DNA of 64,000 nucleotides from Oceanihabitans sp. IOP_32. Its GTDB lineage: Bacteria; Bacteroidota; Bacteroidia; Flavobacteriales; Flavobacteriaceae. The stretch is taken from contig NZ_CP040813.1 in the NCBI RefSeq assembly GCF_009498295.1, positions 1,557,001 to 1,621,000 of the forward strand. Reading direction: 5' to 3'. The translations under genes and the position numbers were made by a program. A model generated the notes under the pieces. That model was not told the origin of the DNA and did not search any database. It worked only from the letters and a program-made list of their open reading frames with translations. Positions 1 through 64,000 of the stretch are shown piece after piece (the stretch's first letter is position 1; the number at the start of each line of letters is the position of its first letter).

Positions 1-357
1 CAAGCAGAAGTTCAAAAAACCCAAGCACTTGCTCAAAGATCTTCACAAAAGAAAGCTCAAGAACTAATGGGTGGCTTACAACAAAAACAGCAGCAGTTAC
101 AGCAACAAATGCAATTCGAGCAGCAAATGTTAACCCAATCTTTCCAAACAGAAATTGATTCTGTTATTATTAAGGTAAAAGATTTTGTAAAAGATTACGG
201 AAAGAAAAACGGTTATACTTACATTTTAGGAACTACCGATGCGGCATCTACCATAATGTATGGTCCAGAGGAGAATGATTTAACACAGATTATTTTAGAG
301 GCTTTAAATGGTACTGAAAAGGATTCTGCTAAAACCGCCGAAGACGTAAAAGAATAG
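1..357 (+). CDS. OmpH/Skp-family periplasmic chaperone (3' part)
   Basis: The reading frame is open from the first base of the window, so this is the C-terminal ~118 residues of a longer protein; the internal ATG at 67 is not the real start. The visible part is rich in Q, K and A with a strong heptad pattern (about residues 1-50), then a compact alpha/beta end with a YTYILGTTDAAST stretch. This is typical of OmpH/Skp chaperones, which hold unfolded outer-membrane proteins in the periplasm. The signal peptide lies outside the window. A strong terminator follows 36 bases after the stop codon. Family assignment rests on the coiled-coil and the C-terminal motif. Confidence 0.8.
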   Translation, partial: QAEVQKTQALAQRSSQKKAQELMGGLQQKQQQLQQQMQFEQQMLTQSFQTEIDSVIIKVKDFVKDYGKKNGYTYILGTTDAASTIMYGPEENDLTQIILEALNGTEKDSAKTAEDVKE

Positions 358-392
358 ACTATCGCTAAATAGACTATAGCGGTGAAACAGCC

Positions 393-432
393 AAAAAAAC
401 GCTCTTAGAAACAGTTCTAAGAGCGTTTTTTT
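393..432. terminator. bidirectional Rho-independent terminator
   Basis: An 18-bp perfect stem (393-410 with 415-432) has an ACAG loop. It carries an A-tract on the left and a T-tract on the right, so it can serve the OmpH gene on the plus strand and the convergent holB gene on the minus strand. Confidence 0.9.
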
Positions 433-496
433 GTTTTATATTATTATTTGGTGCTTGAGGTCTTATATTTTTTTTATGTAGACTAGTACAGATAGA

Positions 497-1651
497 TTAT
501 TCTGCTTTTTTATGCAGTAGTCGTGTTAATTTAATAGAAAGATCGGTTAAAATGATTTTAGAATTCCCGTTGCGCTCAATGTGGTAAATAGCATCTTGTA
601 GTTCGTTACTAATATCTAAGATATTATTACCATGCACAAAAGGCGCAAAGTTTTCTAGTTTAAAGTTTTCGGTTTTGGGTGCTATAAAAACCAAATCGTT
701 TGCTTTGTAATTTAGCAGTAAGGCTTGGCGGAAAAAGTCTAGACAGAAATGTAAAAATTGTTTTTGTGTTTCGCGGCCTGTTTTTGCAATATCCTCACTC
801 CAAGTCATTAAATCGTGAATAGCGGCTTTGTTACCTTTAGCTTTAAAAGCACTTCTAATCCAGAAAATAAACCAGGTTTCAAATTGAATATCTTCAGAAT
901 CCTGATACACTAAATCGCAAGCTTTATTATAGTTTCCGTTAGCTTGGTGGGCAATTTTTGTGGCCGTAGTTAGTTCTAAATTATAATTTTTAATCAAGGC
1001 ATTTTTAATTACATCTTCCGCTAGAGGCGGAAAATGTAACACTTGGCAACGCGATTTAATCGTACTTATAATTTGTCCTTCATCCTCAGCAATTAATATA
1101 AATATCGTTTTATTAGGAGGCTCTTCAATAAGCTTTAGTAGCTTGTTAGCACAGGCGGTATTCATTTTTTCTGCCATCCAAATAAGCATCACTTTGTAGC
1201 CACCTTCATAGGCTTTTAAAGTAAGCGATTTTACGATGTCGTGGGCTTCTTCAACCCCAATTTGCCCTTGTTTATTGTCTACACCAAGCAGTTTATACCA
1301 ATCAAATAAATTTCCGTAAGGTTGCTCTTTTAATAATTGGCGCCATTCTTCCAAATAAAAACTAGAAACGGGTTTGCTCTTTACCTTATCGCTAGTTGTC
1401 ACCGGAAAAGCAAAATGTAAATCGGGATGCGAAAAATTTTTAAAGTTTTGGTTGCAAGCCGCGTTACCCGTATTGTTTTCACCACCAGAATTAGCGCATA
1501 AAATATACTGAGCATAAGCAAGCGCCATAGGTAAGGTGCCAGAACCCTCTTTACCCACAAATAATTGCGCATGCGGTATTCTTCCATTATCCGCACTCTG
1601 GGTTAAATGTTTTTTAATGTGATCTTGGCCTAAAATGTCTTCAAAAAGCAT
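497..1651 (-). CDS. holB: DNA polymerase III subunit delta'
   Basis: 384 aa. Clamp-loader subunit: an AAA+ fold protein that, with delta and gamma/tau, opens and loads the sliding clamp. The N-terminus has the family layout (LFEDILGQDHIKKHL, then HAQLFVGKEGSGTLPMALAYA). The P-loop position reads GKEGSGTLP with no lysine, so ATP binding is probably lost, as expected for a delta' subunit. Four zinc-ligand-like cysteine positions are not obvious. The C-terminal half contains the SRCQVLHFPPL sensor-like segment. A TAGGTTTG box on the minus strand (1656-1663) lies directly before the start codon and would give a very short or absent leader. Convergent with the OmpH gene; divergent from pgk. Confidence 0.88.
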   Translation of the reverse strand: MLFEDILGQDHIKKHLTQSADNGRIPHAQLFVGKEGSGTLPMALAYAQYILCANSGGENNTGNAACNQNFKNFSHPDLHFAFPVTTSDKVKSKPVSSFYLEEWRQLLKEQPYGNLFDWYKLLGVDNKQGQIGVEEAHDIVKSLTLKAYEGGYKVMLIWMAEKMNTACANKLLKLIEEPPNKTIFILIAEDEGQIISTIKSRCQVLHFPPLAEDVIKNALIKNYNLELTTATKIAHQANGNYNKACDLVYQDSEDIQFETWFIFWIRSAFKAKGNKAAIHDLMTWSEDIAKTGRETQKQFLHFCLDFFRQALLLNYKANDLVFIAPKTENFKLENFAPFVHGNNILDISNELQDAIYHIERNGNSKIILTDLSIKLTRLLHKKAE

Positions 1652-2012
1652 ATCACAAACCTACATAAATTTTGTTAGATGTAAAACACTTAAGATGCTC
1701 TAATGCGGTTTACCATTTTGGTTTAATCCCAGCCTTTCGGTAAACGTGATACCTAGGAGTCGTTTGAAGTTGTTTATGGCTGTTTTAGAATTTATGAGTG
1801 TATTATTGTAAAGATTGCTGCAGAGTTGATTGGTCTGTATTTTACATGAGAAAAAAGCATAATATAAAATCAAATTTTAATCATGTAAAACCACTAGAAC
1901 CCGAGCAAAATGTTTTACGAATGTCGTGTTTTTCCTTACCAATGTCATTTTTAACCCGTTTTTAATTGGTTATATTTGTCCATCAATTTGATGTAATCCA
2001 AAACACAACTGC
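1652..2012. promoter_or_regulatory. holB-pgk divergent intergenic region with 10-bp inverted repeat
   Basis: 361 bases between divergent genes. A perfect 10-bp inverted repeat, TTTTACATGA at 1840-1849 and TCATGTAAAA at 1881-1890, encloses an AT-rich 31-base spacer. It could be an operator or a weak hairpin. A second pair, GTTTACC/GGTAAAC, lies near 1707-1735. A TATATTTG box at 1971-1978 fits the Bacteroidota -7 element for pgk, 35 bases before its ATG; no clear TTG -33 element precedes it. No open frame or known RNA is recognised. Confidence 0.4.
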
Positions 2013-3200
2013 ATGAAAACGCTTAACGATTTTAATTTCAAAAACAAAAAAGCATTAATTAGAGTAGATTTTAATGTGCCTTTAAATGCTGATTTTGAAG
2101 TTACAGATACCACAAGAATTGTGTCTGCAAAGCCTACTATTATAAAAATTTTAGAAGACGGCGGAAGCTGCATTTTAATGTCGCATTTAGGTCGTCCAAA
2201 AGGTTTTCAAGAGGATTTATCGCTTAAACATATTGCAGAAAAAATAGAAGATATTATCGGCGTAGAGGTAACCTTTGTAGCCGATTGCATAGGAGTGGAA
2301 GCCGAAACGGCTGCAGCAAGCTTAGAGCCCGGAAAAATTTTATTGTTAGAAAACTTGCGTTTTTATGCCGAAGAAACTGCCGGAGATGTTCGGTTTGCAG
2401 AAAAACTATCAAAATTAGGCGATATTTATGTTAACGATGCCTTTGGTACGGCACACAGAGCACATGCCTCAACGGCTGTAATAGCTCAGTTTTTTGAAGG
2501 TAAAAAGTGTTTTGGTAGTTTGTTGGCGCAAGAAATAGAAAGCATTGAAAAAGTGATGCAAACAGGCGAAAAACCTGTTTTAGCCGTATTAGGTGGCGCA
2601 AAAATCTCTTCAAAAATTACCATTATTGAAAATATTCTAGATAAAGTAGATCATATTATTATAGGAGGCGGTATGGCCTATACCTTTATAAAAGCGCAAG
2701 GTGGAAATATTGGCGATTCTATTTGTGAAGACGACAAAATGGATTTAGCTTTAAGCATCTTAGAGCAAGCTAAAGCTAAAAACACAAAAATACACTTGCC
2801 CGTTGATGTAATTGCCGCAAATGCTTTTAGTAACGATGCAGAAACTCAAATTACCGATATCAATAATATTCCAGAGGGTTGGCAAGGTTTAGATGCTGGG
2901 CCAAAATCTCAAGAAAATTTCCATAAGGTGGTTTTAGAATGTAAAACCATACTTTGGAACGGCCCTTTAGGCGTTTTCGAGATGGAGAACTTCGCTAAAG
3001 GCACCATTGCCTTGGGTAATGCGATTGCAGAGGCCACAAAAAACGGGGCATTCTCTCTTGTTGGCGGTGGCGATTCGGTAGCAGCAGCCAAACAATTTGG
3101 GTTCGATAAAAAAGTGAGTTATGTGAGTACCGGTGGTGGTGCTATGCTAGAAAGCCTAGAAGGAAAAACGCTTCCTGGAATTGCAGCTATTTTGGAGTAG
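2013..3200 (+). CDS. pgk: phosphoglycerate kinase
   Basis: 395 aa, the usual length. Glycolytic enzyme that transfers phosphate from 1,3-bisphosphoglycerate to ADP in the cytoplasm. Family signatures are in order: RVDFNVPL (residues 17-24), the basic-patch SHLGRPKG, LLENLRFY, NDAFGTAHRAHAST, LGGAKISSK, the nucleotide-binding region NGPLGVFE, and GGGDSVAAA near the C-terminus. The ATG at 2013 is preceded by a TAnnTTTG box 35 bases upstream. It is a monocistronic unit followed by the 255-bp tandem repeats. No oddity is seen. Confidence 0.97.
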   Translation: MKTLNDFNFKNKKALIRVDFNVPLNADFEVTDTTRIVSAKPTIIKILEDGGSCILMSHLGRPKGFQEDLSLKHIAEKIEDIIGVEVTFVADCIGVEAETAAASLEPGKILLLENLRFYAEETAGDVRFAEKLSKLGDIYVNDAFGTAHRAHASTAVIAQFFEGKKCFGSLLAQEIESIEKVMQTGEKPVLAVLGGAKISSKITIIENILDKVDHIIIGGGMAYTFIKAQGGNIGDSICEDDKMDLALSILEQAKAKNTKIHLPVDVIAANAFSNDAETQITDINNIPEGWQGLDAGPKSQENFHKVVLECKTILWNGPLGVFEMENFAKGTIALGNAIAEATKNGAFSLVGGGDSVAAAKQFGFDKKVSYVSTGGGAMLESLEGKTLPGIAAILE

Positions 3201-3248
3201 GGGACTTCCTCTCTGTAATAACAATAGTAATAATATAATAAGACGTCT

Positions 3249-4469
3249 GTCATTTAGAAGGAGGGACGACTGAAGAATCTTTTTAATGGTTTTTACACTT
3301 AATTTATAGAACACTAGGTGCTTCGTTGCGTTGCGCATTACAGGCTACTTTAAAGTGCAGCACACCATAACAATCCGTCATTGCGAGGAAGCATAACGAA
3401 GTAATCTTTTAAATAAAAAGAATGGGTAAAATCATGAGATTCTTCGCTATGCTCTGAATGACATTTTGCTTCAAATAATATTCTGTTTACCGTAGCACGT
3501 TTTGTCATTCAGAAGGAGGGACGACTGAAGAATCTTTTTAATGGTTTTTACACTTAATTTATAGAACACTAGGTGCTTCGTTGCGTTGCGCATTACAGGC
3601 TACTTTAAAGTGCAGCACACCATAACAATCCGTCATTGCGAGGAAGTATGACGAAGCAATCTTTTAAATAAAAAGAATGGGTAAAATCATGAGATTCTTC
3701 GCTATGCTCTGAATGACATTTTGCTTCGAATAATATTCTGTTTACCGTAGCACGTTTTGTCATTCAGAAGGAGGGACGACTGAAGAATCTTTTTAATGGT
3801 TTTTACACTTAATTTATAGAACACTAGGTGCTTCGTTGCGTTGCGCATTACAGGCTACTTTAAAGTGCAGCACACCATAACAATCCGTCATTGCGAGGAA
3901 GCATAACGAAGTAATCTTTTAAATAAAAAGAATGGGTAAAATCATGAGATTCTTCGCTATGCTCTGAATGACATTTTGCTTCGAATAATATTCTGTTTAC
4001 CGTAGCACGTTTTGTCATTCAGAAGGAGGGACGACTGAAGAATCTTTTTAATGGTTTTTACACTTAATTTATAGAACACTAGGTGCTTCGTTGCGTTGCG
4101 CATTACAGGCTACTTTAAAGTGCAGCACACCATAACAATCCGTCATTGCGAGGAAGTATGACGAAGCAATCTTTTAAATAAAAAGAATGGGTAAAATCAT
4201 GAGATTCTTCGCTATGCTCTGAATGACATTTTGCTTCGAATAATATTCTGTTTACCGTAGCACGTTTTGTCATTCAGAAGGAGGGACGACTGAAGAATCT
4301 TTTTAATGGTTTTTACACTTAATTTATAGAACACTAGGTGCTTCGTTGCGTTGCGCATTACAGGCTACTTTAAAGTGCAGCACACCATAACAATCCGTCA
4401 TTGCGAGGAAGTATGACGAAGCAATCTTTTAAATAAAAAGAACAGGTAAAATGATGAGGTTTTTCGCTA
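3249..4469. repeat. 4.8 tandem copies of a 255-bp non-coding repeat
   Basis: Units start at 3249, 3504, 3759, 4014 and 4269, exactly 255 bases apart; the fifth decays after about 200 bases just before the CRISPR array. Each unit holds an inverted pair. The element GTCATTCAG...GAAGAATCT faces AGATTCTTCGC...GAATGAC from the neighbouring unit, so units can fold at their junctions. Each also holds a CGTCATTGCGAGGAAG...GAAG(C/T)AATCT element that resembles dispersed palindromic repeats common in bacterial genomes. One internal block has two versions, GCATAACGAAGTAATC (units 1 and 3) and GTATGACGAAGCAATC (units 2, 4 and 5), giving an A-B-A-B-B order. No plausible reading frame crosses it. Confidence 0.95.
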
Positions 4470-4477
4470 AATATAAG

Positions 4478-7400
4478 GTCGTGAATTGCTTTCAGTTCTT
4501 TAAATTTACAGAGAATTCACAGGTCGCTGAAAAAATTGAAGGCAATTCAATCTGTTGTGAATTGCTTTCAGTTCTTTAAATTTACAGAGAATTCACAGGT
4601 TTTATTACTAAATAAAGAAGCCTTAGAATGTTGTGAATTGCTTTCAGTTCTTTAAATTTACAGAGAATTCACAGGGACTAACTTCTGTACTTAAATTTCC
4701 CTCGTGTTGTGAATTGCTTTCAGTTCTTTAAATTTACAGAGAATTCACAGGATAAGCGTAAAAAATTAGATCTTATCAACTGTTGTGAATTGCTTTCAGT
4801 TCTTTAAATTTACAGAGAATTCACAGGAAAGTGGGTGTTATTTGGTTGTAAGCCTAGTTGTGAATTGCTTTCAGTTCTTTAAATTTACAGAGAATTCACA
4901 GGGTGACAAAACGTTTTCAGATTACCTCAAACGTTGTGAATTGCTTTCAGTTCTTTAAATTTACAGAGAATTCACAGGAAAAGCAACGTGCAGAGCGTTT
5001 GGCTTACGGTTGTGAATTGCTTTCAGTTCTTTAAATTTACAGAGAATTCACAGGTATGCGCATTTGTTGAAATTCCTCTTCGGGTTGTGAATTGCTTTCA
5101 GTTCTTTAAATTTACAGAGAATTCACAGGTTGAAGCGTTGATTAACATTTCGGTAACTGTTGTGAATTGCTTTCAGTTCTTTAAATTTACAGAGAATTCA
5201 CAGGTGACAATTCGTTCAAATGGTTTCACCGTTAGTTGTGAATTGCTTTCAGTTCTTTAAATTTACAGAGAATTCACAGGATTTAGGTTTCTACGCCGAG
5301 GACAACAAGCGTTGTGAATTGCTTTCAGTTCTTTAAATTTACAGAGAATTCACAGGGAAAAGACGGGACAAGACGATGGCACAGGTGTTGTGAATTGCTT
5401 TCAGTTCTTTAAATTTACAGAGAATTCACAGGCTATTTTCGGAAACAAGTCACGGTCTATCTGTTGTGAATTGCTTTCAGTTCTTTAAATTTACAGAGAA
5501 TTCACAGGCCTCTAGATTGGTTTTTGCTTTAGTTGGACGTTGTGAATTGCTTTCAGTTCTTTAAATTTACAGAGAATTCACAGGATTTGCTTTGGTGGCG
5601 AGTTCTCACAGCGTGTTGTGAATTGCTTTCAGTTCTTTAAATTTACAGAGAATTCACAGGATTTGCTTTGGTGGCGAGTTCTCACAGCGTGTTGTGAATT
5701 GCTTTCAGTTCTTTAAATTTACAGAGAATTCACAGGCATAACTATTTAAATATAGAGCTTCACGACGTTGTGAATTGCTTTCAGTTCTTTAAATTTACAG
5801 AGAATTCACAGGTTAATATTTGGGTTGAGAATTATGCACGATGTTGTGAATTGCTTTCAGTTCTTTAAATTTACAGAGAATTCACAGGTGGTCAAACTTT
5901 ACAGCGCAATCCGATTGGGTTGTGAATTGCTTTCAGTTCTTTAAATTTACAGAGAATTCACAGGTTCATCTTCTTCCAAGTGTTGAAGAATGCTGTTGTG
6001 AATTGCTTTCAGTTCTTTAAATTTACAGAGAATTCACAGGATTATACGCCCGAGTACATAAACAGAGAGTGTTGTGAATTGCTTTCAGTTCTTTAAATTT
6101 ACAGAGAATTCACAGGATAAGATAGACGACCGTATGTTTCAATCCTGTTGTGAATTGCTTTCAGTTCTTTAAATTTACAGAGAATTCACAGGACTTTGGT
6201 ACGCAACACACACCATGGACTGGTTGTGAATTGCTTTCAGTTCTTTAAATTTACAGAGAATTCACAGGAATAAAAAGTATTGCCCTCTCGGCAATAGTGT
6301 TGTGAATTGCTTTCAGTTCTTTAAATTTACAGAGAATTCACAGGGGAAAAACACTCGGGCCTACTATAATGGCAGTTGTGAATTGCTTTCAGTTCTTTAA
6401 ATTTACAGAGAATTCACAGGTTATAAAACGTATATTTCGAACCGGCCAAAGTTGTGAATTGCTTTCAGTTCTTTAAATTTACAGAGAATTCACAGGTTTT
6501 GACGATAATGAAAACGAAAAAATCTGTTGTGAATTGCTTTCAGTTCTTTAAATTTACAGAGAATTCACAGGTCGAACTGATGAAACATTTAGGAGGTTAT
6601 GGTTGTGAATTGCTTTCAGTTCTTTAAATTTACAGAGAATTCACAGGTAACATTGTAAGATAAATTACCTTGGTAGTGTTGTGAATTGCTTTCAGTTCTT
6701 TAAATTTACAGAGAATTCACAGGCAGACCCTAGTGTCAAGCCACTGGCGGGTGTTGTGAATTGCTTTCAGTTCTTTAAATTTACAGAGAATTCACAGGTT
6801 TATCAATTTAGCAAAAGAGTTACTTTGTGTTGTGAATTGCTTTCAGTTCTTTAAATTTACAGAGAATTCACAGGACGATAATATTTACGTGCTCAATAAT
6901 ATAGTTGTGAATTGCTTTCAGTTCTTTAAATTTACAGAGAATTCACAGGCGTATGATTTTTTTGATGTTGTAATAAACGGTTGTGAATTGCTTTCAGTTC
7001 TTTAAATTTACAGAGAATTCACAGGTTTAGAGATTTAATCAAAAAGTACCTATCTGTTGTGAATTGCTTTCAGTTCTTTAAATTTACAGAGAATTCACAG
7101 GCTTTGCGAGCCTGTAAGCGTTTTAAATTCTGTTGTGAATTGCTTTCAGTTCTTTAAATTTACAGAGAATTCACAGGTAGCCGTTTTCTAAAAAAGTGTT
7201 TTAATGAGTTGTGAATTGCTTTCAGTTCTTTAAATTTACAGAGAATTCACAGGCTTTTGAATACTAAATCCTGCTCCTGCTCCGTTGTGAATTGCTTTCA
7301 GTTCTTTAAATTTACAGAGAATTCACAGGTGTTTCTTCAAGTAGATATTATTCTACTTGTTGTGAATTGCTTTCAGTTCTTTAAATTTACAGAGAATTCA

Positions 7401-7632
7401 CAGGAAAGTAATAATGAGGGTAGATTAAAACACTGTTGTGAATTGCTTTCAGTTCTTTAAATTTACAGAGAATTCACAGGATGGTGTTAATAAAGAAGTT
7501 TTTGTAATGTGTTGTGAATTGCTTTCAGTTCTTTAAATTTACAGAGAATTCACAGGAAAATCACAATATAGAACAATACCAATATCGTTGTGAATTGCTT
7601 TCAGTTCTTTAAATTTACAGAGAATTCACAGG
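4478..7632 (+). CRISPR. type II-C CRISPR array, 42 repeats of 46 bp, 41 spacers
   Basis: Repeats begin GTTGTGAATTGCTTTCAG and end GAGAATTCACAGG (46 bp). Spacers are 30 bp (34 of them) or 29 bp (7). All repeats look identical except the first (4478), which starts GTCGTG. The two spacers before and after the repeat at 5615-5660 are identical, so one spacer-repeat unit was duplicated. The anti-repeat of the tracrRNA at 13617 pairs with the first ~18 bases of the repeat. The plus strand is therefore the crRNA strand, and the array ends in a terminator. Spacer 38 (7330-7358) contains a 7-bp inverted repeat (AAGTAGA/TCTACTT), and spacer 24 (6269-6298) contains ATTGCC/GGCAAT, as if taken from hairpin regions. 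No spacer was recognised as matching the rest of the window. Confidence 0.99.
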
Positions 7633-7666
7633 ATACCTTCGGTAAAACGTTGGTATCCTGTTTTTT
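7630..7666 (+). terminator. terminator closing the CRISPR array
   Basis: An 8-bp stem (AGGATACC at 7630-7637 with GGTATCCT at 7652-7659) is followed by G and six T. The first three stem bases are the AGG that ends the last CRISPR repeat, so the terminator overlaps the array. It supports plus-strand transcription of the array, towards cas2. Confidence 0.85.
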
Positions 7667-7740
7667 ACAAACACAATAGAATCTCCCGAATTATTAAAAT
7701 TTACAAAGGTGCCACTATACGTGATCCCATATTTCGGTTT

Positions 7741-8088
<348 letters not shown>

Positions 8089-8100
8089 TTACAATCAGTT

Positions 8101-9021
8101 TTATCTTATAAAGGTTTCTAAAGACGATTTAAGTTCTGGATACAGAATTTTGCGCCTACTACCTTCAAAACACTCGTATAAGCTTGAGGTGGTTCGACTC
8201 ATGGCATTCATTAATGGGCTCTGCTTCCCATCAATTAAAACATCCATAGCAGGAATCATAAGCAAATTAGACTTAATGTTGGTATTAAGGTCTTCTAAAT
8301 TGCAGCCACTCTCTACAATATCGTACACCAGCTTATCTACAAAGGGTCTGTAAGGTTCCATAATGTCGTCTGCCAAACAAAAAGCATTGTATTTATTGCG
8401 ATGAAAAATACCAACAGATGGAAGCAGACCACTGCTTACCAAAGCTCTAGCGGTTACAGCTCGCAAAATGGCATAACCATAGTTGAGTAAGTTATTGGGT
8501 GGTACACCTTTTTGGTTACGGCTAAACCCATCGAGTTCAAATAAGTTTTGAAAATAAAAAGCCGCCGCCAAGGCTTCTTGGTTTTCTAAATCACCACTTT
8601 TCACCTCCTTGGCATAACGTTTTAAGCGTAGGGCATTTTTCTCACGCAGCACAAAATGGTTGCCTTGGTTATCTATTTTCGATATCACGGTTTGTTGCCA
8701 TAACTGCTTTTTTAATGGTGTACTAGCGTTAAGTTGGTAACGCATGCGCTCGGTTTGCTCGGTATGGCCCACCAAAGGCTGTAAAAACCCACAGGGCAAA
8801 TGTTGTTTGTTACAGGTAATAACTGCTGTTTTGTTTTCTATTAATTTGCTTAATAGCCCATTGGTAATAGTTATTTGTGGGTTTTCTAGCACGATATAGC
8901 CTAAATCTTCAATAGGTATAGTTTTTTCGTCTTTTCCATCTTCTGGAAAATTAACCACCAATTGTTGATTTTTTGTGCTTAAATAAGCCGGGTTGCCAAA
9001 AAATAAGATGCGTTTTATCAT
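8101..9021 (-). CDS. cas1: CRISPR-associated endonuclease Cas1 (type II)
   Basis: 306 aa. Integrase of the adaptation complex. Conserved metal-site surroundings are visible: LLNYGYAILRAVTARAL, then GIFHRNKYNAFCLADDIMEPYRPFVD with the catalytic His and Asp. The N-terminal beta domain starts MIKRILFFGNPAYLS, as in type II-C Cas1 proteins. It begins 4 bases after the cas9 stop codon and lies 15 bases before cas2, so the three genes are one operon. No Csn2 or Cas4 is present, which defines subtype II-C. Confidence 0.96.
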   Translation of the reverse strand: MIKRILFFGNPAYLSTKNQQLVVNFPEDGKDEKTIPIEDLGYIVLENPQITITNGLLSKLIENKTAVITCNKQHLPCGFLQPLVGHTEQTERMRYQLNASTPLKKQLWQQTVISKIDNQGNHFVLREKNALRLKRYAKEVKSGDLENQEALAAAFYFQNLFELDGFSRNQKGVPPNNLLNYGYAILRAVTARALVSSGLLPSVGIFHRNKYNAFCLADDIMEPYRPFVDKLVYDIVESGCNLEDLNTNIKSNLLMIPAMDVLIDGKQSPLMNAMSRTTSSLYECFEGSRRKILYPELKSSLETFIR

Positions 9022-9025
9022 ATTT

Positions 9026-12000
9026 CTAAGCTTTGATAATGTTTCCTAATCTATCTACTTTAAGCTTGATGCATCTTTCTTTAATTCGAACAATATCATC
9101 ACTCATGGTTGTTTCTTGCTTATTTAAACTTCCTAATTCTCCAAGTTTACTTTTTGAATCATAATTTTTAATTAATGAAGCAATTACTTGAGAAACGAAA
9201 TGGCATTCTCCTCCCGTGCAGCTTACCATTTTATAAACCCTATTAAGTTGTGTTGGCGTTAAGTTCTTGAAGTCAATCCTATCTAAGTTTTCTAATTCTT
9301 CATTGTTAGGTACATACACCAAGTCATTTGGCGATAATGTAAACAGGAAATTACCTTTTTTTGGGTTGGGTTGAATAGGTAATCTTTCTGTTTTTGGTAA
9401 ATTTGCTACTTGTTTTTGATGAGTAATAACTTCGTTAAGCGGAACGGTTTCGTAGTTTCTTTTTTGCTTTTTTTCATCCCAATAAACGGCAAAGAATAAA
9501 TTGGTTCCTTTTGCAGCTTCTACGTATTTTTTGCTTTTTTCAGAAGTTTCATTTTCGGAAACGGCAAATTTATTACCCACTTCAAACATTTTAACCTTGT
9601 AAATAGGTTGGTGTTTCTTGCTATTATTGAAAGCAGTTATATTCTTGTTCAAATCTTCAATTCCTGCATCATTAAAAGCAAGGTCGTATTTAATTTTTCC
9701 TTTTTCATCTAAATACTTTTTTAAGTGATTGGGCAAAATCACCTCTCTTATTGTTTTATCTGTTATTTTGGCTAAGTGTTTTTCGTTTTTAATATCTCCC
9801 AAAAAACATCTTATAGCGGTAGCTATTTTACCTTTTGGTGTTTTAATGTTGTAAATTCCATATATAGACTCTTTGTGCATTGGTTTGCGTATCGCCCAAT
9901 TATCACCTTTGGTTTGTTTACGTAGTTTTTTTAAAGGGTTTCCGTTTTTGTCGACGTTTAGGTTTCCGTTTTCATCTCTATAAGACCAAAATTTGTTGTT
10001 AGCTTTGTTAATAACTCGTAAATTTTGTTTAAAACTAATCACTGTTTTTTCTAATTGGTTTTTAGCTTCAGTAGTAAAGGTTTGCCAAGGTTTTTGGAAT
10101 GTTTTGGTGTATTGGCCTTGTTTATTTTTAATTAATAATTTATCGCGTAAACCAAAGTTTTTCTTTTCAGCATTTAAAGCACTTAAATACTGGCTGTGAT
10201 TTCTAGTACAGCATGCAACCACCAAAGCGTCTAGCGCATGGTGTCGATGGTCTATTCGTTTTTTACTAAAGCCTTTACTCAACTCATCCGGTACAGTTGG
10301 TATTATTTTGCCATTAGTGTTTAAAGTCGTAAAATCACTGGTTTGGGTTAATAGGTTCAAACGTTCAAATCTGGATAAGATAAGTTCGTTCCACTTGTCG
10401 TTTAGACCCCAATCATTTTTAAGTTTTGAAGTTACTGCACCAGTAACGGGGATTAAATTTTTGGAGGTAGCTTCTTCTTCACCTTCTTCACGTACAATAT
10501 TGCTTAGCAAGCCTTTAATCAATTTGCTAACATAGCGACTATCATTTAATTGTCTATTTATAAAACCTTCAGGAATATCTTCACTTAATAGATTTTTAAG
10601 TTTTTGTCTGTTGTTTTTAAAATATTGGTTAACGTGGGCTTCGTACTCTGAGAGGCTTAAAAGTTTGTGACCATTGATAATATTACTGCCTTTTTCTTTT
10701 AAATATTCAAAAGCTGTTTTATTGTCTTTGTCTTCGTTAACCTCACTTTCGCAAATAATTTTATTACTTAATGAGTTGTCGAAATATCTTGATTGTGGAA
10801 TAATGTGCTCTATTTGGTATTCGTGAGTAAAGAGTTTAGATAGCGGAATGGGATTTCCTGTATAAGGAGAAATGTAGCCTTGCTCTAACCATAGCCTATA
10901 GCGTTGTATTTCTTTTTGAGTCGGGTTATTACTACTTCTAATCTTCGAAATTTCATCTTCACCTACTTTCGTAAAATCGGCTTTAGGGTTTTGGTAGATG
11001 CCTTCTTCATAGATTTTTAACAAATCTTGTTGGCTGGGAGAATAATCTCTAATGTCAGCATTAATAGAGCTGTCATTCATTAAATCTTTTAGTATTTCTT
11101 TAATTCGGTGATTGGTGTTTTCGTTTTCGATATTTCTGTCTGAAATTCTTTTACGCTTATCAGCCGGATTTTTCATTTCGCGACCTAGTTCTACGTGAAT
11201 TTCATTAAAAAAATAAGGTTTACTATCGCCGTGATATTTCCAAATATCTCTCACAACACGAAGGGTTTCGGTTACCACTTGCTCTACAATAGGATTACGA
11301 AGAGAGTGTTGTTTAAAGTTTTTTAAATACGTGTCAATATCTTCTGGTGTTCTCCAATTTTGAATTTCGCCAATTTCAGAATGTCTGCCGTAAACCAAAT
11401 AAGTAGCTTGGTATGTATTTAAGCCTTTAATTGGATTTTTATCTTCAAATGGAATAAAGCTCTTAATGAGTTGTTTTTTAACATCGTCATCACTTACCTT
11501 GGCTAAAGCTTCCGCCAAATCTTTTTTAGAATAATTCTCGTTTAACCCAAGGCTGTTAACACGGTTCATTATGGTTTTTACACGTTGTTTAACTAAATCT
11601 GCAATTTTATTCTCATTCCAATACCTGCCTTTTCTCATTAAAGGCAATAATTTGGTAATGGCTTTTTTGGAATAACTACCATAGTCACTTTTAAAAGGGG
11701 GGAATTTGATAAAATTATCAACAAAGGCATCTTGTTCTAATTTGTGTTTTTCGGCAAATTTCTTTAGTGCCGATTTATATTCATTTATATCGGAAACAGA
11801 ATAAATAATATGCCATAATTGCTCTACTCTGCTTATAAGGGGACTGGTTTCTTTTTTACCTACTTTTGTTTTTTCATCTAAAAAAGAGTTGGGATCATTA
11901 ACGCCGTCAACTTTTTTTAAACGTGAAATAAATTGTGCTCTTGTCTCGGCAAAAGGATATTTTTTATCCTCTACATAATTCCATCTATAATGGTCTTTTT

Positions 12001-13522
12001 CTGATTTATCTATTAATTTTTTATCAATAAAATATTTTATAAACTGTTTTTGATCCAGTTCTTTCGTGCTTTGTAAAAAGTCGAATAAAGCTACCCAATC
12101 TTTTTCATTTGCTAACAGTTTTTCTGTAATATCTATGAGTTCGCCTTTTAAGGTAGTTACTCTATTGTAGATCTTTAAGTTTTGTAACCATTGCCAAATC
12201 CTAAACTCTTGAAATAATGGGTGTGACTTTGAAATTACTGGTATAGCCTTTTTTATAAACTCCTCTTTCCCAGTTTCCTTATTTTTTTGTTTGAAAACTC
12301 GTGACTCTAATTGACATCCAGAAATATTTGATTTTTGACTTTTTAATGGGCGTTGATAAAAAATAATATCTTCCATTAATAAATAAATGAAATCCCGATT
12401 TTTCAGTGCATCTCGGTGGGCTTCATTGTTTGGGTATAATGCTTCAATAGAAGTATTGTAAATCTTTTCTGAAAATAATTCTGGTTGTAGCTCAATTTGT
12501 TTGGTGAGTATTTTTTTTAATTCATTTTTATAAAACTTTCGTTCAATAGTTTTTACAAGCTTTCCTCTTATTTTTTGTGTTGGGTTTTCAAGTAAGGTTT
12601 CATAAATAAATTCTCCAACAGTTTTGTTTGAACTTTCTATGTCCTGTTCTGTTTTAGCTTTTATGGCAATCCAATCATTTTCAGAATCGACGGTTTTGTA
12701 ACTTCTTTTTACATCACCGTTTTTTAATGTCTTCGTGGTTACAATAAATTCTTTCGTTCTAGCAACCCAATCTTCAATTTTTACAACTTGTTTGTCATAC
12801 TTCCAACCGTTTTCAAAAACAACATCGTATAAAACTTTTCCTTTAACGTTTTCTCCAGAATTAATGACTTCTTTCACTTTTAATATAACAAATTCCTTGT
12901 CGTTTTCATGATCAACTACTTCTCCACGCGACTGATAATAACCTCGTTTTTGATTAAAATTAAGAATTATCCAAGCCAACTCATACTTTGTTAGAGGTTT
13001 TGTAAGTGCCTTCTTTCTCAGATAGTACAACGTCCAGTCGAATGGAATTTTTGTTTCTACACCATCAGTTTTAAAGTAGAACAATTCTGGTTGAACATTT
13101 TTAAATTCGTTAAGCATCTCATTAAATGATTCTTTAAAAATAAACTCATGTTTACCCGAGTTGCTTGGTTTATAATTTAGTTTAACTTCTTTACCTTGTT
13201 TAAACTGCCCAAGCCTTTTTTCAAAATCAATATGATCGGCATAATGTTGAGGTAAAAAATCAAGAATACGTAATACACGATGCAAACGTTCTCTGCGTAA
13301 ATTAGCTCGTTGGTATAAGCGTCTTGTTCCTCGATATCCTGTTCTTTCAGCAGTTTGAGAATGTGATTGGCCTGCATCAAATTTGCCTAAAACATCTGCA
13401 CTCATAGGAATTATTCGAACACCTAAACCGTTAATTACACCTTCTTTTCTTTCAAAATTATGTTGTATTAAACTCCAGCCAATCGAGTTAGTTCCCAAAT
13501 CTAATCCTAATACTTTTTTCAT
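9026..13522 (-). CDS. cas9: CRISPR-associated endonuclease Cas9, subtype II-C
   Basis: 1498 aa, at the large end of II-C Cas9 proteins and typical for Bacteroidota. It is the crRNA/tracrRNA-guided DNA nuclease. RuvC-I is at the N-terminus (GLDLGTNSIGW, Asp8). It is followed by the arginine-rich bridge helix near residues 55-80 (RGTRRLYQRANLRRERLHR). RuvC-II is near residue 750 (IHVELGREMKN). The HNH site is near residue 905 (IEHIIPQSRYFDNS), and RuvC-III is near residue 1095 (DHRHHALDALVVA). All catalytic positions appear intact. It is the first gene of the cas operon and starts about 95 bases from the divergent tracrRNA. A TACATTTA box on the minus strand (13538-13545) is a possible but weak promoter element. 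The PAM cannot be read from the sequence. Confidence 0.98.
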   Translation of the reverse strand: MKKVLGLDLGTNSIGWSLIQHNFERKEGVINGLGVRIIPMSADVLGKFDAGQSHSQTAERTGYRGTRRLYQRANLRRERLHRVLRILDFLPQHYADHIDFEKRLGQFKQGKEVKLNYKPSNSGKHEFIFKESFNEMLNEFKNVQPELFYFKTDGVETKIPFDWTLYYLRKKALTKPLTKYELAWIILNFNQKRGYYQSRGEVVDHENDKEFVILKVKEVINSGENVKGKVLYDVVFENGWKYDKQVVKIEDWVARTKEFIVTTKTLKNGDVKRSYKTVDSENDWIAIKAKTEQDIESSNKTVGEFIYETLLENPTQKIRGKLVKTIERKFYKNELKKILTKQIELQPELFSEKIYNTSIEALYPNNEAHRDALKNRDFIYLLMEDIIFYQRPLKSQKSNISGCQLESRVFKQKNKETGKEEFIKKAIPVISKSHPLFQEFRIWQWLQNLKIYNRVTTLKGELIDITEKLLANEKDWVALFDFLQSTKELDQKQFIKYFIDKKLIDKSEKDHYRWNYVEDKKYPFAETRAQFISRLKKVDGVNDPNSFLDEKTKVGKKETSPLISRVEQLWHIIYSVSDINEYKSALKKFAEKHKLEQDAFVDNFIKFPPFKSDYGSYSKKAITKLLPLMRKGRYWNENKIADLVKQRVKTIMNRVNSLGLNENYSKKDLAEALAKVSDDDVKKQLIKSFIPFEDKNPIKGLNTYQATYLVYGRHSEIGEIQNWRTPEDIDTYLKNFKQHSLRNPIVEQVVTETLRVVRDIWKYHGDSKPYFFNEIHVELGREMKNPADKRKRISDRNIENENTNHRIKEILKDLMNDSSINADIRDYSPSQQDLLKIYEEGIYQNPKADFTKVGEDEISKIRSSNNPTQKEIQRYRLWLEQGYISPYTGNPIPLSKLFTHEYQIEHIIPQSRYFDNSLSNKIICESEVNEDKDNKTAFEYLKEKGSNIINGHKLLSLSEYEAHVNQYFKNNRQKLKNLLSEDIPEGFINRQLNDSRYVSKLIKGLLSNIVREEGEEEATSKNLIPVTGAVTSKLKNDWGLNDKWNELILSRFERLNLLTQTSDFTTLNTNGKIIPTVPDELSKGFSKKRIDHRHHALDALVVACCTRNHSQYLSALNAEKKNFGLRDKLLIKNKQGQYTKTFQKPWQTFTTEAKNQLEKTVISFKQNLRVINKANNKFWSYRDENGNLNVDKNGNPLKKLRKQTKGDNWAIRKPMHKESIYGIYNIKTPKGKIATAIRCFLGDIKNEKHLAKITDKTIREVILPNHLKKYLDEKGKIKYDLAFNDAGIEDLNKNITAFNNSKKHQPIYKVKMFEVGNKFAVSENETSEKSKKYVEAAKGTNLFFAVYWDEKKQKRNYETVPLNEVITHQKQVANLPKTERLPIQPNPKKGNFLFTLSPNDLVYVPNNEELENLDRIDFKNLTPTQLNRVYKMVSCTGGECHFVSQVIASLIKNYDSKSKLGELGSLNKQETTMSDDIVRIKERCIKLKVDRLGNIIKA

Positions 13523-13581
13523 ATATTCTTTTTCCTTTAAATGTAAGTTGTTTTTATTTTCCGTATTGTGGTAATACTTAT

Positions 13582-13611
13582 TTGCGAGTTAACTTCTTTT
13601 TTATATCTTTA
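13582..13611 (+). promoter_or_regulatory. tracrRNA promoter, TTG-N19-TATCTTTA
   Basis: TTG at 13582-13584, 19 bases, then TATCTTTA at 13604-13611 followed by C. This fits the Bacteroidota housekeeping promoter (TTG, about 19 bases, TAnnTTTG), with A in place of the final G. The expected start is near 13618, exactly where the anti-repeat begins. The same element with the same spacing occurs inside every CRISPR repeat. Confidence 0.75.
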
Positions 13612-13616
13612 CCTTA

Positions 13617-13687
13617 CTGAAAGCAATTCACAATAAGGATTATTCCGTTGTGAAAACATTCAAGGCGGGGCAACTCGCCTTTTTTTA
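13617..13687 (+). ncRNA. tracrRNA
   Basis: About 70 nt, divergent from cas9. Bases 13617-13634 (CTGAAAGCAATTCACAAT) are complementary to the first 18 bases of the CRISPR repeat apart from the last positions. They are followed by a short GGA-TTAT-TCC nexus-like hairpin. The RNA ends in an 8-bp terminator stem with a GCAA tetraloop (13662-13681) and a T7 tract. The 7-mers TTCACAA (13627-13633) and TTGTGAA (13648-13654) are perfect inverted copies and enclose the small hairpin, so part of the anti-repeat could also pair within the molecule. Its role is to base-pair with pre-crRNA for processing and for Cas9 loading. Confidence 0.92.
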
Positions 13688-14044
13688 TTCCAGTTTTTTA
13701 AGTTTTACATTTATATTGTTTACCTGATTAATTTTAGACTAAAGCAGGTTCTATAATAGTATTTCCCGTAGCTTTACTGATAAATATAACCTTGTGAATT
13801 TTAAGCCAATGCTATAAAAATAACTTTTTTAGCTTAGGTAAGAAAAAATATCTTTAAATAAATGTAATTACATACAAATAGTTAAGTGTTATGGTTTGGT
13901 AGTAAACCGATAAAGTACAAATGTAAAATGTTTAGTTCTCGGCATAGGGTCGAGCTTGTTCAATGTAGAAAGTGTGGTGAATGCGGGTCTAAAAACTAGC
14001 AAATTACCGGCGTAAATTCTCAAATAGTACGCAAATATTCCGCA
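13688..14044. other. non-coding stretch between tracrRNA and tRNA-Ala
   Basis: 357 AT-rich bases. No convincing open frame, hairpin or promoter was seen. An 83-codon minus-strand frame (13889-14140) runs through the tRNA gene and is not real. Confidence 0.5.
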
Positions 14045-14085
14045 AAAAAAAACCAGAAATTCCAAAAAACAATGGTAATTACTGG
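14045..14085 (-). terminator. terminator of tRNA-Ala
   Basis: Read on the minus strand, CCAGTAATTACC pairs with GGAATTTCTGG (14074-14085 with 14053-14063, one bulged and one mismatched position). It is followed by nine T, beginning 9 bases after the mature tRNA end. Confidence 0.75.
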
Positions 14086-14094
14086 TTTTACTAG

Positions 14095-14168
14095 TGGAGA
14101 AGATCGGATTCGAACCGACGACCTCTTGACTGCCAGTCAAGCGCTCTAGCCAACTGAGCTACATCCCC
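14095..14168 (-). tRNA. tRNA-Ala (anticodon GGC)
   Basis: 74 nt cloverleaf on the minus strand: acceptor GGGGATG/CTTCTCC, D arm GCTC/GAGC, anticodon stem CTTGA/TCAAG with loop CTGGCAG, and T arm GTCGG-TTCGAAT-CCGAT. Position 3 is G opposite U70, the alanine identity pair. CCA is not encoded beyond the discriminator A. It reads GCC codons. Confidence 0.95.
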
Positions 14169-14178
14169 AAAATTCAAG

Positions 14179-14239
14179 CATAGTAAAACATTTTTACTAT
14201 GAGTTTTCAAAATTACATTTTTTTACGAATAAAACTCAA
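14179..14239 (-). promoter_or_regulatory. tRNA-Ala promoter and leader hairpin
   Basis: On the minus strand, TTG (14237-14239), 21 bases, then TAATTTTG (14208-14215) match the Bacteroidota promoter. A start near 14201 coincides with the first base of a perfect 10-bp hairpin (CATAGTAAAA, 3-base loop, TTTTACTATG; 14179-14201). The pre-tRNA would therefore begin with a stem just before the mature 5' end. Confidence 0.6.
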
Positions 14240-14453
14240 TTTGTTTGTACTAAAAACAAGAAAATACAGCATTTTTTTAGAAACCCTATAAAATAAGGCT
14301 TCAATTACTGCCTATAATGAGAAAAGAGCTCTCTAGTCATAGATAAATAGAGCCATATGATGTCTGTGTTCTGAATAATTGTTTAGGGTAAGGGCATAAT
14401 GAATAATTTGAAAAGCCTAAATTTGACACCTTGTAACCAAGCTGTAACAATTC

Positions 14454-14954
14454 ATGATTCGTAAAGCAACCATTGAAGATATAGAACCTATTTTAGAGAT
14501 TACAAAAGCATGCGCAAGTGCTATGATAGCACAAGGGGTGTACCAATGGAACGCCCATTATCCTAATAGAGCTGCCTTTGAGAATGATGTTTTAAGAGAC
14601 GAGTTATACGTTTTAGAAGACAACAAAACACGAATAGGATGTATTGTTATTTCTACTTTTATGGACAAAGAGTATCTCCCCATTACTTGGTTAAGCAAAA
14701 ACGAAAAAAATATATACATTCACCGTCTAGCCATACACCCTAAACATCAAGGCAAAGGTTATGCCCAGAAATTAATGGATTTTGCAGAACAATTTGCCCA
14801 AAATAACAAGTTTAGTTCCGTAAGGTTAGATACCTTTTCGCAAAACAAAAGAAATTTGAAATTTTACGAACGTCGAGGTTATCAAAGATTAGCTGAAATT
14901 TATTTCCCAAAACAGAGTACACATCCTTTTTATTGTTACGAATTAGTATGGTGA
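14454..14954 (+). CDS. GNAT-family N-acetyltransferase
   Basis: 166 aa. The GNAT fold is clear: N-terminal MIRKATIEDIEPILEITK, the acetyl-CoA binding motif HPKHQGKGYAQKLM (about residues 98-111, motif A Q/R-x-x-G-x-G/A) and the closing FYERRGYQ. It transfers an acetyl group from acetyl-CoA to an amine; the substrate cannot be told. Its last codons overlap the MATE gene start by seven bases (ATGGTGA), so the two are translationally coupled. Confidence 0.9.
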   Translation: MIRKATIEDIEPILEITKACASAMIAQGVYQWNAHYPNRAAFENDVLRDELYVLEDNKTRIGCIVISTFMDKEYLPITWLSKNEKNIYIHRLAIHPKHQGKGYAQKLMDFAEQFAQNNKFSSVRLDTFSQNKRNLKFYERRGYQRLAEIYFPKQSTHPFYCYELVW

Positions 14955-16285
14955 GCACAAACATAAGTTTTAAGCATATTAACAAATTGGCAATTCCAGC
15001 TTTAATTGCCGGAATATCCGAGCCTATATTGTCCTTAACCGATGCGGCCATAGTAGGTAACATAGCCATTAATGCCACAGAATCGTTGGCCGCGGTAGGT
15101 ATTGTAACTACTTTTTTATCGATGTTAATTTGGGTTTTAGGTCAAACCAGAAGTGCTATTTCATCTATCGTGTCGCAATATGTTGGTGCCAATAAACTGG
15201 ATAAGATTAAAAATTTGCCTGCCCAAGCAATTTTTTTAATTACCTCCTTAAGCCTTTTAATCATTATTGGTACATATCCCTTTGCCAATTTTATTTTTAA
15301 ACTTTATAATGCCTCTGGTTTAATTTTAGACTATAGTGTCGTGTATTACAAAATTCGCGTATTTGGCTTTCCGTTTACACTTTTTACCATTGCCGTTTTT
15401 GGAGCTTTTAGAGGTTTGCAAAACACCTATTACCCCATGATAATTGCTATTATTGGAGCTGTAATAAATATAGTTTTAGACTTTGTTTTGGTTTATGGCA
15501 TTAAAGGTTACATACCAGCCATGCACATTAAAGGCGCCGCCTATGCGAGTGTAATTGCGCAAATAACAATGGCTGTTTTATCGGCGTATTATTTGCTTAA
15601 AAAAACGATAATTCCTTTAAAGTTAAGTTTTCCTTTTAACAAAGAAATTAATCGTTTTGCTTTAATGATTCTTAATCTGTTTGTACGCACTATTGCCTTA
15701 AACGTTACGCTTTATTACGCTAGTGCTTTTGCTACGAGTTATGGAGCCAACTATATTGCAGCTTACACTATTGCCATTAACTTATGGTTTTTAGGCGCTT
15801 TTATTGTAGATGGTTATTCTAGCGCAGGAAATATTTTATCTGGTAAATTATACGGCGGAAAAGAATACAATTTACTCATTACCCTAAGTAATAAACTTAT
15901 AAAATACGCGATTATTTTAGGGGTCGTAATCGCCGTACTTGGAGGCCTGTTTTATTATCCGATAGGGGCTATATTTACCAAAGAGCCCGAGGTTTTAGAA
16001 CAATTTTATAAGATTTTTTGGTTGGTTTTAGCTATGCAGCCCTTATGTGCTATGGCTTTTATTTTTGATGGTATTTTTAAAGGTTTAGGAAAAATGAAGG
16101 CCTTGCGAAACGTCCTTTTAGTAGCCACCTTTTTAGTTTTTATTCCTATTTTATTCTGGTTAGATGCTTTAGATCTCGAGCTTTACGCCATTTTTATAGC
16201 ACTAACATTCTGGATTGTCGCGAGAGGCTTTCCATTAATTATTATTTTTAGAAAAACATTTATACCCCTTTCAAAAAACAATTAA
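14948..16285 (+). CDS. MATE-family efflux transporter (DinF-like)
   Basis: 445 aa from the ATG at 14948. The in-frame ATG at 14933 would lengthen the overlap with the acetyltransferase and adds nothing hydrophobic. About 12 membrane segments form two homologous halves; the N-terminus carries IPALIAGISEPILSLTDAAIVG, the typical MATE TM1 with its Asp. Such proteins export cationic drugs or metabolites in exchange for Na+ or H+. DinF/NorM-type membership is inferred from the first helix and the length. It is probably co-transcribed with the upstream acetyltransferase. Confidence 0.9.
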   Translation: MVSTNISFKHINKLAIPALIAGISEPILSLTDAAIVGNIAINATESLAAVGIVTTFLSMLIWVLGQTRSAISSIVSQYVGANKLDKIKNLPAQAIFLITSLSLLIIIGTYPFANFIFKLYNASGLILDYSVVYYKIRVFGFPFTLFTIAVFGAFRGLQNTYYPMIIAIIGAVINIVLDFVLVYGIKGYIPAMHIKGAAYASVIAQITMAVLSAYYLLKKTIIPLKLSFPFNKEINRFALMILNLFVRTIALNVTLYYASAFATSYGANYIAAYTIAINLWFLGAFIVDGYSSAGNILSGKLYGGKEYNLLITLSNKLIKYAIILGVVIAVLGGLFYYPIGAIFTKEPEVLEQFYKIFWLVLAMQPLCAMAFIFDGIFKGLGKMKALRNVLLVATFLVFIPILFWLDALDLELYAIFIALTFWIVARGFPLIIIFRKTFIPLSKNN

Positions 16286-16326
16286 CTTTGGGTTTTAATT
16301 GATGCTAAGTAAAACAAACTATTACA

Positions 16327-16503
16327 ATGCTCGTATTACTAACCTTTTTTATTCAAATAAATATAGAAGAGAAAATTAAAAACGCACCAGATTCAAGTTA
16401 TGGTATTGGCGTGTTTATAGGTTCTATGTTACCTTTTGTTACCCTTGTATTTATAGCTTATTTAATTTATAGATATAATAAAAATAGAATGGATAACGAC
16501 TAG
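16327..16503 (+). CDS. small membrane protein, 58 aa
   Basis: Short open frame in the gap between the MATE gene and queD. It starts MLVLLTFFIQINIEEK, has a polar stretch with DSSYGIG, then one clear membrane helix (IGSMLPFVTLVFIAYLIYRY) and a basic tail (KNRMDND). Hydrophobic content, a positive-inside tail and 42 bases of spacing after the MATE stop codon suggest a real gene. Function unknown. Confidence 0.65.
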   Translation: MLVLLTFFIQINIEEKIKNAPDSSYGIGVFIGSMLPFVTLVFIAYLIYRYNKNRMDND

Positions 16504-16600
16504 ATGTTTTGAGTATTCATCAAAAAATAACTTTAAAATCAGTAAAATCCTTGGTTTAATTTTATAATGGCACAGGAGGTAAACACTAAAAAGAAGATGT

Positions 16601-16608
16601 TATCTTTG
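16601..16608 (+). promoter_or_regulatory. queD -7 promoter box TATCTTTG
   Basis: Exact match to the Bacteroidota TAnnTTTG element 22 bases before the ATG at 16630. A start near 16615 puts the upstream in-frame ATG (16567) outside the transcript, which decides the queD start. No good TTG element lies 19 bases further upstream. Confidence 0.55.
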
Positions 16609-16629
16609 CGCTGCAAAAATTATCATATT

Positions 16630-17082
16630 ATGAGCAATATTCGTATTACAAAACAATTTTCTTTTGAAACTGGTCACGCCCTATATGGCTACGATGGTAA
16701 GTGTAAAAATGTACACGGCCACAGCTACAAGTTATCGGTAACCGTTTACGGTACACCTATTACAGACACCGATAATGTTAAACTTGGGATGGTTATAGAT
16801 TTTGGCGATTTAAAAAAAATTGTAAAAGAAGAAATTGTCGACGTATTCGATCACGCCACGGTTTTTAATAAAAACACACCACATGTAGAATTGGCTAAAG
16901 AGCTTGAAAACCGAGGTCATGACGTGCTTTTAGTAGATTACCAGCCTACTAGTGAGATGATGGTAATAGATTTTTCTAAAAAAATTAAAAGCCGCCTACC
17001 TAAACACATTACATTACACTCATTAAAACTACAAGAAACCGATACCTCTTATGCCGAGTGGTTTGCTGCCGATAATGTTTAA
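16630..17082 (+). CDS. queD: 6-carboxy-tetrahydropterin synthase
   Basis: 150 aa from the ATG at 16630. Converts 7,8-dihydroneopterin triphosphate to 6-carboxy-tetrahydropterin in the queuosine/7-deazaguanine pathway. Zinc ligands are His16, His29 and His31 (FETGHALYG, then NVHGHSYKL), and the catalytic Cys is Cys25 (GKCKNVHGH). The C-terminal LQETDTSYAEW segment carries the family Glu. An alternative start 63 bases upstream would add 21 residues unlike the family, and the TAnnTTTG box argues against it. Single-gene unit with a terminator downstream. Confidence 0.93.
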   Translation: MSNIRITKQFSFETGHALYGYDGKCKNVHGHSYKLSVTVYGTPITDTDNVKLGMVIDFGDLKKIVKEEIVDVFDHATVFNKNTPHVELAKELENRGHDVLLVDYQPTSEMMVIDFSKKIKSRLPKHITLHSLKLQETDTSYAEWFAADNV

Positions 17083-17205
17083 TTACAGGCAACATGACAT
17101 TCTTAATTTAGTATGAGGCTAGCATATTAGAGGTTTTTTAAAACACTAACTTTTAAAAGTGTTGTCTAACTTTTTTAATGCTAATTTGATTTTGTTTTGA
17201 ACAAA

Positions 17206-17242
17206 AAAAAGCCACCCGATAGATTGTCTGGGTGGCTTTTTA
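17206..17242. terminator. bidirectional terminator between queD and M1 peptidase
   Basis: A stem of AAAAAGCCACCC paired with GGGTGGCTTTTT (17206-17217 and 17230-17241) has a 12-base loop. It is flanked by A and T runs and serves convergent genes on both strands. Confidence 0.9.
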
Positions 17243-17287
17243 ATATGATATAACTTGCTAAAAACGATGTCCGGTATGCAAGATGTA

Positions 17288-19138
17288 TTACAGTGTAAAA
17301 ACATTATTTGATTTATCTGTATCGGCCATCATGTTTGTAGGATCTATTTGCACCGTTTTTATAGTTTTTGGTGTTTTAAAAGTATAGGTTGGATAAGCCC
17401 AAGCCCAGTCGCCTATTATAGTGGCTTTAGTTGGTTTTTCACCACGCATCATTTGTAAGGGAATGTAAAAATCTTCCGTGCTACCATCGGTGTATGTTAC
17501 GGTTAAATCTAAAGGCATTGGCATAAGGCCGATACGCTCTAGGGTAATGGTATTGTCTTTTACAGTCTTAATGCTATAATCTATAGTATTTGTAGTTTGC
17601 GCAAAATCTATATGATACCAATCCAGTTCAAAATCGGTGATCTTTTCGGCAGTTCTTACAAAATCGAAAGGTTTCGGGTGTTTAAAAGCAAAATCGTCGA
17701 AATATTTTTTAATGGTTTTTTGTAAGTTTTCTTCACCAATAATATAGCCTAATTGCGCTAAATACACAGCACCTTTACTATATGCCGATGCCCCATATGT
17801 ACTGTTAAAATTATAACGGTCTGCATGGGTAGTTAGCGGTTGTTCTAAATTAGAGTTGGCCAAATTTATATAGGTTTTATAGGCGCGTTCAAGTGGGTTT
17901 TCCTTTCCTTCATTCATAACAGCATTCATAGCGTGATTACTAATGTACACCGTAAATCCTTCGTCTATCCATTCGTGCTTGGTTTCGTTTGTGGCTAGCA
18001 AAAACTGAAACCAAACATGTGCCAGTTCGTGAGCTGTAACTCCAACCAAACTTCCAAAGCTTCGTTTTCCAGTTATTAGGGTACACATGGCATACTCCAT
18101 ACCGCCATCGCCGCCTTGAATTACAGAATATTGATCATAGGGATACTCGCCAATATGCTTGCTAAAAAACGCCATTAAATCGACCGTTTTGGGTTGAAGG
18201 TTTTTCCAATTTTCTAATTCAACCGTATTCAAATTATCCTTGTAGAGAAAATGAAGTTTAGGGCCATTTGGTATTTGTACAACATCGTGAATGTAGTCTG
18301 GATCTGCAGCCCAAGTAAAATCGTGTACATTAGGGGCTTTAAAATGCCAAGTAAGTTTATCGGTATCTGGACGGTTTACCGTGCCTGTTTCGTAACCATA
18401 ACCTATTTGGTTTGGGTTTTGTAAATACCCCGTGCCTCCTATAATATAATTTTTATCGATGCTAATTTTTACATCAAAATCACCCCATACACCGTGAAAT
18501 TCTCGACCTATATAGGGGTCTGCGTGCCAACCTTCAAAATCATATTCGGCTAATTTTGGATACCATTGAGACATCGATAAGGCAACACCTTCTTTACTAT
18601 TTCTGCCCGAACGACGTATTTGAACAGGCACTTGAGCATCAAAATCCATATTAAAGGTAACACGTTCTCCCGGCTGGATAGGTTTTGCTAATTTAACCTC
18701 TAAAACAGTGCCAACGGTTTCGTGTTCTATGTCAACACCATTTTGTTTTAAGCTATTAACTTTAATATAACCAATTTCGTTAGGTTGTAATTTGCTAATT
18801 CTATCGCCAACTCTAGAGTCTGGATCTGCTATGGTTCTAGATCGCACATCCATTTCACTCCCTGGTTGAAACGCATTAAAGTAGAGGTGATAGTAAACAC
18901 GGTTTAAAACATCAGGTGAGTTATTGGTGTAAACCAACTCTTGTTTGCCCTGGTATTGATAAGTGTTTACATCCATATCGATTTCCATTTTATATTCGAC
19001 ATGTTGTTGCCAATATCCCGGTATTTCTGTAGATGATACGGAGAACGACTCACTTTCTGTGGTTGTTAAAGTTTTCTGACTATGACAAGACCATAGCAAC
19101 AGCGATAAACTAAAAATAGAGAGGATTAACTTTTTCAT
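17288..19138 (-). CDS. M1-family metallopeptidase, lipoprotein
   Basis: 616 aa. Zinc aminopeptidase of the gluzincin M1 family, probably anchored in the membrane facing the periplasm. A signal peptide ends in the lipobox LLWSC (Cys18). The catalytic domain has GGMEYAM (exopeptidase motif), HELAHVW near residue 373 (the HExxH zinc site) and NETKHEWIDEGFTVY with the third ligand Glu downstream. The N-terminal half is the beta saddle; the C-terminal part is shorter than in full aminopeptidase N. The subtilase gene lies upstream on the same strand but is separated by a strong hairpin, so this gene probably has its own promoter. Confidence 0.93.
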   Translation of the reverse strand: MKKLILSIFSLSLLLWSCHSQKTLTTTESESFSVSSTEIPGYWQQHVEYKMEIDMDVNTYQYQGKQELVYTNNSPDVLNRVYYHLYFNAFQPGSEMDVRSRTIADPDSRVGDRISKLQPNEIGYIKVNSLKQNGVDIEHETVGTVLEVKLAKPIQPGERVTFNMDFDAQVPVQIRRSGRNSKEGVALSMSQWYPKLAEYDFEGWHADPYIGREFHGVWGDFDVKISIDKNYIIGGTGYLQNPNQIGYGYETGTVNRPDTDKLTWHFKAPNVHDFTWAADPDYIHDVVQIPNGPKLHFLYKDNLNTVELENWKNLQPKTVDLMAFFSKHIGEYPYDQYSVIQGGDGGMEYAMCTLITGKRSFGSLVGVTAHELAHVWFQFLLATNETKHEWIDEGFTVYISNHAMNAVMNEGKENPLERAYKTYINLANSNLEQPLTTHADRYNFNSTYGASAYSKGAVYLAQLGYIIGEENLQKTIKKYFDDFAFKHPKPFDFVRTAEKITDFELDWYHIDFAQTTNTIDYSIKTVKDNTITLERIGLMPMPLDLTVTYTDGSTEDFYIPLQMMRGEKPTKATIIGDWAWAYPTYTFKTPKTIKTVQIDPTNMMADTDKSNNVFTL

Positions 19139-19193
19139 GGGTGTTATAATTTTTTATATCTAAAAATAAATTGTTGGCACATACGTCCTAAAC

Positions 19194-19236
19194 TTTTACA
19201 ACAAAAGAGACGTTTTAGGTCTCTTTTGTTGTAAAA
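19194..19236. terminator. perfect 18-bp hairpin between subtilase and M1 peptidase
   Basis: TTTTACAACAAAAGAGAC (19194-19211) and its exact reverse complement (19219-19236) have a 7-base loop. It lies 11 bases beyond the subtilase stop codon and can act as a terminator on the minus strand, with the tail TTTTGTTGTAAAA inside the stem. Confidence 0.8.
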
Positions 19237-19246
19237 CACTAAGTTT

Positions 19247-20845
19247 TTAAAGTTTTGAGGCCATAATTAAGGCATTATAAGCGTTAACCATTTTAGAGGA
19301 TTTTGATAAGTCTGCAAAAGGCTTGACGTTATTAGTATCGCCACCAACAATAACTTTAGTCTTAACAGCCAGACCAGAATCCAGAATAACTTGTTTTACT
19401 TGAGCCGCGCTTAATTTTGGGTAATACGAACGAATTAATGCCGCAACCCCAGCAACTCCTGGGGCAGCCATAGAAGTGCCGCTAATGCTTTTATATTCGT
19501 TCTCTGGGAACGTAGAGTATACTGCCGATCCTGGAGCAAAGACATCTACATTTCTTTTGCCGTAGTTAGAAAAACTAGACACCATTTTAGAGCCATATCT
19601 TGAGGTTAACGAACCTACTCGAATATAGGTGTTAGAAACTTCTACGAAATCTACATTATCATCTGGAAAGTTTGGTGCGACATCAATATCTTCGCTAGAA
19701 TTACCAGCGGCGTGTACAAATATAACATCATTATCTGAAGCATATTTTATAGCATCTCTCACCCAATTGGCGTGTGGAGAAAACGATTTGCCAAAACTAC
19801 CGTTAATAATGTGAGCTCCATTGTCTACAGCATAACGAATGGCTAAAGCTACATCTTTATCGTACTCATCGCCATTTGGCACAGCTCTAATAGCCATGAT
19901 TTCTACATTATTGGCAACACCGTTAGCGCCAAGACCATTATTGCGCACTGCCGCTATAATTCCTGCCACGTGTGTGCCGTGAGATTCTGCTTTTTTTACG
20001 GGTTTAACGTTTGGGTTACCGTATCCAGTATCGCTTAAATCGTTTATGTCGTCGCCAGTAGTTCGTCCTGAAAAGTCTTTGTTAAAGTGGTAATTTAAGC
20101 GCTCGTTGATGCTTACCAAAGCCTCATTAATTTCTTCTATAGCTTCAGATAGTGACGATTCGTTGATATCCATGTTTTTTGCCATTTGAATGGCTTGAGA
20201 TAAGGCTTGGTCTTCTGTTTTAATAGCTTTTACTTCATCAATGGTGTAATCACTTTTACCAAAATGCTTCGTTAAAATGTCGTCTGCATTTTTAATGGCT
20301 TGAGCAATTTGCTCGTATCTTGTTTTAGTGCCTAAGTATTTCTGAGTTTCTTTTTCTAATAAAGCAACAGCTTCGTTGTACCTTGGGTTTGAAGTTTCTC
20401 CACTGGCAATTAATCGTACGTATTCTAACTGCTCGTCGTAGGCATCGCCTAAGAAGTTCCAACCGTGAATATCGTCTACATAACCATTATTATCGTCGTC
20501 TATGCCGTTATTAGGAATTTCATCTTTGTTGGTCCAAATCACTTCGTTTAAATCTTCGTGATCAATATCGATTCCAGAATCTATAACTGCTACAATGACT
20601 TTTTTACCTTTTTTATTTTTAATGATTTCCTGGTATGCGCGATCTACACTCATTCCTGGAATGGTGTCTTTAATCAAGTCTAAATGGCCCCAGTGTTTTT
20701 TTTCGGCTTCGGTTAGTTCTGAAACTTTTAATGGTATAGCATCAATATTTTCAACAGGGGTTGCAATAACACTTGCAGTGCTGCCACAACCGTAAAATAC
20801 GGTTGCTATAAATACGGATGCTAAGAATAATCTAGATAATTTCAT
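19247..20845 (-). CDS. S8 subtilisin-like serine protease, lipoprotein
   Basis: 532 aa. The signal peptide has lipobox VFYGC (Cys20). The catalytic triad is present: Asp in VIDSGIDIDHEDL (about residue 89), His in SHGTHVAGII (about 288) and Ser in SGTSMAAPGVAG (about 457). The oxyanion Asn lies in HAAGNSSED. A DDDNNGYVDDIHGW segment is a calcium-site type also seen in related peptidases. An unusual ~150-residue, mostly helical insertion lies between the Asp and His sites. Likely periplasmic or cell-surface protein turnover. The mature protein starts with an N-terminal stretch that may act as a short propeptide. Confidence 0.94.
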   Translation of the reverse strand: MKLSRLFLASVFIATVFYGCGSTASVIATPVENIDAIPLKVSELTEAEKKHWGHLDLIKDTIPGMSVDRAYQEIIKNKKGKKVIVAVIDSGIDIDHEDLNEVIWTNKDEIPNNGIDDDNNGYVDDIHGWNFLGDAYDEQLEYVRLIASGETSNPRYNEAVALLEKETQKYLGTKTRYEQIAQAIKNADDILTKHFGKSDYTIDEVKAIKTEDQALSQAIQMAKNMDINESSLSEAIEEINEALVSINERLNYHFNKDFSGRTTGDDINDLSDTGYGNPNVKPVKKAESHGTHVAGIIAAVRNNGLGANGVANNVEIMAIRAVPNGDEYDKDVALAIRYAVDNGAHIINGSFGKSFSPHANWVRDAIKYASDNDVIFVHAAGNSSEDIDVAPNFPDDNVDFVEVSNTYIRVGSLTSRYGSKMVSSFSNYGKRNVDVFAPGSAVYSTFPENEYKSISGTSMAAPGVAGVAALIRSYYPKLSAAQVKQVILDSGLAVKTKVIVGGDTNNVKPFADLSKSSKMVNAYNALIMASKL

Positions 20846-20865
20846 TGTTTTTTAATAATTAGGTG

Positions 20866-21726
20866 TTAGTTAAATATCTCTTTAGTGGTGAATGTACGGT
20901 CAAGGCGCACGCCTTTTTCGGTGTGTTTTACTGTAATAATTTCGTTGTGCGCGTCGTGCTCTAAAAATAAATAGTAATTGTTGTTCGCGGCAATATTAAG
21001 AAATTTTTCTTTTTCGTCTAAAGTTAATAGGGGCCTCGTATCGTAACCCATAACATAAGGTAAGGGCAAGTGGCCAACCGTTGGCAGTAAGTCTGCCATA
21101 AAACAAATGGTTCTGCCTTTGTAATTTATCATGGGAATCATTTGCTTGTCGGTGTGCCCATTAGCAAAAAATATATCAAAACCCAGTTCGGAGTTTTTAA
21201 GTAAATCGGTTTCTGGAAGTGTGGTAAACTTTAATTGGCCACTCTCTTCGATAGGTAAAATATTTTCTTTTAAGAAGGATGCTTTTTCTCTTCTGTTAGG
21301 TTGGGTTGCCCATTGCCAATGGTGTTTGTTACTCCAATAGTGGGCATTTTTAAATGTGGTTTCGTAACCTGTTTTATCGGCGTTCCATTGTATACTGCCG
21401 CCACAATGATCGAAATGTAAATGGGTTAAAAACACATCGGTAATATCATCAGGATGAAAACCGTGATAATTTAGCGAATCCTTTAAATTGTGGTTTCCCC
21501 AAGGGTGGTAATACCCAAAAAACTTGGCCGACTGTTTATCGCCCATACCATTATCGATTAAAATAAGACGCTTACCATCTTCAATAAGCAAACAGCGCGC
21601 TGTAAGGTCTATCATGTTATTAGCATCGGCAGGATTGGTACGTTGCCATAAGGATTTTGGCACAACACCAAACATAGCACCACCGTCTAACTTAAAATTT
21701 CCAGCATTTATGGGATATAGTTTCAT
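20866..21726 (-). CDS. MBL-fold metallo-hydrolase
   Basis: 286 aa. Metallo-beta-lactamase fold with LTHLHFDHCGG (HxHxDH, about residues 102-107) and later zinc ligands in FANGHTDKQM and FMADLLP/LFLEHDAHN. The start MKLYPINAGNFKLDGGAMFG matches the family that includes quorum-quenching lactonases and many uncharacterised hydrolases, so the substrate cannot be assigned. No signal peptide. It lies 20 bases upstream of the subtilase start on the same strand and may be co-transcribed with it. Confidence 0.9.
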   Translation of the reverse strand: MKLYPINAGNFKLDGGAMFGVVPKSLWQRTNPADANNMIDLTARCLLIEDGKRLILIDNGMGDKQSAKFFGYYHPWGNHNLKDSLNYHGFHPDDITDVFLTHLHFDHCGGSIQWNADKTGYETTFKNAHYWSNKHHWQWATQPNRREKASFLKENILPIEESGQLKFTTLPETDLLKNSELGFDIFFANGHTDKQMIPMINYKGRTICFMADLLPTVGHLPLPYVMGYDTRPLLTLDEKEKFLNIAANNNYYLFLEHDAHNEIITVKHTEKGVRLDRTFTTKEIFN

Positions 21727-21780
21727 ACACGCGTAAAATTAACAAATCTATTGTGATATATGATTAGGCTTAAGAATATA

Positions 21781-23997
21781 TTAAGGATTTTTCATTTTAA
21801 TAGGGCCGAGAATGTTTTTTAAACGTTTCCCAAAATCGAATAAAGCTTTTGTTTCTTTTAAACTCGCTAGGCGTTCTTTTCTAAAAACAAGTAAGGCACT
21901 GCCATTAGATTCTATGTTGTAATAGGGGTTACTTTCGAAGAATCGGATTATTTTTTCATTAAAAAAAGCTCTAATTTCTTTTGGGTTATCACCCCTTAAA
22001 TAAAAACGATTAGAAAAATCGTGGTGATCTCTAATATTAATATCTTTAAAGCCAGCAAAAGCGGCTACTTTTTCAATAAACCCTTCTTTGCTTAAAGTAA
22101 ATTTTGGAATATTATGGCTTAGTTTTATGTGTAGCATCGAAGAGCGAATAACTTCTTTGGCAATAAATTCGCCTTCTGAGAACTCGATATCAAACAAACA
22201 AATATCACAGTTTTTGTCTGATAACCTATTGTAAACATGATTAATTTGTTTGGTATCAAAAAAACAAAAATCATTAAGAAAGGCCAGCTCTTTTTCCTTT
22301 TTAGAATTATAGATAAAGTCGTAGTCTTTAGCTAAAGCTTTCATATTTGTTTGGCGCTTAGTTAAACTGGTTTTCCTTTTTTTGGGAGCAGCAAGTAGGC
22401 GTCTTAAAGCAAATGGATGTTTAGAATCTGTATCGTGCATATCTAAACCAATAACCTCAAATTGACCACCGCGTTTAGTAAACAGTTCTTGGTAGCTATG
22501 CATGTTTTCCATAACAGTATGGTCTACAAATTTACACAAGGAAAAGTCGACAATAACGGTTTCGTTTTCTGGTACGGCATCGAGTTGTTTTTTAAGCTTA
22601 TAGAAATTTAAAAAACTACAAAAATGCTTCACACTAATGTAAAAATTGTTTTCATCACTGCTTTCTCTAAACATTAAAACGTTGGGTTTAAAAACGTTTT
22701 TTAGAAATAAGCCTATGCTCTTATTTAGAATAAAATGAATGAGTAAAGTGGTACATACACCAGCAATTATACCATTAATTATCCCCATTTTTAGGGTTAC
22801 AATTAGGGTGATAAAAAAGATAATTAACTGTTCTTTACCAATACGGAAAACCGTTCTAATAATGCGTGGTGATGCCAGTCGATAGCCCGTGTACACAAGA
22901 ATAGCCATTAAGGCCGGTAAGGGGATTCTGGTAAGATCTTGATTAAATATACCAATAAAAAGAATTAAAAAAATAGCATGAAAAAAATTAGACGTTCTAT
23001 TGCTGGCACCATTATTAACGTTTACCGAGCTGCGGGCAATAACGGTTACTACATTTAGGCCGCCCAGAAACCCGCTTCCAATAGTGGCTACACCTAACGC
23101 TTTAAGGTCTTTATTAACGTTCGATCGTCTTTTTTGTGGGTCTAATTTATCGATCGCTTTAATACTTAAAAGCGACTCGATACTCGAAATAAATGTTAGG
23201 GCTAAAACACTGCTCCAAAAAGGAAAAGTTCCAATACTGCTAAAATTAGGGGTGGGGATGTCGGCAAAAACATTTTGAATGGTTGGCATGCTAGAAATCA
23301 TGAATTCTTTAGCAATGGGATTGGGTTGTTTTAATACAAACTCGAAATAATAACTAAAGCTAATAGACAAAATAACAATCCACATCGGAGCGGGGATAAG
23401 TTGAAAATATTTATTTCTTATTTTTGAGTAAAACAGCATGATGGCAAGGCTTGTTAATCCTACTAAAGCAGCATAAATTAAGCCTTGGTCTTGGTAATTT
23501 AAGGCCTTATAAATAGTGAAAGGAATCTCGAGAAGGTATTCTAAAGTGTCTTCTCTTTCAATTTTGTTTGCCAACATGATATGAAACTGTTTTCCTAAAA
23601 TTATTAGGCCAATGGCAGCAAGCATACCTTGAATTGCCGATGATGGAAAAAAATTGGCAAGGGCACCCATTCTAAAGTACCCAAGACTCATTAAAAAAAG
23701 CCCAGAAAAAATAATTGCCATGTATGCGTTTTCCAAACCAAGAGTCGAAATGGTGACTAAAAGCACTCCGACTAAACCATTTCCTGGACCGGTAATAGTA
23801 ACGTGGCTTCCACCTAAAATGGAAACTACAATACCACCAACAATGGCGGTAATAACTCCAGAAATGGGTGGAGCATCACTGGCCATAGCAAGTCCTAAAC
23901 CTAAGGGTAAAGCAATGAGACTTACCACAAAACCAGAAAATATATTTTGAGGTAGGGTTTTTAAAAAATAGTTTATTTTATTGGTTTTTGTCTTCAT
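21781..23997 (-). CDS. SulP-family anion transporter with STAS domain
   Basis: 738 aa. The N-terminal ~400 residues are a SulP membrane domain (start LPQNIFSGFVVSLIALPLGLGLAMAS, then ITGPGNGLVGVL) that would move sulfate, bicarbonate or a similar anion. A STAS-like cytosolic segment follows (about 440-540, VIVDFSLCKFVDHTVMENMHS). A further ~180 residues at the C-terminus (about 555-738) are not part of the standard SulP-STAS layout; their end resembles small alpha/beta modules with NPYYNIESNGSALLVFRKERL. The start overlaps the universal-stress gene by ATGA, so the two are coupled. Substrate unknown. Confidence 0.88.
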   Translation of the reverse strand: MKTKTNKINYFLKTLPQNIFSGFVVSLIALPLGLGLAMASDAPPISGVITAIVGGIVVSILGGSHVTITGPGNGLVGVLLVTISTLGLENAYMAIIFSGLFLMSLGYFRMGALANFFPSSAIQGMLAAIGLIILGKQFHIMLANKIEREDTLEYLLEIPFTIYKALNYQDQGLIYAALVGLTSLAIMLFYSKIRNKYFQLIPAPMWIVILSISFSYYFEFVLKQPNPIAKEFMISSMPTIQNVFADIPTPNFSSIGTFPFWSSVLALTFISSIESLLSIKAIDKLDPQKRRSNVNKDLKALGVATIGSGFLGGLNVVTVIARSSVNVNNGASNRTSNFFHAIFLILFIGIFNQDLTRIPLPALMAILVYTGYRLASPRIIRTVFRIGKEQLIIFFITLIVTLKMGIINGIIAGVCTTLLIHFILNKSIGLFLKNVFKPNVLMFRESSDENNFYISVKHFCSFLNFYKLKKQLDAVPENETVIVDFSLCKFVDHTVMENMHSYQELFTKRGGQFEVIGLDMHDTDSKHPFALRRLLAAPKKRKTSLTKRQTNMKALAKDYDFIYNSKKEKELAFLNDFCFFDTKQINHVYNRLSDKNCDICLFDIEFSEGEFIAKEVIRSSMLHIKLSHNIPKFTLSKEGFIEKVAAFAGFKDINIRDHHDFSNRFYLRGDNPKEIRAFFNEKIIRFFESNPYYNIESNGSALLVFRKERLASLKETKALFDFGKRLKNILGPIKMKNP

Positions 23998-24842
23998 CGC
24001 AGGATTAAAACATCGGTTGGTAATTCGGCTAAAATATGTTCCATATCATGTGTAAAAAGGCGGTCCCAATAGCTTATTTTTGGTGGTGCTGGCATCACCA
24101 AGAGATCGGCACGTAAAATTTCTGCATAATGGCCAATAGAATAGCCTTTTTTACCATAAATAGGCTGCAATTTTATGGTTTTGTTTTTTGTAAAGGCTTT
24201 AGGAATATGTTTTATAATTTCTTTTATTCTAGCATTTTCTCTCCATTCAATGCGTTTTTTTATGAGGTTAGCACGCTTTAAAGATACATGGTCTTCTACT
24301 TTTACAGAAATTTGATTTTCCATAACCTCTTCGACAATGGTGATTTTTTCAGAGCTTAATTTTGTAGCGACGTAAAAAGCAGTTTCTATGGTCTGTTCTG
24401 TTTTGTTATCTTTTAGCCCGTTTACAACGATATGTTGGCAAGGAACACGCCTAACCGAAGGCTTAATAAGTAATAAAATTGAGCACTTTGCTTGGCGGGC
24501 AATTTTTCTCGATATTAAACCCGCTTGATAATTAAAAAAACGATCGCGTTCTACTGCTCCTAAGATTAAAAGATCTATTTCTTTTTCCTTAGAGGTTGAT
24601 AGGATAACATCAACAGGTTTACCTGATTTAAAAACAATAGCATAATCTAAGTGATTGGGTTCAAAATGCGCTAAGATTGTTTTAATAGCCGTCACTTTTT
24701 CATTAGATTTTTCACCAATATGGATTAAAAAAAGTTTAGAATTTAAAGACAATGCTAACCTGGACGCCTCAAAAATATTGGCTTTTAAATTCGGCGAAAA
24801 GGCAACACCAATTCCTATATTTTTAAATGGTTGTAGAGACAC
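23994..24842 (-). CDS. tandem universal stress protein (UspA family)
   Basis: 282 aa beginning with GTG at 24842; no ATG lies nearby in frame. Two Usp domains: residues ~5-140 (IGIGVAFSPN ... LDLLILGAVERDRFFNYQAGLISRKIARQAKCSILLI) and ~150-282 (HIVVNGLKDNKTEQTIETAFYVATKLS ... ADLLVMPAPP). The nucleotide-binding GxxxxG-type loops are only partly preserved. Coupling by ATGA to the SulP gene suggests a role in controlling or sensing that transporter. It is divergent from the antiporter gene, with 95 bases between starts. Confidence 0.85.
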   Translation of the reverse strand: MSLQPFKNIGIGVAFSPNLKANIFEASRLALSLNSKLFLIHIGEKSNEKVTAIKTILAHFEPNHLDYAIVFKSGKPVDVILSTSKEKEIDLLILGAVERDRFFNYQAGLISRKIARQAKCSILLLIKPSVRRVPCQHIVVNGLKDNKTEQTIETAFYVATKLSSEKITIVEEVMENQISVKVEDHVSLKRANLIKKRIEWRENARIKEIIKHIPKAFTKNKTIKLQPIYGKKGYSIGHYAEILRADLLVMPAPPKISYWDRLFTHDMEHILAELPTDVLILR

Positions 24843-24937
24843 TGAGTTAATAATTTTTCAAGAAAGTTTAAAGATAGTATTTTTTAAAAACATCAACTCG
24901 TCTGTTTTCCTTAATTTAGTGCTTTTAAAAAACACTC

Positions 24938-26773
24938 ATGATAGAATTAGCAGGTATTATTATTTTGGGAATACTAGCGCAATGGGTAGCTTGGAAACTT
25001 AAAATCCCTGCTATTTTACCATTAATTTTAATAGGTTTGTTTGTTGGACCTATCGCTGCCGAATTTTTTAGCGAAGATGGTAAAAAATGGATAGAACCTA
25101 TTTGGGACGGCGAAAAAGGGCTTTTTCCAGGCGATAGTTTGTATTATTTCGTATCCCTTTCCATAAGTATTATTTTGTTTGAAGGAGGTCTTACTCTAAA
25201 ACGCGCAGAAATTAGAAATGTAGGCCCCGTAATTACAAAGTTAATTACCTTAGGTGCTGCTGTTACATTTTTTGGCGGCGCTATTGCTGTGCATTATATC
25301 TTTAATTTAGCCTGGGATATTTCGTTTTTGTTTTCTGGATTAATAATTGTTACGGGACCCACCGTAATATCTCCAATTTTGAGGAATATTCCGCTTAAAA
25401 AAGATGTTTCGGCAGTTTTAAAATGGGAAGGTATTTTAATTGACCCAATTGGTGCGCTAGTTGCGGTATTGGTATTTGAATTTATAAGCGTAGGTGGTGG
25501 GGGTGGTTTTACAAAAACAGCCCTAATGGAGTTTGGAAAAATTTTACTCTTTGGTACTACTTTTGGATTCACGTTTGCCCACGCGCTTGCCTTTGCGATT
25601 AACAAAAAATTAATTCCCCATTATTTATTAAATGTGGTCTCTCTCTCCACAGTGTTATTGGTGTTTGTGGAGTCTGAAGTGTTTGCTCACGAATCTGGAC
25701 TGTTAGCAGTTGTGGTTATGGGTATGGTTTTGGGTAATAGTAAATTAGAAAACCTTAAAGAATTGCTCCATTTTAAAGAATCGTTGAGTGTTTTGTTAAT
25801 TTCTATTTTGTTTATTTTACTAGCAGCCAATATTGATATTGAAGATTTAATGCTGCTCTATAACTGGGAAACTGTTATCCTTTTTGCGGTGGTTGTTTTT
25901 GTTATTAGGCCAATTGGTGTGTTTTTAAGTGCAGCCGGATCTAATTTACAACTCAACGAAAAATTATTTATTAGTTGGGTAGGGCCACGAGGTATTGTGG
26001 CTGCTGGAATCGCATCGTTATTTGGCAGTAAATTACTTAAACTAGAGGTTGCAGGTGCCGAGTATATTACGCCTCTAGTGTTTATGATTGTTTTAGGTAC
26101 TGTGCTGTTTAACGCTACCACAGCTCGACTATTCGCTAAAATGGTGGGTGTGTTTTTAACCGAGTCTGAAAGCATTCTAATTGTTGGTGCTTCTAAATTT
26201 TCTAGATTAATAGGCCATTATCTGGAAACAAACGGTAGGCACGTGGTGTTAATTGACAGTAACGAAAGGCATATTGAAAAAGCTAAAGAATTGGGTTTAG
26301 AGGCCAAAATCACCAATATCTATTCTGATACTTTATTGGATAATGTAGAGCTAAATGATGTGGGCTATTTAATGGCCTTAACAGGAAGTCCGGATATAAA
26401 TAAATACGCCATAGATAAGTTTGGAAAACAATTTGGTGAGAATGGGTCATACCGCTTGGTGAGTAAAAGCGAAATGCTAGATGAAAACAACAACCCCAGA
26501 GAAGGCTTATTTTCGCATACAGACGATTTTAACGCTTTAACCGAATTAACCGATAGGCACCCCTCAATTCAAGAAATAGACTTACGAGATAATGCGCATT
26601 ACGAAAGCTTGATAGACATTACTAACAACAACAAAGATATTATACCGCTTTTTATTAAAGATAATGAAGGGATTTTACATATTATTTCTTCTTATAATTT
26701 AGAAGTCGATACCATTGAAAAAGGGTTTCAACTGGTGTATTTAGGAAAGCCTTTTGATGTCGAACAGTTGTAG
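24938..26773 (+). CDS. monovalent cation:proton antiporter with RCK domain
   Basis: 611 aa. About 12 membrane segments make the CPA1/NhaP-type core. ILFEGGLTL and TGPTVISPIL are family marks, LKWEGILIDPIGAL carries the ion-binding Asp, and GPRGIVAAGIASLFG is the later conserved segment. From about residue 405 a cytosolic TrkA-N/RCK domain follows (ESILIVGASKFSRLIGHYLETNGRHVVLID), with GASKFSRLIG where GxGxxG is usual, so NAD binding may be altered. It exports Na+ or K+ in exchange for protons. Divergent from the Usp/SulP operon, which points to shared ion or pH homeostasis. Confidence 0.9.
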   Translation: MIELAGIIILGILAQWVAWKLKIPAILPLILIGLFVGPIAAEFFSEDGKKWIEPIWDGEKGLFPGDSLYYFVSLSISIILFEGGLTLKRAEIRNVGPVITKLITLGAAVTFFGGAIAVHYIFNLAWDISFLFSGLIIVTGPTVISPILRNIPLKKDVSAVLKWEGILIDPIGALVAVLVFEFISVGGGGGFTKTALMEFGKILLFGTTFGFTFAHALAFAINKKLIPHYLLNVVSLSTVLLVFVESEVFAHESGLLAVVVMGMVLGNSKLENLKELLHFKESLSVLLISILFILLAANIDIEDLMLLYNWETVILFAVVVFVIRPIGVFLSAAGSNLQLNEKLFISWVGPRGIVAAGIASLFGSKLLKLEVAGAEYITPLVFMIVLGTVLFNATTARLFAKMVGVFLTESESILIVGASKFSRLIGHYLETNGRHVVLIDSNERHIEKAKELGLEAKITNIYSDTLLDNVELNDVGYLMALTGSPDINKYAIDKFGKQFGENGSYRLVSKSEMLDENNNPREGLFSHTDDFNALTELTDRHPSIQEIDLRDNAHYESLIDITNNNKDIIPLFIKDNEGILHIISSYNLEVDTIEKGFQLVYLGKPFDVEQL

Positions 26774-26995
26774 TAATAGTATGGTTTGTGGAATTTTTAA
26801 GGTGTAAAATTACTATCATTTTAAACCTCAAACTTTCAATCAATAAACAGGAATCATTTTTTAAATCCCTATCGAAAAACAGATGAATTTTATCGGCGAA
26901 ATAATTATTTTCGTTTATTATTTAGAATGATTAAAAATTGTATTGTATTTTTACCATAAATTTCAAAATATTGGCTGCTACAAAATCACGTGTTA

Positions 26996-27016
26996 TAAGA
27001 ACAAGAAAGGTTCTTA
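26996..27016 (+). promoter_or_regulatory. 7-bp hairpin in the leader of the iron importer operon
   Basis: TAAGAAC and GTTCTTA flank a 7-base loop, 42 bases before the start codon of the binding protein. It could be an operator for an iron-type repressor or an mRNA hairpin; it does not resemble a textbook Fur box. Confidence 0.3.
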
Positions 27017-27057
27017 AAAGCAGGTGTTTTGCCTTTGAAGCCTTTAAAAAAATAATT

Positions 27058-28101
27058 ATGAAAAAACTCTTTTTAGCCAGTTTAGTAACGGTATTAATGG
27101 TTTCTTGTAAAAAAACCACTAATGATAAACAGGTGGCCAGACCAGTTGTACAAGAAGTAAACGTGTATACGCACAGGCATTATCCCGCCGATCAAAATTT
27201 ATTCAACACTTTTGAAACTCAAACTGGGATTAAGGTAAATGTGGTTAACGCTAGTGCCGATGAGCTTATTCAAAAAATGACTCAAGAGGGTAATCGATCT
27301 CCTGCTGATGTATTGATTACTGTAGATGCGGGTCGATTAGTGCGTGCTGCAAATAGCGATTTGTTACAATCTATTAATTCTGAAATTCTTAATACAACCG
27401 TGCCTTCCTATTTAAGAGATGAGAATAACCGATGGTTTGCCTTGACCAAGCGTGCAAGAATTATTGCCTATTCAAAAGATAGAGTAAAACCCGAGCAACT
27501 TTCTACATACGAAGACTTGGGCGCTAATGTTTGGAATAAAAAAATATTAGTACGGTCTTCAGGAAACATATACAATCAATCTTTACTAGCTTCTATTATT
27601 GCACATACTGATGAGGCTACGGCTAAGAATTGGGCAGAGCAGGTATTGAATAATATGGCACGTGCACCAAAAGGAAACGACCGCGATCAAGTAAAAGCTG
27701 TTGTTGCTGGCGAAGGGGATATCGCTATTGTGAATACCTATTACATTGGTAAACTACTCAACTCCAAAGACCCAGAAGAGATAAAAGCTGGTCAAGGTGT
27801 TGGTATCTTTTTCCCAAACCAACAAGGGCGCGGTACGCACATTAATATTAGTGGAGCAGGGGTTGCAAAATATGCTCCAAATAAAGCCAACGCCATTAAG
27901 TTTTTAGAGTTTTTAGTTAGTAAAGAAGCACAAAAAGTTTTTGCAAATACTAATTACGAGTATCCTGTAAATCCAGAGGTACCTGCCTCTAGCTTATTAG
28001 AGTCTTGGGGCACTTTTAAAGAAGATAAGCTCAACTTGTCTGCCTTGGGAGAACACAATAAAAAAGCGGTAATTCTTTTTGACCAAGTCGGGTGGAAATA
28101 A
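27058..28101 (+). CDS. Fe(3+) ABC transporter substrate-binding lipoprotein
   Basis: 347 aa from the ATG at 27058, which begins a proper lipoprotein signal (MKKLFLASLVTVLMVSCKK, lipobox Cys17); the upstream in-frame ATG at 26938 would bury it. The mature part opens with VNVYTHRHYPADQNLFNTFETQTGI, characteristic of the FutA/FbpA class of iron(III)-binding proteins (family SBP 1). Later VAGEGDIAIVNTYYIGKL carries the tyrosine pair that usually binds ferric iron. It overlaps the permease by 10 bases. It is the first gene of a three-gene importer operon. Confidence 0.9.
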   Translation: MKKLFLASLVTVLMVSCKKTTNDKQVARPVVQEVNVYTHRHYPADQNLFNTFETQTGIKVNVVNASADELIQKMTQEGNRSPADVLITVDAGRLVRAANSDLLQSINSEILNTTVPSYLRDENNRWFALTKRARIIAYSKDRVKPEQLSTYEDLGANVWNKKILVRSSGNIYNQSLLASIIAHTDEATAKNWAEQVLNNMARAPKGNDRDQVKAVVAGEGDIAIVNTYYIGKLLNSKDPEEIKAGQGVGIFFPNQQGRGTHINISGAGVAKYAPNKANAIKFLEFLVSKEAQKVFANTNYEYPVNPEVPASSLLESWGTFKEDKLNLSALGEHNKKAVILFDQVGWK

Positions 28102-29750
28102 AAAAATTGAAGCGGAAAAAAATTACATACCTGAAAAGGGATTTTAACAAATGGTCAATAGCTACATTGGCCATTGTTGTATTTATAGGACTACCCATTT
28201 ATACTATAGCCATACGTTTGTTTTCAGGTCCTGGCGAAACCTGGCAACATTTAGTAGATCATGTGCTTTTAGATTACCTTTTCAATTCGGGGGTGCTTTT
28301 ACTAGGGTGCATCTTGTTTACTCTGGCTCTGGGTGTTTCATCGGCATGGATTGTTAGTCGTTACCGCTTACCCTGTCATAAAATATTAGAATGGTTGCTT
28401 ATTTTACCGTTGGCCTTTCCTTCTTATATTACCGCATACGCCTATGCTGGTTTTTTTGATTATGGAGGTAGTTTAATGCGGCTTTCCGAAGTTTTGGGAC
28501 TTAAAGCGTTTCGAGTAGATATTATGAATGCGACTGGTCTTGTTTTTGTGCTAAGTGTATCCTTATTTCCCTATGTTTATGTAGCTTCTAGGGCTGTTTT
28601 TATATACCAATCTGGACGCTTGATTGAAGCGTCAAAACTTTTAGGTGCCAACGAAATAAAAACCTTTTTTAAAATTGTATTACCCATGGCACGACCTGGC
28701 ATTTTTGCGGGTTTATTGTTGGTAATTATGGAAGTGTTAAACGATTATGGCGCCGCAAAGTATTACGGTGTGAGTACCTTTACCACAGGTATTTTTAGAG
28801 CCTGGTTTGCTCTAGAAGAACCAGCTACTGCTATTTATTTGTCTGCCTTATTATTGCTTATTGTTTTTACTTTTATTTTTTTGGAGCGTTGGCAGCGCCG
28901 CAAGAAAAGCTACGAACTAGCTTCAAGGAGTAGTATAAGACTTCCAAAAATAGCAGTCTCTAAGCGCAAAACTTACCTCTTTTTGTGTGTGGTGTTACTA
29001 CCCATATGCTTAGGTTTCTTGTTGCCCGTTTTACAGTTGGGGTATTGGGGTATATTGACTTTTGAAAGTGTGGCCTCTAGCGCTTTTGTCATGATTACTT
29101 TAAAAAGCTTGGGTATGGCTGTATTAACGGCTTTACTTACCGTCTTAGTGGCGTTAATGACCTTGTATTTTCCGGTTTGGAATCGCGTTAAATGGCTAAG
29201 AAAAACTAGCAATCTAGTTATTTTGGGTTATGCCGTTCCCGGTGCTGTTCTAGCCATTGGTGTTATGATACCTACCTTGCATTTTGATCGCTGGTTAATT
29301 GCTATGGCTGAGGCCTTTTTTAATGCGGAACTTAGCCTTTGGTTAAACGGAACACTTGCTGTATTATTATATGCCTATGTTATACGTTTTTTAGCCGTAG
29401 CGGCAAATCCTATTCTATCCAACAAGTTAAAACTGAAACCCTCCATTTCTGATGCTTCTAGACTACTAGGTTACGGCCCATTTAAAACATTTTTAAAGAT
29501 AGATCTACCGCTCTTAAAGCCCGGTTTATTAGCCGGTTTTATTCTTGTTTTTGTAGATGCCATGAAAGAACTACCCCTTACACTTATCTTAAAGCCCTAT
29601 AATTTTAATACCTTGGCGGTAAAAGCTTATGAGTATGCTAGTGATGAACAGGTAATGGAGGCTTCCTTACCCGCCTTGTGTATTGTTTTAACAGGTGTTG
29701 TGCCAATTATTTTATTAAATAGGTTTATTCTCAATGACAAATATCAATAA
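28092..29750 (+). CDS. iron ABC transporter permease (FbpB/FutB type)
   Basis: 552 aa with a GTG start at 28092, overlapping the binding-protein gene by 10 bases. Two fused binding-protein-dependent permease domains of about six helices each. The EAA loops that dock the ATPase are visible as EASKLLGANEIKTFFKIVLPMARPG (about residue 178) and DASRLLGYGPFKTFLKIDLPLLKPG (about 453). The duplication is normal for ferric-iron permeases. It forms the inner-membrane channel with the downstream ATPase and overlaps that gene by 17 bases. Confidence 0.9.
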   Translation: MEIKKLKRKKITYLKRDFNKWSIATLAIVVFIGLPIYTIAIRLFSGPGETWQHLVDHVLLDYLFNSGVLLLGCILFTLALGVSSAWIVSRYRLPCHKILEWLLILPLAFPSYITAYAYAGFFDYGGSLMRLSEVLGLKAFRVDIMNATGLVFVLSVSLFPYVYVASRAVFIYQSGRLIEASKLLGANEIKTFFKIVLPMARPGIFAGLLLVIMEVLNDYGAAKYYGVSTFTTGIFRAWFALEEPATAIYLSALLLLIVFTFIFLERWQRRKKSYELASRSSIRLPKIAVSKRKTYLFLCVVLLPICLGFLLPVLQLGYWGILTFESVASSAFVMITLKSLGMAVLTALLTVLVALMTLYFPVWNRVKWLRKTSNLVILGYAVPGAVLAIGVMIPTLHFDRWLIAMAEAFFNAELSLWLNGTLAVLLYAYVIRFLAVAANPILSNKLKLKPSISDASRLLGYGPFKTFLKIDLPLLKPGLLAGFILVFVDAMKELPLTLILKPYNFNTLAVKAYEYASDEQVMEASLPALCIVLTGVVPIILLNRFILNDKYQ

Positions 29751-30744
29751 CATAGCGCCACTGCTGGAAGTTAATGCCTTATCTAAATCCTATGCCAGTC
29801 ATGATTATGTGATCGATGAGGTAAACTTGCGGTTAGAACAGGGTAAAGTTATGGCTTTAGTGGGCGAGAGTGGCAGTGGTAAAACAACTTTAGTACGATT
29901 AATTGCAGGTCTTGAAACGCCCGATTCTGGCTCTATTTCTATAGGAGGCCAATGTGTCACTTCAAATGAGACCTTTATCCCACCCGAATCCCGAAAAGTA
30001 GGTATGGTTTTTCAAGACTATGCCTTGTTTCCGCATCTCACAGTTATACAGAATATTGTTTACGGTTGTAAGGATATTGAAAAAAAAGATTTAAAAGCGC
30101 TGCTAGAAATGGTTGGGCTCTTGGGTTTCGAGCAAAGGTACCCGCATCAACTTTCGGGTGGCCAACAGCAACGCGTTGCTTTGGCTAGAGCCTTGGCACC
30201 CAGACCGCGATTATTAATTTTAGACGAACCTTTTAGTAATCTAGATGTGGGTTTAAAACTGCAATTGCGCAGCGAGATTTTTAAAATTATTCAACAGCTT
30301 GGTATTACAGCTATTTTTGTAACGCACGATACCCAAGATGCTATAATGATTGCCGATGAAATTGTCGTGCTTAAAAAAGGCCAAATTGTACAGCAGGGCA
30401 ATGCTTCATTTCTATTTAATTGTCCGAATAGCTTATATGTAGCTGCGCTTTTTGGCTCTGTAGTGCCCTTAAATTTAGAAGATTTAAAGTATTTTAATTT
30501 TACTGGAAAGCTGGACGAAAAATATGCCATTAGAATGGAGCAGTTTCAAGTTAATGCACACAGTGCTTTTAAAGCGGAAATCACCATCTTAAAAAGTTTG
30601 TTTTTTGGGCAACATTATCTCAATACCTGTAAATTGCCCAATGGGAAACTCATTAGTTTTACATCGGCACAAGAACTTCGTGGCAACCTGCAATTGGGCT
30701 TTGAATTGGAGGCTATTTTGGTGTTTCGAAACCTTAGGACTTAA
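29734..30744 (+). CDS. ABC transporter ATP-binding protein (FbpC type)
   Basis: 336 aa. Walker A GESGSGKTT (44-52), Q-loop MVFQDYALFPHL, signature LSGGQQQRVALARAL, Walker B LLILDEPF, and switch His in FVTHDTQDA. A ~100-residue C-terminal regulatory part follows. It energises the permease encoded just upstream. No terminator is visible after the stop codon. Confidence 0.92.
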   Translation: MTNINNIAPLLEVNALSKSYASHDYVIDEVNLRLEQGKVMALVGESGSGKTTLVRLIAGLETPDSGSISIGGQCVTSNETFIPPESRKVGMVFQDYALFPHLTVIQNIVYGCKDIEKKDLKALLEMVGLLGFEQRYPHQLSGGQQQRVALARALAPRPRLLILDEPFSNLDVGLKLQLRSEIFKIIQQLGITAIFVTHDTQDAIMIADEIVVLKKGQIVQQGNASFLFNCPNSLYVAALFGSVVPLNLEDLKYFNFTGKLDEKYAIRMEQFQVNAHSAFKAEITILKSLFFGQHYLNTCKLPNGKLISFTSAQELRGNLQLGFELEAILVFRNLRT

Positions 30745-31231
30745 TCCATATTAAAAATGTGTTTTAAAAGGATTTTGGCTTATTTATAGAAACATAGACC
30801 TAGATAGTGTTCGAATTTAGGAAGAAGTATATGTCAAATTTAAAGCCAAGACAAGCTTTTCAACAACGCGAGAATCTTAATTTCGGTCTAGACTTGTACT
30901 ATTTTGTGTTTAGAGTACGGTTTTATAGAGGCAAACAATAATGTATAAACGTTTGTTATACGAATAATATACTCTTATTTAAATTCTATCAGTGAATTTC
31001 AGAATTATAAGCAAGGATTTAAAAACGCATTTAATTTAATAAAAAACGGACATAACCTCTGTTGATACCGGGCTAATTTAAAAGTACAGTTTTTAAAACA
31101 ACAAATATGTTGCTAAATGTAACTTTAATTCTATTAAAATTTCATTAAATTAGTAAATTAATCACATAGTGTGGATATAGACAATTGACTATATCCAATT
31201 GTTGGGCACAATTTGATAAACCATAAATCAT
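30745..31231. other. intergenic region ending in a cassette-like 5' boundary
   Basis: 487 bases without a convincing gene (a 36-codon frame at 30831-30941 is unsupported). Near the right end a perfect hairpin (GGATATAG, 8-base loop, CTATATCC; 31173-31196) is followed after four bases by GTTGGGCACA (31201-31210). That core is repeated as its exact reverse complement after MarC at 33156-33165, and GTTGGGC fits the classical integron core GTTRRRY. Confidence 0.55.
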
Positions 31232-32509
31232 ATGAATAAACAAATAGGATTAAAAGAAGCTATTTCTATCGGAATTGGAGGAATGGTTGGTGGTGGAATT
31301 TTTGCAGTCCTTGGGCTTGCAGTATCACTCGCCAGAGGAGGAACACCAATAGCATTTTTATTCGCTGGAATTTTAGCATTAATCACTTCTTATAGTTATG
31401 TTAAGCTATCAAAAAAATATCCTGACAGAGGAGGAACTGTTAAATTCATCAATCAAGGTTTCGGGAAATCAGTTTTTAGTGGAGGGATTAATAATCTCTT
31501 GTGGATAAGTTATATCATTATGCTCTCTCTTTATGCTTCGGCATTTGGGTCTTACGCACCAAATTTATTCGAATTAACCAACGACAAAATAATTGATTCA
31601 CACATTTATGCAAGTGTAATTATTGTTTTAGCTACAGCGATTAATTATTATAGTATTGCTGTAGTAGGCAAAATAGAATCTTACGCAGTAATTATCAAGT
31701 TGGTAATTCTAATTTCCTTCATTTTTATTGGTGCTTATGGATTAATTGGTAATCCAAATGTTGCTCAACTTGCAGTCACAAATTGGGAAGCACCAATAAA
31801 GTTGTTTGCCGGCGGAATGGTAATTTTTGTTGCTTATGAAGGATTTGAACTTATCGCTAATGCAGCACCTGATATCGTTAATCCTGAAAAAAATATTCCA
31901 AAAGCTTATTACTATTCTGTAATATTTGTGATCATACTATATATAATTATTGCTTTAGTAACTGTAGGCTCACTTCCTTTTGCAAAAATTGCAACAGCAC
32001 AAGATTATGTTTTGGCAGAAGCAGCAAAACCAATGTTAGGAAAAGTTGGTTTTTCAATAATTACAGTAGCTGCATTAATTTCAACATTTTCCGCCATCAA
32101 CGCATCTCTTTATGGAGGTAGTAAAGTGAATTATGAAATTGCAGAGGACGATGAGCTACCGCATCACTTTTTAGCAAATCTTTGGAATCAGCCTGTTGGT
32201 TTAATGATTACAGCAGTTGCAACATTAATTTTAGTCAACGTGTTAAAACTAGAAAGTATATCAACAGCAGGAAGCGTTGGTTTTCTACTCATTTTTGGTA
32301 TCCTTAACCTTGTTGGGTATAGATTATCAAAAGAAACAGGAAGCAATAAAATAATTCCATTAATCGGTTTCGTTTTATGTATCATTGCTACAATAATTTT
32401 AATTAATCAACAATACACATCAAATAGTATTGGTGTAATAATCTCAATCGCCATTACTGGATTTTGCTTTTTAATGGAATGGATTTATAAAAAGACAGAA
32501 AAAAAATAA
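31232..32509 (+). CDS. APC-superfamily amino acid permease
   Basis: 425 aa with 12 membrane segments. The first helix has the APC motif AISIGIGGMVGGGIFAVLGLA, the unwound substrate-binding GGGIF site. FVAYEGFELIANAAPDIVNPEKNIPKA matches the TM6 region and following loop of the family. It imports or exchanges an amino acid; substrate unknown. One base separates it from marC. The pair sits between matching 10-bp inverted cores (31201-31210 and 33156-33165), which suggests it moved as a unit. Confidence 0.9.
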   Translation: MNKQIGLKEAISIGIGGMVGGGIFAVLGLAVSLARGGTPIAFLFAGILALITSYSYVKLSKKYPDRGGTVKFINQGFGKSVFSGGINNLLWISYIIMLSLYASAFGSYAPNLFELTNDKIIDSHIYASVIIVLATAINYYSIAVVGKIESYAVIIKLVILISFIFIGAYGLIGNPNVAQLAVTNWEAPIKLFAGGMVIFVAYEGFELIANAAPDIVNPEKNIPKAYYYSVIFVIILYIIIALVTVGSLPFAKIATAQDYVLAEAAKPMLGKVGFSIITVAALISTFSAINASLYGGSKVNYEIAEDDELPHHFLANLWNQPVGLMITAVATLILVNVLKLESISTAGSVGFLLIFGILNLVGYRLSKETGSNKIIPLIGFVLCIIATIILINQQYTSNSIGVIISIAITGFCFLMEWIYKKTEKK

Positions 32510-32510
32510 A

Positions 32511-33131
32511 ATGGATAATCTACTAACTTTTTCAATTACGGTCTTTACTGGCTTTTTTGCTATTATGAATCCTATTTCTAATATGCCAATATTTCTTTCA
32601 CTAGTAGAAGGTGCAGATAAAAAAACGAAACAAAGAATAAATTTAAAAGCTGTAGTAATTGCTTTTATCATTGTTTCTGTATTTGTTGTTTTAGGGAAAT
32701 TTATATTCGAATTATTTGGAATAACAATACCTGCCTTTAAAATCACAGGTGGTATTTTAATTTTCTATGTAGGTTTTGAAATGCTACAATCCAAAAAATC
32801 AAATGTTAAACATCTAGAAAAAGTTAACATAGATGAAAACATAGCAGTTTCACCTTTAGCTATACCAATTTTAGCTGGACCAGGAACAATTGTTACAGCT
32901 ATGAATTTCGCATCCCATTCTACTTATATTCATATTGGATTAGTAGTACTTGTTTTCGGAATAATGTGTTTATTAACTTATATAACATTTAGTTTAAGTG
33001 ATTTTATTGCAAAAAAGATTGGAGACAACGTAATTTCAGTAATTGGAAAATTAATGGGACTAATTATTGCAATTATCGGAACAAGTATGGTTATAGAAGG
33101 AATTAAAATATCATTTAACATGGTAAAGTAA
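32511..33131 (+). CDS. MarC-family membrane protein
   Basis: 206 aa with six membrane segments. The start FSITVFTGFFAIMNPISNMPIFLSLV and the repeat LAIPILAGPGTIVTAMNFA are MarC/UPF0056 marks. The biochemical role of the family is not settled; some members have been linked to amino-acid export. Sharing an operon with an amino-acid permease fits that. A 25-base gap leads to the palindrome half-site at 33156. Confidence 0.9.
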   Translation: MDNLLTFSITVFTGFFAIMNPISNMPIFLSLVEGADKKTKQRINLKAVVIAFIIVSVFVVLGKFIFELFGITIPAFKITGGILIFYVGFEMLQSKKSNVKHLEKVNIDENIAVSPLAIPILAGPGTIVTAMNFASHSTYIHIGLVVLVFGIMCLLTYITFSLSDFIAKKIGDNVISVIGKLMGLIIAIIGTSMVIEGIKISFNMVK

Positions 33132-33155
33132 AGTGACATTGAACTGAATAAAAAC

Positions 33156-33191
33156 TGTGCCCAACAATGTATTATATTAATTAACTCAAAT
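33156..33191 (+). repeat. left half of a cassette-type palindrome after MarC
   Basis: TGTGCCCAAC (33156-33165) is the reverse complement of the unit's 5' core, and AATGTATTAT follows, as AACAATG does in the complete elements at 55675, 57841 and 58665. Its partner arm is missing here. A matching ATAATAC lies at 55670-55676, just beyond the right end of the integrative element. Confidence 0.55.
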
Positions 33192-33213
33192 AACCCCTAT
33201 AAATAAAGGGTTT
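33192..33213 (+). repeat. left attachment-site candidate
   Basis: AACCC-CTATAAATAAAGGGTTT, itself an imperfect dyad (AACCC...GGGTT). It differs from the right copy at two positions. Confidence 0.6.
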
Positions 33214-33347
33214 TAAAAGATGTATTTAAAAAGGGTACAACATAGGTACAACATTTTGACCTATAATTTGAAGTGATCTAAAAGCATAAAAAAACCGCTT
33301 CTAAATTAATAGAAACGGTTTTCAATATGTATTTAAACTTAAAGTTA

Positions 33348-33989
33348 TTAAGCTGCCGTACCAGAGCCTAAATACACACTATTTGATACTTGTGTACCAT
33401 CAGCAGAAACAAACGCCATAAATAGCTCTACTGTATCTCCTGCATAGGTATTCGGTATAGTAATTACTTGAGAACCTACAGTTCTATCTGCACCATTAAG
33501 AATAGATACAGATTCTTTTTTACTTGGATTGTAAACTAATACCATCGCTTTATCGGTTGCGTTTGCATTACCTTCTGCCGAGTTATCATCCCAATCAAAA
33601 GTTACTTGTCCTGGTGTTGCTAAATCGGTTGAACCATTTAAAACACTAGACAAAGAACCTCTACTCAATAAAGCTAAAGAATAATCGATTGTAAAGTTAG
33701 GTGCGATGCCTCCTACTGCATTATTTAACACATAAGACATAGCAGCATTAAATTCTGTTTTCTTAACAGCAAAAGCCTTATATCCAACTTTAATAAAATC
33801 GCTTGTCGCTTGAAGATACTCCAATGTAATAGTAAATTTATTACGTTGATTTACCTGACCTTCTGTTCGTGGATTCGCCACGCTTGCTGGCTTGATTCTG
33901 ATGTAGTCAATACCTTTCCAACTACCGCCAATAATACTACCTACTTTTCCGGATAGACTTCCTAAAATACCTTGTGGAATTTTTCCCAT
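33348..33989 (-). CDS. DUF6266 family protein
   Basis: 213 aa. The start MGKIPQGILGSLSGKVGSIIGGSWKG followed by YIRIKPASVANPRTEGQ is characteristic of DUF6266 proteins, found in many Bacteroidota chromosomes and mobile elements; their role is unknown. The N-terminal part is glycine/serine rich and basic, and the second half looks like a beta-sandwich. No signal peptide. Alone on its strand near the left end of the element. Confidence 0.8.
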   Translation of the reverse strand: MGKIPQGILGSLSGKVGSIIGGSWKGIDYIRIKPASVANPRTEGQVNQRNKFTITLEYLQATSDFIKVGYKAFAVKKTEFNAAMSYVLNNAVGGIAPNFTIDYSLALLSRGSLSSVLNGSTDLATPGQVTFDWDDNSAEGNANATDKAMVLVYNPSKKESVSILNGADRTVGSQVITIPNTYAGDTVELFMAFVSADGTQVSNSVYLGSGTAA

Positions 33990-34126
33990 TTTTATAACAA
34001 TTTAAAATTAATACTTGTTCGGACTTGGTACGGACTTGATATTGCTTTTTAACCTTGTTTTCGTTACTAATATAACGAGAATTATGCCATTTTGTTACTG
34101 TTTTAGGGCTGTCTGATGCCTTTGCG

Positions 34127-34567
34127 TTAGGCTTCTTTACTTTGCATTAGTTTGAAACAATTACGGATGTATGCGACCTTTAAAACTGCCATTTTATCAA
34201 TGACATTTTGTAGCTCTTTTTCCTTTTTACTGATAACCTCAATCGCTTTTATGTGTTTTTGCATCTGGTCGCTGACATTATGAGAGGATTTGACGCCATT
34301 TTTAAGCGTATTTCTGCAATCATCTATTGAGAGAAATGGAATAACACTACCTTTTAAATAATATGCGTAAAAACCGCCTATTTGTAGCATCATAGATAGA
34401 TGAAACAGGGTGTTCTTTTCCTTTTCGGTTGAAGTTTGCAATACAAAACAGTTAGGACAAGGATTTGAGAGTGGTTTTCCACTGTTTAGACCTTTATTTA
34501 GGATGAAAAAATGAGGGTTTGAGTAAGTTTTTCCTGTACGGTGTGTTTTTAGTTCAAAAGTTGACAT
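34127..34567 (-). CDS. hypothetical protein, 146 aa (DUF6943-like)
   Basis: Starts MSTFELKTHRTGKTYSNPHFFILNKGLNSGKP and has a CPNC pair (about residues 37-40), a hydrophobic centre (MLQIGGFYAYYLKG) and a helical, lysine-rich C-terminal half. I recall similar short proteins beside DUF6266 genes in flavobacterial elements, but the family name is from memory and unsure. A Bacteroidota-element gene of unknown function. Confidence 0.55.
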   Translation of the reverse strand: MSTFELKTHRTGKTYSNPHFFILNKGLNSGKPLSNPCPNCFVLQTSTEKEKNTLFHLSMMLQIGGFYAYYLKGSVIPFLSIDDCRNTLKNGVKSSHNVSDQMQKHIKAIEVISKKEKELQNVIDKMAVLKVAYIRNCFKLMQSKEA

Positions 34568-34835
34568 AGCTATCCAATTTAAAATTGCTCGCTACGCTTC
34601 GCTACATAATTTTTTTTGAAAAGAAAAAAAAGATAGCTACAGTTGTTGTGGCGTGGGTAAGGCTGTCAAGTTTTTTGGATAAAAGTTTTTTTGAGTTATA
34701 ATGTTTAAATGAAAAATAAAATTGCTTGAAAAAAGTTTTATTCAAAACCCTTTAGGGCTTGAACTTTATAGCCTTGTGCGGCTGGCTGAGATAGCCACAT
34801 ATATTTGCTTCCTTTTTTTTTAATAACTATCTATT

Positions 34836-35459
34836 TTATGGTGTTTTAATAAAGATAGGATTTAAAAATGAAAAATATGTCGGCGATATTAAATGGATAT
34901 TACGCCAATTAAAAACAATATTATTACTCGGTCTAATTATATGTGAATAAACAGCAGTTGTAGGATAATAAGATTCAGTATTATAAGTTTTACCATGACA
35001 AGTAGCAAATTCATTTTCTGTTCTGACTTTTTTGTCTAAATTCAGATAGTAATCTTCATTTGTTGCACATAAAAAAACACCTAAATCAACTGAATTACTT
35101 TGTATAAGATTATCTATTTTCTTTAAATCATTTATAATTTTCATTCTTATTTGTTTACCTCCAGAATTACTTTCCTTTTTGTGTGGGAATTTAAACTCAA
35201 TACCTACACGATATACTTTATTTTTATCGACAATCTCAAAGTACAAATCAAGAAACTTACCATCTTTAAAATTGGCTTTAAAAAGGTCTTTCTCAAAATC
35301 AATATTTGTTACGTTTAAAACACGATTAGAAGCTAATGACCATGCAAATTTAAAGACTAACGTTTTTTCTGATGAAATCGTAATTACACTTTGATTTAAG
35401 GCCACTTCTAGCGAAGACCAAATTTTATTTATTTCTTTTTCAATGATTTTTAAGTCCAT
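34836..35459 (-). CDS. hypothetical protein with PD-(D/E)XK-like pattern
   Basis: 207 aa. After an N-terminal helix (IIEKEINKIWSSLEVALNQ) it has ESE-type beta strands with KFLDLYFEIV and, 15 residues on, YRVGIEFKFPHK. This is the D...ExK spacing of restriction-type nuclease folds. No obvious full family match is recognised. It lies 3 bases downstream of a 143-aa partner gene on the same strand, so the two probably act together, for example as a nuclease with a specificity or immunity partner. Function is inferred from the motif only. Confidence 0.5.
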   Translation of the reverse strand: MDLKIIEKEINKIWSSLEVALNQSVITISSEKTLVFKFAWSLASNRVLNVTNIDFEKDLFKANFKDGKFLDLYFEIVDKNKVYRVGIEFKFPHKKESNSGGKQIRMKIINDLKKIDNLIQSNSVDLGVFLCATNEDYYLNLDKKVRTENEFATCHGKTYNTESYYPTTAVYSHIIRPSNNIVFNWRNIHLISPTYFSFLNPIFIKTP

Positions 35460-35462
35460 AAG

Positions 35463-35894
35463 TTAATATTTAAAGAGGTTAATTATTTCTTCTTTTTTAT
35501 CGAAAACTAGATTAAAATTAAAGGTTTCGTTTCTACCATCTGTTGCGCTAATAGGATTGTATAGTTGTAATTTACCTGCTATCATAGTGATGGCTCTATT
35601 TGTATGAGGGAAATATTCCGATATGAGCGAGTAGTCATCATATTTATACTCTTTTGTAGCATTATCATATTTATATATAGATAGTGTAGCAAAATCAATG
35701 AGGCACTTTACACCTAACAAATCAATTTTAAAACAGCAAACAACACGTATTTCTGAATTAACTAGAAAAAACTCCAAAAAATGAATATCTTGAAAAGCAC
35801 TTACGTCATTGGTATTTATGTATACTAGATTATTACCTGTATATTCTAAATATAAATGACCTAAAAATACTTTCGGTGGCTTATTTATTTTCAT
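35463..35894 (-). CDS. hypothetical protein, 143 aa
   Basis: Unrecognised. Mostly beta-strand prediction by eye (FLGHLYLEYTGNNLVYINTNDVSAF, EIRVVCCFKIDLLGVKCLIDFATLSIYKY). No signal peptide or membrane helix. First gene of a two-gene unit with the nuclease-like protein, with 3 bases between stop and start codons. Confidence 0.5.
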   Translation of the reverse strand: MKINKPPKVFLGHLYLEYTGNNLVYINTNDVSAFQDIHFLEFFLVNSEIRVVCCFKIDLLGVKCLIDFATLSIYKYDNATKEYKYDDYSLISEYFPHTNRAITMIAGKLQLYNPISATDGRNETFNFNLVFDKKEEIINLFKY

Positions 35895-36416
35895 GACTAA
35901 TTAATTGTTTTTGAGGTGGTTATTACAACAATATAACAAACTTTTTTATAAAAAAAATGTCAATTTGTTTGGTTTATATTTTTTGATATATTTTAAAAAA
36001 TGTATGTTTTATTAGTAAAAAATTATGTATGGATTGGACTTAATTATATATATTACATGGAACAATAAATTCAACTTTTCTGGGGAAATAACACTTAAAA
36101 AAATAGGTTATAGTTCGTTTTTGAGCGTTGGATGAAGCGCTTGTATGGGTATTGGTTTAAATAGTTGTTTGATAAAACAGCATTTAAATTAATACTTATA
36201 CAGGACTTTTAGACGATAGCTTATTGCTTTTTTGAGGCACGAGAAAAAGGAATGTGCTATGGCGTAATACTAATTTTCTTAAACCTATTTTTTTATATCC
36301 TATTTCTTGGGTGGTGGGGAAAAGTGGTCTTTAATAGTTGTTAGTGAAATGAAACAAACAAAGACTTGAGGTAAGGAATACTTGGACTTAACGATGGTTT
36401 TGTGCAGTTGAATGAG
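35895..36416. other. AT-rich non-coding stretch
   Basis: 522 bases with no supported gene. The first 130 bases are very AT-rich and may hold the promoter of the minus-strand pair. The remainder has no clear hairpin until the palindrome at 36417. Confidence 0.4.
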
Positions 36417-36548
36417 ATAACGGGCGTGTGTATGGTTAGTTGCGTGTTTAAGCAACTAATTTAGTAAACAAAAACGAACGCGAGAAAATTCCGAAGGAAT
36501 TTTCCAAATAAGCACTTGCCAAAGCAATTAAATATACACGTCTGTTGT
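36417..36548 (-). repeat. cassette-type nested palindrome after VIT gene
   Basis: Read on the minus strand: ACAAC core, then arm GACGTGTATATTTAATTGC, a 9-bp UUCG-loop hairpin (GAAAATTCC/GGAATTTTC), then the arm GCAACTAACCATACACACGC and CCGTTAT. The layout is the same as the elements at 55675, 57841 and 58665. The core TACACACAAC that precedes it is the exact reverse complement of the core at the other end of the VIT unit. Confidence 0.75.
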
Positions 36549-36559
36549 GTGTAGTTTTT

Positions 36560-37276
36560 TTATCCGACATTCACATTGAACATATAGCCAACTAATGCTG
36601 TCAGACCCATTGCGACAGTTCCCCAGAATGTAATTCGGATAATGGCTTTTCCAATACTTGAACCACCAGTTCTAGCTGCTAATGCTCCCAATACTATTAG
36701 AAAAAATAGGGCAAAACCATAAAGCGAATATTCCATACTCTTTAAAGGAAGAAATATCGTTACTAAAAAAGGAAGTAATCCTCCAACTGTAAATGCTGCA
36801 CCTGAAGCAAATGCAGCTTGTATAGGTTTAGCTTGACTAATTTCATTAATTCCTAATTCATCCCTAATATGCGCTCCCAATGCATCGTGTTCCGTTAATT
36901 CTTTAGCAACTGTTAAGGCAGTATCTTTTTTCAGACCTCTTTTTTCATAAATTTCCGCTAATCTTTCTAATTCGATTTCGGGCATTTCAGCCAATTCTTG
37001 CTTTTCACGTTCTATATCAGCTTTTTCCACATCAGTCTGCGAACTTACAGAAACATATTCTCCAGCTGCCATTGATAAAGCACCAGCAACTAGTCCTGCT
37101 AATGTTGCCAAAATAACGGGTTCTCTCAAATCACTTGCAGCAGCAACTCCAATCGCGATACTAGCAGTTGATAAAATTCCATCATTAGCTCCAAGGACAG
37201 CAGCTCTTAACCAATTACTTCTATGTATATAATGATTATCTAAATAATTGTCTAATTCCTCTGTTTTTTCTGTCAT
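36560..37276 (-). CDS. VIT1/CCC1-family iron/manganese transporter
   Basis: 238 aa. Typical start HRSNWLRAAVLGANDGILSTASIAIGVAAA and the LAGLVAGALSMAAGEYVSVSSQTDVEKADIEREKQEL segment that leads into the cytosolic metal-binding helices. Three further membrane helices follow (FTVGGLLPFLVTIF, LYGFALFFLIVLGALAA, ITFWGTVAMGLTALVGYMF). It transports ferrous iron or manganese. The gene is tightly framed: 19 bases from its start to the 5' core GTTGTGTGTA (37296-37305, minus) and only 6 bases from its stop to the 3' core (36544-36553), as in a gene cassette. Confidence 0.9.
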   Translation of the reverse strand: MTEKTEELDNYLDNHYIHRSNWLRAAVLGANDGILSTASIAIGVAAASDLREPVILATLAGLVAGALSMAAGEYVSVSSQTDVEKADIEREKQELAEMPEIELERLAEIYEKRGLKKDTALTVAKELTEHDALGAHIRDELGINEISQAKPIQAAFASGAAFTVGGLLPFLVTIFLPLKSMEYSLYGFALFFLIVLGALAARTGGSSIGKAIIRITFWGTVAMGLTALVGYMFNVNVG

Positions 37277-37295
37277 TTCTATTGTTTGTTCAAAT

Positions 37296-37320
37296 TACAC
37301 ACAACTAGTTATATGGCATC
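37296..37320 (-). repeat. 5' cassette core and truncated palindrome upstream of VIT
   Basis: On the minus strand, GCCATATAACTA then GTTGTGTGTA. The core repeats as its reverse complement after the gene (36544-36553 on the plus strand). The rest of the expected upstream palindrome is missing where the IS3 remnant begins. Confidence 0.55.
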
Positions 37321-37344
37321 TAATATACACTTTTTTGGGTATTA

Positions 37345-37719
37345 TTATCGGGATAATAGGAAATTTTGTTCCCCTTTATCCGTCGTGCGTAAATGCTTTA
37401 TGGCAAGATCCAATGGACTCTTGCCGTATTGTGTTTTAATGTAAGTGATATCGCTAACCCAAAGTTGTTCTGGCCGAGTAGGCACGTGGTCTTTCACCAG
37501 ATTTTTATATTTTTTGTACATATGGTTTGAGTTTGTTGTAGTGATGTAATTTTTAGTTTTAGGAATCAAAAGGTTATTTAGTCTTAGGAATCGATAGAAC
37601 TTGTCTCTACCTATTTTAATATCAGCGTTTATAAAGTCTTGTTTGAGTTCCGTATGTAGTTTAATACCACCAGTTTTCGAGCCTACTTGTTTGCGGTAGT
37701 CTTTAACCATCTTGATCAT
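37345..37719 (-). pseudogene. IS3-family transposase OrfB, truncated
   Basis: 124 codons. It contains the HTH_21-like start (IKMVKDYRKQVGSKTGGIKLHTELK ... INADIKIGRDKFYRFLRLNNLLIPK) and RPEQLWVSDITYIKTQ, where the first catalytic Asp of the DDE core lies. The rest of the core, with the second Asp and the Glu, is gone. The remaining ~27 residues (GKSPLDLAIKHLRTTDKGEQNF) read like an out-of-place C-terminus, so an internal deletion is likely. Inactive. Confidence 0.8.
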
Positions 37720-37730
37720 TTTTTGATGAT

Positions 37731-38189
37731 CTATTTCTTTTTTTTGTTGTGTTTTGAGTCTTTTGTAGAAGGCTTGTTTAGATATCCCAAAACATCCATA
37801 GAGCCATTTTCTTTTATACGCTGTTTTTTCTTTTGCTCTATCTCTTTTGCTAATGTTTTGGGCAATGACTTTTTTGACATATCCACGCCTGTAATAAGTT
37901 CCATATCCGCGATAATGTCTTGTTGGAAGTCTTTTTGGAACTCCAGTTCTTCAATTTTTCCCTTTAACTTTTTAATTTCATCGTTTTTACTCATACCCGT
38001 ATTTTGTTGTACTAAGGTACTGTATTTTCTTAACCAATAGGAAATAGTTGTTCTAGGAATATCATATTTTTTTGAAGCCTGGTTGTTGGATATCTGACCA
38101 TTTAAGATTTGGTCAACGACTAAAAGTTTGGTCTCTAAAGTGGCTTTTTGGTAGCTTTTTTTTAGCCAGTGTTCATTTTGTGTTTTCAT
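37731..38189 (-). CDS. IS3-family transposase OrfA
   Basis: 152 aa. Helix-turn-helix (LVVDQILNGQISNNQASKKYDIPRTTISYWLRKY, about residues 23-56), then a leucine-zipper-like coiled coil (EIKKLKGKIEELEFQKDFQQDIIADMELI). An A8 run near its end is where the -1 frameshift to OrfB would occur. Its partner OrfB is truncated, so this is part of a dead element. A likely element end is TGAACTTTCCTGAAATAGG, reading inward from about 38243. Confidence 0.8.
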   Translation of the reverse strand: MKTQNEHWLKKSYQKATLETKLLVVDQILNGQISNNQASKKYDIPRTTISYWLRKYSTLVQQNTGMSKNDEIKKLKGKIEELEFQKDFQQDIIADMELITGVDMSKKSLPKTLAKEIEQKKKQRIKENGSMDVLGYLNKPSTKDSKHNKKKK

Positions 38190-38366
38190 AAGTGACTGTA
38201 ATTAATTGATTAATTTTTAGTCAACCTATTTCAGGAAAGTTCAGTGTCAAATGGCTACCAACTAATATTATTATCAATTAACCGAATCCTTAAAATGTTC
38301 GAATGTTTAATGTTTGTTCAAAATGTGGTTATATGTTCGGATGTGCGCGTTGGAATAGCGGATATT

Positions 38367-38458
38367 TTACATAATAGCAGTTATAGCGACAAAAATATAA
38401 TAAAACGCCGTAGGCAACCATTGAAAGGATTTTTGCTCCTATAACTTGTATTATGTAA
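38367..38458. repeat. 92-bp nested palindrome
   Basis: TTACATAATA (38367-38376) and AGTTATAG (38379-38386) face CTATAACT (38439-38446) and TATTATGTAA (38449-38458), each pair perfect, with two-base internal loops and a 52-base apical part. The arms differ in sequence from the cassette elements, but the two-arm layout is similar. It lies in a 478-base gene-free region (38190-38667) whose remainder holds the IS end and nothing else recognised. Confidence 0.75.
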
Positions 38459-38667
38459 CATAGCTTGGGTGAGTTTAGGGTTTTATGATAGAATAATAAC
38501 AGAATAGCTTATTGCAGTTTGGTTTGATTTTATGAAAAACCAAAGCTGTAATATGCTATTACCTTAAAGACCAAAAAAACGCTAAACTTGCAGGGGTGAG
38601 CGGAACAACACAAAAGACAGAGGGTTTTTGCTTTTTCGCAAAAAACTGGGTTTTGGGTTGTGGGGAA

Positions 38668-39489
38668 TTAGAACAGACTTAATTGGTCTTCTATTTTAGG
38701 TGTAAATGTGCCAATAATTACAAAAGGATTTTTAGATACGTAATGGTTGTTACGAGTAGTACCTAAATACAAAAAGATGTCTTTTGTCTTTGCAAAATCA
38801 TCAAAGTATTTTTGTTTGACTTTTTCACAAGCTATTCCTTCATTGCCTTCTGCTCGTTTAAGTGAGTTCCAATATAATGCGCCGATTTCCCAATCTTCAA
38901 TCATCATAGTGCTTTCACGACCTTTGTCATCTTCAATTACATAAGAAAACTTATATGGTAACTTGTCTACAACTTCAAAAGGGTCTTCTTCAAATTCAAA
39001 TAAGTTTCCCTGATCTCTACCAGCTTTTATTTTAGCAATTTTATTTTTATCCCATTCTCTTTCAACTGCTTCAATTTTAAAATCTTTTATTGTAGTTGGT
39101 TTAAATACAGCTAAAGAGGTACAGATTTTTTTGTTATGTGCTTCCTCAATTAATTCAGTTAGATTGTAATAAACGTTGTTTAAAACAAATTCTTTCCTTT
39201 TAGCCCAATTATGTGAGGTATCAATTTTATCTAAAATCTTTATTTCGGTGTCTATTGAATAAGGGCGATAACTTTCTGGTCTAAAATCACTCGTATTTTT
39301 AACTAAATCTAATTCAATCCACTCATATTTGCTGTACTGCTGTTCAAAGTCTTTTTTTCTGAACGGTACAGGATAGATTCTAATCCAACTACCATCCTCT
39401 AAAAATCCAGCTGTACAAACCAATTCTTCATATTTAGCAGACAATGAAGGATAGGTTTTTACAGTAATCAGGACTTTTGTTTTAGGCAT
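38668..39489 (-). CDS. hypothetical protein of defence operon, 273 aa
   Basis: Not recognised. Starts MPKTKVLITVKTYPSLSAKYEELVCTAGFLEDGSWIRIYPVPFRK, a beta-rich N-terminus, and has a WEIGALYWNSLKRAEGNEGIACEKVKQKYFDDF helical segment and a LYLGTTRNNHYVSKNPFVIIGTF ending. No membrane helix or signal peptide. It is the last gene of the operon, 4 bases after the DUF488 gene. Proteins of this kind next to DUF488 proteins suggest a nucleotide or nucleic-acid sensing role, but that is a guess. Confidence 0.6.
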   Translation of the reverse strand: MPKTKVLITVKTYPSLSAKYEELVCTAGFLEDGSWIRIYPVPFRKKDFEQQYSKYEWIELDLVKNTSDFRPESYRPYSIDTEIKILDKIDTSHNWAKRKEFVLNNVYYNLTELIEEAHNKKICTSLAVFKPTTIKDFKIEAVEREWDKNKIAKIKAGRDQGNLFEFEEDPFEVVDKLPYKFSYVIEDDKGRESTMMIEDWEIGALYWNSLKRAEGNEGIACEKVKQKYFDDFAKTKDIFLYLGTTRNNHYVSKNPFVIIGTFTPKIEDQLSLF

Positions 39490-39493
39490 ATTT

Positions 39494-40378
39494 TTAGATA
39501 TGAGCTACTTCATACTTAAAGTTAGCGTAGTCTTTAAGGTTATTGGCAAGATGAAATCTATGACATTGGCATTTATCAGCTTCAAAACAAGTAAGTGCAA
39601 TTCTTTTATATTTTTTTAATAACGACATTATTTGCTTTTGGTTATCGTCTGTAGACTTCAAAACGGTTTTTTTGTAGTCATCAAAAAGTATATCATAATC
39701 AGACTGTGTATTTAGTTCTTGTCTTTTACTTGAGTCTATACCCACTTCAGGAATGTGTATGTATTCTATACCTAAATTACCACAATATCTTTTAAGCAAC
39801 GTTTTGCTAAACCCAAATTTCATACTTAAAGGGTTCTTACGAACATCTACCAAAAGTTTTATATTGTTTTGTATCAATTTGTTTAGGTATGCTTCAAGTG
39901 ATATACCTTCATAACCTATTGTAAATAAAGTAGTTTTATTGTCTTTAGGGCGATTGTCTTCAATACGTATTAAATATTTTTCTGGTAGCAATGTCGTTGC
40001 TATTTCACTATTAATAGCGTGATACGGAAAATTTAAGTAGGTATGTTTAATTAGCGTATCGGTTTTCATTTTACCGTAGGTACTTACAACCTCATCTAAT
40101 ACTAATTTGTCTTTACCTTTAAGTGTATTATAATAGTTTTTAGCCTCTTTAGGATTATAGGTGTTGTCAGTATTATTAATAATACCTCTTTTAATCATTG
40201 CATCAATATCAGCCTTTAACGAGTAGGAATAGCAACCGAATTTATAAGGAACAAACTCATAATTGGGTTCATTTTGTCTTTGACTTATTAAAAAAACAAG
40301 TTTTTGCAATCTTGTTCTTTCAAGACCATTTTCAAATTTCTCTAATAATGCTAATATTATCTTTCTTCTATAAAACAT
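39494..40378 (-). CDS. Panacea-like/DUF488 fusion protein
   Basis: 294 aa, two parts. Residues ~1-130 resemble the SocA/Panacea-type domain (GLERTRLQKLVFLISQRQ ... YEFVPYKFGCYSYSLKADIDAMIKRGII). Residues ~145-294 are a DUF488 domain: TIGYEGISLEAYLNKLIQNNIKLLVDVRKNPLS, then ALTCFEADKCQCHRFHLAN with the C-x-x-x-x-C-x-CHR signature. DUF488 proteins often accompany phage-defence and DNA-modification genes; their activity is not established. 63 bases downstream of the previous operon gene. Confidence 0.75.
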   Translation of the reverse strand: MFYRRKIILALLEKFENGLERTRLQKLVFLISQRQNEPNYEFVPYKFGCYSYSLKADIDAMIKRGIINNTDNTYNPKEAKNYYNTLKGKDKLVLDEVVSTYGKMKTDTLIKHTYLNFPYHAINSEIATTLLPEKYLIRIEDNRPKDNKTTLFTIGYEGISLEAYLNKLIQNNIKLLVDVRKNPLSMKFGFSKTLLKRYCGNLGIEYIHIPEVGIDSSKRQELNTQSDYDILFDDYKKTVLKSTDDNQKQIMSLLKKYKRIALTCFEADKCQCHRFHLANNLKDYANFKYEVAHI

Positions 40379-40441
40379 AGGACAAAGGTAAAAATTTTAC
40401 TCACACCTTGAATATGTATGTATTGAAGTATTTAAATTCTA

Positions 40442-41236
40442 TTATGTTAAACTAAAAACAAATTCAAAAAAAGACTTCTGTTCATCTGTAAATAGTTTTG
40501 AATTAGAATATATCTTTTTGATGTGGTTTCTTATGATATTGTCCTTTTGTTTACTATTAGCTTTTAATAAATCATTTTTTAAATCGTTAACTAAACCTTC
40601 ATATTTATCTTTTGTCATTAAAATAGCAAAACTACCTTTTGATAGTTTTCCTGTTAACCAAAGTAAATTATCTAACTTTTCGTAGTTGTTAATATTAGAA
40701 AGCGTGTTTAGTTGCTTCATATAATCAAAGTAATTCTCTTCACCTATTGCAACTTTAGTCTTTACAAGGTCATTCTTTTTAAATAGTTTGTATGCATCTA
40801 TTGCCAAACTATCATAAATAGGAAAATTACCATCATTTAAAAAATAAAGATATTTAGATATTAAAGAGATTGACTTACCAAAAGGCTTACCAGATTTATC
40901 GATACCATATTCTTTTGAAAATAAATATTTTATCACCGTTCCTTTATCTGGATTATTAAGAAACCTATGTGATTCTGTTATTAAAGTAACATCTGAATAT
41001 TGAGCAAGTGTGCTTGCTAATTCATCTATACCATATAAGCGTTTACTCATTTGGGTAGAATAATAACTATCTATTATTGTGATTCTATTTTTTACAATAC
41101 TTTCAAAGTTTGACGAATTATTACTCTTAAATAAAACTGAAATAATTTCTTTGTTAGATAAATACTGTGTTTCAGAATTTAGAATGCTGTGAGCAATTTT
41201 CGCATAGAACTGTAATTTATGTTTTGATTGATTCAT
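40442..41236 (-). CDS. hypothetical operon protein, 264 aa
   Basis: Starts at the ATG at 41236, one base after the ATPase stop codon; an upstream GTG (41251) would only create overlap. All-helical by composition. The segment LISKYLYFLNDGNFPIYDSLAIDAYKLF recalls the helix-hairpin-helix glycosylase-fold pattern of a Lys/Ser-Lys pair followed by hFPIyDs. A base-excision or DNA-binding role is possible but unproven. Third gene of the defence operon. Confidence 0.6.
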   Translation of the reverse strand: MNQSKHKLQFYAKIAHSILNSETQYLSNKEIISVLFKSNNSSNFESIVKNRITIIDSYYSTQMSKRLYGIDELASTLAQYSDVTLITESHRFLNNPDKGTVIKYLFSKEYGIDKSGKPFGKSISLISKYLYFLNDGNFPIYDSLAIDAYKLFKKNDLVKTKVAIGEENYFDYMKQLNTLSNINNYEKLDNLLWLTGKLSKGSFAILMTKDKYEGLVNDLKNDLLKANSKQKDNIIRNHIKKIYSNSKLFTDEQKSFFEFVFSLT

Positions 41237-41237
41237 T

Positions 41238-43178
41238 TTAAAGGAACTCACTTAATAATCTACCATCTAAATGTTGATAAAAATCAAAATACTCTGTTTG
41301 AACTTCTATTTCTTTTCGCTCACATACAGCGGAATACAAAGCAGATAGATTATTATGTTTCCAATGCTCATTTTTATATGAATCTTTCTCTTCTAATATG
41401 CCATTAATATATGTTCTACTTTCTACAGAATGCACCTTACAATTAGATAAGTTTTTTGAACCATCCGTTGCAGTTATAACGTATAAGTCTTCTTTTAATG
41501 ATAACTTATATTTTTGAGAAGTCTCACCATCATTTTCATTAATAATTAAGTTTATTTCCTTAAGCCTTGGAAAAACTTCTTTTGTTCGTTTTTTTAAATC
41601 TGAAAGATAAGGGTCTAACTCTTCAATAATTTTACGAATCCTTTTAATATCCGTTTCGTATGCATCAATATCTTCTTCATTATGAGATAATGGATTCATT
41701 AAAATTTGAACATATTGTTTACACTTTTTTAAGGGTCTTGCATCAACATTTAGTTTTTCTAAAAAAACGATACCGGATGTAATTAAACCATCCAATGTAG
41801 CTATAGGTTCACCACTTTCACCTTTTTTTATTTTGCTTGGTAAGTTTATATCTAAAACTTTTTCTAATTCTTTTCTTAAATAGTTTACTGATGCAGGATA
41901 ATCCTTTTGCTTATATAAATCTATAGAACGAGTAAGATAGTTTTTATAGTCTCTAATTATAGGCTCTTTATTTGTTTCGTCAATACCATACATTTCCTTG
42001 AACAACCAATTTTTCGGATTGTGTTCACTTTCTATTCGAGCTTTAGCCATATTAAAAAATGTCTTTTCGTGAGTGAACAGATAAATCTTATAATTATGGG
42101 CAAACTTATCAAGGATAATATCTAAAACCTTATCACGATTACTCATATCCAAACTAACCAATAAATCATCTAAAGCAAGAAATTGCCCTTCAAATGTACC
42201 CATTCGTTGTTCTGTTAAAGCAAATCTTACACTTAAAGCTATTTGTGTTAATTTAGCTTCATTAAAATAAGATTGAGGACGTAATATATCTTGCCAATTA
42301 CCATCTTCTTTTTGATTTCTTATATTTAAATTAATAAATGGTGTGTTAAGTTTAATATGTCTCTTGGATGGAAATAAATAATCTACAACACCTCTTTTTT
42401 CTTTTTGTACTATATCACCAAATACTAATTCTGTTGAATATTGAAGACTAATTTCTATATTCTCTTCATAATCCTCCTTGAAATTATCTTCATAAAATGA
42501 ATTGACTAATCCATTTATTACTGATAGCTCCGCATTTAAAGCCTGATTTAAAGCATTAATTTTATTATTGGTAGCAATTCTTAAGTGATGGTTTTTTTGC
42601 CTTACTTTAAACGTCCGACGAGTAAGGTTAAAACTCCAATAAGGTAAAGTTTCTTTTATTTCTTTATGAAGTTGGGAAAGTGTATAGGTTCTACCACCGT
42701 GAGTAACAGTTATAAATGGAAATATATCTCTTACAAATACTTCCCATAAATTTATTTCCTTTGAATTTCTGAAATTATAAAAATTGATTAAAAGCCTATG
42801 AGCTATGAAGTCACTTGAATTATTCAATGCTTCTAAATAACTAAAAGCACGAGCAGTTGTACCTTCTAAAGTATAACCTGCTCTATCAATTTTATGAAAT
42901 GTATCTACCTCATCTAATGCAGATATTTTAATATGTGAATCATCTGTTGTAGAGGTTAAATTAAGTAGATTTTCATTATTAGCCCTATCAAAATATTTTT
43001 CAATCTCATCTACACTCTTTGTAGTGCATTGTAATAAAGTGTACAAAGACCAATAAATGGAACTTTTCCCACTTCCGTTTTCGCCATAAAGCAATAAGTG
43101 TTTGCCTCCTAATTTTAATACATTCTCCTCATTAAAAGCTTTAAAGTTCTTTATTTTTAATTCATTAATGGCACTCAT
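41238..43178 (-). CDS. SMC/RecF-like AAA ATPase
   Basis: 646 aa. Walker A GENGSGKS (residues 32-39) in the RecF/SMC-type start INELKIKNFKAFNEENVLKLGGKHLLLYGENGSGKSS. A central helical region is followed by FLALDDLLVSLDMSNRDKVLDII (Walker B/D-loop type, about 334-356) and the HEKTFFNM switch. The C-terminal ~250 residues form a separate helical domain. Its start codon overlaps the methylase stop codon by one base (TAATG). It is probably the ATPase of the helicase-methylase-ATPase set, coupling DNA or damage recognition to an effector. Confidence 0.85.
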   Translation of the reverse strand: MSAINELKIKNFKAFNEENVLKLGGKHLLLYGENGSGKSSIYWSLYTLLQCTTKSVDEIEKYFDRANNENLLNLTSTTDDSHIKISALDEVDTFHKIDRAGYTLEGTTARAFSYLEALNNSSDFIAHRLLINFYNFRNSKEINLWEVFVRDIFPFITVTHGGRTYTLSQLHKEIKETLPYWSFNLTRRTFKVRQKNHHLRIATNNKINALNQALNAELSVINGLVNSFYEDNFKEDYEENIEISLQYSTELVFGDIVQKEKRGVVDYLFPSKRHIKLNTPFINLNIRNQKEDGNWQDILRPQSYFNEAKLTQIALSVRFALTEQRMGTFEGQFLALDDLLVSLDMSNRDKVLDIILDKFAHNYKIYLFTHEKTFFNMAKARIESEHNPKNWLFKEMYGIDETNKEPIIRDYKNYLTRSIDLYKQKDYPASVNYLRKELEKVLDINLPSKIKKGESGEPIATLDGLITSGIVFLEKLNVDARPLKKCKQYVQILMNPLSHNEEDIDAYETDIKRIRKIIEELDPYLSDLKKRTKEVFPRLKEINLIINENDGETSQKYKLSLKEDLYVITATDGSKNLSNCKVHSVESRTYINGILEEKDSYKNEHWKHNNLSALYSAVCERKEIEVQTEYFDFYQHLDGRLLSEFL

Positions 43179-46100
43179 TAGCTTTCAATAATCGGTTTTA
43201 GTGTATTAGGGCTTTTTACGGTATACATTCTCATTCTTTGCTGTACAATACCTATTTTCATATTGTTGTATAAAACACGAATGCGAGAAATCATATCATC
43301 TAATTTGTCCTTTTCATACTCTTTAGATAGACCTGCAACTTTTAATTCATTTAACACATTTTCTGTAATTAACAAACTACTCTTACTCAATTCTTCGTTG
43401 AAATAAACATCATAGAAACAACCATCAATTACACTTTCAAAAAACAACCCTAATTGACTATTATCTATGTTTTCCACTATACTTTCTTTTTGAGAATAAA
43501 TAAAATGAACAATATCAAACAACTCAATAAATGGATTATAAGATTCTGGCTTGTATAAAGGGATGTTCATTAATGGTTCTTTATCTATTTGATAAATATT
43601 CCCTTGTAATTTGCCCTCTAACTTTAACCAATAAGCAATTACTTTGGAATTTAAAAAAGTGGTTAAATACTTTAAATTTATATTTTCAGATTTAATTACA
43701 AAAAATGTTTGAGAAACATAACAATCAAAATCAGTGTATGTAAAGGTTGGTATTGCACACTTTCTTAAAGAAATTATTTTTTCTCCAATGAAAAAATCTT
43801 CATTTCTTGCACGGTGCAAACCATAGGGTTTATTATCTGATGTTATTATTTCCTTGTATTCATCCAAATGTTTTTTAATATTAGGATACTGATTAATTTT
43901 ATCATTTATATCAGATTTTGTATAAATAATCCATTCAGTATTTTTAGATGAGCCATAATACCTTTTCAACTCATTTGTCGTATAAAAAGGTTTTATTAAT
44001 TCTAATTCATCATCTGTGAAATCATATGATAACTTCTCTTTGTCATTTAATTGAAATACACCTTCATTTAAATTAAACGAAGATCCTAATTTTTTTAAGG
44101 CTTTTTTATTGAGCTTGTCTTGTGGTGCAACTATCCCTTGTGCAATTTCATTTCTATCTAAAACAAAATTCCTTTTTGAATCTATAGATGAGATAATCTT
44201 ATGATCTGAAGATTTATAAAAATTGATATAAGAATTAAGAAACTTTGAAGGTTTAAATGACTGATAGTATTTTTCAAAAAAAGTACTTTTTAATCTCTTA
44301 TTATCTAAAAAATCTTCAAGCTGGGTTTTAGTTATTTTAAAATCTTCCAGAGCACCATAAAATACATCATATTCACTTGAAGGCTCTTTAGTTTTTTGGA
44401 AAAGATATATCATTGTTTGTATACCAGCAGACTGAAACACTTTATAATCACCAAAATCAATAAATGTTTTTATTTCAGAACGCGTTAATATTTCATTTCT
44501 TAAAATAGAAGCACCAGCACTTGTAATCCAATTACTTTGAGCAATAAAACATTCAATACCTCCGTCTTTAAGCCAATCAAGACCTTTACAAGCAAATCCG
44601 TACCACAAATCCATTTTACCCTGATAATACTTCGTGTTTCTAAACTCATCGAAAGCACTTTTGTTGGTATATTCTTTTATGTATGGTGGATTACCAATGA
44701 TAATATCAAAGCCACCGCCTTTAAATGCATCTGCAAAAAATAAATGCCATAAGAAAAATGGTTTTTCATCTTTTTCTTGAATCTCATTCAATTCAGATTT
44801 ATTTTCAATTAAAGTTTCACGTATAGAAAGCCATTCATTGTATTTTTTTATTTGAGTTTTAGTTCTTTTAGATGCGTCTTTATTTTCAGTTTCTATTTGA
44901 GATATAAACCGTTCTATTTGGTTTTGTCGCAATTCAATATTATACTCAATAAATTCTATAACCAGGTCATTAATTTCTTTTTTAAGTATTGGTTTATAAT
45001 CTACAGAAGCAGTAAAATACTTATTCGTTTTTTCTTCAATACTTTCAGCAATACCAACTTTATCAAATGTAAGATTCATTTGGTCATCTTTAATATTACC
45101 AAATAAGTCTCTATCTAATTCTGCAATTTTCACATTGTTACCTCTCGAAACATTGCTTAAATCAATTCCTTTATAGCTTTCTACAACACTATTTCCTTGC
45201 ATTATTTTATAATCCAAGTTTGGTAAAGGTTTTGGTTTTTCTTCATCTACCACCAAGGATAACCAAAAACGCAAACGTGCTATATCCACAGCATCTTCTT
45301 CTAAATCTACACCGTATATAGAGTTTTGTATGATGTTCTGTTTAATGTCAGCAGGATACCAATCGCTTTGAGGTCTATCTAAAGCAAAATGTATAAAGGC
45401 TTTTAGGCTAAATATTTCTTGTAACAAGCCCATAGGGAATGCACCAGAACCAATTGCAGGGTCACAAATCTTAACTTTGTCAATTAAATTTTCAATAGAC
45501 TTTAGGTCTTCAATAGAGACACCATCTTTTACTTGATTTTTAATCAAGTTTTCAATTTGTACTTTATTTAAATTGTTTAAGTGTGTATTAAGGTATTCTA
45601 TCAAACTTTCTTGTGTCATATAATGCACAATCTCTTTTGGTGTATAGAATGTACCTTTATCGTTATTGTCTTCCAGTAAGTTTTCAAAGATATTACCCAA
45701 CATTTCAGGGTCTACCGCTACAGTATGGTCTTCAGGACTGTTTTCGTATATGGTAAAATTATAGCCATTGAAGAATGTAAATAGCTCTTCAAATAAAAAG
45801 CCTGGGAATTTTAATGTTTTATGAGCCTTTGGCTCTTGGTGCTCTTCAAATAAACCACCATTTAAAAATGGGATGGCTAATTGATTATTGTTTGGTTTTA
45901 AAAAGTCACTTTCTTTTAAACTCCTATTAATGAAATATTGTTCAGGTAAATCAAAACCATCATTTTTTCTGTCTGGTGTATTTAGTGCTTTAAAGAATAA
46001 TTTGCTTAACCAATTGGTGTAAAACTGTTCTTTATCTGCTTCAAAAAGATTAAATAGGAAATTGGTATCGCCATCTGTATAACTGGTATCTGATGCACCC

Positions 46101-46849
46101 AACCAATGTTTCTTTTGTAGAAAATATAGAAATACGATACGTCCTAACAAACGTTTTACAAAGTTACGGATGTCTTTTTCTACATCTTCGGTGCTTTCAG
46201 CTTCAAAAACTTCTCTACATTGGTCATTAGAAGATAAATGACTTACAAAGTCTAAATAGAAGTTTTTATACTCTTTAAAGAAATTATTAGATACAGGTTC
46301 TACATTAAAGGCTTCAAAGAAATCTTCTAATCTAAAACGAGATTGCTCTAAATTATACAAGCGTTCTAATGCGGTACGATGTTCTTCTGGTGTTCCAAAA
46401 ATATAGGTGTATTTTTTAGGATTGGTTTCAACATCTTCCACCTCATCAAAAAACTCACTACCACCAAACTTGCTTATAAAAGAAAAACGCCATTCTGTTT
46501 TATTTTCATCAGCATAATGATAGGTTGCTATAGCACCTTTACCTGCATCTTTTAGAATATACTCTTTGATTAATTGATTAACACCTACTTTGTTGTATTC
46601 AATTTTGATGTTATCCTGTAATTCAATCTCAAAAATAGGAAGTGTAACACCATCAGTCGTTTCAAGCGTTCCTAATTCAAATAGATGTTTAACAATATTG
46701 GTTGCTTTTTGTGTAGTTAATACAATTTCTTTAGGCTCTAAACGAGGTTTTAACAGGTTTTTATTACCTGATAGAAATGTAAGCACGTTACGCCATTCGC
46801 CACGATTGTAATTATTTTGTAGTATGTCTTTTAATTTGTCTCTCTTCAT
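43178..46849 (-). CDS. Eco57I-type N6-adenine DNA methyltransferase
   Basis: 1223 aa from the ATG at 46849, one base after the helicase stop codon; a TTG at 46858 is a weaker choice. Family start-of-core segment GTFYTPKEIVHYMTQESL, SAM-binding motif ICDPAIGSGAFPMGLL near residue 466, and the adenine-methylase motif IIGNPPYIKEY near residue 720. The ~420-residue N-terminal part has no clear nuclease motif. The C-terminal third looks like a target-recognition domain (FFIGEKIISLRKCAIPTFTYTDFDCYVSQTFFVIKS). It marks host DNA, as in BREX PglX or type IIG proteins. Confidence 0.88.
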   Translation of the reverse strand: MKRDKLKDILQNNYNRGEWRNVLTFLSGNKNLLKPRLEPKEIVLTTQKATNIVKHLFELGTLETTDGVTLPIFEIELQDNIKIEYNKVGVNQLIKEYILKDAGKGAIATYHYADENKTEWRFSFISKFGGSEFFDEVEDVETNPKKYTYIFGTPEEHRTALERLYNLEQSRFRLEDFFEAFNVEPVSNNFFKEYKNFYLDFVSHLSSNDQCREVFEAESTEDVEKDIRNFVKRLLGRIVFLYFLQKKHWLGASDTSYTDGDTNFLFNLFEADKEQFYTNWLSKLFFKALNTPDRKNDGFDLPEQYFINRSLKESDFLKPNNNQLAIPFLNGGLFEEHQEPKAHKTLKFPGFLFEELFTFFNGYNFTIYENSPEDHTVAVDPEMLGNIFENLLEDNNDKGTFYTPKEIVHYMTQESLIEYLNTHLNNLNKVQIENLIKNQVKDGVSIEDLKSIENLIDKVKICDPAIGSGAFPMGLLQEIFSLKAFIHFALDRPQSDWYPADIKQNIIQNSIYGVDLEEDAVDIARLRFWLSLVVDEEKPKPLPNLDYKIMQGNSVVESYKGIDLSNVSRGNNVKIAELDRDLFGNIKDDQMNLTFDKVGIAESIEEKTNKYFTASVDYKPILKKEINDLVIEFIEYNIELRQNQIERFISQIETENKDASKRTKTQIKKYNEWLSIRETLIENKSELNEIQEKDEKPFFLWHLFFADAFKGGGFDIIIGNPPYIKEYTNKSAFDEFRNTKYYQGKMDLWYGFACKGLDWLKDGGIECFIAQSNWITSAGASILRNEILTRSEIKTFIDFGDYKVFQSAGIQTMIYLFQKTKEPSSEYDVFYGALEDFKITKTQLEDFLDNKRLKSTFFEKYYQSFKPSKFLNSYINFYKSSDHKIISSIDSKRNFVLDRNEIAQGIVAPQDKLNKKALKKLGSSFNLNEGVFQLNDKEKLSYDFTDDELELIKPFYTTNELKRYYGSSKNTEWIIYTKSDINDKINQYPNIKKHLDEYKEIITSDNKPYGLHRARNEDFFIGEKIISLRKCAIPTFTYTDFDCYVSQTFFVIKSENINLKYLTTFLNSKVIAYWLKLEGKLQGNIYQIDKEPLMNIPLYKPESYNPFIELFDIVHFIYSQKESIVENIDNSQLGLFFESVIDGCFYDVYFNEELSKSSLLITENVLNELKVAGLSKEYEKDKLDDMISRIRVLYNNMKIGIVQQRMRMYTVKSPNTLKPIIES

Positions 46850-46850
46850 C

Positions 46851-49800
46851 TTATGCAAAAGTCTCGGTTAAGACTATTTTAGGGTCTTCAAATTGTCTGG
46901 TATTTTCTTTTTCTTCTTCCCAACGTAAGGCATCCATTCTTGCGATTTGCTTAATAGGATACTTGTTCATAATCGTATTTAATTCTGCGATGGTTTTAGC
47001 TAAAGTCATTTTACGTTTTTTCTGTTTTTGTCTTCGTGCTAATGCAGATATATCATTACGGAATTTTCTAAATACACCCATATAAATAATTTTTAGAGAG
47101 GTGTTTAGTAAATCTTCAAATTCATCAGATACTTCGTTAGGGAATGATTTTTTTAAGTCTATAATAGCTTTAAGGAACATTACCGAATTACGTTCTTGAA
47201 CCGAAAGGTTTGAAGTGTCGTATTCCTCAACACTAAACATTGTATTGTAAACTGTTTTAAAGTGCTTTATGGCATTGTTAACAGCATCGAAGTGATTATC
47301 TACTAACTTAACGGATTTCTCTTTTTTAAGTGCTTCAAAGAGTTTTACAGCTTGAATAAACGTAATTTCAACACATTGTTTTTCATTACTGATATAAAAA
47401 CTCTCTTTCATTTTGTTGCGTAGGTAACATAATGAAGCATTTTCTAATGTTTGGCCAATAACATCTTGAGCTATATCTGCTTTAATTTTAGCAATTCTAC
47501 CAACTCTACTTTTTATTGGTAGTTCTTTTAGTCGTTTATATTCTCTTGTATTATCTAAATAGAGTTCTCTTACTATTTCAAGATACTGTAGACGTTCATC
47601 TATTTCTTCTTTAGGTTGTAAATCACCTAATGTGTTATTAATGATTTCCTCTTGTTCAGAATATATTTTACTGTCTTCACCAAAAGCAGAATGGAAGCCT
47701 TGTAATTTTTTTAAGGCTTTTTCATTTAGTTTAATTAACGAATCTGATTGTGCAGTAGGATAAAAATTGTAAATCAGTATTTCTTTGGCTTTTGTACCAA
47801 TACGGTTAACACGCCCAATACGTTGCATTAAACGTGTTGCATTCCAAGGAATATCGTAATTAAGAATTACGTTACTACGATGCAAGTTGATACCTTCTGC
47901 CAATACTTCGGTAGTAATAATGATATTGTATTCGTTTTCTTGTTTACCTGGGTAATTTGCATCAAAGTTTTTACGAATGGTATTAAAACGCTTTTTGACG
48001 TTTGACGCACTAATAGCCATTACACCGGTACGACCAACTTTTTCTAATTCGTCTGCTAAATATTTTACGGTTTCTTTAGATTCTGAAAATATGACTAATT
48101 TTTTTTCAAGATTATCTTTATCAAAAAACACTTTATTTAAGTCACTAATAAACTTAACGATTTTAGGGTCTTCGTGAACAGCTTCCCACTTTGTAAATAG
48201 GTCATCAATAATTTCTTGGTCTCGCTTTAAGCCTTCTAATAATTCAGGTGAAAAATCTTCAGCTTTATAAATGGCATTATTAGGTGATTGCTCATTAAGT
48301 TCGTTTATTTTGTCTTCAATTTCATCTTCTTTACCTTCATCATAAAATTTATTGAGGTCTAAATCTGGTGCAACAAAAATCTTGTCATTTTCAAACATTT
48401 CAATCATTCGCTGATTGGAAGCTTGAAACCTTTTTAATGATTTTTTAAAGGCAAAGAAACTACTCTCCAAACGTTTTACCATTTGGGTTTTCATAATCAT
48501 TGCTAATTGCCTTGATATAAGCGTAGCGTTATCGTAAATATCTAAATACTCTTCATTAATAAACTCTATAGCACGGTAACGATAATAACCCACCCCATCA
48601 ATTAGATTGAATACTGTTTCATAAAAAAGACTATTTAGATTTTCATTAAAAGTATATTCTACCTTTTGTGGCGGTCTAATATCAGGAAAGGACATTCCTT
48701 GTGCATCTACGTCTTCTTTATATCGCTTGATGTTTTGAATATCTGCTCTTGTTCTACGAATTACTAATTCTGTAAAAATCTTATCTCTAATAGGTAGATA
48801 AATGTCTTTTACTTTTTGAACTAATTCTTTATGGTCTTTTACTTTATATAGTTGTTTGTAGGCTTCAATCTTTTTTGAAAAAAAGGTTTGAAGATTTGGT
48901 ACACCTTCAATAGTTGATTTTCTAGAGTCTTGAAATAAATATACTTGATTTGCTATATCATCAGGCTTATTATTAAGTGGTGTTGCCGATATAAGCATTA
49001 CCTTTTTCTTTCTGTTTATATCGTTACCGACCGAAATACGAGGTGTTTTACAAATTAACTCTAACAACCCATACATATTTGAAGTTCCAGATCTAAACTT
49101 ATGCGATTCATCGACTACAATTAAATCGTATTCTTCAGGATTATGATAGTTGATATTATCACCATCTATGATTTTATGTAAACTACCATTGGTTATAAAT
49201 TGTACATAATTAGTAATTCCAAAATCTTTAATCGTGTTTTTCCAGTTAGCTTCTAATGCATTTGGATATACCACTAATACTTTTGTATTATATCCGTTTT
49301 TATCTATATATCTTTTGATAATTCTTGAAGCCACAACTGTTTTACCCAAACCAACTACATCAGCAAGTATAAAACCGTTATGCTTCATTAATTTATCGAA
49401 ACCTTCTACAACAGCATCAGATTGATATTGTAAGTTGGTGTAACCATCTGGTAAATCTCTACTTGAAATTTTATCTCTAATAACCGCATCCCCAAAATAC
49501 TCTATCAGCATTTTTATATAGAGTTCGTAAGGTGTTATATCCTCATTTAAATAAGTTTTCTTTTTTAAGCCTTTTATGTCAACAGGTAATAATTCTGTAG
49601 ATTCTTCCCAAAGCTCTTCAAACTCTTTTGTAGCAAATACAACATCTTCGTAATCTTTAAGTAATACATTAAATTCGTAGTTAGATGATGCGTTTGAGCC
49701 TAAACCTGCATCCGTTAAATTAGATGAACCTGTAATAACACTACCGTTGGTATGTTCATTAAAAAGTTTTGGTCTGAAAATATAAACTTTAGCGTGTAGA

Positions 49801-50189
49801 TTTCTTTTACCGTGCGCTTTTATTGTTACCTTTTTTGTAATAATATCTTCAATAAATTGAATGATACCATTTTCAACGTCTTCACTATATTCAGCTTTAG
49901 ATATATCTTCTGAAACAAAGTTTATATATTCTTCTTTTGTATGCGTCGTGTTTTCTAAATAAAGTTGCCCTTTTTTTTGAGCTTCGTTTATTAAATCATC
50001 TACGTTGATTCCTACTAATATTCTAATTTCAGGCACATTGTCAAGTAGAGGTCTAATTTTAAAATATCCTGATGCTCTAAAATACCCTACGAGTGCATCG
50101 AAACTATGTATTGATTGGTTTTCAAATACACCCTTAAATTTATTTATTAAGTTGTTATTATTTTTATTAGTAAAAAACTTTGTTGACAT
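46851..50189 (-). CDS. SNF2-type helicase with N-terminal PLD nuclease-like domain
   Basis: 1112 aa. N-terminal phospholipase-D-like domain with HAKVYIF (HxK) and VITGSSNLTDAGLGSNASSNYEFNV near residue 155, one HKD half-site. The SF2 core follows: ILADVVGLGKTVVA (motif I, about 280), VVDESHKFR (motif II, about 361), MLISATPLNN (motif III), and the C-terminal lobe with VLAEGINLHRSNVILNYDIPWNATRLMQRIGRVNRIGT (motifs V-VI). First gene of the defence operon. Translocation on DNA plus a nuclease-like head fits restriction of unmodified invading DNA, with self-protection by the downstream methylase. Confidence 0.9.
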   Translation of the reverse strand: MSTKFFTNKNNNNLINKFKGVFENQSIHSFDALVGYFRASGYFKIRPLLDNVPEIRILVGINVDDLINEAQKKGQLYLENTTHTKEEYINFVSEDISKAEYSEDVENGIIQFIEDIITKKVTIKAHGKRNLHAKVYIFRPKLFNEHTNGSVITGSSNLTDAGLGSNASSNYEFNVLLKDYEDVVFATKEFEELWEESTELLPVDIKGLKKKTYLNEDITPYELYIKMLIEYFGDAVIRDKISSRDLPDGYTNLQYQSDAVVEGFDKLMKHNGFILADVVGLGKTVVASRIIKRYIDKNGYNTKVLVVYPNALEANWKNTIKDFGITNYVQFITNGSLHKIIDGDNINYHNPEEYDLIVVDESHKFRSGTSNMYGLLELICKTPRISVGNDINRKKKVMLISATPLNNKPDDIANQVYLFQDSRKSTIEGVPNLQTFFSKKIEAYKQLYKVKDHKELVQKVKDIYLPIRDKIFTELVIRRTRADIQNIKRYKEDVDAQGMSFPDIRPPQKVEYTFNENLNSLFYETVFNLIDGVGYYRYRAIEFINEEYLDIYDNATLISRQLAMIMKTQMVKRLESSFFAFKKSLKRFQASNQRMIEMFENDKIFVAPDLDLNKFYDEGKEDEIEDKINELNEQSPNNAIYKAEDFSPELLEGLKRDQEIIDDLFTKWEAVHEDPKIVKFISDLNKVFFDKDNLEKKLVIFSESKETVKYLADELEKVGRTGVMAISASNVKKRFNTIRKNFDANYPGKQENEYNIIITTEVLAEGINLHRSNVILNYDIPWNATRLMQRIGRVNRIGTKAKEILIYNFYPTAQSDSLIKLNEKALKKLQGFHSAFGEDSKIYSEQEEIINNTLGDLQPKEEIDERLQYLEIVRELYLDNTREYKRLKELPIKSRVGRIAKIKADIAQDVIGQTLENASLCYLRNKMKESFYISNEKQCVEITFIQAVKLFEALKKEKSVKLVDNHFDAVNNAIKHFKTVYNTMFSVEEYDTSNLSVQERNSVMFLKAIIDLKKSFPNEVSDEFEDLLNTSLKIIYMGVFRKFRNDISALARRQKQKKRKMTLAKTIAELNTIMNKYPIKQIARMDALRWEEEKENTRQFEDPKIVLTETFA

Positions 50190-50280
50190 TCAATAGTTGG
50201 TATTATGAAACCCTAAAAATATAAATATTTACGAGAACTTTATTAACAAAACCTTGCAAAGTTTGCAGACTCTGCAAACC

Positions 50281-52542
50281 TTACAAACTCTTTATTTTTT
50301 GATAATAACCTGCTTTAGGTTTAACTAAGTAGCCTGCTTGTTCTAGTTTTGCTAAATAATTATCTACCGTACGCTCTTTAATATTTAATTTACTGCCAAT
50401 AATTACTGCTTGTTTTCTGCTAAACTCTTGTGGTAATTCTTTTAAAAAATTAGCTTTTGGTGAAGTAGGTTTAAACTGCATATTTGTTGTGTTATTTGGT
50501 AAGTTTTTAAATACCAATATGCTGTGCTGCAAATAGACATCGGCTAATTTTAGTGCATTTTCAAAATCTTGGTCGGTACATTCTAAATCAGCTTCTTTTA
50601 ATTGGTATTCGTATTTTCTTATGGCTGTAAATATCATACAAAAACGAAATACCATTAAGCCTAAACGCTTTACTACACTTGTAGCATCTTTACTTACTAA
50701 ATTGTAAATTCTGAATAAATATTCATCAAACAACGGATTGAATTTTTCCCATTGTGCATCTGACAAATGAATATTAGTCACCGTATTATCTAAATATCTT
50801 ACCATACGATAGACTTCATCTGAAAGATGTTTAAAATGTTCGGTTAAATTAACTGGATTGGATTTTGGGGATGGGTCTAACCACTCTGGATTGGATGCAA
50901 ACACATAGAACATAAATCTACTAAACAAACCATCTTCTGCCGATTGTATGATGTTTAATATTTGATTAGGTGTACCAGAAAGCACCACCGACAATCTTGG
51001 GTTGTCGATTTCGAAATACTCGTTATTAGTTTTTCTTGAAATGGATATTTTTTCGTGATGGTAAGCCTTTCGTAATAAGTCTGAGTATGAACCCCAATCG
51101 TTTTTAAAGGTTTGCCCTAAAGTATCTGCTTCGGTTTCGCACATAATACCAAATCCCTCGTTATCCTCGATATGTTTTATCATTTTAGCATTACTTGTAT
51201 TTGCAGGAATGTAAACCACTTTAAAAGGTGGTTGCGTTGGCTCTTCTGGTGGTTCTTCCCCTTTTTTAAGATACTTTTTAGCTTGCTTTTGCGCTTCTAA
51301 TTCTTTTTTATAATCTGCTTCTTCATCTTTAGAATTTTGAATTACTGCTTGATGATATTTATCGGCTAACATTTTGGCGTATGTTAACGCTCCTTTTCCA
51401 GAAGCTGCTGGTGCTAACAAAAATGAAAATAAATTGGGATAGACTTCTTTACCACCGTACAAGCCTAAAACATTAGGTAAGCAACCTGATAGAATACTTA
51501 ATGCTCCTGTAAGAAATACATCTTTTTCGCGTTGGGTTTTTAGTACTTCAATCCCTTTTTGAAATATTATAGGTAATGAATTATATACGTCTTCTGGAAC
51601 AGTTGGCGTAGTTGTTAAAAGTGATAAACTTTCTAAGTTTTGGTTGTCTTGATTTTGTACTTCTTCTGAAACTGTAGCGTTTGCAAATTTTGCAAACTTT
51701 GCAAAGTCTGCATTGTTGCTTTTATAAGCACTTCTAACCGTTGTTTTTATTTCTTTTTCTGATAAATCGAAATTTGCAATACAGTATTGGTAAACATCTT
51801 CTTCTATAACTCCAAATCTACAAGCGTTTGCTGAAAATAGATATATGTAGTTATTTCTGTTTCCTTCGTGATACTCGACTTTTTGATTGGTAAACGCTTC
51901 GCATTTATTTAGTATTTCTACAATAGATAATTGTTGATGATTATTAGTATTAGCATCACTTTCTGTTATTGTTTGTTTTTCTTCTTCTTGGATTTCAAAA
52001 ATTGTTGCTTCTGTATTGATATAGCAATTTTCGTCGTAAGACATAAAACACAATCTTGCATAGTCGCTTCCAGAAGTATCTACTACCGTATTTAATGCTT
52101 GTTCGTAATAATCTACTACTTGATTGTAAACCGTTTTATGTTGCTCTACATTTGAATTTACACGTACTATAAACTTCACCCCTTTACCTCTTGTGCTAAT
52201 AAAACAGGCATAGGTATATGGTGCTACATTTATAACAGGAATGATACGATTAAGTTCTGATTCTGATAGTTTATCAATGTCTAGAATTATAAATTGTGTG
52301 TAAACTTCAAGGTTTTCACTACTTCTATAATTATCGAATACTCCAGATGCAGTAAATCCTAATAGTTGCTTTTTTAGGGTTTCGGCTTCTTCTTCTTTAC
52401 CTAAAGACATTAAGTGTCTTATTTTGTTGATTTCGGTTTTATAAGTGCCTGTTTTGATATTATTAAGCACTTCTACTAAAGGTTTGTCTGAAACCTTATA
52501 TACAAAGTCTCTAAAGACTGATACAGCTGCTGTCATCTCCAT
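50281..52542 (-). CDS. DUF3987 protein with VirE-type primase-like N-terminus
   Basis: 753 aa. The N-terminal ~170 residues have the BT4734/VirE-like layout (FTASGVF ... YTQFIILDIDKLSESELNRI ... KGVKFIVRVN). The C-terminal part is DUF3987 with the P-loop-like SFLLAPAASGKGALTYAKML (about residue 380) and a PRLSVVLSGTPNQILNIIQSAEDGLFSRFMFY helicase-like core. It ends in a short winged-helix (NFLKELPQEFSRKQAVIIGSKLNIKERTVDNYLAKLEQAGYLVK). Such proteins replicate or mobilise Bacteroidota elements. 11 bases after the HTH gene, in the integrase-side operon. Confidence 0.85.
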   Translation of the reverse strand: MEMTAAVSVFRDFVYKVSDKPLVEVLNNIKTGTYKTEINKIRHLMSLGKEEEAETLKKQLLGFTASGVFDNYRSSENLEVYTQFIILDIDKLSESELNRIIPVINVAPYTYACFISTRGKGVKFIVRVNSNVEQHKTVYNQVVDYYEQALNTVVDTSGSDYARLCFMSYDENCYINTEATIFEIQEEEKQTITESDANTNNHQQLSIVEILNKCEAFTNQKVEYHEGNRNNYIYLFSANACRFGVIEEDVYQYCIANFDLSEKEIKTTVRSAYKSNNADFAKFAKFANATVSEEVQNQDNQNLESLSLLTTTPTVPEDVYNSLPIIFQKGIEVLKTQREKDVFLTGALSILSGCLPNVLGLYGGKEVYPNLFSFLLAPAASGKGALTYAKMLADKYHQAVIQNSKDEEADYKKELEAQKQAKKYLKKGEEPPEEPTQPPFKVVYIPANTSNAKMIKHIEDNEGFGIMCETEADTLGQTFKNDWGSYSDLLRKAYHHEKISISRKTNNEYFEIDNPRLSVVLSGTPNQILNIIQSAEDGLFSRFMFYVFASNPEWLDPSPKSNPVNLTEHFKHLSDEVYRMVRYLDNTVTNIHLSDAQWEKFNPLFDEYLFRIYNLVSKDATSVVKRLGLMVFRFCMIFTAIRKYEYQLKEADLECTDQDFENALKLADVYLQHSILVFKNLPNNTTNMQFKPTSPKANFLKELPQEFSRKQAVIIGSKLNIKERTVDNYLAKLEQAGYLVKPKAGYYQKIKSL

Positions 52543-52553
52543 AAGGTTTTAGG

Positions 52554-52847
52554 TTAATAATTGTTTCTTTTGGTAGTGAATGCTTTACGGTAGTTATTGT
52601 CTAATAACTTTTGCACGTCACTCATACGATAATAGATTTTTGAACCTATTTGTGAAAAAGAAATAACGCCTTCATCCCTCCAGGTTTGCGCTGTTCTTTT
52701 GCTAATATTCATTAGCTGAAGAAATTCTTGATTGTCTAGAAAAGTATCCTGAGGATTTTTCTGTTTCTCTTCTAGTTTTTTGTTTAGCTCGTCTAAACGG
52801 TTTACTAAGTCTGTGTACTGTTGCGTACTTAAAATAATTGCTTCCAT
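52554..52847 (-). CDS. helix-turn-helix protein, excisionase-like
   Basis: 97 aa. MerR/excisionase-type winged HTH typical of Bacteroidota elements: FLQLMNISKRTAQTWRDEGVISFSQIGSKIYYRMSDVQKLLDNN (about residues 41-84), preceded by a coiled-coil helix (LVNRLDELNKKLEEKQK). Likely controls excision or the DUF3987 gene downstream. Confidence 0.88.
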   Translation of the reverse strand: MEAIILSTQQYTDLVNRLDELNKKLEEKQKNPQDTFLDNQEFLQLMNISKRTAQTWRDEGVISFSQIGSKIYYRMSDVQKLLDNNYRKAFTTKRNNY

Positions 52848-52942
52848 TTGGTATGCATTTTAAAATTTATAATACCGCAAGAAGTCATTATTGATAGGGT
52901 GCTAAAAGCACCCCCTTATAAAACCCTTATAATGAATAAAAT

Positions 52943-54280
52943 TTAGTGCAAAGGGTTCCTTTTTATATAATCTAAAGCATCATTTAAATAATCTTCTGAT
53001 ATATTTGAAGCATCTAATTCTGATTTTAATTCGAGATTTATTTTTTCGGCTATTACATTACAAAGTGTTGCTAAGCCTATGTTAGGTATAATTCTTTTTT
53101 GTTTTAATGCCTCTACTACTCCACGAAGAGCACCTTTTTTTCTAGGTGTTAAAACAGATTTACCTTCTACAGTTATACTTAAATCATTTAATATTTGCAA
53201 TACATATTCTTGAACTGCTTTATCCTTAATGATGGTATAAAAATCTTGTTTAACATCTTCCTTTTTTACAGGTAAAGCTTTAATATCATCTTTTATTTCA
53301 TTGATAAAACTCTTTTCATTGTTTAACCAAGCTTTTATTGTTTTTATATATTCTTTCTCGTTTTTAGTAGGTTTTTCTAATAATGTTTTTTGATTTAGTG
53401 AGTGCGCTTTCTTTTTTAAATCAAAAGCATATTTTTTACTATCTGTGATATATTCATTTTCTAATAATTGCGTTGTATCAATACTTAGTAAAATATGGTT
53501 TGTTATGTTAGATAAGTTTTTTAATAATTGTGCTTGAGTTAATAACTCTACTTTTGCTGTACCTAAGTAAGGGTTTGTTTTAGGTTTTTCTGCTAAAACA
53601 GGAAGTGTTCTGGAAAAGTGTTTTTTGAGATTAGTAAACATTGCTATTTCAAAAGGAAAAAATTTGTACCATCTATCATAAGTACTCAACAATAAATTAA
53701 AATCTTTCTTTCCTTTTCCTTTAGGTTTAAAAAAATTTGTGATTGTATCTATAACCTTTTCTTGTCTAGGTTTATACTGTGCATCTTTACCAACTAACGT
53801 ATGGTTAAGTTGCATTCTTTTTGTGTAATCCATAAACCAACTTAGTGCTGGTGGTTCTCCGCAATTTTCTGGTGTTTGACCGAAACTTGTAACAGCATAT
53901 TCTAAATAATTATATATTTCTTCCTCCCAATTGTCTTGATCTAAATTATTTAATATATGATGATGTGTGTAGATGACTTTATCGGCTACCATTTTAGCTA
54001 GGTCTTTAAAGTCATCACTTTTAAACAAACTGTGCTTTTTTAAATTCTTATGTCTTTCACAACAGTTTGGAAAGTCTTTAAAATAATCTCCTACTTCTTT
54101 TAGTATTTTTTGATGTGTGTTTTTACAGCCTTCACAATTATCAAGGTTATGTTCTGGATTTGGGAAATATTGAATAGGAAAAGGCTTTTCATATGCAGAA
54201 CCTTTAAGGTAAATCATTTCGGAACCACAAACATCATATTTCTGCATTCCTGTAACTAAAAAATGAGGATTTCTATTCAT
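52943..54280 (-). CDS. hypothetical mobile-element protein with Cys pairs
   Basis: 445 aa. Not recognised. The N-terminus has cysteine clusters that could bind zinc (MQKYDVCGSEM, NLDNCEGCKNTHQ, FPNCCERHKN, within residues ~15-75). The rest is helical and lysine-rich, with DFYTIIKDKAVQEYVLQILNDLSI and a closing helix (EDYLNDALDYIKR). Its start codon lies one base after the integrase stop codon, so the two are co-transcribed; a role in integration or element regulation is inferred from position only. Confidence 0.7.
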   Translation of the reverse strand: MNRNPHFLVTGMQKYDVCGSEMIYLKGSAYEKPFPIQYFPNPEHNLDNCEGCKNTHQKILKEVGDYFKDFPNCCERHKNLKKHSLFKSDDFKDLAKMVADKVIYTHHHILNNLDQDNWEEEIYNYLEYAVTSFGQTPENCGEPPALSWFMDYTKRMQLNHTLVGKDAQYKPRQEKVIDTITNFFKPKGKGKKDFNLLLSTYDRWYKFFPFEIAMFTNLKKHFSRTLPVLAEKPKTNPYLGTAKVELLTQAQLLKNLSNITNHILLSIDTTQLLENEYITDSKKYAFDLKKKAHSLNQKTLLEKPTKNEKEYIKTIKAWLNNEKSFINEIKDDIKALPVKKEDVKQDFYTIIKDKAVQEYVLQILNDLSITVEGKSVLTPRKKGALRGVVEALKQKRIIPNIGLATLCNVIAEKINLELKSELDASNISEDYLNDALDYIKRNPLH

Positions 54281-54281
54281 A

Positions 54282-55499
54282 CTAATTAATATATTTATCT
54301 ACTGCGTTATCTAATTCACTACCTATTATTTTTGCATATACTTGTGTTATACCAATATCTGAATGGTCCATAAGTTTAGAAACGTGTTCTATACGCATAC
54401 CATTGTTTAAAGCTCTAGTAGCAAATGTATGTCGGCTTATATGGAAAGATAAATTAAACGGTAGTTCTAATTGTTTTCCTATCCTGCTTAAATACATATT
54501 ACTCAATGAAATTGCTCTATTGGTTATTAAACTTCTGTGTTCTCTATCTTTAAAATATAACTCGTCAATTTTTGCAAAAGGAAAAATTATATGATTTTGC
54601 TTTTGGTCTTTGGTTTTGTATTTCTCTAGAATATCAACCGCTTTTTGACCTATTTTAATACTGTGCTGTCTTTTCGTTTTGCGAATCGTTTTTGTGATTC
54701 TATGATTTTTACTATCGTAGTTTTTCCATTGTAATTCGATAACATCGCCAAAACGTAACCCACCAGAAAAAACAGAAAAGATAAACATATCTTTGATAAC
54801 CTGTGCTTTATGTTCTTGTGGTACTTCTAAATTGATAAAGGCTTCAAATTGTTCTTCGTTTAAATAACGCTTTGTAGTCTTGTTTTTCTTTACTTTAAAC
54901 TTTGTGAAAGGTGCAAGTTCATTAGATATTAAATCTTCGCTTTTAGCCTCTCTAAACATTAAATTTAGGATTCTAAACGCATAATTTATAGTCGTGTTAT
55001 TGTTTCCTAATTTAGAGCTGCAATGTGAAGCATAATTTTTTAGGGTTGTTGCTGTAATATCATCAAACATTATTTCACGATGCCCTATAAACCTTTCAAA
55101 CTTTTCGATATTGTTTTTATAACTCCTGTAAGTAGATAGCGTAACAGTATCTTTAAGCTTCTCGCATCTATCATAAGCAAACTCAAAAAAGTTAATTAAG
55201 GGTTTACCCTTAATAGCTTCTTTTATTCTTCTTGCTGATGTAGATTGATTTCTTCTTTCAAGGTCTGCAATCTCGCCTTCTGCATCTGCTATCTTTCTTG
55301 ATATGTATGCATTTAATCTTGTAGAGCTTTTATGATTCTTCTTTACTTTTTGCTTATCTTCATCCCATTCATTAGGCTGTAATTTTACACTTAATGAAAT
55401 GAATTTAGTTTTTCTGTTTTTGATTACTCGCAAATAAAGCGGTGCAAGTCCTGCTTTATCTATCTTGTTTTTTCTTAAAACTACTTTAATTGAAGACAT
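54282..55499 (-). CDS. tyrosine-type site-specific integrase
   Basis: 405 aa from the ATG at 55499 (start MSSIKVVLRKNKIDKAG, the usual Arm/SAM-like start in Bacteroidota); an ATG 69 bases upstream adds only a hydrophobic, unlikely leader. Catalytic residues: Arg in SGGLRFGDVIELQW (about 245), Lys in the beta-hairpin (IRKTKRQHSIKIGQ), HISRHTFATRALNNG (His-x-x-Arg) and Tyr in HSDIGITQVYAKI. Belongs to phage/conjugative-transposon integrases, not to the integron IntI class (no IntI-specific insertion seen). Adjacent to the right attachment-site candidate. Confidence 0.93.
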   Translation of the reverse strand: MSSIKVVLRKNKIDKAGLAPLYLRVIKNRKTKFISLSVKLQPNEWDEDKQKVKKNHKSSTRLNAYISRKIADAEGEIADLERRNQSTSARRIKEAIKGKPLINFFEFAYDRCEKLKDTVTLSTYRSYKNNIEKFERFIGHREIMFDDITATTLKNYASHCSSKLGNNNTTINYAFRILNLMFREAKSEDLISNELAPFTKFKVKKNKTTKRYLNEEQFEAFINLEVPQEHKAQVIKDMFIFSVFSGGLRFGDVIELQWKNYDSKNHRITKTIRKTKRQHSIKIGQKAVDILEKYKTKDQKQNHIIFPFAKIDELYFKDREHRSLITNRAISLSNMYLSRIGKQLELPFNLSFHISRHTFATRALNNGMRIEHVSKLMDHSDIGITQVYAKIIGSELDNAVDKYIN

Positions 55500-55622
55500 A
55501 AAACTCTGGTTTTTAGGCTGTGCAATTGGGTGCAACGTGTTACTAAGGTACAACAATAGGTACAACAAACCTAACTTTTAGTAGCATTTTATTGCATTAA
55601 TTTGCTTTGATTAAAAACATAA

Positions 55623-55644
55623 AACCCTTATATATAAAGGGTTT
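55623..55644 (+). repeat. right attachment-site candidate
   Basis: AACCC-TTATATATAAAGGGTTT, 20 of 22 positions equal to the copy at 33192-33213, in the same orientation. Also a dyad (AAACCCTT/AAGGGTTT), as expected for a tyrosine-recombinase core. It lies 124 bases upstream of the integrase start codon. Confidence 0.6.
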
Positions 55645-55674
55645 AAAGGCAATTAAATAAAAATGAGTGATAAT

Positions 55675-55809
55675 ACTATATAACAATGTATAACCGCAAT
55701 TACGGCGGATTCGACTACGTCCGAATCCACTCGGAATTGCTAACGTCAGTGCTAAACCGAAAAATTTGCGTACTTTAACCCGTAACTGACGGTTATACGA
55801 GACCGTTGT
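55675..55809 (+). repeat. cassette-type nested palindrome 1 (attC-like)
   Basis: Left arm AACAATGTATAACCG (55682-55696) faces CGGTTATAC-GAGACC-GTTGT (55790-55809). An inner hairpin is made of GCAATT/AATTGC and GGATTCG/CGAATCC. The left ~70 bases are almost identical to the element at 58665. The core GTTGTGTTTC that closes it (55805-55814) opens the next unit and reappears inverted at 57835-57845. Confidence 0.8.
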
Positions 55810-55839
55810 GTTTCATTTTAAAAAAAGATTCGTGAAAGA

Positions 55840-57828
55840 ATGATAGTAGAATTTCTTGGACAAGGTTTACACTTCGAAGAAGATGAAACGTGCGGAAATC
55901 ACGTTTGTTCTGCTATTCAAGAAAAGTCATTCACGCAAATTACCTTTTTTATTGCTTTTTTGAGAAAACCCGGTTTAGACTATTTAAAACCTTTTTTAGA
56001 ACAAGCAAAAAATGAAAACAGAAACATAACTTTTTATGTCGGAATTGATGAAAGAGTTACTTCTAAAGAAGCTTTAGAATTATTACTCGAACTAGAAATT
56101 GAAACTTACATCTACTTTTCTGAAAGGTTTATCTATCACCCAAAAGTTTATTTGTTTGAGGGAGAAAAAAACAGAATCATAACTGGCTCATCTAATCTCA
56201 CAAAATCAGGACTTTTCTACAACGTTGAGTCTTCAATTCTTTTAGATTTCACAAATAGCGATAAAAGTGGATTAAAAGTTTTGAAACAATTAAAAGAATT
56301 CTATTCCACGTTATTAGATTTCACAGACCCAAATATTGAACTTTTAACGAATGAATATTTAGAAAAGTTAATTAAGGAACAAAGAGTTTCGACAGAAGCT
56401 TTTTCTGATGGTTCTGACTATAATTCAAATATTCACGACAAATCAAAAAAGAGAGGCAGAAATCCAGAAATTACAGATTTAGGAAATATTGAAATAACAG
56501 AAAAAAGACCTGTCAAACAATATAAATCCATATTGAAAATCACAGATGAATATCTAGAGAAATGGGATTTTATGTTCCTAAAAATGGAACGCTTTTATAC
56601 AGAAAATGAACATTGTACTGTTCCGAGAGATTATAAAGACAGAACACTTTATGGATGGTATAGGAAACAAAAATCATTACACCAAGCCGAATTATTACCT
56701 GATGAGCATTTCAAAAAATTAAAAAGCATAAATTTCTATTTTGGAGATGGACATACAATATTTTGGGATAGAAAATGGATGAATAGCTACAATCAACTTT
56801 TAGAAATATATAAAGAGACTGGAGATAGCAATATAAAAAGATATAAAGATAATACTCATCCTCTTTTTTACATTTCTAATTGGGTTGCACTCGAGAGAGG
56901 AAAATATAAAAAAGGCAAGCTAAAAGATTGGCAAATTGAAAAGTTGGAAAGCATTGGTTTTAAATGGGTAATGACACGTACACCAAATAATTACAGAGTT
57001 GTAGATGATTGGTTAGACAAACTTGCATTACTAGAAGACTATAAAAAAGAATTCGGAGATTGTAACGTTTCTCAAAATAACAAAAACCCAAAATACAAAG
57101 GACTCGGAAAGTGGCTTAATGACCAAAGGTTCAACTATAAGAAAAAAAGAAAAATCCTAACAAAGGAGAGAATCGAACTTCTTGAAGACCTTGGTGTAGT
57201 ATGGGATATGGATGTTTACAAATTTGACCAAAAAATATTAGAATTATTAGAATACAAAAAGACACACGGAAATTTTGAAGTTCCTTCTAACTACAAACCA
57301 AACAAGAATTTTGGGAATTATATTTATAGAATAAGAACGAAAGGTCTTAAAGAAGATTGGAAAATCAAAAAACTACAAGACATAGGATTCTTTGAAATTG
57401 GTACTCGAACTAAAAAGGAAAAAGAGGGACACGTTACTCAAAATTGGTATAATAATCTTGAAAAACTGAAAAAACTATCGAATCCTAATTTGCCAAAAGA
57501 CAGTAAAGAATATCCCAAACTTGCTAAATGGTTGCATAATCAAAAAAGAACTTTTAGATATGGCAGATTGAAAGATGAACAAATAAAAGAGTTGAAAAAA
57601 CTAAATGTAAAACTTCCTGCAAAAAGTAAAAAAAGAAAAAAATGGGAAGAATATATTGAAATTATTGAGTTATTCAGAGAGGAATATGGAGACAAAAAAA
57701 TAACATCTGAATTTGATAAAGAACTTTACGAATGGATAAACCAACAGAGAGCAAATTATAAACACAAGAGTTTAAGACTTGAAAAAGTAGAAAAATTAAA
57801 GGAATTGAATATCTTACAAACTGAATAA
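55840..57828 (+). CDS. PLD-domain protein with six helicase-associated repeats
   Basis: 662 aa. Residues ~1-160 are a phospholipase-D/HKD nuclease-like domain with HPKVYLF (His100, Lys102) and ITGSSNLTKSGLFYNVES (about 114-131). A ~70-residue charged linker follows, then six Helicase-associated (HA) repeats at about 241-299, 309-375, 389-455, 462-517, 534-592 and 601-657. Each has an aromatic start (W/Y at the repeat head), a middle LGKWLNDQR-type segment and an IxKLxxIGF end. HA repeats normally follow an SF2 motor; no motor is present here, so the repeats probably serve as DNA-binding arms for the nuclease-like head. It is the sole gene of a cassette-like unit (55805-57845). Likely defence-related by architecture; not proven. 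Confidence 0.85.
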   Translation: MIVEFLGQGLHFEEDETCGNHVCSAIQEKSFTQITFFIAFLRKPGLDYLKPFLEQAKNENRNITFYVGIDERVTSKEALELLLELEIETYIYFSERFIYHPKVYLFEGEKNRIITGSSNLTKSGLFYNVESSILLDFTNSDKSGLKVLKQLKEFYSTLLDFTDPNIELLTNEYLEKLIKEQRVSTEAFSDGSDYNSNIHDKSKKRGRNPEITDLGNIEITEKRPVKQYKSILKITDEYLEKWDFMFLKMERFYTENEHCTVPRDYKDRTLYGWYRKQKSLHQAELLPDEHFKKLKSINFYFGDGHTIFWDRKWMNSYNQLLEIYKETGDSNIKRYKDNTHPLFYISNWVALERGKYKKGKLKDWQIEKLESIGFKWVMTRTPNNYRVVDDWLDKLALLEDYKKEFGDCNVSQNNKNPKYKGLGKWLNDQRFNYKKKRKILTKERIELLEDLGVVWDMDVYKFDQKILELLEYKKTHGNFEVPSNYKPNKNFGNYIYRIRTKGLKEDWKIKKLQDIGFFEIGTRTKKEKEGHVTQNWYNNLEKLKKLSNPNLPKDSKEYPKLAKWLHNQKRTFRYGRLKDEQIKELKKLNVKLPAKSKKRKKWEEYIEIIELFREEYGDKKITSEFDKELYEWINQQRANYKHKSLRLEKVEKLKELNILQTE

Positions 57829-57840
57829 AAAAACGAAAAC

Positions 57841-57967
57841 ACAACAATGGCTATAAGTAATTGCTTGCTCTCGCCTACTTCTGAAAATCCTCGCGGATTT
57901 TCAGCTTGGTGTGTACTTGCAAAGTTAATCGCTAAACCACGCAACTACTCATAGCCGAGACCGTTGT
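57841..57967 (+). repeat. cassette-type nested palindrome 2 (attC-like)
   Basis: ACAACAATGGCTAT faces ATAGCC-GAGACC-GTTGT (57953-57967), with an inner perfect 9-bp hairpin TGAAAATCC/GGATTTTCA (57880-57902 region). It starts 12 bases after the PLD-HA stop codon. The closing core GTTGTAAAAC (57963-57972) reappears inverted at 58660-58669. Confidence 0.85.
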
Positions 57968-58003
57968 AAAACATTTAAGACCTAAATTTTGCAACATAAG
58001 AAA

Positions 58004-58654
58004 ATGAATTTCGTCTTTAAAAAAATAGAATTTATGGGAAAATTAATTTTGACTTTGACATTAGCATTGTTTACATCAATAGCTTTTGCGACTGAAATTG
58101 TAGCGACTATTGTATTTGAAAACTTAACAGAAAGAGAATTAGAATCAGGAAAATTTACAATTATTGACCTGAATAAAAAAATTGAGATTTCTAAAGCAGA
58201 AAACTTTAAAATCACTTTGCCAAAAAAAGGAAAATATCAATTCAGTTTTGTATCGGATAATTTTACCGCTTATACTTTTTATCCTGCACGAATTAATAAA
58301 AGGAATAACACCATCACAGTTCGATTAATGGAAAAAAAGGAAATAAAGAAAGGTGGAATTTATTCATTCCCGATGAATTTAGAAACTGACTTGAGTGATG
58401 AGCAAATTGAACTACGAATTGAAAACGAAACTCTGAATTTCATAATGCACGGAATTGATAGTTCTATACCAAAAGAATATGTTGATTTTAAGGAAAAATA
58501 CGGGATTGGACTTATCAAAGAAAACTGTGTAATTGACCCTTTGTCTTTCAAAAAAGCAACCGAGAATAATCAAATGATTTTTGATTTTTTAAACAAAAAA
58601 TATGGAACAGAATGGCAAGAAGAATTGAAAACAAAACCATTCGGAATAAAATAA
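58004..58654 (+). CDS. small exported hypothetical protein
   Basis: 216 aa from the ATG at 58004; an ATG at 58034 gives a shorter signal peptide (MGKLILTLTLALFTSIAFA) and is equally possible. After the signal the first ~95 residues read as a beta-sandwich like a carboxypeptidase-regulatory domain (VATIVFENLTERELESGKFTIIDLNKKIEIS ... LPKKGKYQFSFVSDNFTAYTFYPARI). The C-terminal half is helical, with KEYVDFKEKYGIGLIKENCVIDPLSFKKATENNQMIFDFLNKKYG. Unknown function, periplasmic. Sole gene of the cassette-like unit 57963-58669. Confidence 0.7.
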   Translation: MNFVFKKIEFMGKLILTLTLALFTSIAFATEIVATIVFENLTERELESGKFTIIDLNKKIEISKAENFKITLPKKGKYQFSFVSDNFTAYTFYPARINKRNNTITVRLMEKKEIKKGGIYSFPMNLETDLSDEQIELRIENETLNFIMHGIDSSIPKEYVDFKEKYGIGLIKENCVIDPLSFKKATENNQMIFDFLNKKYGTEWQEELKTKPFGIK

Positions 58655-58664
58655 AAAACGTTTT

Positions 58665-58793
58665 ACAACAATGTATAACCGCAATTACGGCGGATTCGAC
58701 TACGTCCGAATCCACTCGGAATTGCTAACGCCAGTTCTTAACCGAAAATTTTTAACTTTAATCCCGTAACTGACGGTTATACAAAACCGTTGT
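58665..58793 (+). repeat. cassette-type nested palindrome 3 (attC-like)
   Basis: ACAACAATGTATAACCG faces CGGTTATAC-AAAACC-GTTGT (ending 58793), with the same inner hairpin as element 1 (GGATTCG/CGAATCC). It starts 10 bases after the stop codon of the exported protein. The core opening the next unit is GTTGTATGCA (58789-58798). Confidence 0.85.
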
Positions 58794-59044
58794 ATGCAAG
58801 GCTAAAAGACCGAATCGAAAATCGAAACCCGATTATAAAAATTGAAAAACTGGAAAGTAAATATCGTCACATTGATTGAAAGTTGGTGCAAGAAAAATTT
58901 AGTTTTTGCCCCCGCGCTTCTGCCCTTCGGGACAGTTAGGGAAGCCCACGCACATTGCACACATTTGCAAATCGCACAGGCTAACGCACAAACCAAAATT
59001 TGCAAAAGAGTGCAATTTTTGCCAACGCTCAAAAAGAATCGCAC

Positions 59045-62000
59045 ATGAGAGATTTTGAGGTTTGGAAATCATATATAGATGCTTTAGATATACTGACTAA
59101 TCAATATTCAGAGCCCTTCGACATTAAGGTATTGGAGGCTAAGAATGATTCGTCTGTTGTTTGTAGATATATTGATGCCAATCAGAAGGATAAAATATTT
59201 GAAGGTTTATTAAAGGTATTTCCAAGTTTAAAGAAAGAGAATCTTAATTATCATGATAACCACCTTTTATATCCATCATCCGAGGCAATAAATAATTCTG
59301 AAATTGAGGATTTAAAGTCCTTTGCTGATTCAAACCATTTTGAATTTTCATCAAAGCCAGCTTTCTCGGGAACTTTCAAATATAATAAGACACCTTTAAT
59401 TGATTTTTTAAAAGAACATGTCGTAAAAGAAGAAGCTCAACCACAAGAGAAGACTTTAGCCCATCACATTAGAAGAGTTTATCCTAGCTCCACATATAAG
59501 GAGAAAAACAATGGGAAAATTGTGGTATTGGATGAAACCTATCTTCAAAGTAAAACACTAGAGGTATGGGGCGAAAACTATTCTGTTGAATACTTACTTT
59601 CTGTAAAAGGAATTTCAACACCAATCCAAATTTCACTTGCTTCCGATAAGGTTGTAGATATCACTCATTCCAAGAAAAGAAACAAGATTAATGTCAGGCT
59701 ACACGAGAAAATTAGTGAAGCTGAAATAGGAGAAATTAGAACAAAGCTAATTGAAATATTAAATGATGAAATTGGTAGGGTTCCCGAAATAAGTCTCAAT
59801 ACTGTTTTTACCCAAACTAATTTTAGTAGTCAGCCTAGAACAAAAAAAGTACCGGTAAAACAAAATCTTGGTAAAACCCAATTTCTAACACTCGATGAAT
59901 TAGAAAATATTGATTCAGTACTGGAATCTAGTCAAGACGTTTTTAGAGAAGAAAACCTAGGTGCTATCTCAAAAATTGACGTTAGTGAAAGCTTTATAAA
60001 TAAGCAATTTGATATTGCAGTAAAGTATCTAAAGGAACATATTGGATTAGATCCTTACAAGGTAGAAGGTTTCTTTAAGCAAATCCATTTAAAGGATGTA
60101 TTTCTAAAAAAGGAAGTGTTTGAAGCTTTTCAGGAAAACACCTTCTATTCAAATTCATTTCATCTCGTTTCTTATACAATTACTCCGGATGAATTTGACA
60201 AATTTGAACAGATTAGAAAACAAAGAAAGATCTATTACAAATCTGAAGACAGACCTAATCTTGAAGGTGTAATATTACCAAATCCAGATAACAATATTTT
60301 CATCCAAACCTTTTCTGCATCCATTTCATTAAGTGACTTGCAATTTGAAATCTTCTTTTTTCTAAATACCCTCAAACGATATTTTGGAAAAGAACATATA
60401 CAGATTGTTCATGAACACATTTTTAGAATTGATAAACAAAGGTTCTTCGAACATATTAAAGAAGTTATTCCTTTTGAAGAATTTCAAATAAGTTCAGATG
60501 CAGAGACTATTTCATTCGATTTTAAAACGAAGGAGGAACTAGATGAAAAACTACAAAAGTTAGACACATATGATTCTTTGAACTATTTAGGCTTTAGAGA
60601 CGATCACAAATACAAAGTAACTTTTGGCAACATCACTCCATTAGTCCAAGTCAAGGAAAAATTGGATGAGTTAGTTTTTGTCAAATCGGCATTAAATGAA
60701 TCTAGAAACGAATTACGGGTTTTTGGTTTAATGAGGACACTTGATGACTTAGAAATTTTTAAAGCTAGAATCATTAACTCCGCAGGAAATTATAGCGAAA
60801 AAAATATCACTTTAAACTGGGAAAGTTTAGATGAAGGTTACTTAAAATACTACTTCCAATTTGATGAGGAAAGTTACAAGGAGGAGGTACATAAAAAGTT
60901 AGACAATCTTAGAGGTGAACCATTAACTCTTGTTGATTCAAAGGAGACTTTGGGTATTTTAAAATCCATTTCATATCCCAACTTGACTATTCTAGCAGAA
61001 GAGAAAAGCCTTCTTGAAGAAGGGTCTTATCTAACAGTTAAAAGTGCCTTAAAGGGAGAAAAAGATAAAGTGAAGCGATTAAGAGATGCTGTTGAGAAAA
61101 TATATTCTGATTCAGGAAACTCAATTTGCAACAAGAATCTTAAACAAGCCTTGATTGATTCATCCTCATTGGAATCTTTTATTGATGGAGACATTACTCG
61201 TACTAAAGAATACCAGGAATTATATCAAAAGGTAAATGGTGACTTATTAAGTCCTTATGTCAATGAAAGACAAAAGGAAGCGATCGTAAAATGTTTATTA
61301 AGCGATGATTTATTTATTGTTCAAGGACCACCAGGAACCGGTAAATCAACTGCTATTGCAGAACTTATTTGGCAACATTTAGCACATGATGAAAGCGATA
61401 AACGATACAGGATATTAGTTACTTCTGAAACCAACTTAGCCGTTGATAATGCATTGGATAAGCTCAGAAGTAAGTCACACCTGTTAATGAAACCTATACG
61501 ATTTGGTAGCGAGGAAAAACTTGACGATGAAGGAAGAAGATTTTCTTTGGAAGCGATTAACTACTGGAAAAATGATGAATGGGAAGCTGATAGTTCTTTA
61601 ATTTTAGATGACTGGGTTGATATCGTTAATAACCGGTGCACAAACCAAAGTAACGATACGTTTATTACACTTTGGAAGGAGCATTTAGAAGAGAAAGGAA
61701 AAGATCTTAGAGATAATTTCTATTCTTCTTATGTGAAGAACTGTAACGTAATTGGAGCTACTTGTAGTTCAATTGGGAAAATAAATTCTGAAGGTAAGTT
61801 TACTCGGTTTTTTCAAGATTACTCCAATGTTTTTTATCCTGATGAGTTTGAGAGATTTAAGTCCTCTCCAAGTAGGTCGTCTGCCACTAATCTTAAAAAC
61901 AAAGAGATTGAATTTGAATTAGCTATTCAGGATGAGGCTTCTAAGGCTTCTCCGCCCGAATTGGCACTCCCTTTCACCTTTGGGAAAAAAGCTGTGATTA

Positions 62001-62959
62001 TTGGAGATCATAGGCAATTACCTCCAATGGTTGATACCAACGAGTTTATCGAAAGTTTGGTTTATCTAAAGAATAAAAGCAAGGACGATAAACAAGTAAA
62101 GAAAATCACCGAGCTTATTCGCTTTATAAAGCAGCATAGAGAAAGTTTTGAGCATTCACACTTTGAAAAACTCTTTACAAATATTGATGCTAATCTCAAA
62201 TCAACATTCGATACTCAGTATAGGATGCATCCAGCCATTAATGAAACTATCAAACAATTCTATAAAGGTGATTTCGAGAATGGAAAAGATTTAGAATGTG
62301 GACTTCCATCGGATTCTGTGGATGATCCGAATCTCAACAACCCAATGTCTAGATACCACGGTATCACTAAGAAAAAGGATACGCACGTAATGTGGTTTGA
62401 TGTACAAACTCCGGAAATTAAGAAAGGGACAAGTAGAATCAATCCTGGAGAAGTTAAAGCAATTGAATGGATAATTAATACCATAACTTCAAATGATAAT
62501 TATTCAACATTCATCAATCATTGGAAAGAGAATGAGAAGGATCAAAAGGAATTAGGTGTTATTACTTTTTATGGTGCTCAAGCCGGGCTAATAAAGAAAA
62601 ATGTTCCTGAAGGTATTGATGTTAGAGTGTCTCCTGTTGATAGATTTCAAGGAATGGAGAGAAATATCGTCATAGTATCTCTTGTAAGAAGTAATAATAT
62701 CGCTGAATCAGAAAATGTAATAGCAGATTTTGAGATGTATCCTGAAAATGGGTATGCACAAAATGAAAGTCTTGGTTTTGCTGAATCTCCTAATAGATTA
62801 AACGTTGCCCTTTCCAGAGCTAAACGTCTTTTAATCGTGGTTGGAAATTCTAAACATTTCAGTAAAAAGGAAATCTATAAGAATGTTTTTGAAACAATAA
62901 AGAATCATCCTCAAGGAGAAGTTTGGGGCTTTAATGGTCAAAAACCTATTAAAATTTAG
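59045..62959 (+). CDS. large SF1 (Upf1/AAA_11-12 type) DNA/RNA helicase
   Basis: 1304 aa from the ATG at 59045; the ATG 45 bases upstream is unlikely. The N-terminal ~750 residues are unassigned alpha/beta. The helicase core follows: Walker A IVQGPPGTGKSTAIAEL near residue 761, ETNLAVDNALDKLR (motif Ia), IQDEASKASPPELALPF (motif II, about 960), IIGDHRQLPPM (motif III), STFDTQYRMHPAINE (motif IV), SPVDRFQGMERNIVIVSLVRS (motif V) and NRLNVALSRAKRLLIVVGN (motif VI). All motor motifs are intact. The ~250-base leader (58794-59044) is GC-richer than its surroundings and has no gene. One base separates it from the downstream gene, so the two form a pair; defence role inferred from context. Confidence 0.88.
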   Translation: MRDFEVWKSYIDALDILTNQYSEPFDIKVLEAKNDSSVVCRYIDANQKDKIFEGLLKVFPSLKKENLNYHDNHLLYPSSEAINNSEIEDLKSFADSNHFEFSSKPAFSGTFKYNKTPLIDFLKEHVVKEEAQPQEKTLAHHIRRVYPSSTYKEKNNGKIVVLDETYLQSKTLEVWGENYSVEYLLSVKGISTPIQISLASDKVVDITHSKKRNKINVRLHEKISEAEIGEIRTKLIEILNDEIGRVPEISLNTVFTQTNFSSQPRTKKVPVKQNLGKTQFLTLDELENIDSVLESSQDVFREENLGAISKIDVSESFINKQFDIAVKYLKEHIGLDPYKVEGFFKQIHLKDVFLKKEVFEAFQENTFYSNSFHLVSYTITPDEFDKFEQIRKQRKIYYKSEDRPNLEGVILPNPDNNIFIQTFSASISLSDLQFEIFFFLNTLKRYFGKEHIQIVHEHIFRIDKQRFFEHIKEVIPFEEFQISSDAETISFDFKTKEELDEKLQKLDTYDSLNYLGFRDDHKYKVTFGNITPLVQVKEKLDELVFVKSALNESRNELRVFGLMRTLDDLEIFKARIINSAGNYSEKNITLNWESLDEGYLKYYFQFDEESYKEEVHKKLDNLRGEPLTLVDSKETLGILKSISYPNLTILAEEKSLLEEGSYLTVKSALKGEKDKVKRLRDAVEKIYSDSGNSICNKNLKQALIDSSSLESFIDGDITRTKEYQELYQKVNGDLLSPYVNERQKEAIVKCLLSDDLFIVQGPPGTGKSTAIAELIWQHLAHDESDKRYRILVTSETNLAVDNALDKLRSKSHLLMKPIRFGSEEKLDDEGRRFSLEAINYWKNDEWEADSSLILDDWVDIVNNRCTNQSNDTFITLWKEHLEEKGKDLRDNFYSSYVKNCNVIGATCSSIGKINSEGKFTRFFQDYSNVFYPDEFERFKSSPSRSSATNLKNKEIEFELAIQDEASKASPPELALPFTFGKKAVIIGDHRQLPPMVDTNEFIESLVYLKNKSKDDKQVKKITELIRFIKQHRESFEHSHFEKLFTNIDANLKSTFDTQYRMHPAINETIKQFYKGDFENGKDLECGLPSDSVDDPNLNNPMSRYHGITKKKDTHVMWFDVQTPEIKKGTSRINPGEVKAIEWIINTITSNDNYSTFINHWKENEKDQKELGVITFYGAQAGLIKKNVPEGIDVRVSPVDRFQGMERNIVIVSLVRSNNIAESENVIADFEMYPENGYAQNESLGFAESPNRLNVALSRAKRLLIVVGNSKHFSKKEIYKNVFETIKNHPQGEVWGFNGQKPIKI

Positions 62960-62960
62960 T

Positions 62961-64000
62961 ATGCAAAGTATTTCTATCATTGAGCCAATAAAAATTAGAC
63001 TTAGGAGATATAAGAGTCTTTTTAGGCGTGCTTTGCCTTTGGAAAAACATGAGAAGGCAATTTTAGGATTGATTTACCAAAATAATGGTGATTATGGATT
63101 CAGTGAGCTCGGTACTGTTTTAGGATTTGCTGTTGAAGATAATCCAGAACTTCAAGTGCGAAAAGATGTTGCAGAAATACAACTATTTGAATCATACCTT
63201 GAAAACCTAAAGTCCAATGATTTGATCGACTACAACAACCAAAGTGTTCGATTAACTTTTTGGGGTGAGAAAGCAATAAATGACGATTGTAAATATTCGT
63301 TTTACTCAGGAAACCTTCAAATTCCGGAGTTTTTTGATATTGCGCTCTCTAATGAAGCATCTGATTTTACATTTAAAGAAATTGGTGTTGAAGTTAAATT
63401 AACAAATGAGCAGAATCTAAATAAGGCTTGGGACTTAGCCGAATTTGAAGCTCCAGACCCTAATCTCATCCACCAGTTCCATATGAATAGGTTTAATAAA
63501 AATGATGAGATAATATTCGATAATATTGAGCCACTATCAAACTTAGGGTTGATAGAGACATATTTAGAATTTTCAGAAAGAAACAGTTCTATTGAGGTTT
63601 TATATGAGTCTAAGCTTCATGAACAATTATCAAAGGAAATAAATAAAACTCCGAACACGTTAAAAGCGGATAATCTCAAATTAAAAATTAATTGTAAGAA
63701 ATTGGTTGAAGCCAAAGAAGCTTTTTTAATTGAAGATTTAGCTGATTTTATCGCAATTGTTGATTGGAGTATTGTTATTGAAAAACCAAATATTATATGG
63801 AACAATAGCTCTATTGGTTTTTTAGATAAATTTCAGGTCAATTGGAACCTAATAAGTTCAAAGGCTCCTGTCTCCATAATTCAAGATGCCATAGATGACT
63901 ATATTGATAAATTTGATTGGCTTGAAGTAACCAATCGTCTGAATCTTGAATTTATACTTGCAAATATTGACAAGTATCCTTGGGATGTAGATGTTTTAAC
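62961..64000 (+). CDS. partner protein with repeated W-rich motif (3' end beyond window)
   Basis: At least 346 aa, open to the window end. Starts MQSISIIEPIKIRLRRYKSLFRRALPLEKHEKAILGLIYQ, with a winged-helix-like N-terminal part up to about residue 110 (SDLIDYNN-type wing, VRLTFWGEKAI). From about residue 255 a repeated pattern appears: hhDWSIVIEKPNIIWNNSSIGFLDKF, QVNWNLISSKAPVSII, FDWLEVTNRLNLEFILANIDKYPWD. This is the W-x-x-h(T/S) repeat seen in some long bacterial and viral repeat proteins. Co-transcribed with the helicase (one-base gap). Function unknown; the full length and number of repeats cannot be seen. Confidence 0.75.
   Translation, partial: MQSISIIEPIKIRLRRYKSLFRRALPLEKHEKAILGLIYQNNGDYGFSELGTVLGFAVEDNPELQVRKDVAEIQLFESYLENLKSNDLIDYNNQSVRLTFWGEKAINDDCKYSFYSGNLQIPEFFDIALSNEASDFTFKEIGVEVKLTNEQNLNKAWDLAEFEAPDPNLIHQFHMNRFNKNDEIIFDNIEPLSNLGLIETYLEFSERNSSIEVLYESKLHEQLSKEINKTPNTLKADNLKLKINCKKLVEAKEAFLIEDLADFIAIVDWSIVIEKPNIIWNNSSIGFLDKFQVNWNLISSKAPVSIIQDAIDDYIDKFDWLEVTNRLNLEFILANIDKYPWDVDVL

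Follow-up and report, generated by a model that had tools for sequence, protein, structure and literature searches.

The window analysed here, a 64,000-nucleotide stretch (G000:C1:1557001-1621000) of the complete 3.48 Mb genome of Oceanihabitans sp. IOP_32, contains a defence island and, beyond it, an array consisting, in order, of a cassette for a protein that joins a PLD nuclease domain to helicase-associated (HA) repeats (PLD-HA), a cassette whose short product has a signal-like start, and a third one approximately 10.9 kb long. The features are:

39494-55568, minus strand: neighbouring defence island, with its own integrase
46851-50189, in the minus-strand island: PLD-SF2 helicase (Pfam, PADLOC)
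55682..55807, minus strand: attC-like site preceding the PLD-HA cassette (E 1.5e-19; one of the sites used to train the model)
55840..57828, plus strand: PLD-HA gene, ATG start, 662 aa, sole gene of its own cassette
55840..56334, plus strand: N-terminal PLD nuclease domain, residues 1-165, BfiI/NgoAVII/SauUSI type (structure-database searches, Pfam)
56137..56196, plus strand: HKD half-site H100-P-K102-x4-E107 and G116-S-S-N119 (alignment)
56563..56736, plus strand: HA repeat 1, residues 242-299 (own HMM)
56776..56961, plus strand: HA repeat 2, residues 313-374 (own HMM)
57010..57198, plus strand: HA repeat 3, residues 391-453 (own HMM)
57226..57390, plus strand: HA repeat 4, residues 463-517 (own HMM)
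57439..57609, plus strand: HA repeat 5, residues 534-590 (own HMM)
57643..57813, plus strand: HA repeat 6, residues 602-658 (own HMM)
57843..57965, minus strand: attC-like site belonging to the PLD-HA cassette (E 6e-24; also used to train the model)
57989..58654, plus strand: second cassette, an open reading frame whose short product has a signal-peptide-like start; ends GTTGTAAAAC / GTTTTACAAC
58667..58791, minus strand: attC-like site of the second cassette (E 8e-18; outside the training set)
58791..64000, plus strand: start of a third cassette (approximately 10.9 kb in all), which encodes an SF1 helicase along with DarT-domain and DarG-like macro proteins and ends outside the window, at G000:C1:1626667
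59000-62959, in the third cassette: MkoA-like (Mokosh-type) SF1 helicase

An earlier sequence-only reading of this DNA had described a PLD domain joined to six HA repeats with no helicase, and domain searches bear this out. The Pfam model PLDc_2 matches residues 74-136 (3e-7, exceeding its curated cut-off), HA (PF03457) matches six stretches far over its own (1.5e-63; 211 bits against 28.4), and no helicase domain, including the DEAD/ResIII and Helicase_C motor, is detected by Pfam in the 662-residue protein. Single repeats were placed with an HMM built in this analysis, which recognizes all six at E <= 5e-15 each. The HKD half-site proposed at H100-P-K102 and GSSN 116-119 is also present, the sequence running H100-P-K102-V-Y-L-F-E107 and then G116-S-S-N119; it is the only PLD half-site in the protein, and across the 13 PLD-HA proteins aligned, the H and K of the motif are conserved without exception, as are the S and N of GSxN. 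The HA region carries a net charge of +29 (pI 9.6). HA-domain proteins are usually joined to an SF2 helicase or stand alone; in contrast, the repeats are here fused to a PLD nuclease domain, and the motor of SF2 helicases with HA repeats is lacking. No PADLOC model covers the PLD-HA fusion, DrmC (1.4e-6) and ZacB (2.5e-5) being weak PLD matches. DISARM is not matched, since DrmC gives only that weak similarity and neither DrmA nor DrmB is in the same operon; nor is Mokosh, with no match to the Mokosh PLD protein and no MkoA in the same operon, and in both comparisons PLD-HA stands alone in its cassette. A literature search whose scope lay mostly outside subscription journals yielded no description of PLD-HA proteins; in the literature searched, the binding target of HA repeats is not established.

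A further 12 PLD-HA proteins lack the motor and have open frames; they come from Flavobacteriaceae, in forms with six, three or two repeats, and the relatives that have named records are Flavobacteriaceae. Three are intact orthologues of 661-662 aa: L008, from an Aequorivita MAG (92% identical), L009, from Mariniflexile gromovii (77%), and L010, from a Mesonia MAG (78%). A fourth orthologue (L011) is frameshifted. Divergent motor-less relatives from other genera span 507-693 aa and include a six-repeat protein of 37% identity (L002), proteins of 518-568 aa with two or three recognizable HA repeats (L038, L041-L046) and a 507-aa protein with three (L047), while a further relative (L003) is broken by one in-frame TAG. 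The two broken genes fit cassette turnover, but also dispensability. The four closest PLD-HA genes are under strong purifying selection, with a whole-gene dN/dS of 0.07-0.12 and constraint on the PLD and the HA parts alike. Such proteins are uncommon: of 397 family genomes, 19 match the profile at all, some of them by PLD or HA alone. The phage sequences searched gave no match, and no relative turned up in viral contigs, where the queries were alignment A1, a sister restriction enzyme and three proteins of the PLD-HA or sister kind; among the plasmid matches listed, the HA part alone was matched, and none covers 80% of the query.

The sequence-only reading would have been overturned if homologues had always proved to be fragments of longer helicases, and the idea of a remnant, in which a PLD-helicase-HA protein lost its motor, draws on the fact that HA repeats are known as helicase add-ons and on the presence in the family of a helicase-HA protein with an 1183-aa open frame (L052/L057). 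However, the homologues include intact motor-less orthologues in other genera, the linker between PLD and HA is common to independent orthologues, the ends of the gene are those of its cassette, and selection is purifying at the dN/dS values given above; these observations refute the helicase-fragment reading, and we grant a remnant almost no weight.

In a tree of PLD domains, 12 PLD-HA proteins form one group (95/99), separate from the sister proteins described below. L047 lies outside this group on a very long branch, in an unsure placement, and because of this position the PLD-HA fusion probably arose twice. The L047 gene (1480-3003, minus strand) encodes this probable second fusion, whose PLD domain is very different, and has cassette ends too; unlike that of the window protein, its HA region is not basic. 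The Pfam model NgoFVII matches L047 and L038 over its cut-off, and the window protein under it (0.0029).

Among solved structures, BfiI (2c1l, 8.7e-5) is the only relative of the full-length protein in a single-sequence search, and a family profile recovers BfiI (4e-9), SauUSI (9e-8) and R.NgoAVII (6e-4). By this similarity, the PLD domain can be assigned to the BfiI/NgoAVII/SauUSI-type nucleases. The protein resembles BfiI, R.NgoAVII and R.CglI in having an N-terminal PLD domain with one HKD half-site and a C-terminal, putatively DNA-binding part, but it carries HA repeats instead of B3 and has neither a methyltransferase gene nor a partner ATPase gene. In R.CglI and R.NgoAVII the PLD domain is joined to a B3 DNA-binding domain (PMC5737866, PMC7913695), so that the HA repeats occupy the place of the target-recognition domain. 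SauUSI, a type IV PLD-helicase-SRA enzyme that is active without a cognate methyltransferase, carries its motif in the H(X)K(X)4E form, as PLD-HA does, and forms a BfiI-like dimer (PMC7913695); in contrast, PLD-HA possesses no helicase motor and no SRA-like domain, and nothing in it points to methyl-cytosine recognition.

Sister proteins of approximately 400 aa (L004, L006, L048-L050) combine the same PLD domain with a non-HA C-terminus, and their genes adjoin Eco57I-type methyltransferase genes, most of them also an XRE gene, in an arrangement that looks like that of restriction enzymes. These neighbours lend some force to the possibility that PLD-HA supplies the restriction activity of a classical type II system, in which the HA repeats would recognize a fixed sequence and the host would be protected by a solitary methyltransferase encoded elsewhere in the genome. 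However, homologues with the same domain order, which the sequence-only reading had suggested seeking out together with their gene neighbourhoods, were found in cassettes without a methyltransferase gene at every PLD-HA locus read, so that the adjoining cognate methyltransferase of type II restriction-modification is absent, and a mobile nuclease whose partner stays behind would kill new hosts. We therefore regard a type II role as distinctly unlikely.

The unit that holds the gene had been described as cassette-like with PLD-HA as its sole cargo, and its boundaries agree with this: it lies between the sites at 55682-55807 and 57843-57965, with a third site at 58667-58791. The start codon falls approximately 30 nt past the upstream inverted-repeat site, and the gene stops just short of the next. 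The cassette begins at the 3' GTT of the upstream site, after the G (G, then TTGTGTTTC), the fold being on the minus (bottom) strand. A common rule applies to these units: the sequence that follows the 5' GTT is complementary to that preceding the unit's own terminal AAC (G, then TT...AAC). For the PLD-HA cassette, the start GTTGTGTTTC is complementary to GAAAACACAAC, which precedes the site at 57843..57965; the corresponding pairs are GTTGTGCAAC/GTTGCACAAC in the L009 cassette and GTTAGGGGC/GCCCCTAAC in the L041-L043 cassettes, and the ends of the third cassette in the window are complementary as well. Such complementarity is seen in 10 of 11 unlike cassettes, and none of 100000 shuffles scored as high, in a hand-picked set for which this is not a strict probability. 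Furthermore, homology between the window, L008 and L011 starts and stops at the cassette ends, with unlike flanks.

The sites themselves are approximately 123-125 nt long, with paired outer arms and unpaired spacers of unequal size. In all 21 sites the bottom strand folds more stably; on that strand 221 of 221 cells are paired (100%), with double changes at nine pairs and a covariation score of 0.461, against 0.110 +/- 0.024 for shuffled sites. At two pairs, most or all of the sequences have G-U, for which the top strand would have C-A mismatches. Such folding is the behaviour expected for attC sites. Rfam gave no match at the sites. Taken together, the ends and the sites support the identification of the unit holding the PLD-HA gene as an integron-type gene cassette. 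Like the gene cassettes of sedentary chromosomal integrons, it has one gene, a tiny leader, a 3' attC-like site, complementary ends and a bottom-strand fold; in contrast to these, some cassettes here carry whole operons, and the sites are of near-uniform length. Integrons are listed for Bacteroidota (PMC8618304), and a passage of PMC12444791 that cites 2025 papers notes defence genes in cassettes of Vibrio and of mobile integrons. A further attC-like site in the window (36419-36546, E 2.5e-14) has the opposite orientation and lies directly behind the gene of a 238-aa membrane protein (36560-37276, minus strand).

The neighbouring island does contain a helicase with a PLD domain (46851-50189), as the sequence-only reading had noted, but the tie that it drew between this island and the PLD-HA gene is weakened: the gene travels alone at other loci, and since the island has an integrase of its own and is encoded on the other strand, adjacency offers no evidence of joint function. 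Also in the island, a DUF488 protein (39494-40378) gives a full-length match to the PADLOC candidate PDC-M19A (1.6e-127). The third cassette (window 58791-64000 and L093 1-7667) encodes the MkoA-like SF1 helicase, a 1948-aa DarT-domain protein and a DarG-like macro protein. That a MkoA-like helicase lies two cassettes downstream of the PLD-HA gene raises the issue of whether the latter could be a subunit of a multi-part machine using a helicase in trans, as R.CglI/R.NgoAVII do with their H subunit, or as DrmC of DISARM or the PLD partner of a Mokosh-type helicase would; R.NgoAVII and R.CglI indeed pair their PLD-B3 protein with a separate SF2 ATPase (PMC5737866). Such a partnership seems unlikely, given that the SF1 helicase of the window sits in its own cassette with DarT/DarG-like genes and that no adjacent helicase gene is present in L009, L011, L071, L072 or the read flanks of L041-L045.

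A covariance model built from 13 sites detects co-oriented arrays outside its training loci (L085, L086, L087, L072 and most of L071). In L071, a recombinase gene (1403-2470, minus strand) is followed divergently by a cassette for a 213-aa protein and then by a broken PLD-HA cassette; in L072, a recombinase gene (1851-2975, minus strand) is followed by a two-gene cassette and then by an intact 568-aa PLD-HA, which is thus the second cassette behind a divergent recombinase at both loci. In L008, the PLD-HA gene lies directly behind another such recombinase, in the same orientation. A tandem array headed by a recombinase is the arrangement at L071, L072 and most recombinase loci fetched; no recombinase of this type lies next to the array of the window, and the window recombinase at 54282-55568 was set aside as a candidate, being an integrase of the Arm-DNA-bind_5/SAM_5 type. 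Between attC-like sites, L085 carries a type IIG enzyme (3352-6357) and L087 a multi-gene stretch (5784-13785) with AbiEii toxin, GHKL ATPase and Eco57I-type methyltransferase genes.

The arrays resemble integrons in being tandem and co-oriented with a divergent recombinase, but the recombinases fall under the IntI cut-off, scoring 185-203 bits with TIGR02249 against a threshold of 265 (IntI1, 508), and lack approximately 44 alignment columns relative to IntI1, corresponding to the IntI-specific I2 insertion. Canonical IntI above the cut-off was found in none of nine genomes. I2 is reported to be found in IntI alone and to be required for the capture of cassettes (PMC7790495), so that this is either an integron-like system without I2 or an array served by another, true recombinase. 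Eight close relatives of the L071 recombinase occur in 149 family genomes, and seven of the eight fetched loci have sites nearby at E <= 0.05, one of them weakly. By the covariance model, 54 of 60 sampled Flavobacteriaceae genera and 39 of 118 genomes of a sample of the phylum have sites; genomes with sites thus outnumber those with close relatives of the array recombinase, which leaves room for the second alternative. The genome of the window holds 35 sites, nearly all in five clusters (1226-1248, 1612-1627, 1765-1774, 2683-2722 and 2934-2945 kb). Closely similar tyrosine recombinases of approximately 298 aa lie within attC-like clusters of this genome (G000:C1 1241725, 2683883, 2688108 and 2933380), as would copies of an insertion element that either targets such clusters or spreads along with them. 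The literature search, again mostly outside subscription journals, found no description of I2-less integrons or arrays in Flavobacteria.

The linkage of PLD-HA to arrays at nearly every locus with readable ends, and the occurrence of its HA partner elsewhere as a helicase add-on, could be taken to indicate a non-defensive function, as a nuclease of recombination, repair or cassette mobility, or as a domesticated DNA-binding protein. However, PLD-HA is present in a few per cent of family genomes and sites in nearly all sampled genera, a disparity which implies that the arrays do not need it, and its closest kin are restriction enzymes; a function of this kind is highly unlikely.

The explanation that we favour, and consider reasonably probable, is that the locus is a single-gene integron-type cassette for a motor-less, dimeric PLD nuclease, aimed by its HA repeats and acting on its own, in the manner of a type IV-like restriction enzyme or as an anti-phage effector. 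Two PLD domains would dimerize and share a single HKD active site, as they do in SauUSI and in BfiI, which needs no metal, and the basic C-terminal HA repeats would form a DNA-binding array that replaces the B3-type target-recognition domain, binding DNA and selecting the target. The nuclease would then cleave DNA unlike that of the host, either modified or unusually structured, although the nature of this target is a guess; it would be something absent from host DNA, since a mobile nuclease without a methyltransferase must spare new hosts. A modification- or structure-dependent activity is thus the form of restriction or phage defence that we favour. Because only 30 nt precede the start codon, transcription probably proceeds from a promoter upstream, and a recombinase acting on the folded attC-like sites would move the cassette between arrays.

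Should the nuclease reading be true, HA repeats would be a target-recognition module that can replace the DNA-binding domain of a restriction enzyme in the absence of a motor, and the variation in their number (6, 3 or 2) would make the recognition rule testable. Comparison of the loci suggests that PLD-HA may travel among related bacteria as a portable defence against invading DNA. Of the two results, that on the cassettes and their arrays is the larger and the more surprising. If it holds, integron-type capture would be widespread in a family where it has hardly been described, and would proceed without the I2 helix, held to be necessary and unique to IntI (PMC7790495). In its broadest form, to which we give an even chance, the proposal is that Flavobacteriaceae possess a family-wide integron-like system, with an I2-less recombinase and strand-biased folded sites, that stockpiles genes and defence operons, and whose recurrent cargo includes a new architecture of stand-alone, DNA-targeting nuclease, PLD-HA.

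Follow-up and report, generated by a model that had tools for sequence, protein, structure and literature searches.

The window analysed here, 64,000 nucleotides of the Oceanihabitans sp. IOP_32 genome (a single contig of 3,475,698 bases), ends in a large helicase gene and in the beginning of a second gene that its edge cuts off after residue 347, posing the question of what kind of system a helicase and a partner so closely spaced could form. A sequence-only reading had proposed a two-gene system with an unassigned partner, and had suggested that the rest of the partner gene be obtained. By following the locus into the continuation in the window's own genome (L002, for which window position = L002 position + 54000), we find that the window instead covers one and a half genes at the head of a three-gene operon, which encodes in turn a helicase, a repeat-DarT-HD protein and a macro protein. 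The partner, now retrieved at its full length of 1939 residues, carries both DarT and HD domains, and the macro gene is the third member.

Table 1. Features of the helicase/W-repeat DarT-HD/macro operon, in window or L002 coordinates.
Feature	Coordinates	Strand	Remarks
SF1 helicase (IGHMBP2/UPF1-type), 1304 aa	window 59045..62959	+	ATG at 59045; every core motif present
Helicase N-terminal region, aa 1-736, without Pfam assignment	window 59045..61252	+	predicted chain of ferredoxin-like β-α-β modules
Helicase core, AAA_11 + AAA_12, aa 739-1270	window 61259..62854	+	Pfam 9.9e-33 and 4.3e-38
Partner, in-window part of 1939-aa W-repeat/DarT/HD protein	window 62961..64000	+	complete ORF L002:8961-14780
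Winged-helix-like segment, ~aa 30-110 of partner	window 63048..63290	+	weak Pfam/PADLOC matches; family HMM matches
First W repeats, partner aa 269 onward	window 63765..64000	+	array continues past window to ~aa 1190
DarT domain, partner aa 1254-1465	L002:12720-13355	+	Pfam PF14487 2.3e-18; PADLOC DarT 7.7e-10
HD domain (HDIGK), partner aa 1736-1939	L002:14166-14777	+	PADLOC and family profile
DarG-like macro protein, 230 aa	L002:14771-15463	+	overlaps partner end by 10 bp

The helicase gene is as the sequence-only reading had described it, a 1304-residue protein (59045-62959) with a long N-terminus to which the Pfam scan assigns nothing before about residue 738; an alternative TTG start at 59000 would extend it to 1319 residues. 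Its Walker A (GPPGTGKS) and DEAS motifs are invariant in 27/27 family members. An AlphaFold2 model of the first ~735 residues (mean pLDDT 82.7) is built from successive β-α-β, ferredoxin-like modules, for which Foldseek returned no PDB match at E<=0.001 and VIA a best Z of 7.9, to designed ferredoxin folds; on these values (no Foldseek match, VIA Z <8) a known fold was rejected, and the resemblance is one of ferredoxin-like arrangement only. We presume this region to be a nucleic-acid-binding or sensor part. Among five relatives whose helicases were scanned, four (L033, L034, L035, L042) are extended N-terminally by an S1 domain and C-terminally by a Ppx/GppA domain, and the fifth (L040) lacks both additions. 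Upstream of the gene, the first ~130 bp of the spacer (~58664-58793) recur as a 91%-identical copy at ~55679-55809; the repeat at the claimed cassette boundary is real, its role as a mark of recombination cassettes being hypothetical.

The partner ATG at 62961 lies one base past the helicase stop at 62959, as had been read, and a further in-frame ATG at 62934 is also possible and would make the genes overlap. Library support for the winged-helix-like start claimed earlier is weak (Pfam HTH_45, E 0.057; PADLOC WH_III-A, E 0.025), but the segment is kept across the family and is also common to the partners of related helicases, including a PIN-type one (L093:8793-11015, family HMM E 2e-9). The tryptophan pattern W-x-x-h-(S/T) that the sequence-only reading picked out holds over the whole protein (16 occurrences, where 2000 shuffles gave 2.06 on average and at most 8), with a spacing of 25-27 residues in the array, and is marginal within the window (2 in residues 1-353, against 0.25 expected and a maximum of 3).

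The structure of the W-repeat/DarT/HD part was modelled on the corresponding segment of the Sphingobacterium lumbrici homologue (L020, pLDDT 83.3), where the W repeats are predicted to form an alpha solenoid that is followed by a DarT fold, a beta-sandwich and an HD fold. The modelled DarT fold aligns with 7omv (VIA Z 16.4, rmsd 3.4, 190 aligned) and with DarT1 8baq (Z 13.8), and its six Foldseek matches at E<=0.001 are all PDB DarT structures; for the W-repeat part no PDB fold is among the matches listed, which does not exclude one. In sequence searches of solved structures the whole partner as query retrieved nothing, and the DarT profile retrieved 7omv at 3.3e-5. The best matches of the HD fold are 3wfr (Z 15.0) and GppA (Z 11.0), so that this domain may be either a nuclease or a phosphohydrolase. 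The DarT QQE and H-x-x-H-x-x-N-A stretch is invariant in 36/36 sequences (including five DarTs without W repeats), as are HDIGK in 14/14 and Lys79 and Trp82 of the macro protein in 33/33, and judged by their motifs the active sites of helicase, DarT, macro and HD look intact. The giant partner probably attaches ADP-ribose to DNA.

The third gene encodes a small macro enzyme (Pfam 1.1e-17; PADLOC DarG 5.6e-57; PDB 5m3i 7.6e-33) that matches NCBIfam NF048014 over residues 3-147 only (1.5e-55; 188.8 bits, below the cut-off of 250). From its relationship to DarG, which reverses DarT, it is predicted to be able to remove ADP-ribose. Its tail is short and carries a GIGxKTxEKxF motif, which we read as helix-hairpin-helix-like. 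Past the macro gene lie a gene for 208 aa that weakly matches HEPN, one for 129 aa and a 110-aa reverse-strand ORF, with sugar-metabolism genes (named by eye) beyond.

A DarT-domain alignment, scanned once against 84,980 species genomes, led to 60 fetched loci, a non-exhaustive sample obtained through two short peptide patterns; by our own profiles it comprises 29 intact W-repeat DarT loci, one broken copy (L045), 26 classical small DarT loci and four whose DarT proteins are large but of other kinds. Contig ends truncate some of the 29, and in L032 the gene is split; five loci upstream and three downstream were dropped from the linkage counts for lack of room. The helicase adjoins the W-repeat DarT in 24/24 loci with >1.5 kb upstream, so that the co-occurrence on which the sequence-only reading wished to be checked is found wherever it could be looked for, and the macro gene lies 3' of it in all 26 loci with at least 700 bases downstream. 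Helicase and DarT genes overlap or are separated by <=8 bases in 22 of the 24, the gaps being 963 in L032 (where the winged-helix part is a separate ORF) and 228 in L033. At classical DarT loci this helicase was found in 0/26, 17 of which offered >4.5 kb upstream. The HD domain is the variable element: it is fused to the DarT protein (HD[IL]GK after DarT) in the window's operon and 11/29, has a gene of its own in L023, L029 and L031 (joined to PIN_4 in L023 and L031), forms part of the macro protein in L025 and L049, and was detected nowhere in 13/29 W-repeat loci. Two loci, L025 and L042, labelled Desulfosporosinus and Clostridia, are metagenome-assembled and may be mis-binned.

Pairwise distances between helicase cores correlate with those between DarTs at r 0.924 (26 loci; 0/2000 permutations), and DarT with macro distances at r 0.605 (23 loci), both values partly reflecting host relatedness; this share of host phylogeny in the first, and the lower second value, speak against the reading of the operon that we favour below. 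From conserved linkage and correlated distances together, we infer that helicase and W-repeat DarT act together.

DarT next to a macro protein is the DarTG2 pair, and the operon could be an enlarged DarTG toxin-antitoxin module for mobile-element maintenance or growth control, the helicase being a fixed accessory (e.g. a repair/unwinding helper) and the macro protein the antitoxin; copies near integrases (e.g. L035, L038, L040, by eye), on an IMG/VR contig (L107) and on a plasmid would suit such a role. DarTG is a toxin-antitoxin pair in which the classical DarT is free-standing, about 200-350 aa long, and preceded by its antitoxin gene; in our sample 25/26 classical small DarT loci have their own macro gene. 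We judge this alternative fairly unlikely, since the gene order is reversed (macro upstream of DarT in 25/25 classical loci, downstream in 26/26 W-repeat loci), the macro tail does not correspond to the ~150-aa C-terminal domain of classical DarG (hhalign probability 0.2%, no alignment) and the helicase is there at every testable locus. Two loci, moreover, keep a W-repeat DarT without an adjacent macro gene: the Hymenobacter plasmid NZ_CP043645 (L011) has helicase and W-repeat DarT, and no macro gene was found in the 4.3 kb after the latter, and in L043 the place of the macro gene holds other sequence up to the contig end, in our reading a transposon. A DarT that does without a macro gene in L011, and apparently in L043, fits a gated rather than a constitutively toxic enzyme.

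Within 395 sampled Bacteroidota genomes the helicase profile has four matches (G000, G130, G222, G214) and the W-DarT profile likewise four (the window's genome, G130, G373, G335), the full system occurring in two (the window's genome and G130, the latter being the same genome as L019, with the same ORFs). Each of the four helicases has a partner, two of them a W-repeat DarT and two other partners in a Mokosh-related layout, and none of these homologues stands singly in a housekeeping context, where the sequence-only reading would have seen itself contradicted. A housekeeping helicase was ruled out on this basis (4/395 genomes only, none in an evident housekeeping operon). The same rare, patchy distribution (W-repeat DarT with helicase in 2/395), together with copies on mobile contigs and inside BREX, makes a host DNA-repair or replication-restart operon with reversible DNA ADP-ribosylation as its signal highly improbable in our view, even though a helicase joined to reversible ADP-ribosylation resembles damage signalling and DarT is reported to serve in controlling the growth of M. 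tuberculosis (PMC12170906).

The two other partners bear on how the helicase is used. In G222 (L093) it is paired with a 740-aa protein that joins the winged-helix segment to PIN_4 and is followed by an IetA-like AAA protein; in G214 (L094) it is paired with a 754-aa protein matching MkoB at 6.3e-7. Since related helicases have PIN or MkoB-like partners, the comparison suggests a platform of helicase and adaptor on which effectors (winged-helix/PIN, MkoB-like, DarT) can be exchanged. DarT(-HD) plus macro in turn takes different sensors (L015, L047, L077): the W-DarT match in G373 (L015) is a sacsin-type DarT-HD with macro. The match of that profile in G335 consists of W repeats only, on a Pif1-like helicase.

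An alternative is a Mokosh-like system in which phage RNA or RNA:DNA hybrids are recognised by the UPF1/IGHMBP2-type helicase, and in which the substrate that DarT and the HD/PIN partners modify or destroy is RNA, not DNA. The helicase matches PADLOC MkoA (PDLC03920) at 2.3e-97 and is nearest to IGHMBP2/MkoA types, some with N-terminal S1 domains, such that RNA could be what is sensed or modified; the S1 domains of a linked S1-repeat protein, the PIN_4-HD fusions of L023 and L031, and linkage to a reverse transcriptase point the same way. Against this, the resemblance to MkoA falls in the shared helicase core (aa 949-1290 being its best stretch), the partner has no PADLOC hit to MkoB at E<=0.1, and the modelled DarT fold lies nearest to the DNA-modifying, macro-linked DarT (7omv, ahead of DarT1 8baq by the Z scores given above). 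A Mokosh-like action on RNA appears unlikely.

The defence-rich setting claimed by the sequence-only reading was partly recovered among the relatives, from neighbours picked by eye (20 proteins scanned against PADLOC, without an enrichment control). Copies adjoin a DISARM-type DrmMI (L019; seen in L014, same genome) with a UvrD helicase, an Argonaute directly upstream of the helicase (L020, L031), a Druantia-like gene (L032), AbiP2 reverse transcriptases (L034, L043, L048, the last also with a type I restriction protein), and BrxL and an AbiLi-like gene (L040); the broken copy L045 sits by PglZ and BrxL, and L047, which has no W repeats, by a type I methyltransferase. At several loci (e.g. L026, L050) evident defence neighbours are lacking by eye, and in PADLOC neither the S1-repeat proteins of L043, L044 and L048 nor, except for a weak Cas3-HD, the HD-PIN genes of L023 and L031 have a defence match.

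The AbiP2 reverse transcriptase and the S1-repeat protein stand in an operon with the helicase system in L107, L043 and L048. In viral contigs the DarT profile found one locus (L078, a classical-type pair) and the helicase profile 35, of which only L107 and L115 were annotated; the IMG/VR contig L107 holds in one row reverse transcriptase, S1-repeat protein, helicase, W-repeat DarT and macro, the first two assigned by likeness to the L034 and L048 proteins. Its S1 protein is identical to that of L048 in length and start, and the two may be the same strain. The Argonaute family occurs in 12/395 genomes, and 0/9 of the neighbourhoods seen among these 12 (one only 3.9 kb) contained the helicase or the W-repeat DarT, by which an Argonaute as an obligate part was ruled out, its adjacency being optional. 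One of the nine (L143) has a weak SF1 match, 6e-17.

Taken as a whole, we consider it moderately probable that the operon is a helicase-gated DarT defence system of three genes with macro clean-up. The proposal draws on three points: thymidine in DNA is the target of macro-linked DarT, and DarTG gives protection from phages (PMC11543638); a helicase makes single-stranded DNA; and in Hachiman a sensor helicase restrains an effector (PMC12278908). Helicase and winged-helix/W-repeat arm would form a surveillance complex in which DarT is kept inactive. On meeting foreign or replicating nucleic acid, the helicase would move, expose single strands and free DarT, which, by analogy with DarT2, might ADP-ribosylate bases (thymidine) in that single-stranded DNA and so stop phage replication. 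ADP-ribose would be stripped off host DNA by the macro protein, whose tail may keep it on DNA, and the HD domain may be an accessory second effector.

More tentatively, and as a possibility about which we are doubtful, the family could represent an undescribed class of immunity. A sensor helicase, which in some lineages shares an operon with AbiP2 reverse transcriptase and S1-repeat protein or lies behind an Argonaute, would license the DarT on its solenoid for reversible ADP-ribosylation of invading DNA, and host DNA would be kept clean by the macro protein with its helix-hairpin-helix-like tail. The helicase with its winged-helix adaptor would be a general platform for sensing, open to DarT, PIN and MkoB-like effectors, and DarT-HD-macro would plug into helicase and sacsin-type ATPase sensors. 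DarTG chemistry would then be built into a large helicase-coupled machine, DNA ADP-ribosylation would be a gated immune effector, and the on-switch of DarT would become testable. Two parts without Pfam assignment also come to light in the family, the W-repeat solenoid and the helicase N-terminus with its tandem ferredoxin-like modules, and helicase, sacsin-ATPase, PIN and DarT systems seem to exchange sensors and effectors as modules.

None of the models scanned in PADLOC 2.0, NCBIfam 20 and Pfam describes the helicase/W-repeat-DarT-HD/macro assembly, and we found no description of it in the literature covered, from which subscription journals and preprints mostly fall outside. With DarTG2 the operon shares a DarT domain of conserved motif and fold and an adjacent DarG-type macro domain. 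It differs in that DarT lies inside a protein of 1.5-1.9 kaa, behind a winged helix and W-repeat solenoid and with HD, in that an SF1 helicase precedes it at every testable locus, and in that the DarG C-terminal domain is missing from the macro protein, whose gene comes after DarT, whereas the classical one comes before.

With Mokosh (MkoA/MkoB; MkoC) it shares an MkoA-related SF1 helicase core and a partner gene next to the helicase, and L093 and L094 bridge the two families through their partners. Mokosh type II has a PLD domain fused to the helicase, whereas here the PLD family is absent among the helicase's 17 Pfam hits, the partner is a DarT protein without MkoB match and a macro gene is present. 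The likeness to Hachiman (HamAB) is one of proposed logic only, in that a sensor helicase would restrain and then release a DNA-acting effector; HamA is a nuclease and HamB is compared with Hel308/Ski2 (PMC12278908), unlike the predicted ADP-ribosyltransferase and SF1 helicase here, and PADLOC found neither the HamA (DUF1837) effector nor the HamB helicase in the operon, no Hachiman model being among its hits for helicase, partner or macro protein.

Also close is the DarT linked to a sacsin/HSP90-type ATPase (G373/L015, L047 and L077, with L047 placed there by likeness of length and layout only), an arrangement for which we know of no name: its DarT is the one found in the operon (two of the three loci add HD) and a macro protein of like kind comes after it, but its sensor is a sacsin-type ATPase domain (L015, L077), with neither helicase nor W repeats. 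The chemistry and the parts of the operon are already known, and what is new, as far as we have seen, is their assembly, the W-repeat solenoid and the modular wiring.

The W repeat is not limited to DarT proteins, since a Pif1-like helicase of the sampled Bacteroidota genome G335 also carries it; the W-repeat region is further matched by a Salinibacter plasmid protein and by gp559 of Bacillus phage G (see table). The phage protein could be a mimic, or could merely share the same repeat.

Features within and beyond the window (L numbers denote fetched loci; L002 is the window's own genome, continuing past the window edge)
Feature	Location	Strand	Evidence or remark
Pif1-like helicase, W repeats in C-terminal half	L016:7972-10464	-	genome G335; W3 profile 1e-21
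Phage G gp559, W-repeat-region match	L017:3848-4669		tblastn E 7e-7
Salinibacter plasmid protein, W-repeat-region match	L012:11878-13218		tblastn E 3e-9
Sel1-repeat protein fused to DarT, short macro gene next	L037:8429-10927		
PLD-like domain and six helicase-associated (HA) domains, one fused protein	window 55840-57828		Pfam HA 1.5e-63, PLDc_2 3e-7
Direct repeat, ~130 bp, two copies	window ~55679-55809 and ~58664-58793		91% identity between copies
208-aa protein adjoining the operon, outside the window	L002:15647-16273		MAE_28990-type HEPN match, weak (5.6e-4, under cut-off)
Four-gene Mokosh-related operon	L093:5159-13261		
Four-gene Mokosh-related operon	L094:5523-14066		
AbiP2-like reverse transcriptase, S1-repeat protein, helicase, W-repeat DarT and macro in one row	L107:4269-17394		IMG/VR contig

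DarT is likewise found on other sensor-like modules. Sacsin/HSP90-type ATPase domains are joined to it, with a macro gene following, at three loci: fused in L015, both adjacent and fused in L077, and in L047, where the sacsin-type assignment is by length and likeness of layout only. The L015 macro protein is itself fused to an HsdM N-terminus, and a type I methyltransferase comes next in L047. The Sel1 repeats of L037 are one more sensor-like module on a DarT/macro effector.

Upstream of the window's operon, the two repeat copies enclose the PLD–HA gene, whose product has no helicase domain by Pfam, together with a 221-aa gene. Another, partial copy (84 bp, 83% identity) lies elsewhere in the same genome, where the end of the spacer preceding the helicase gene (positions 305–386 of a 390-bp query) also recurs four times at 78–79%; the repeat and these recurrences appear to form a cassette, or a family of repeats, in this genome. 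At the other end, conserved membership of the operon was not seen for the HEPN-match gene.

The operon's helicase and its relatives occur in further arrangements. On the IMG/VR contig, an integrase-like ORF lies upstream of the five-gene row. The two Mokosh-related operons each combine a related helicase with its partner (a winged-helix/PIN protein in L093, an MkoB-like protein in L094) and add a protein of ~210 aa plus an AAA ATPase; the L093 ATPase, the one scanned, is IetA-like.
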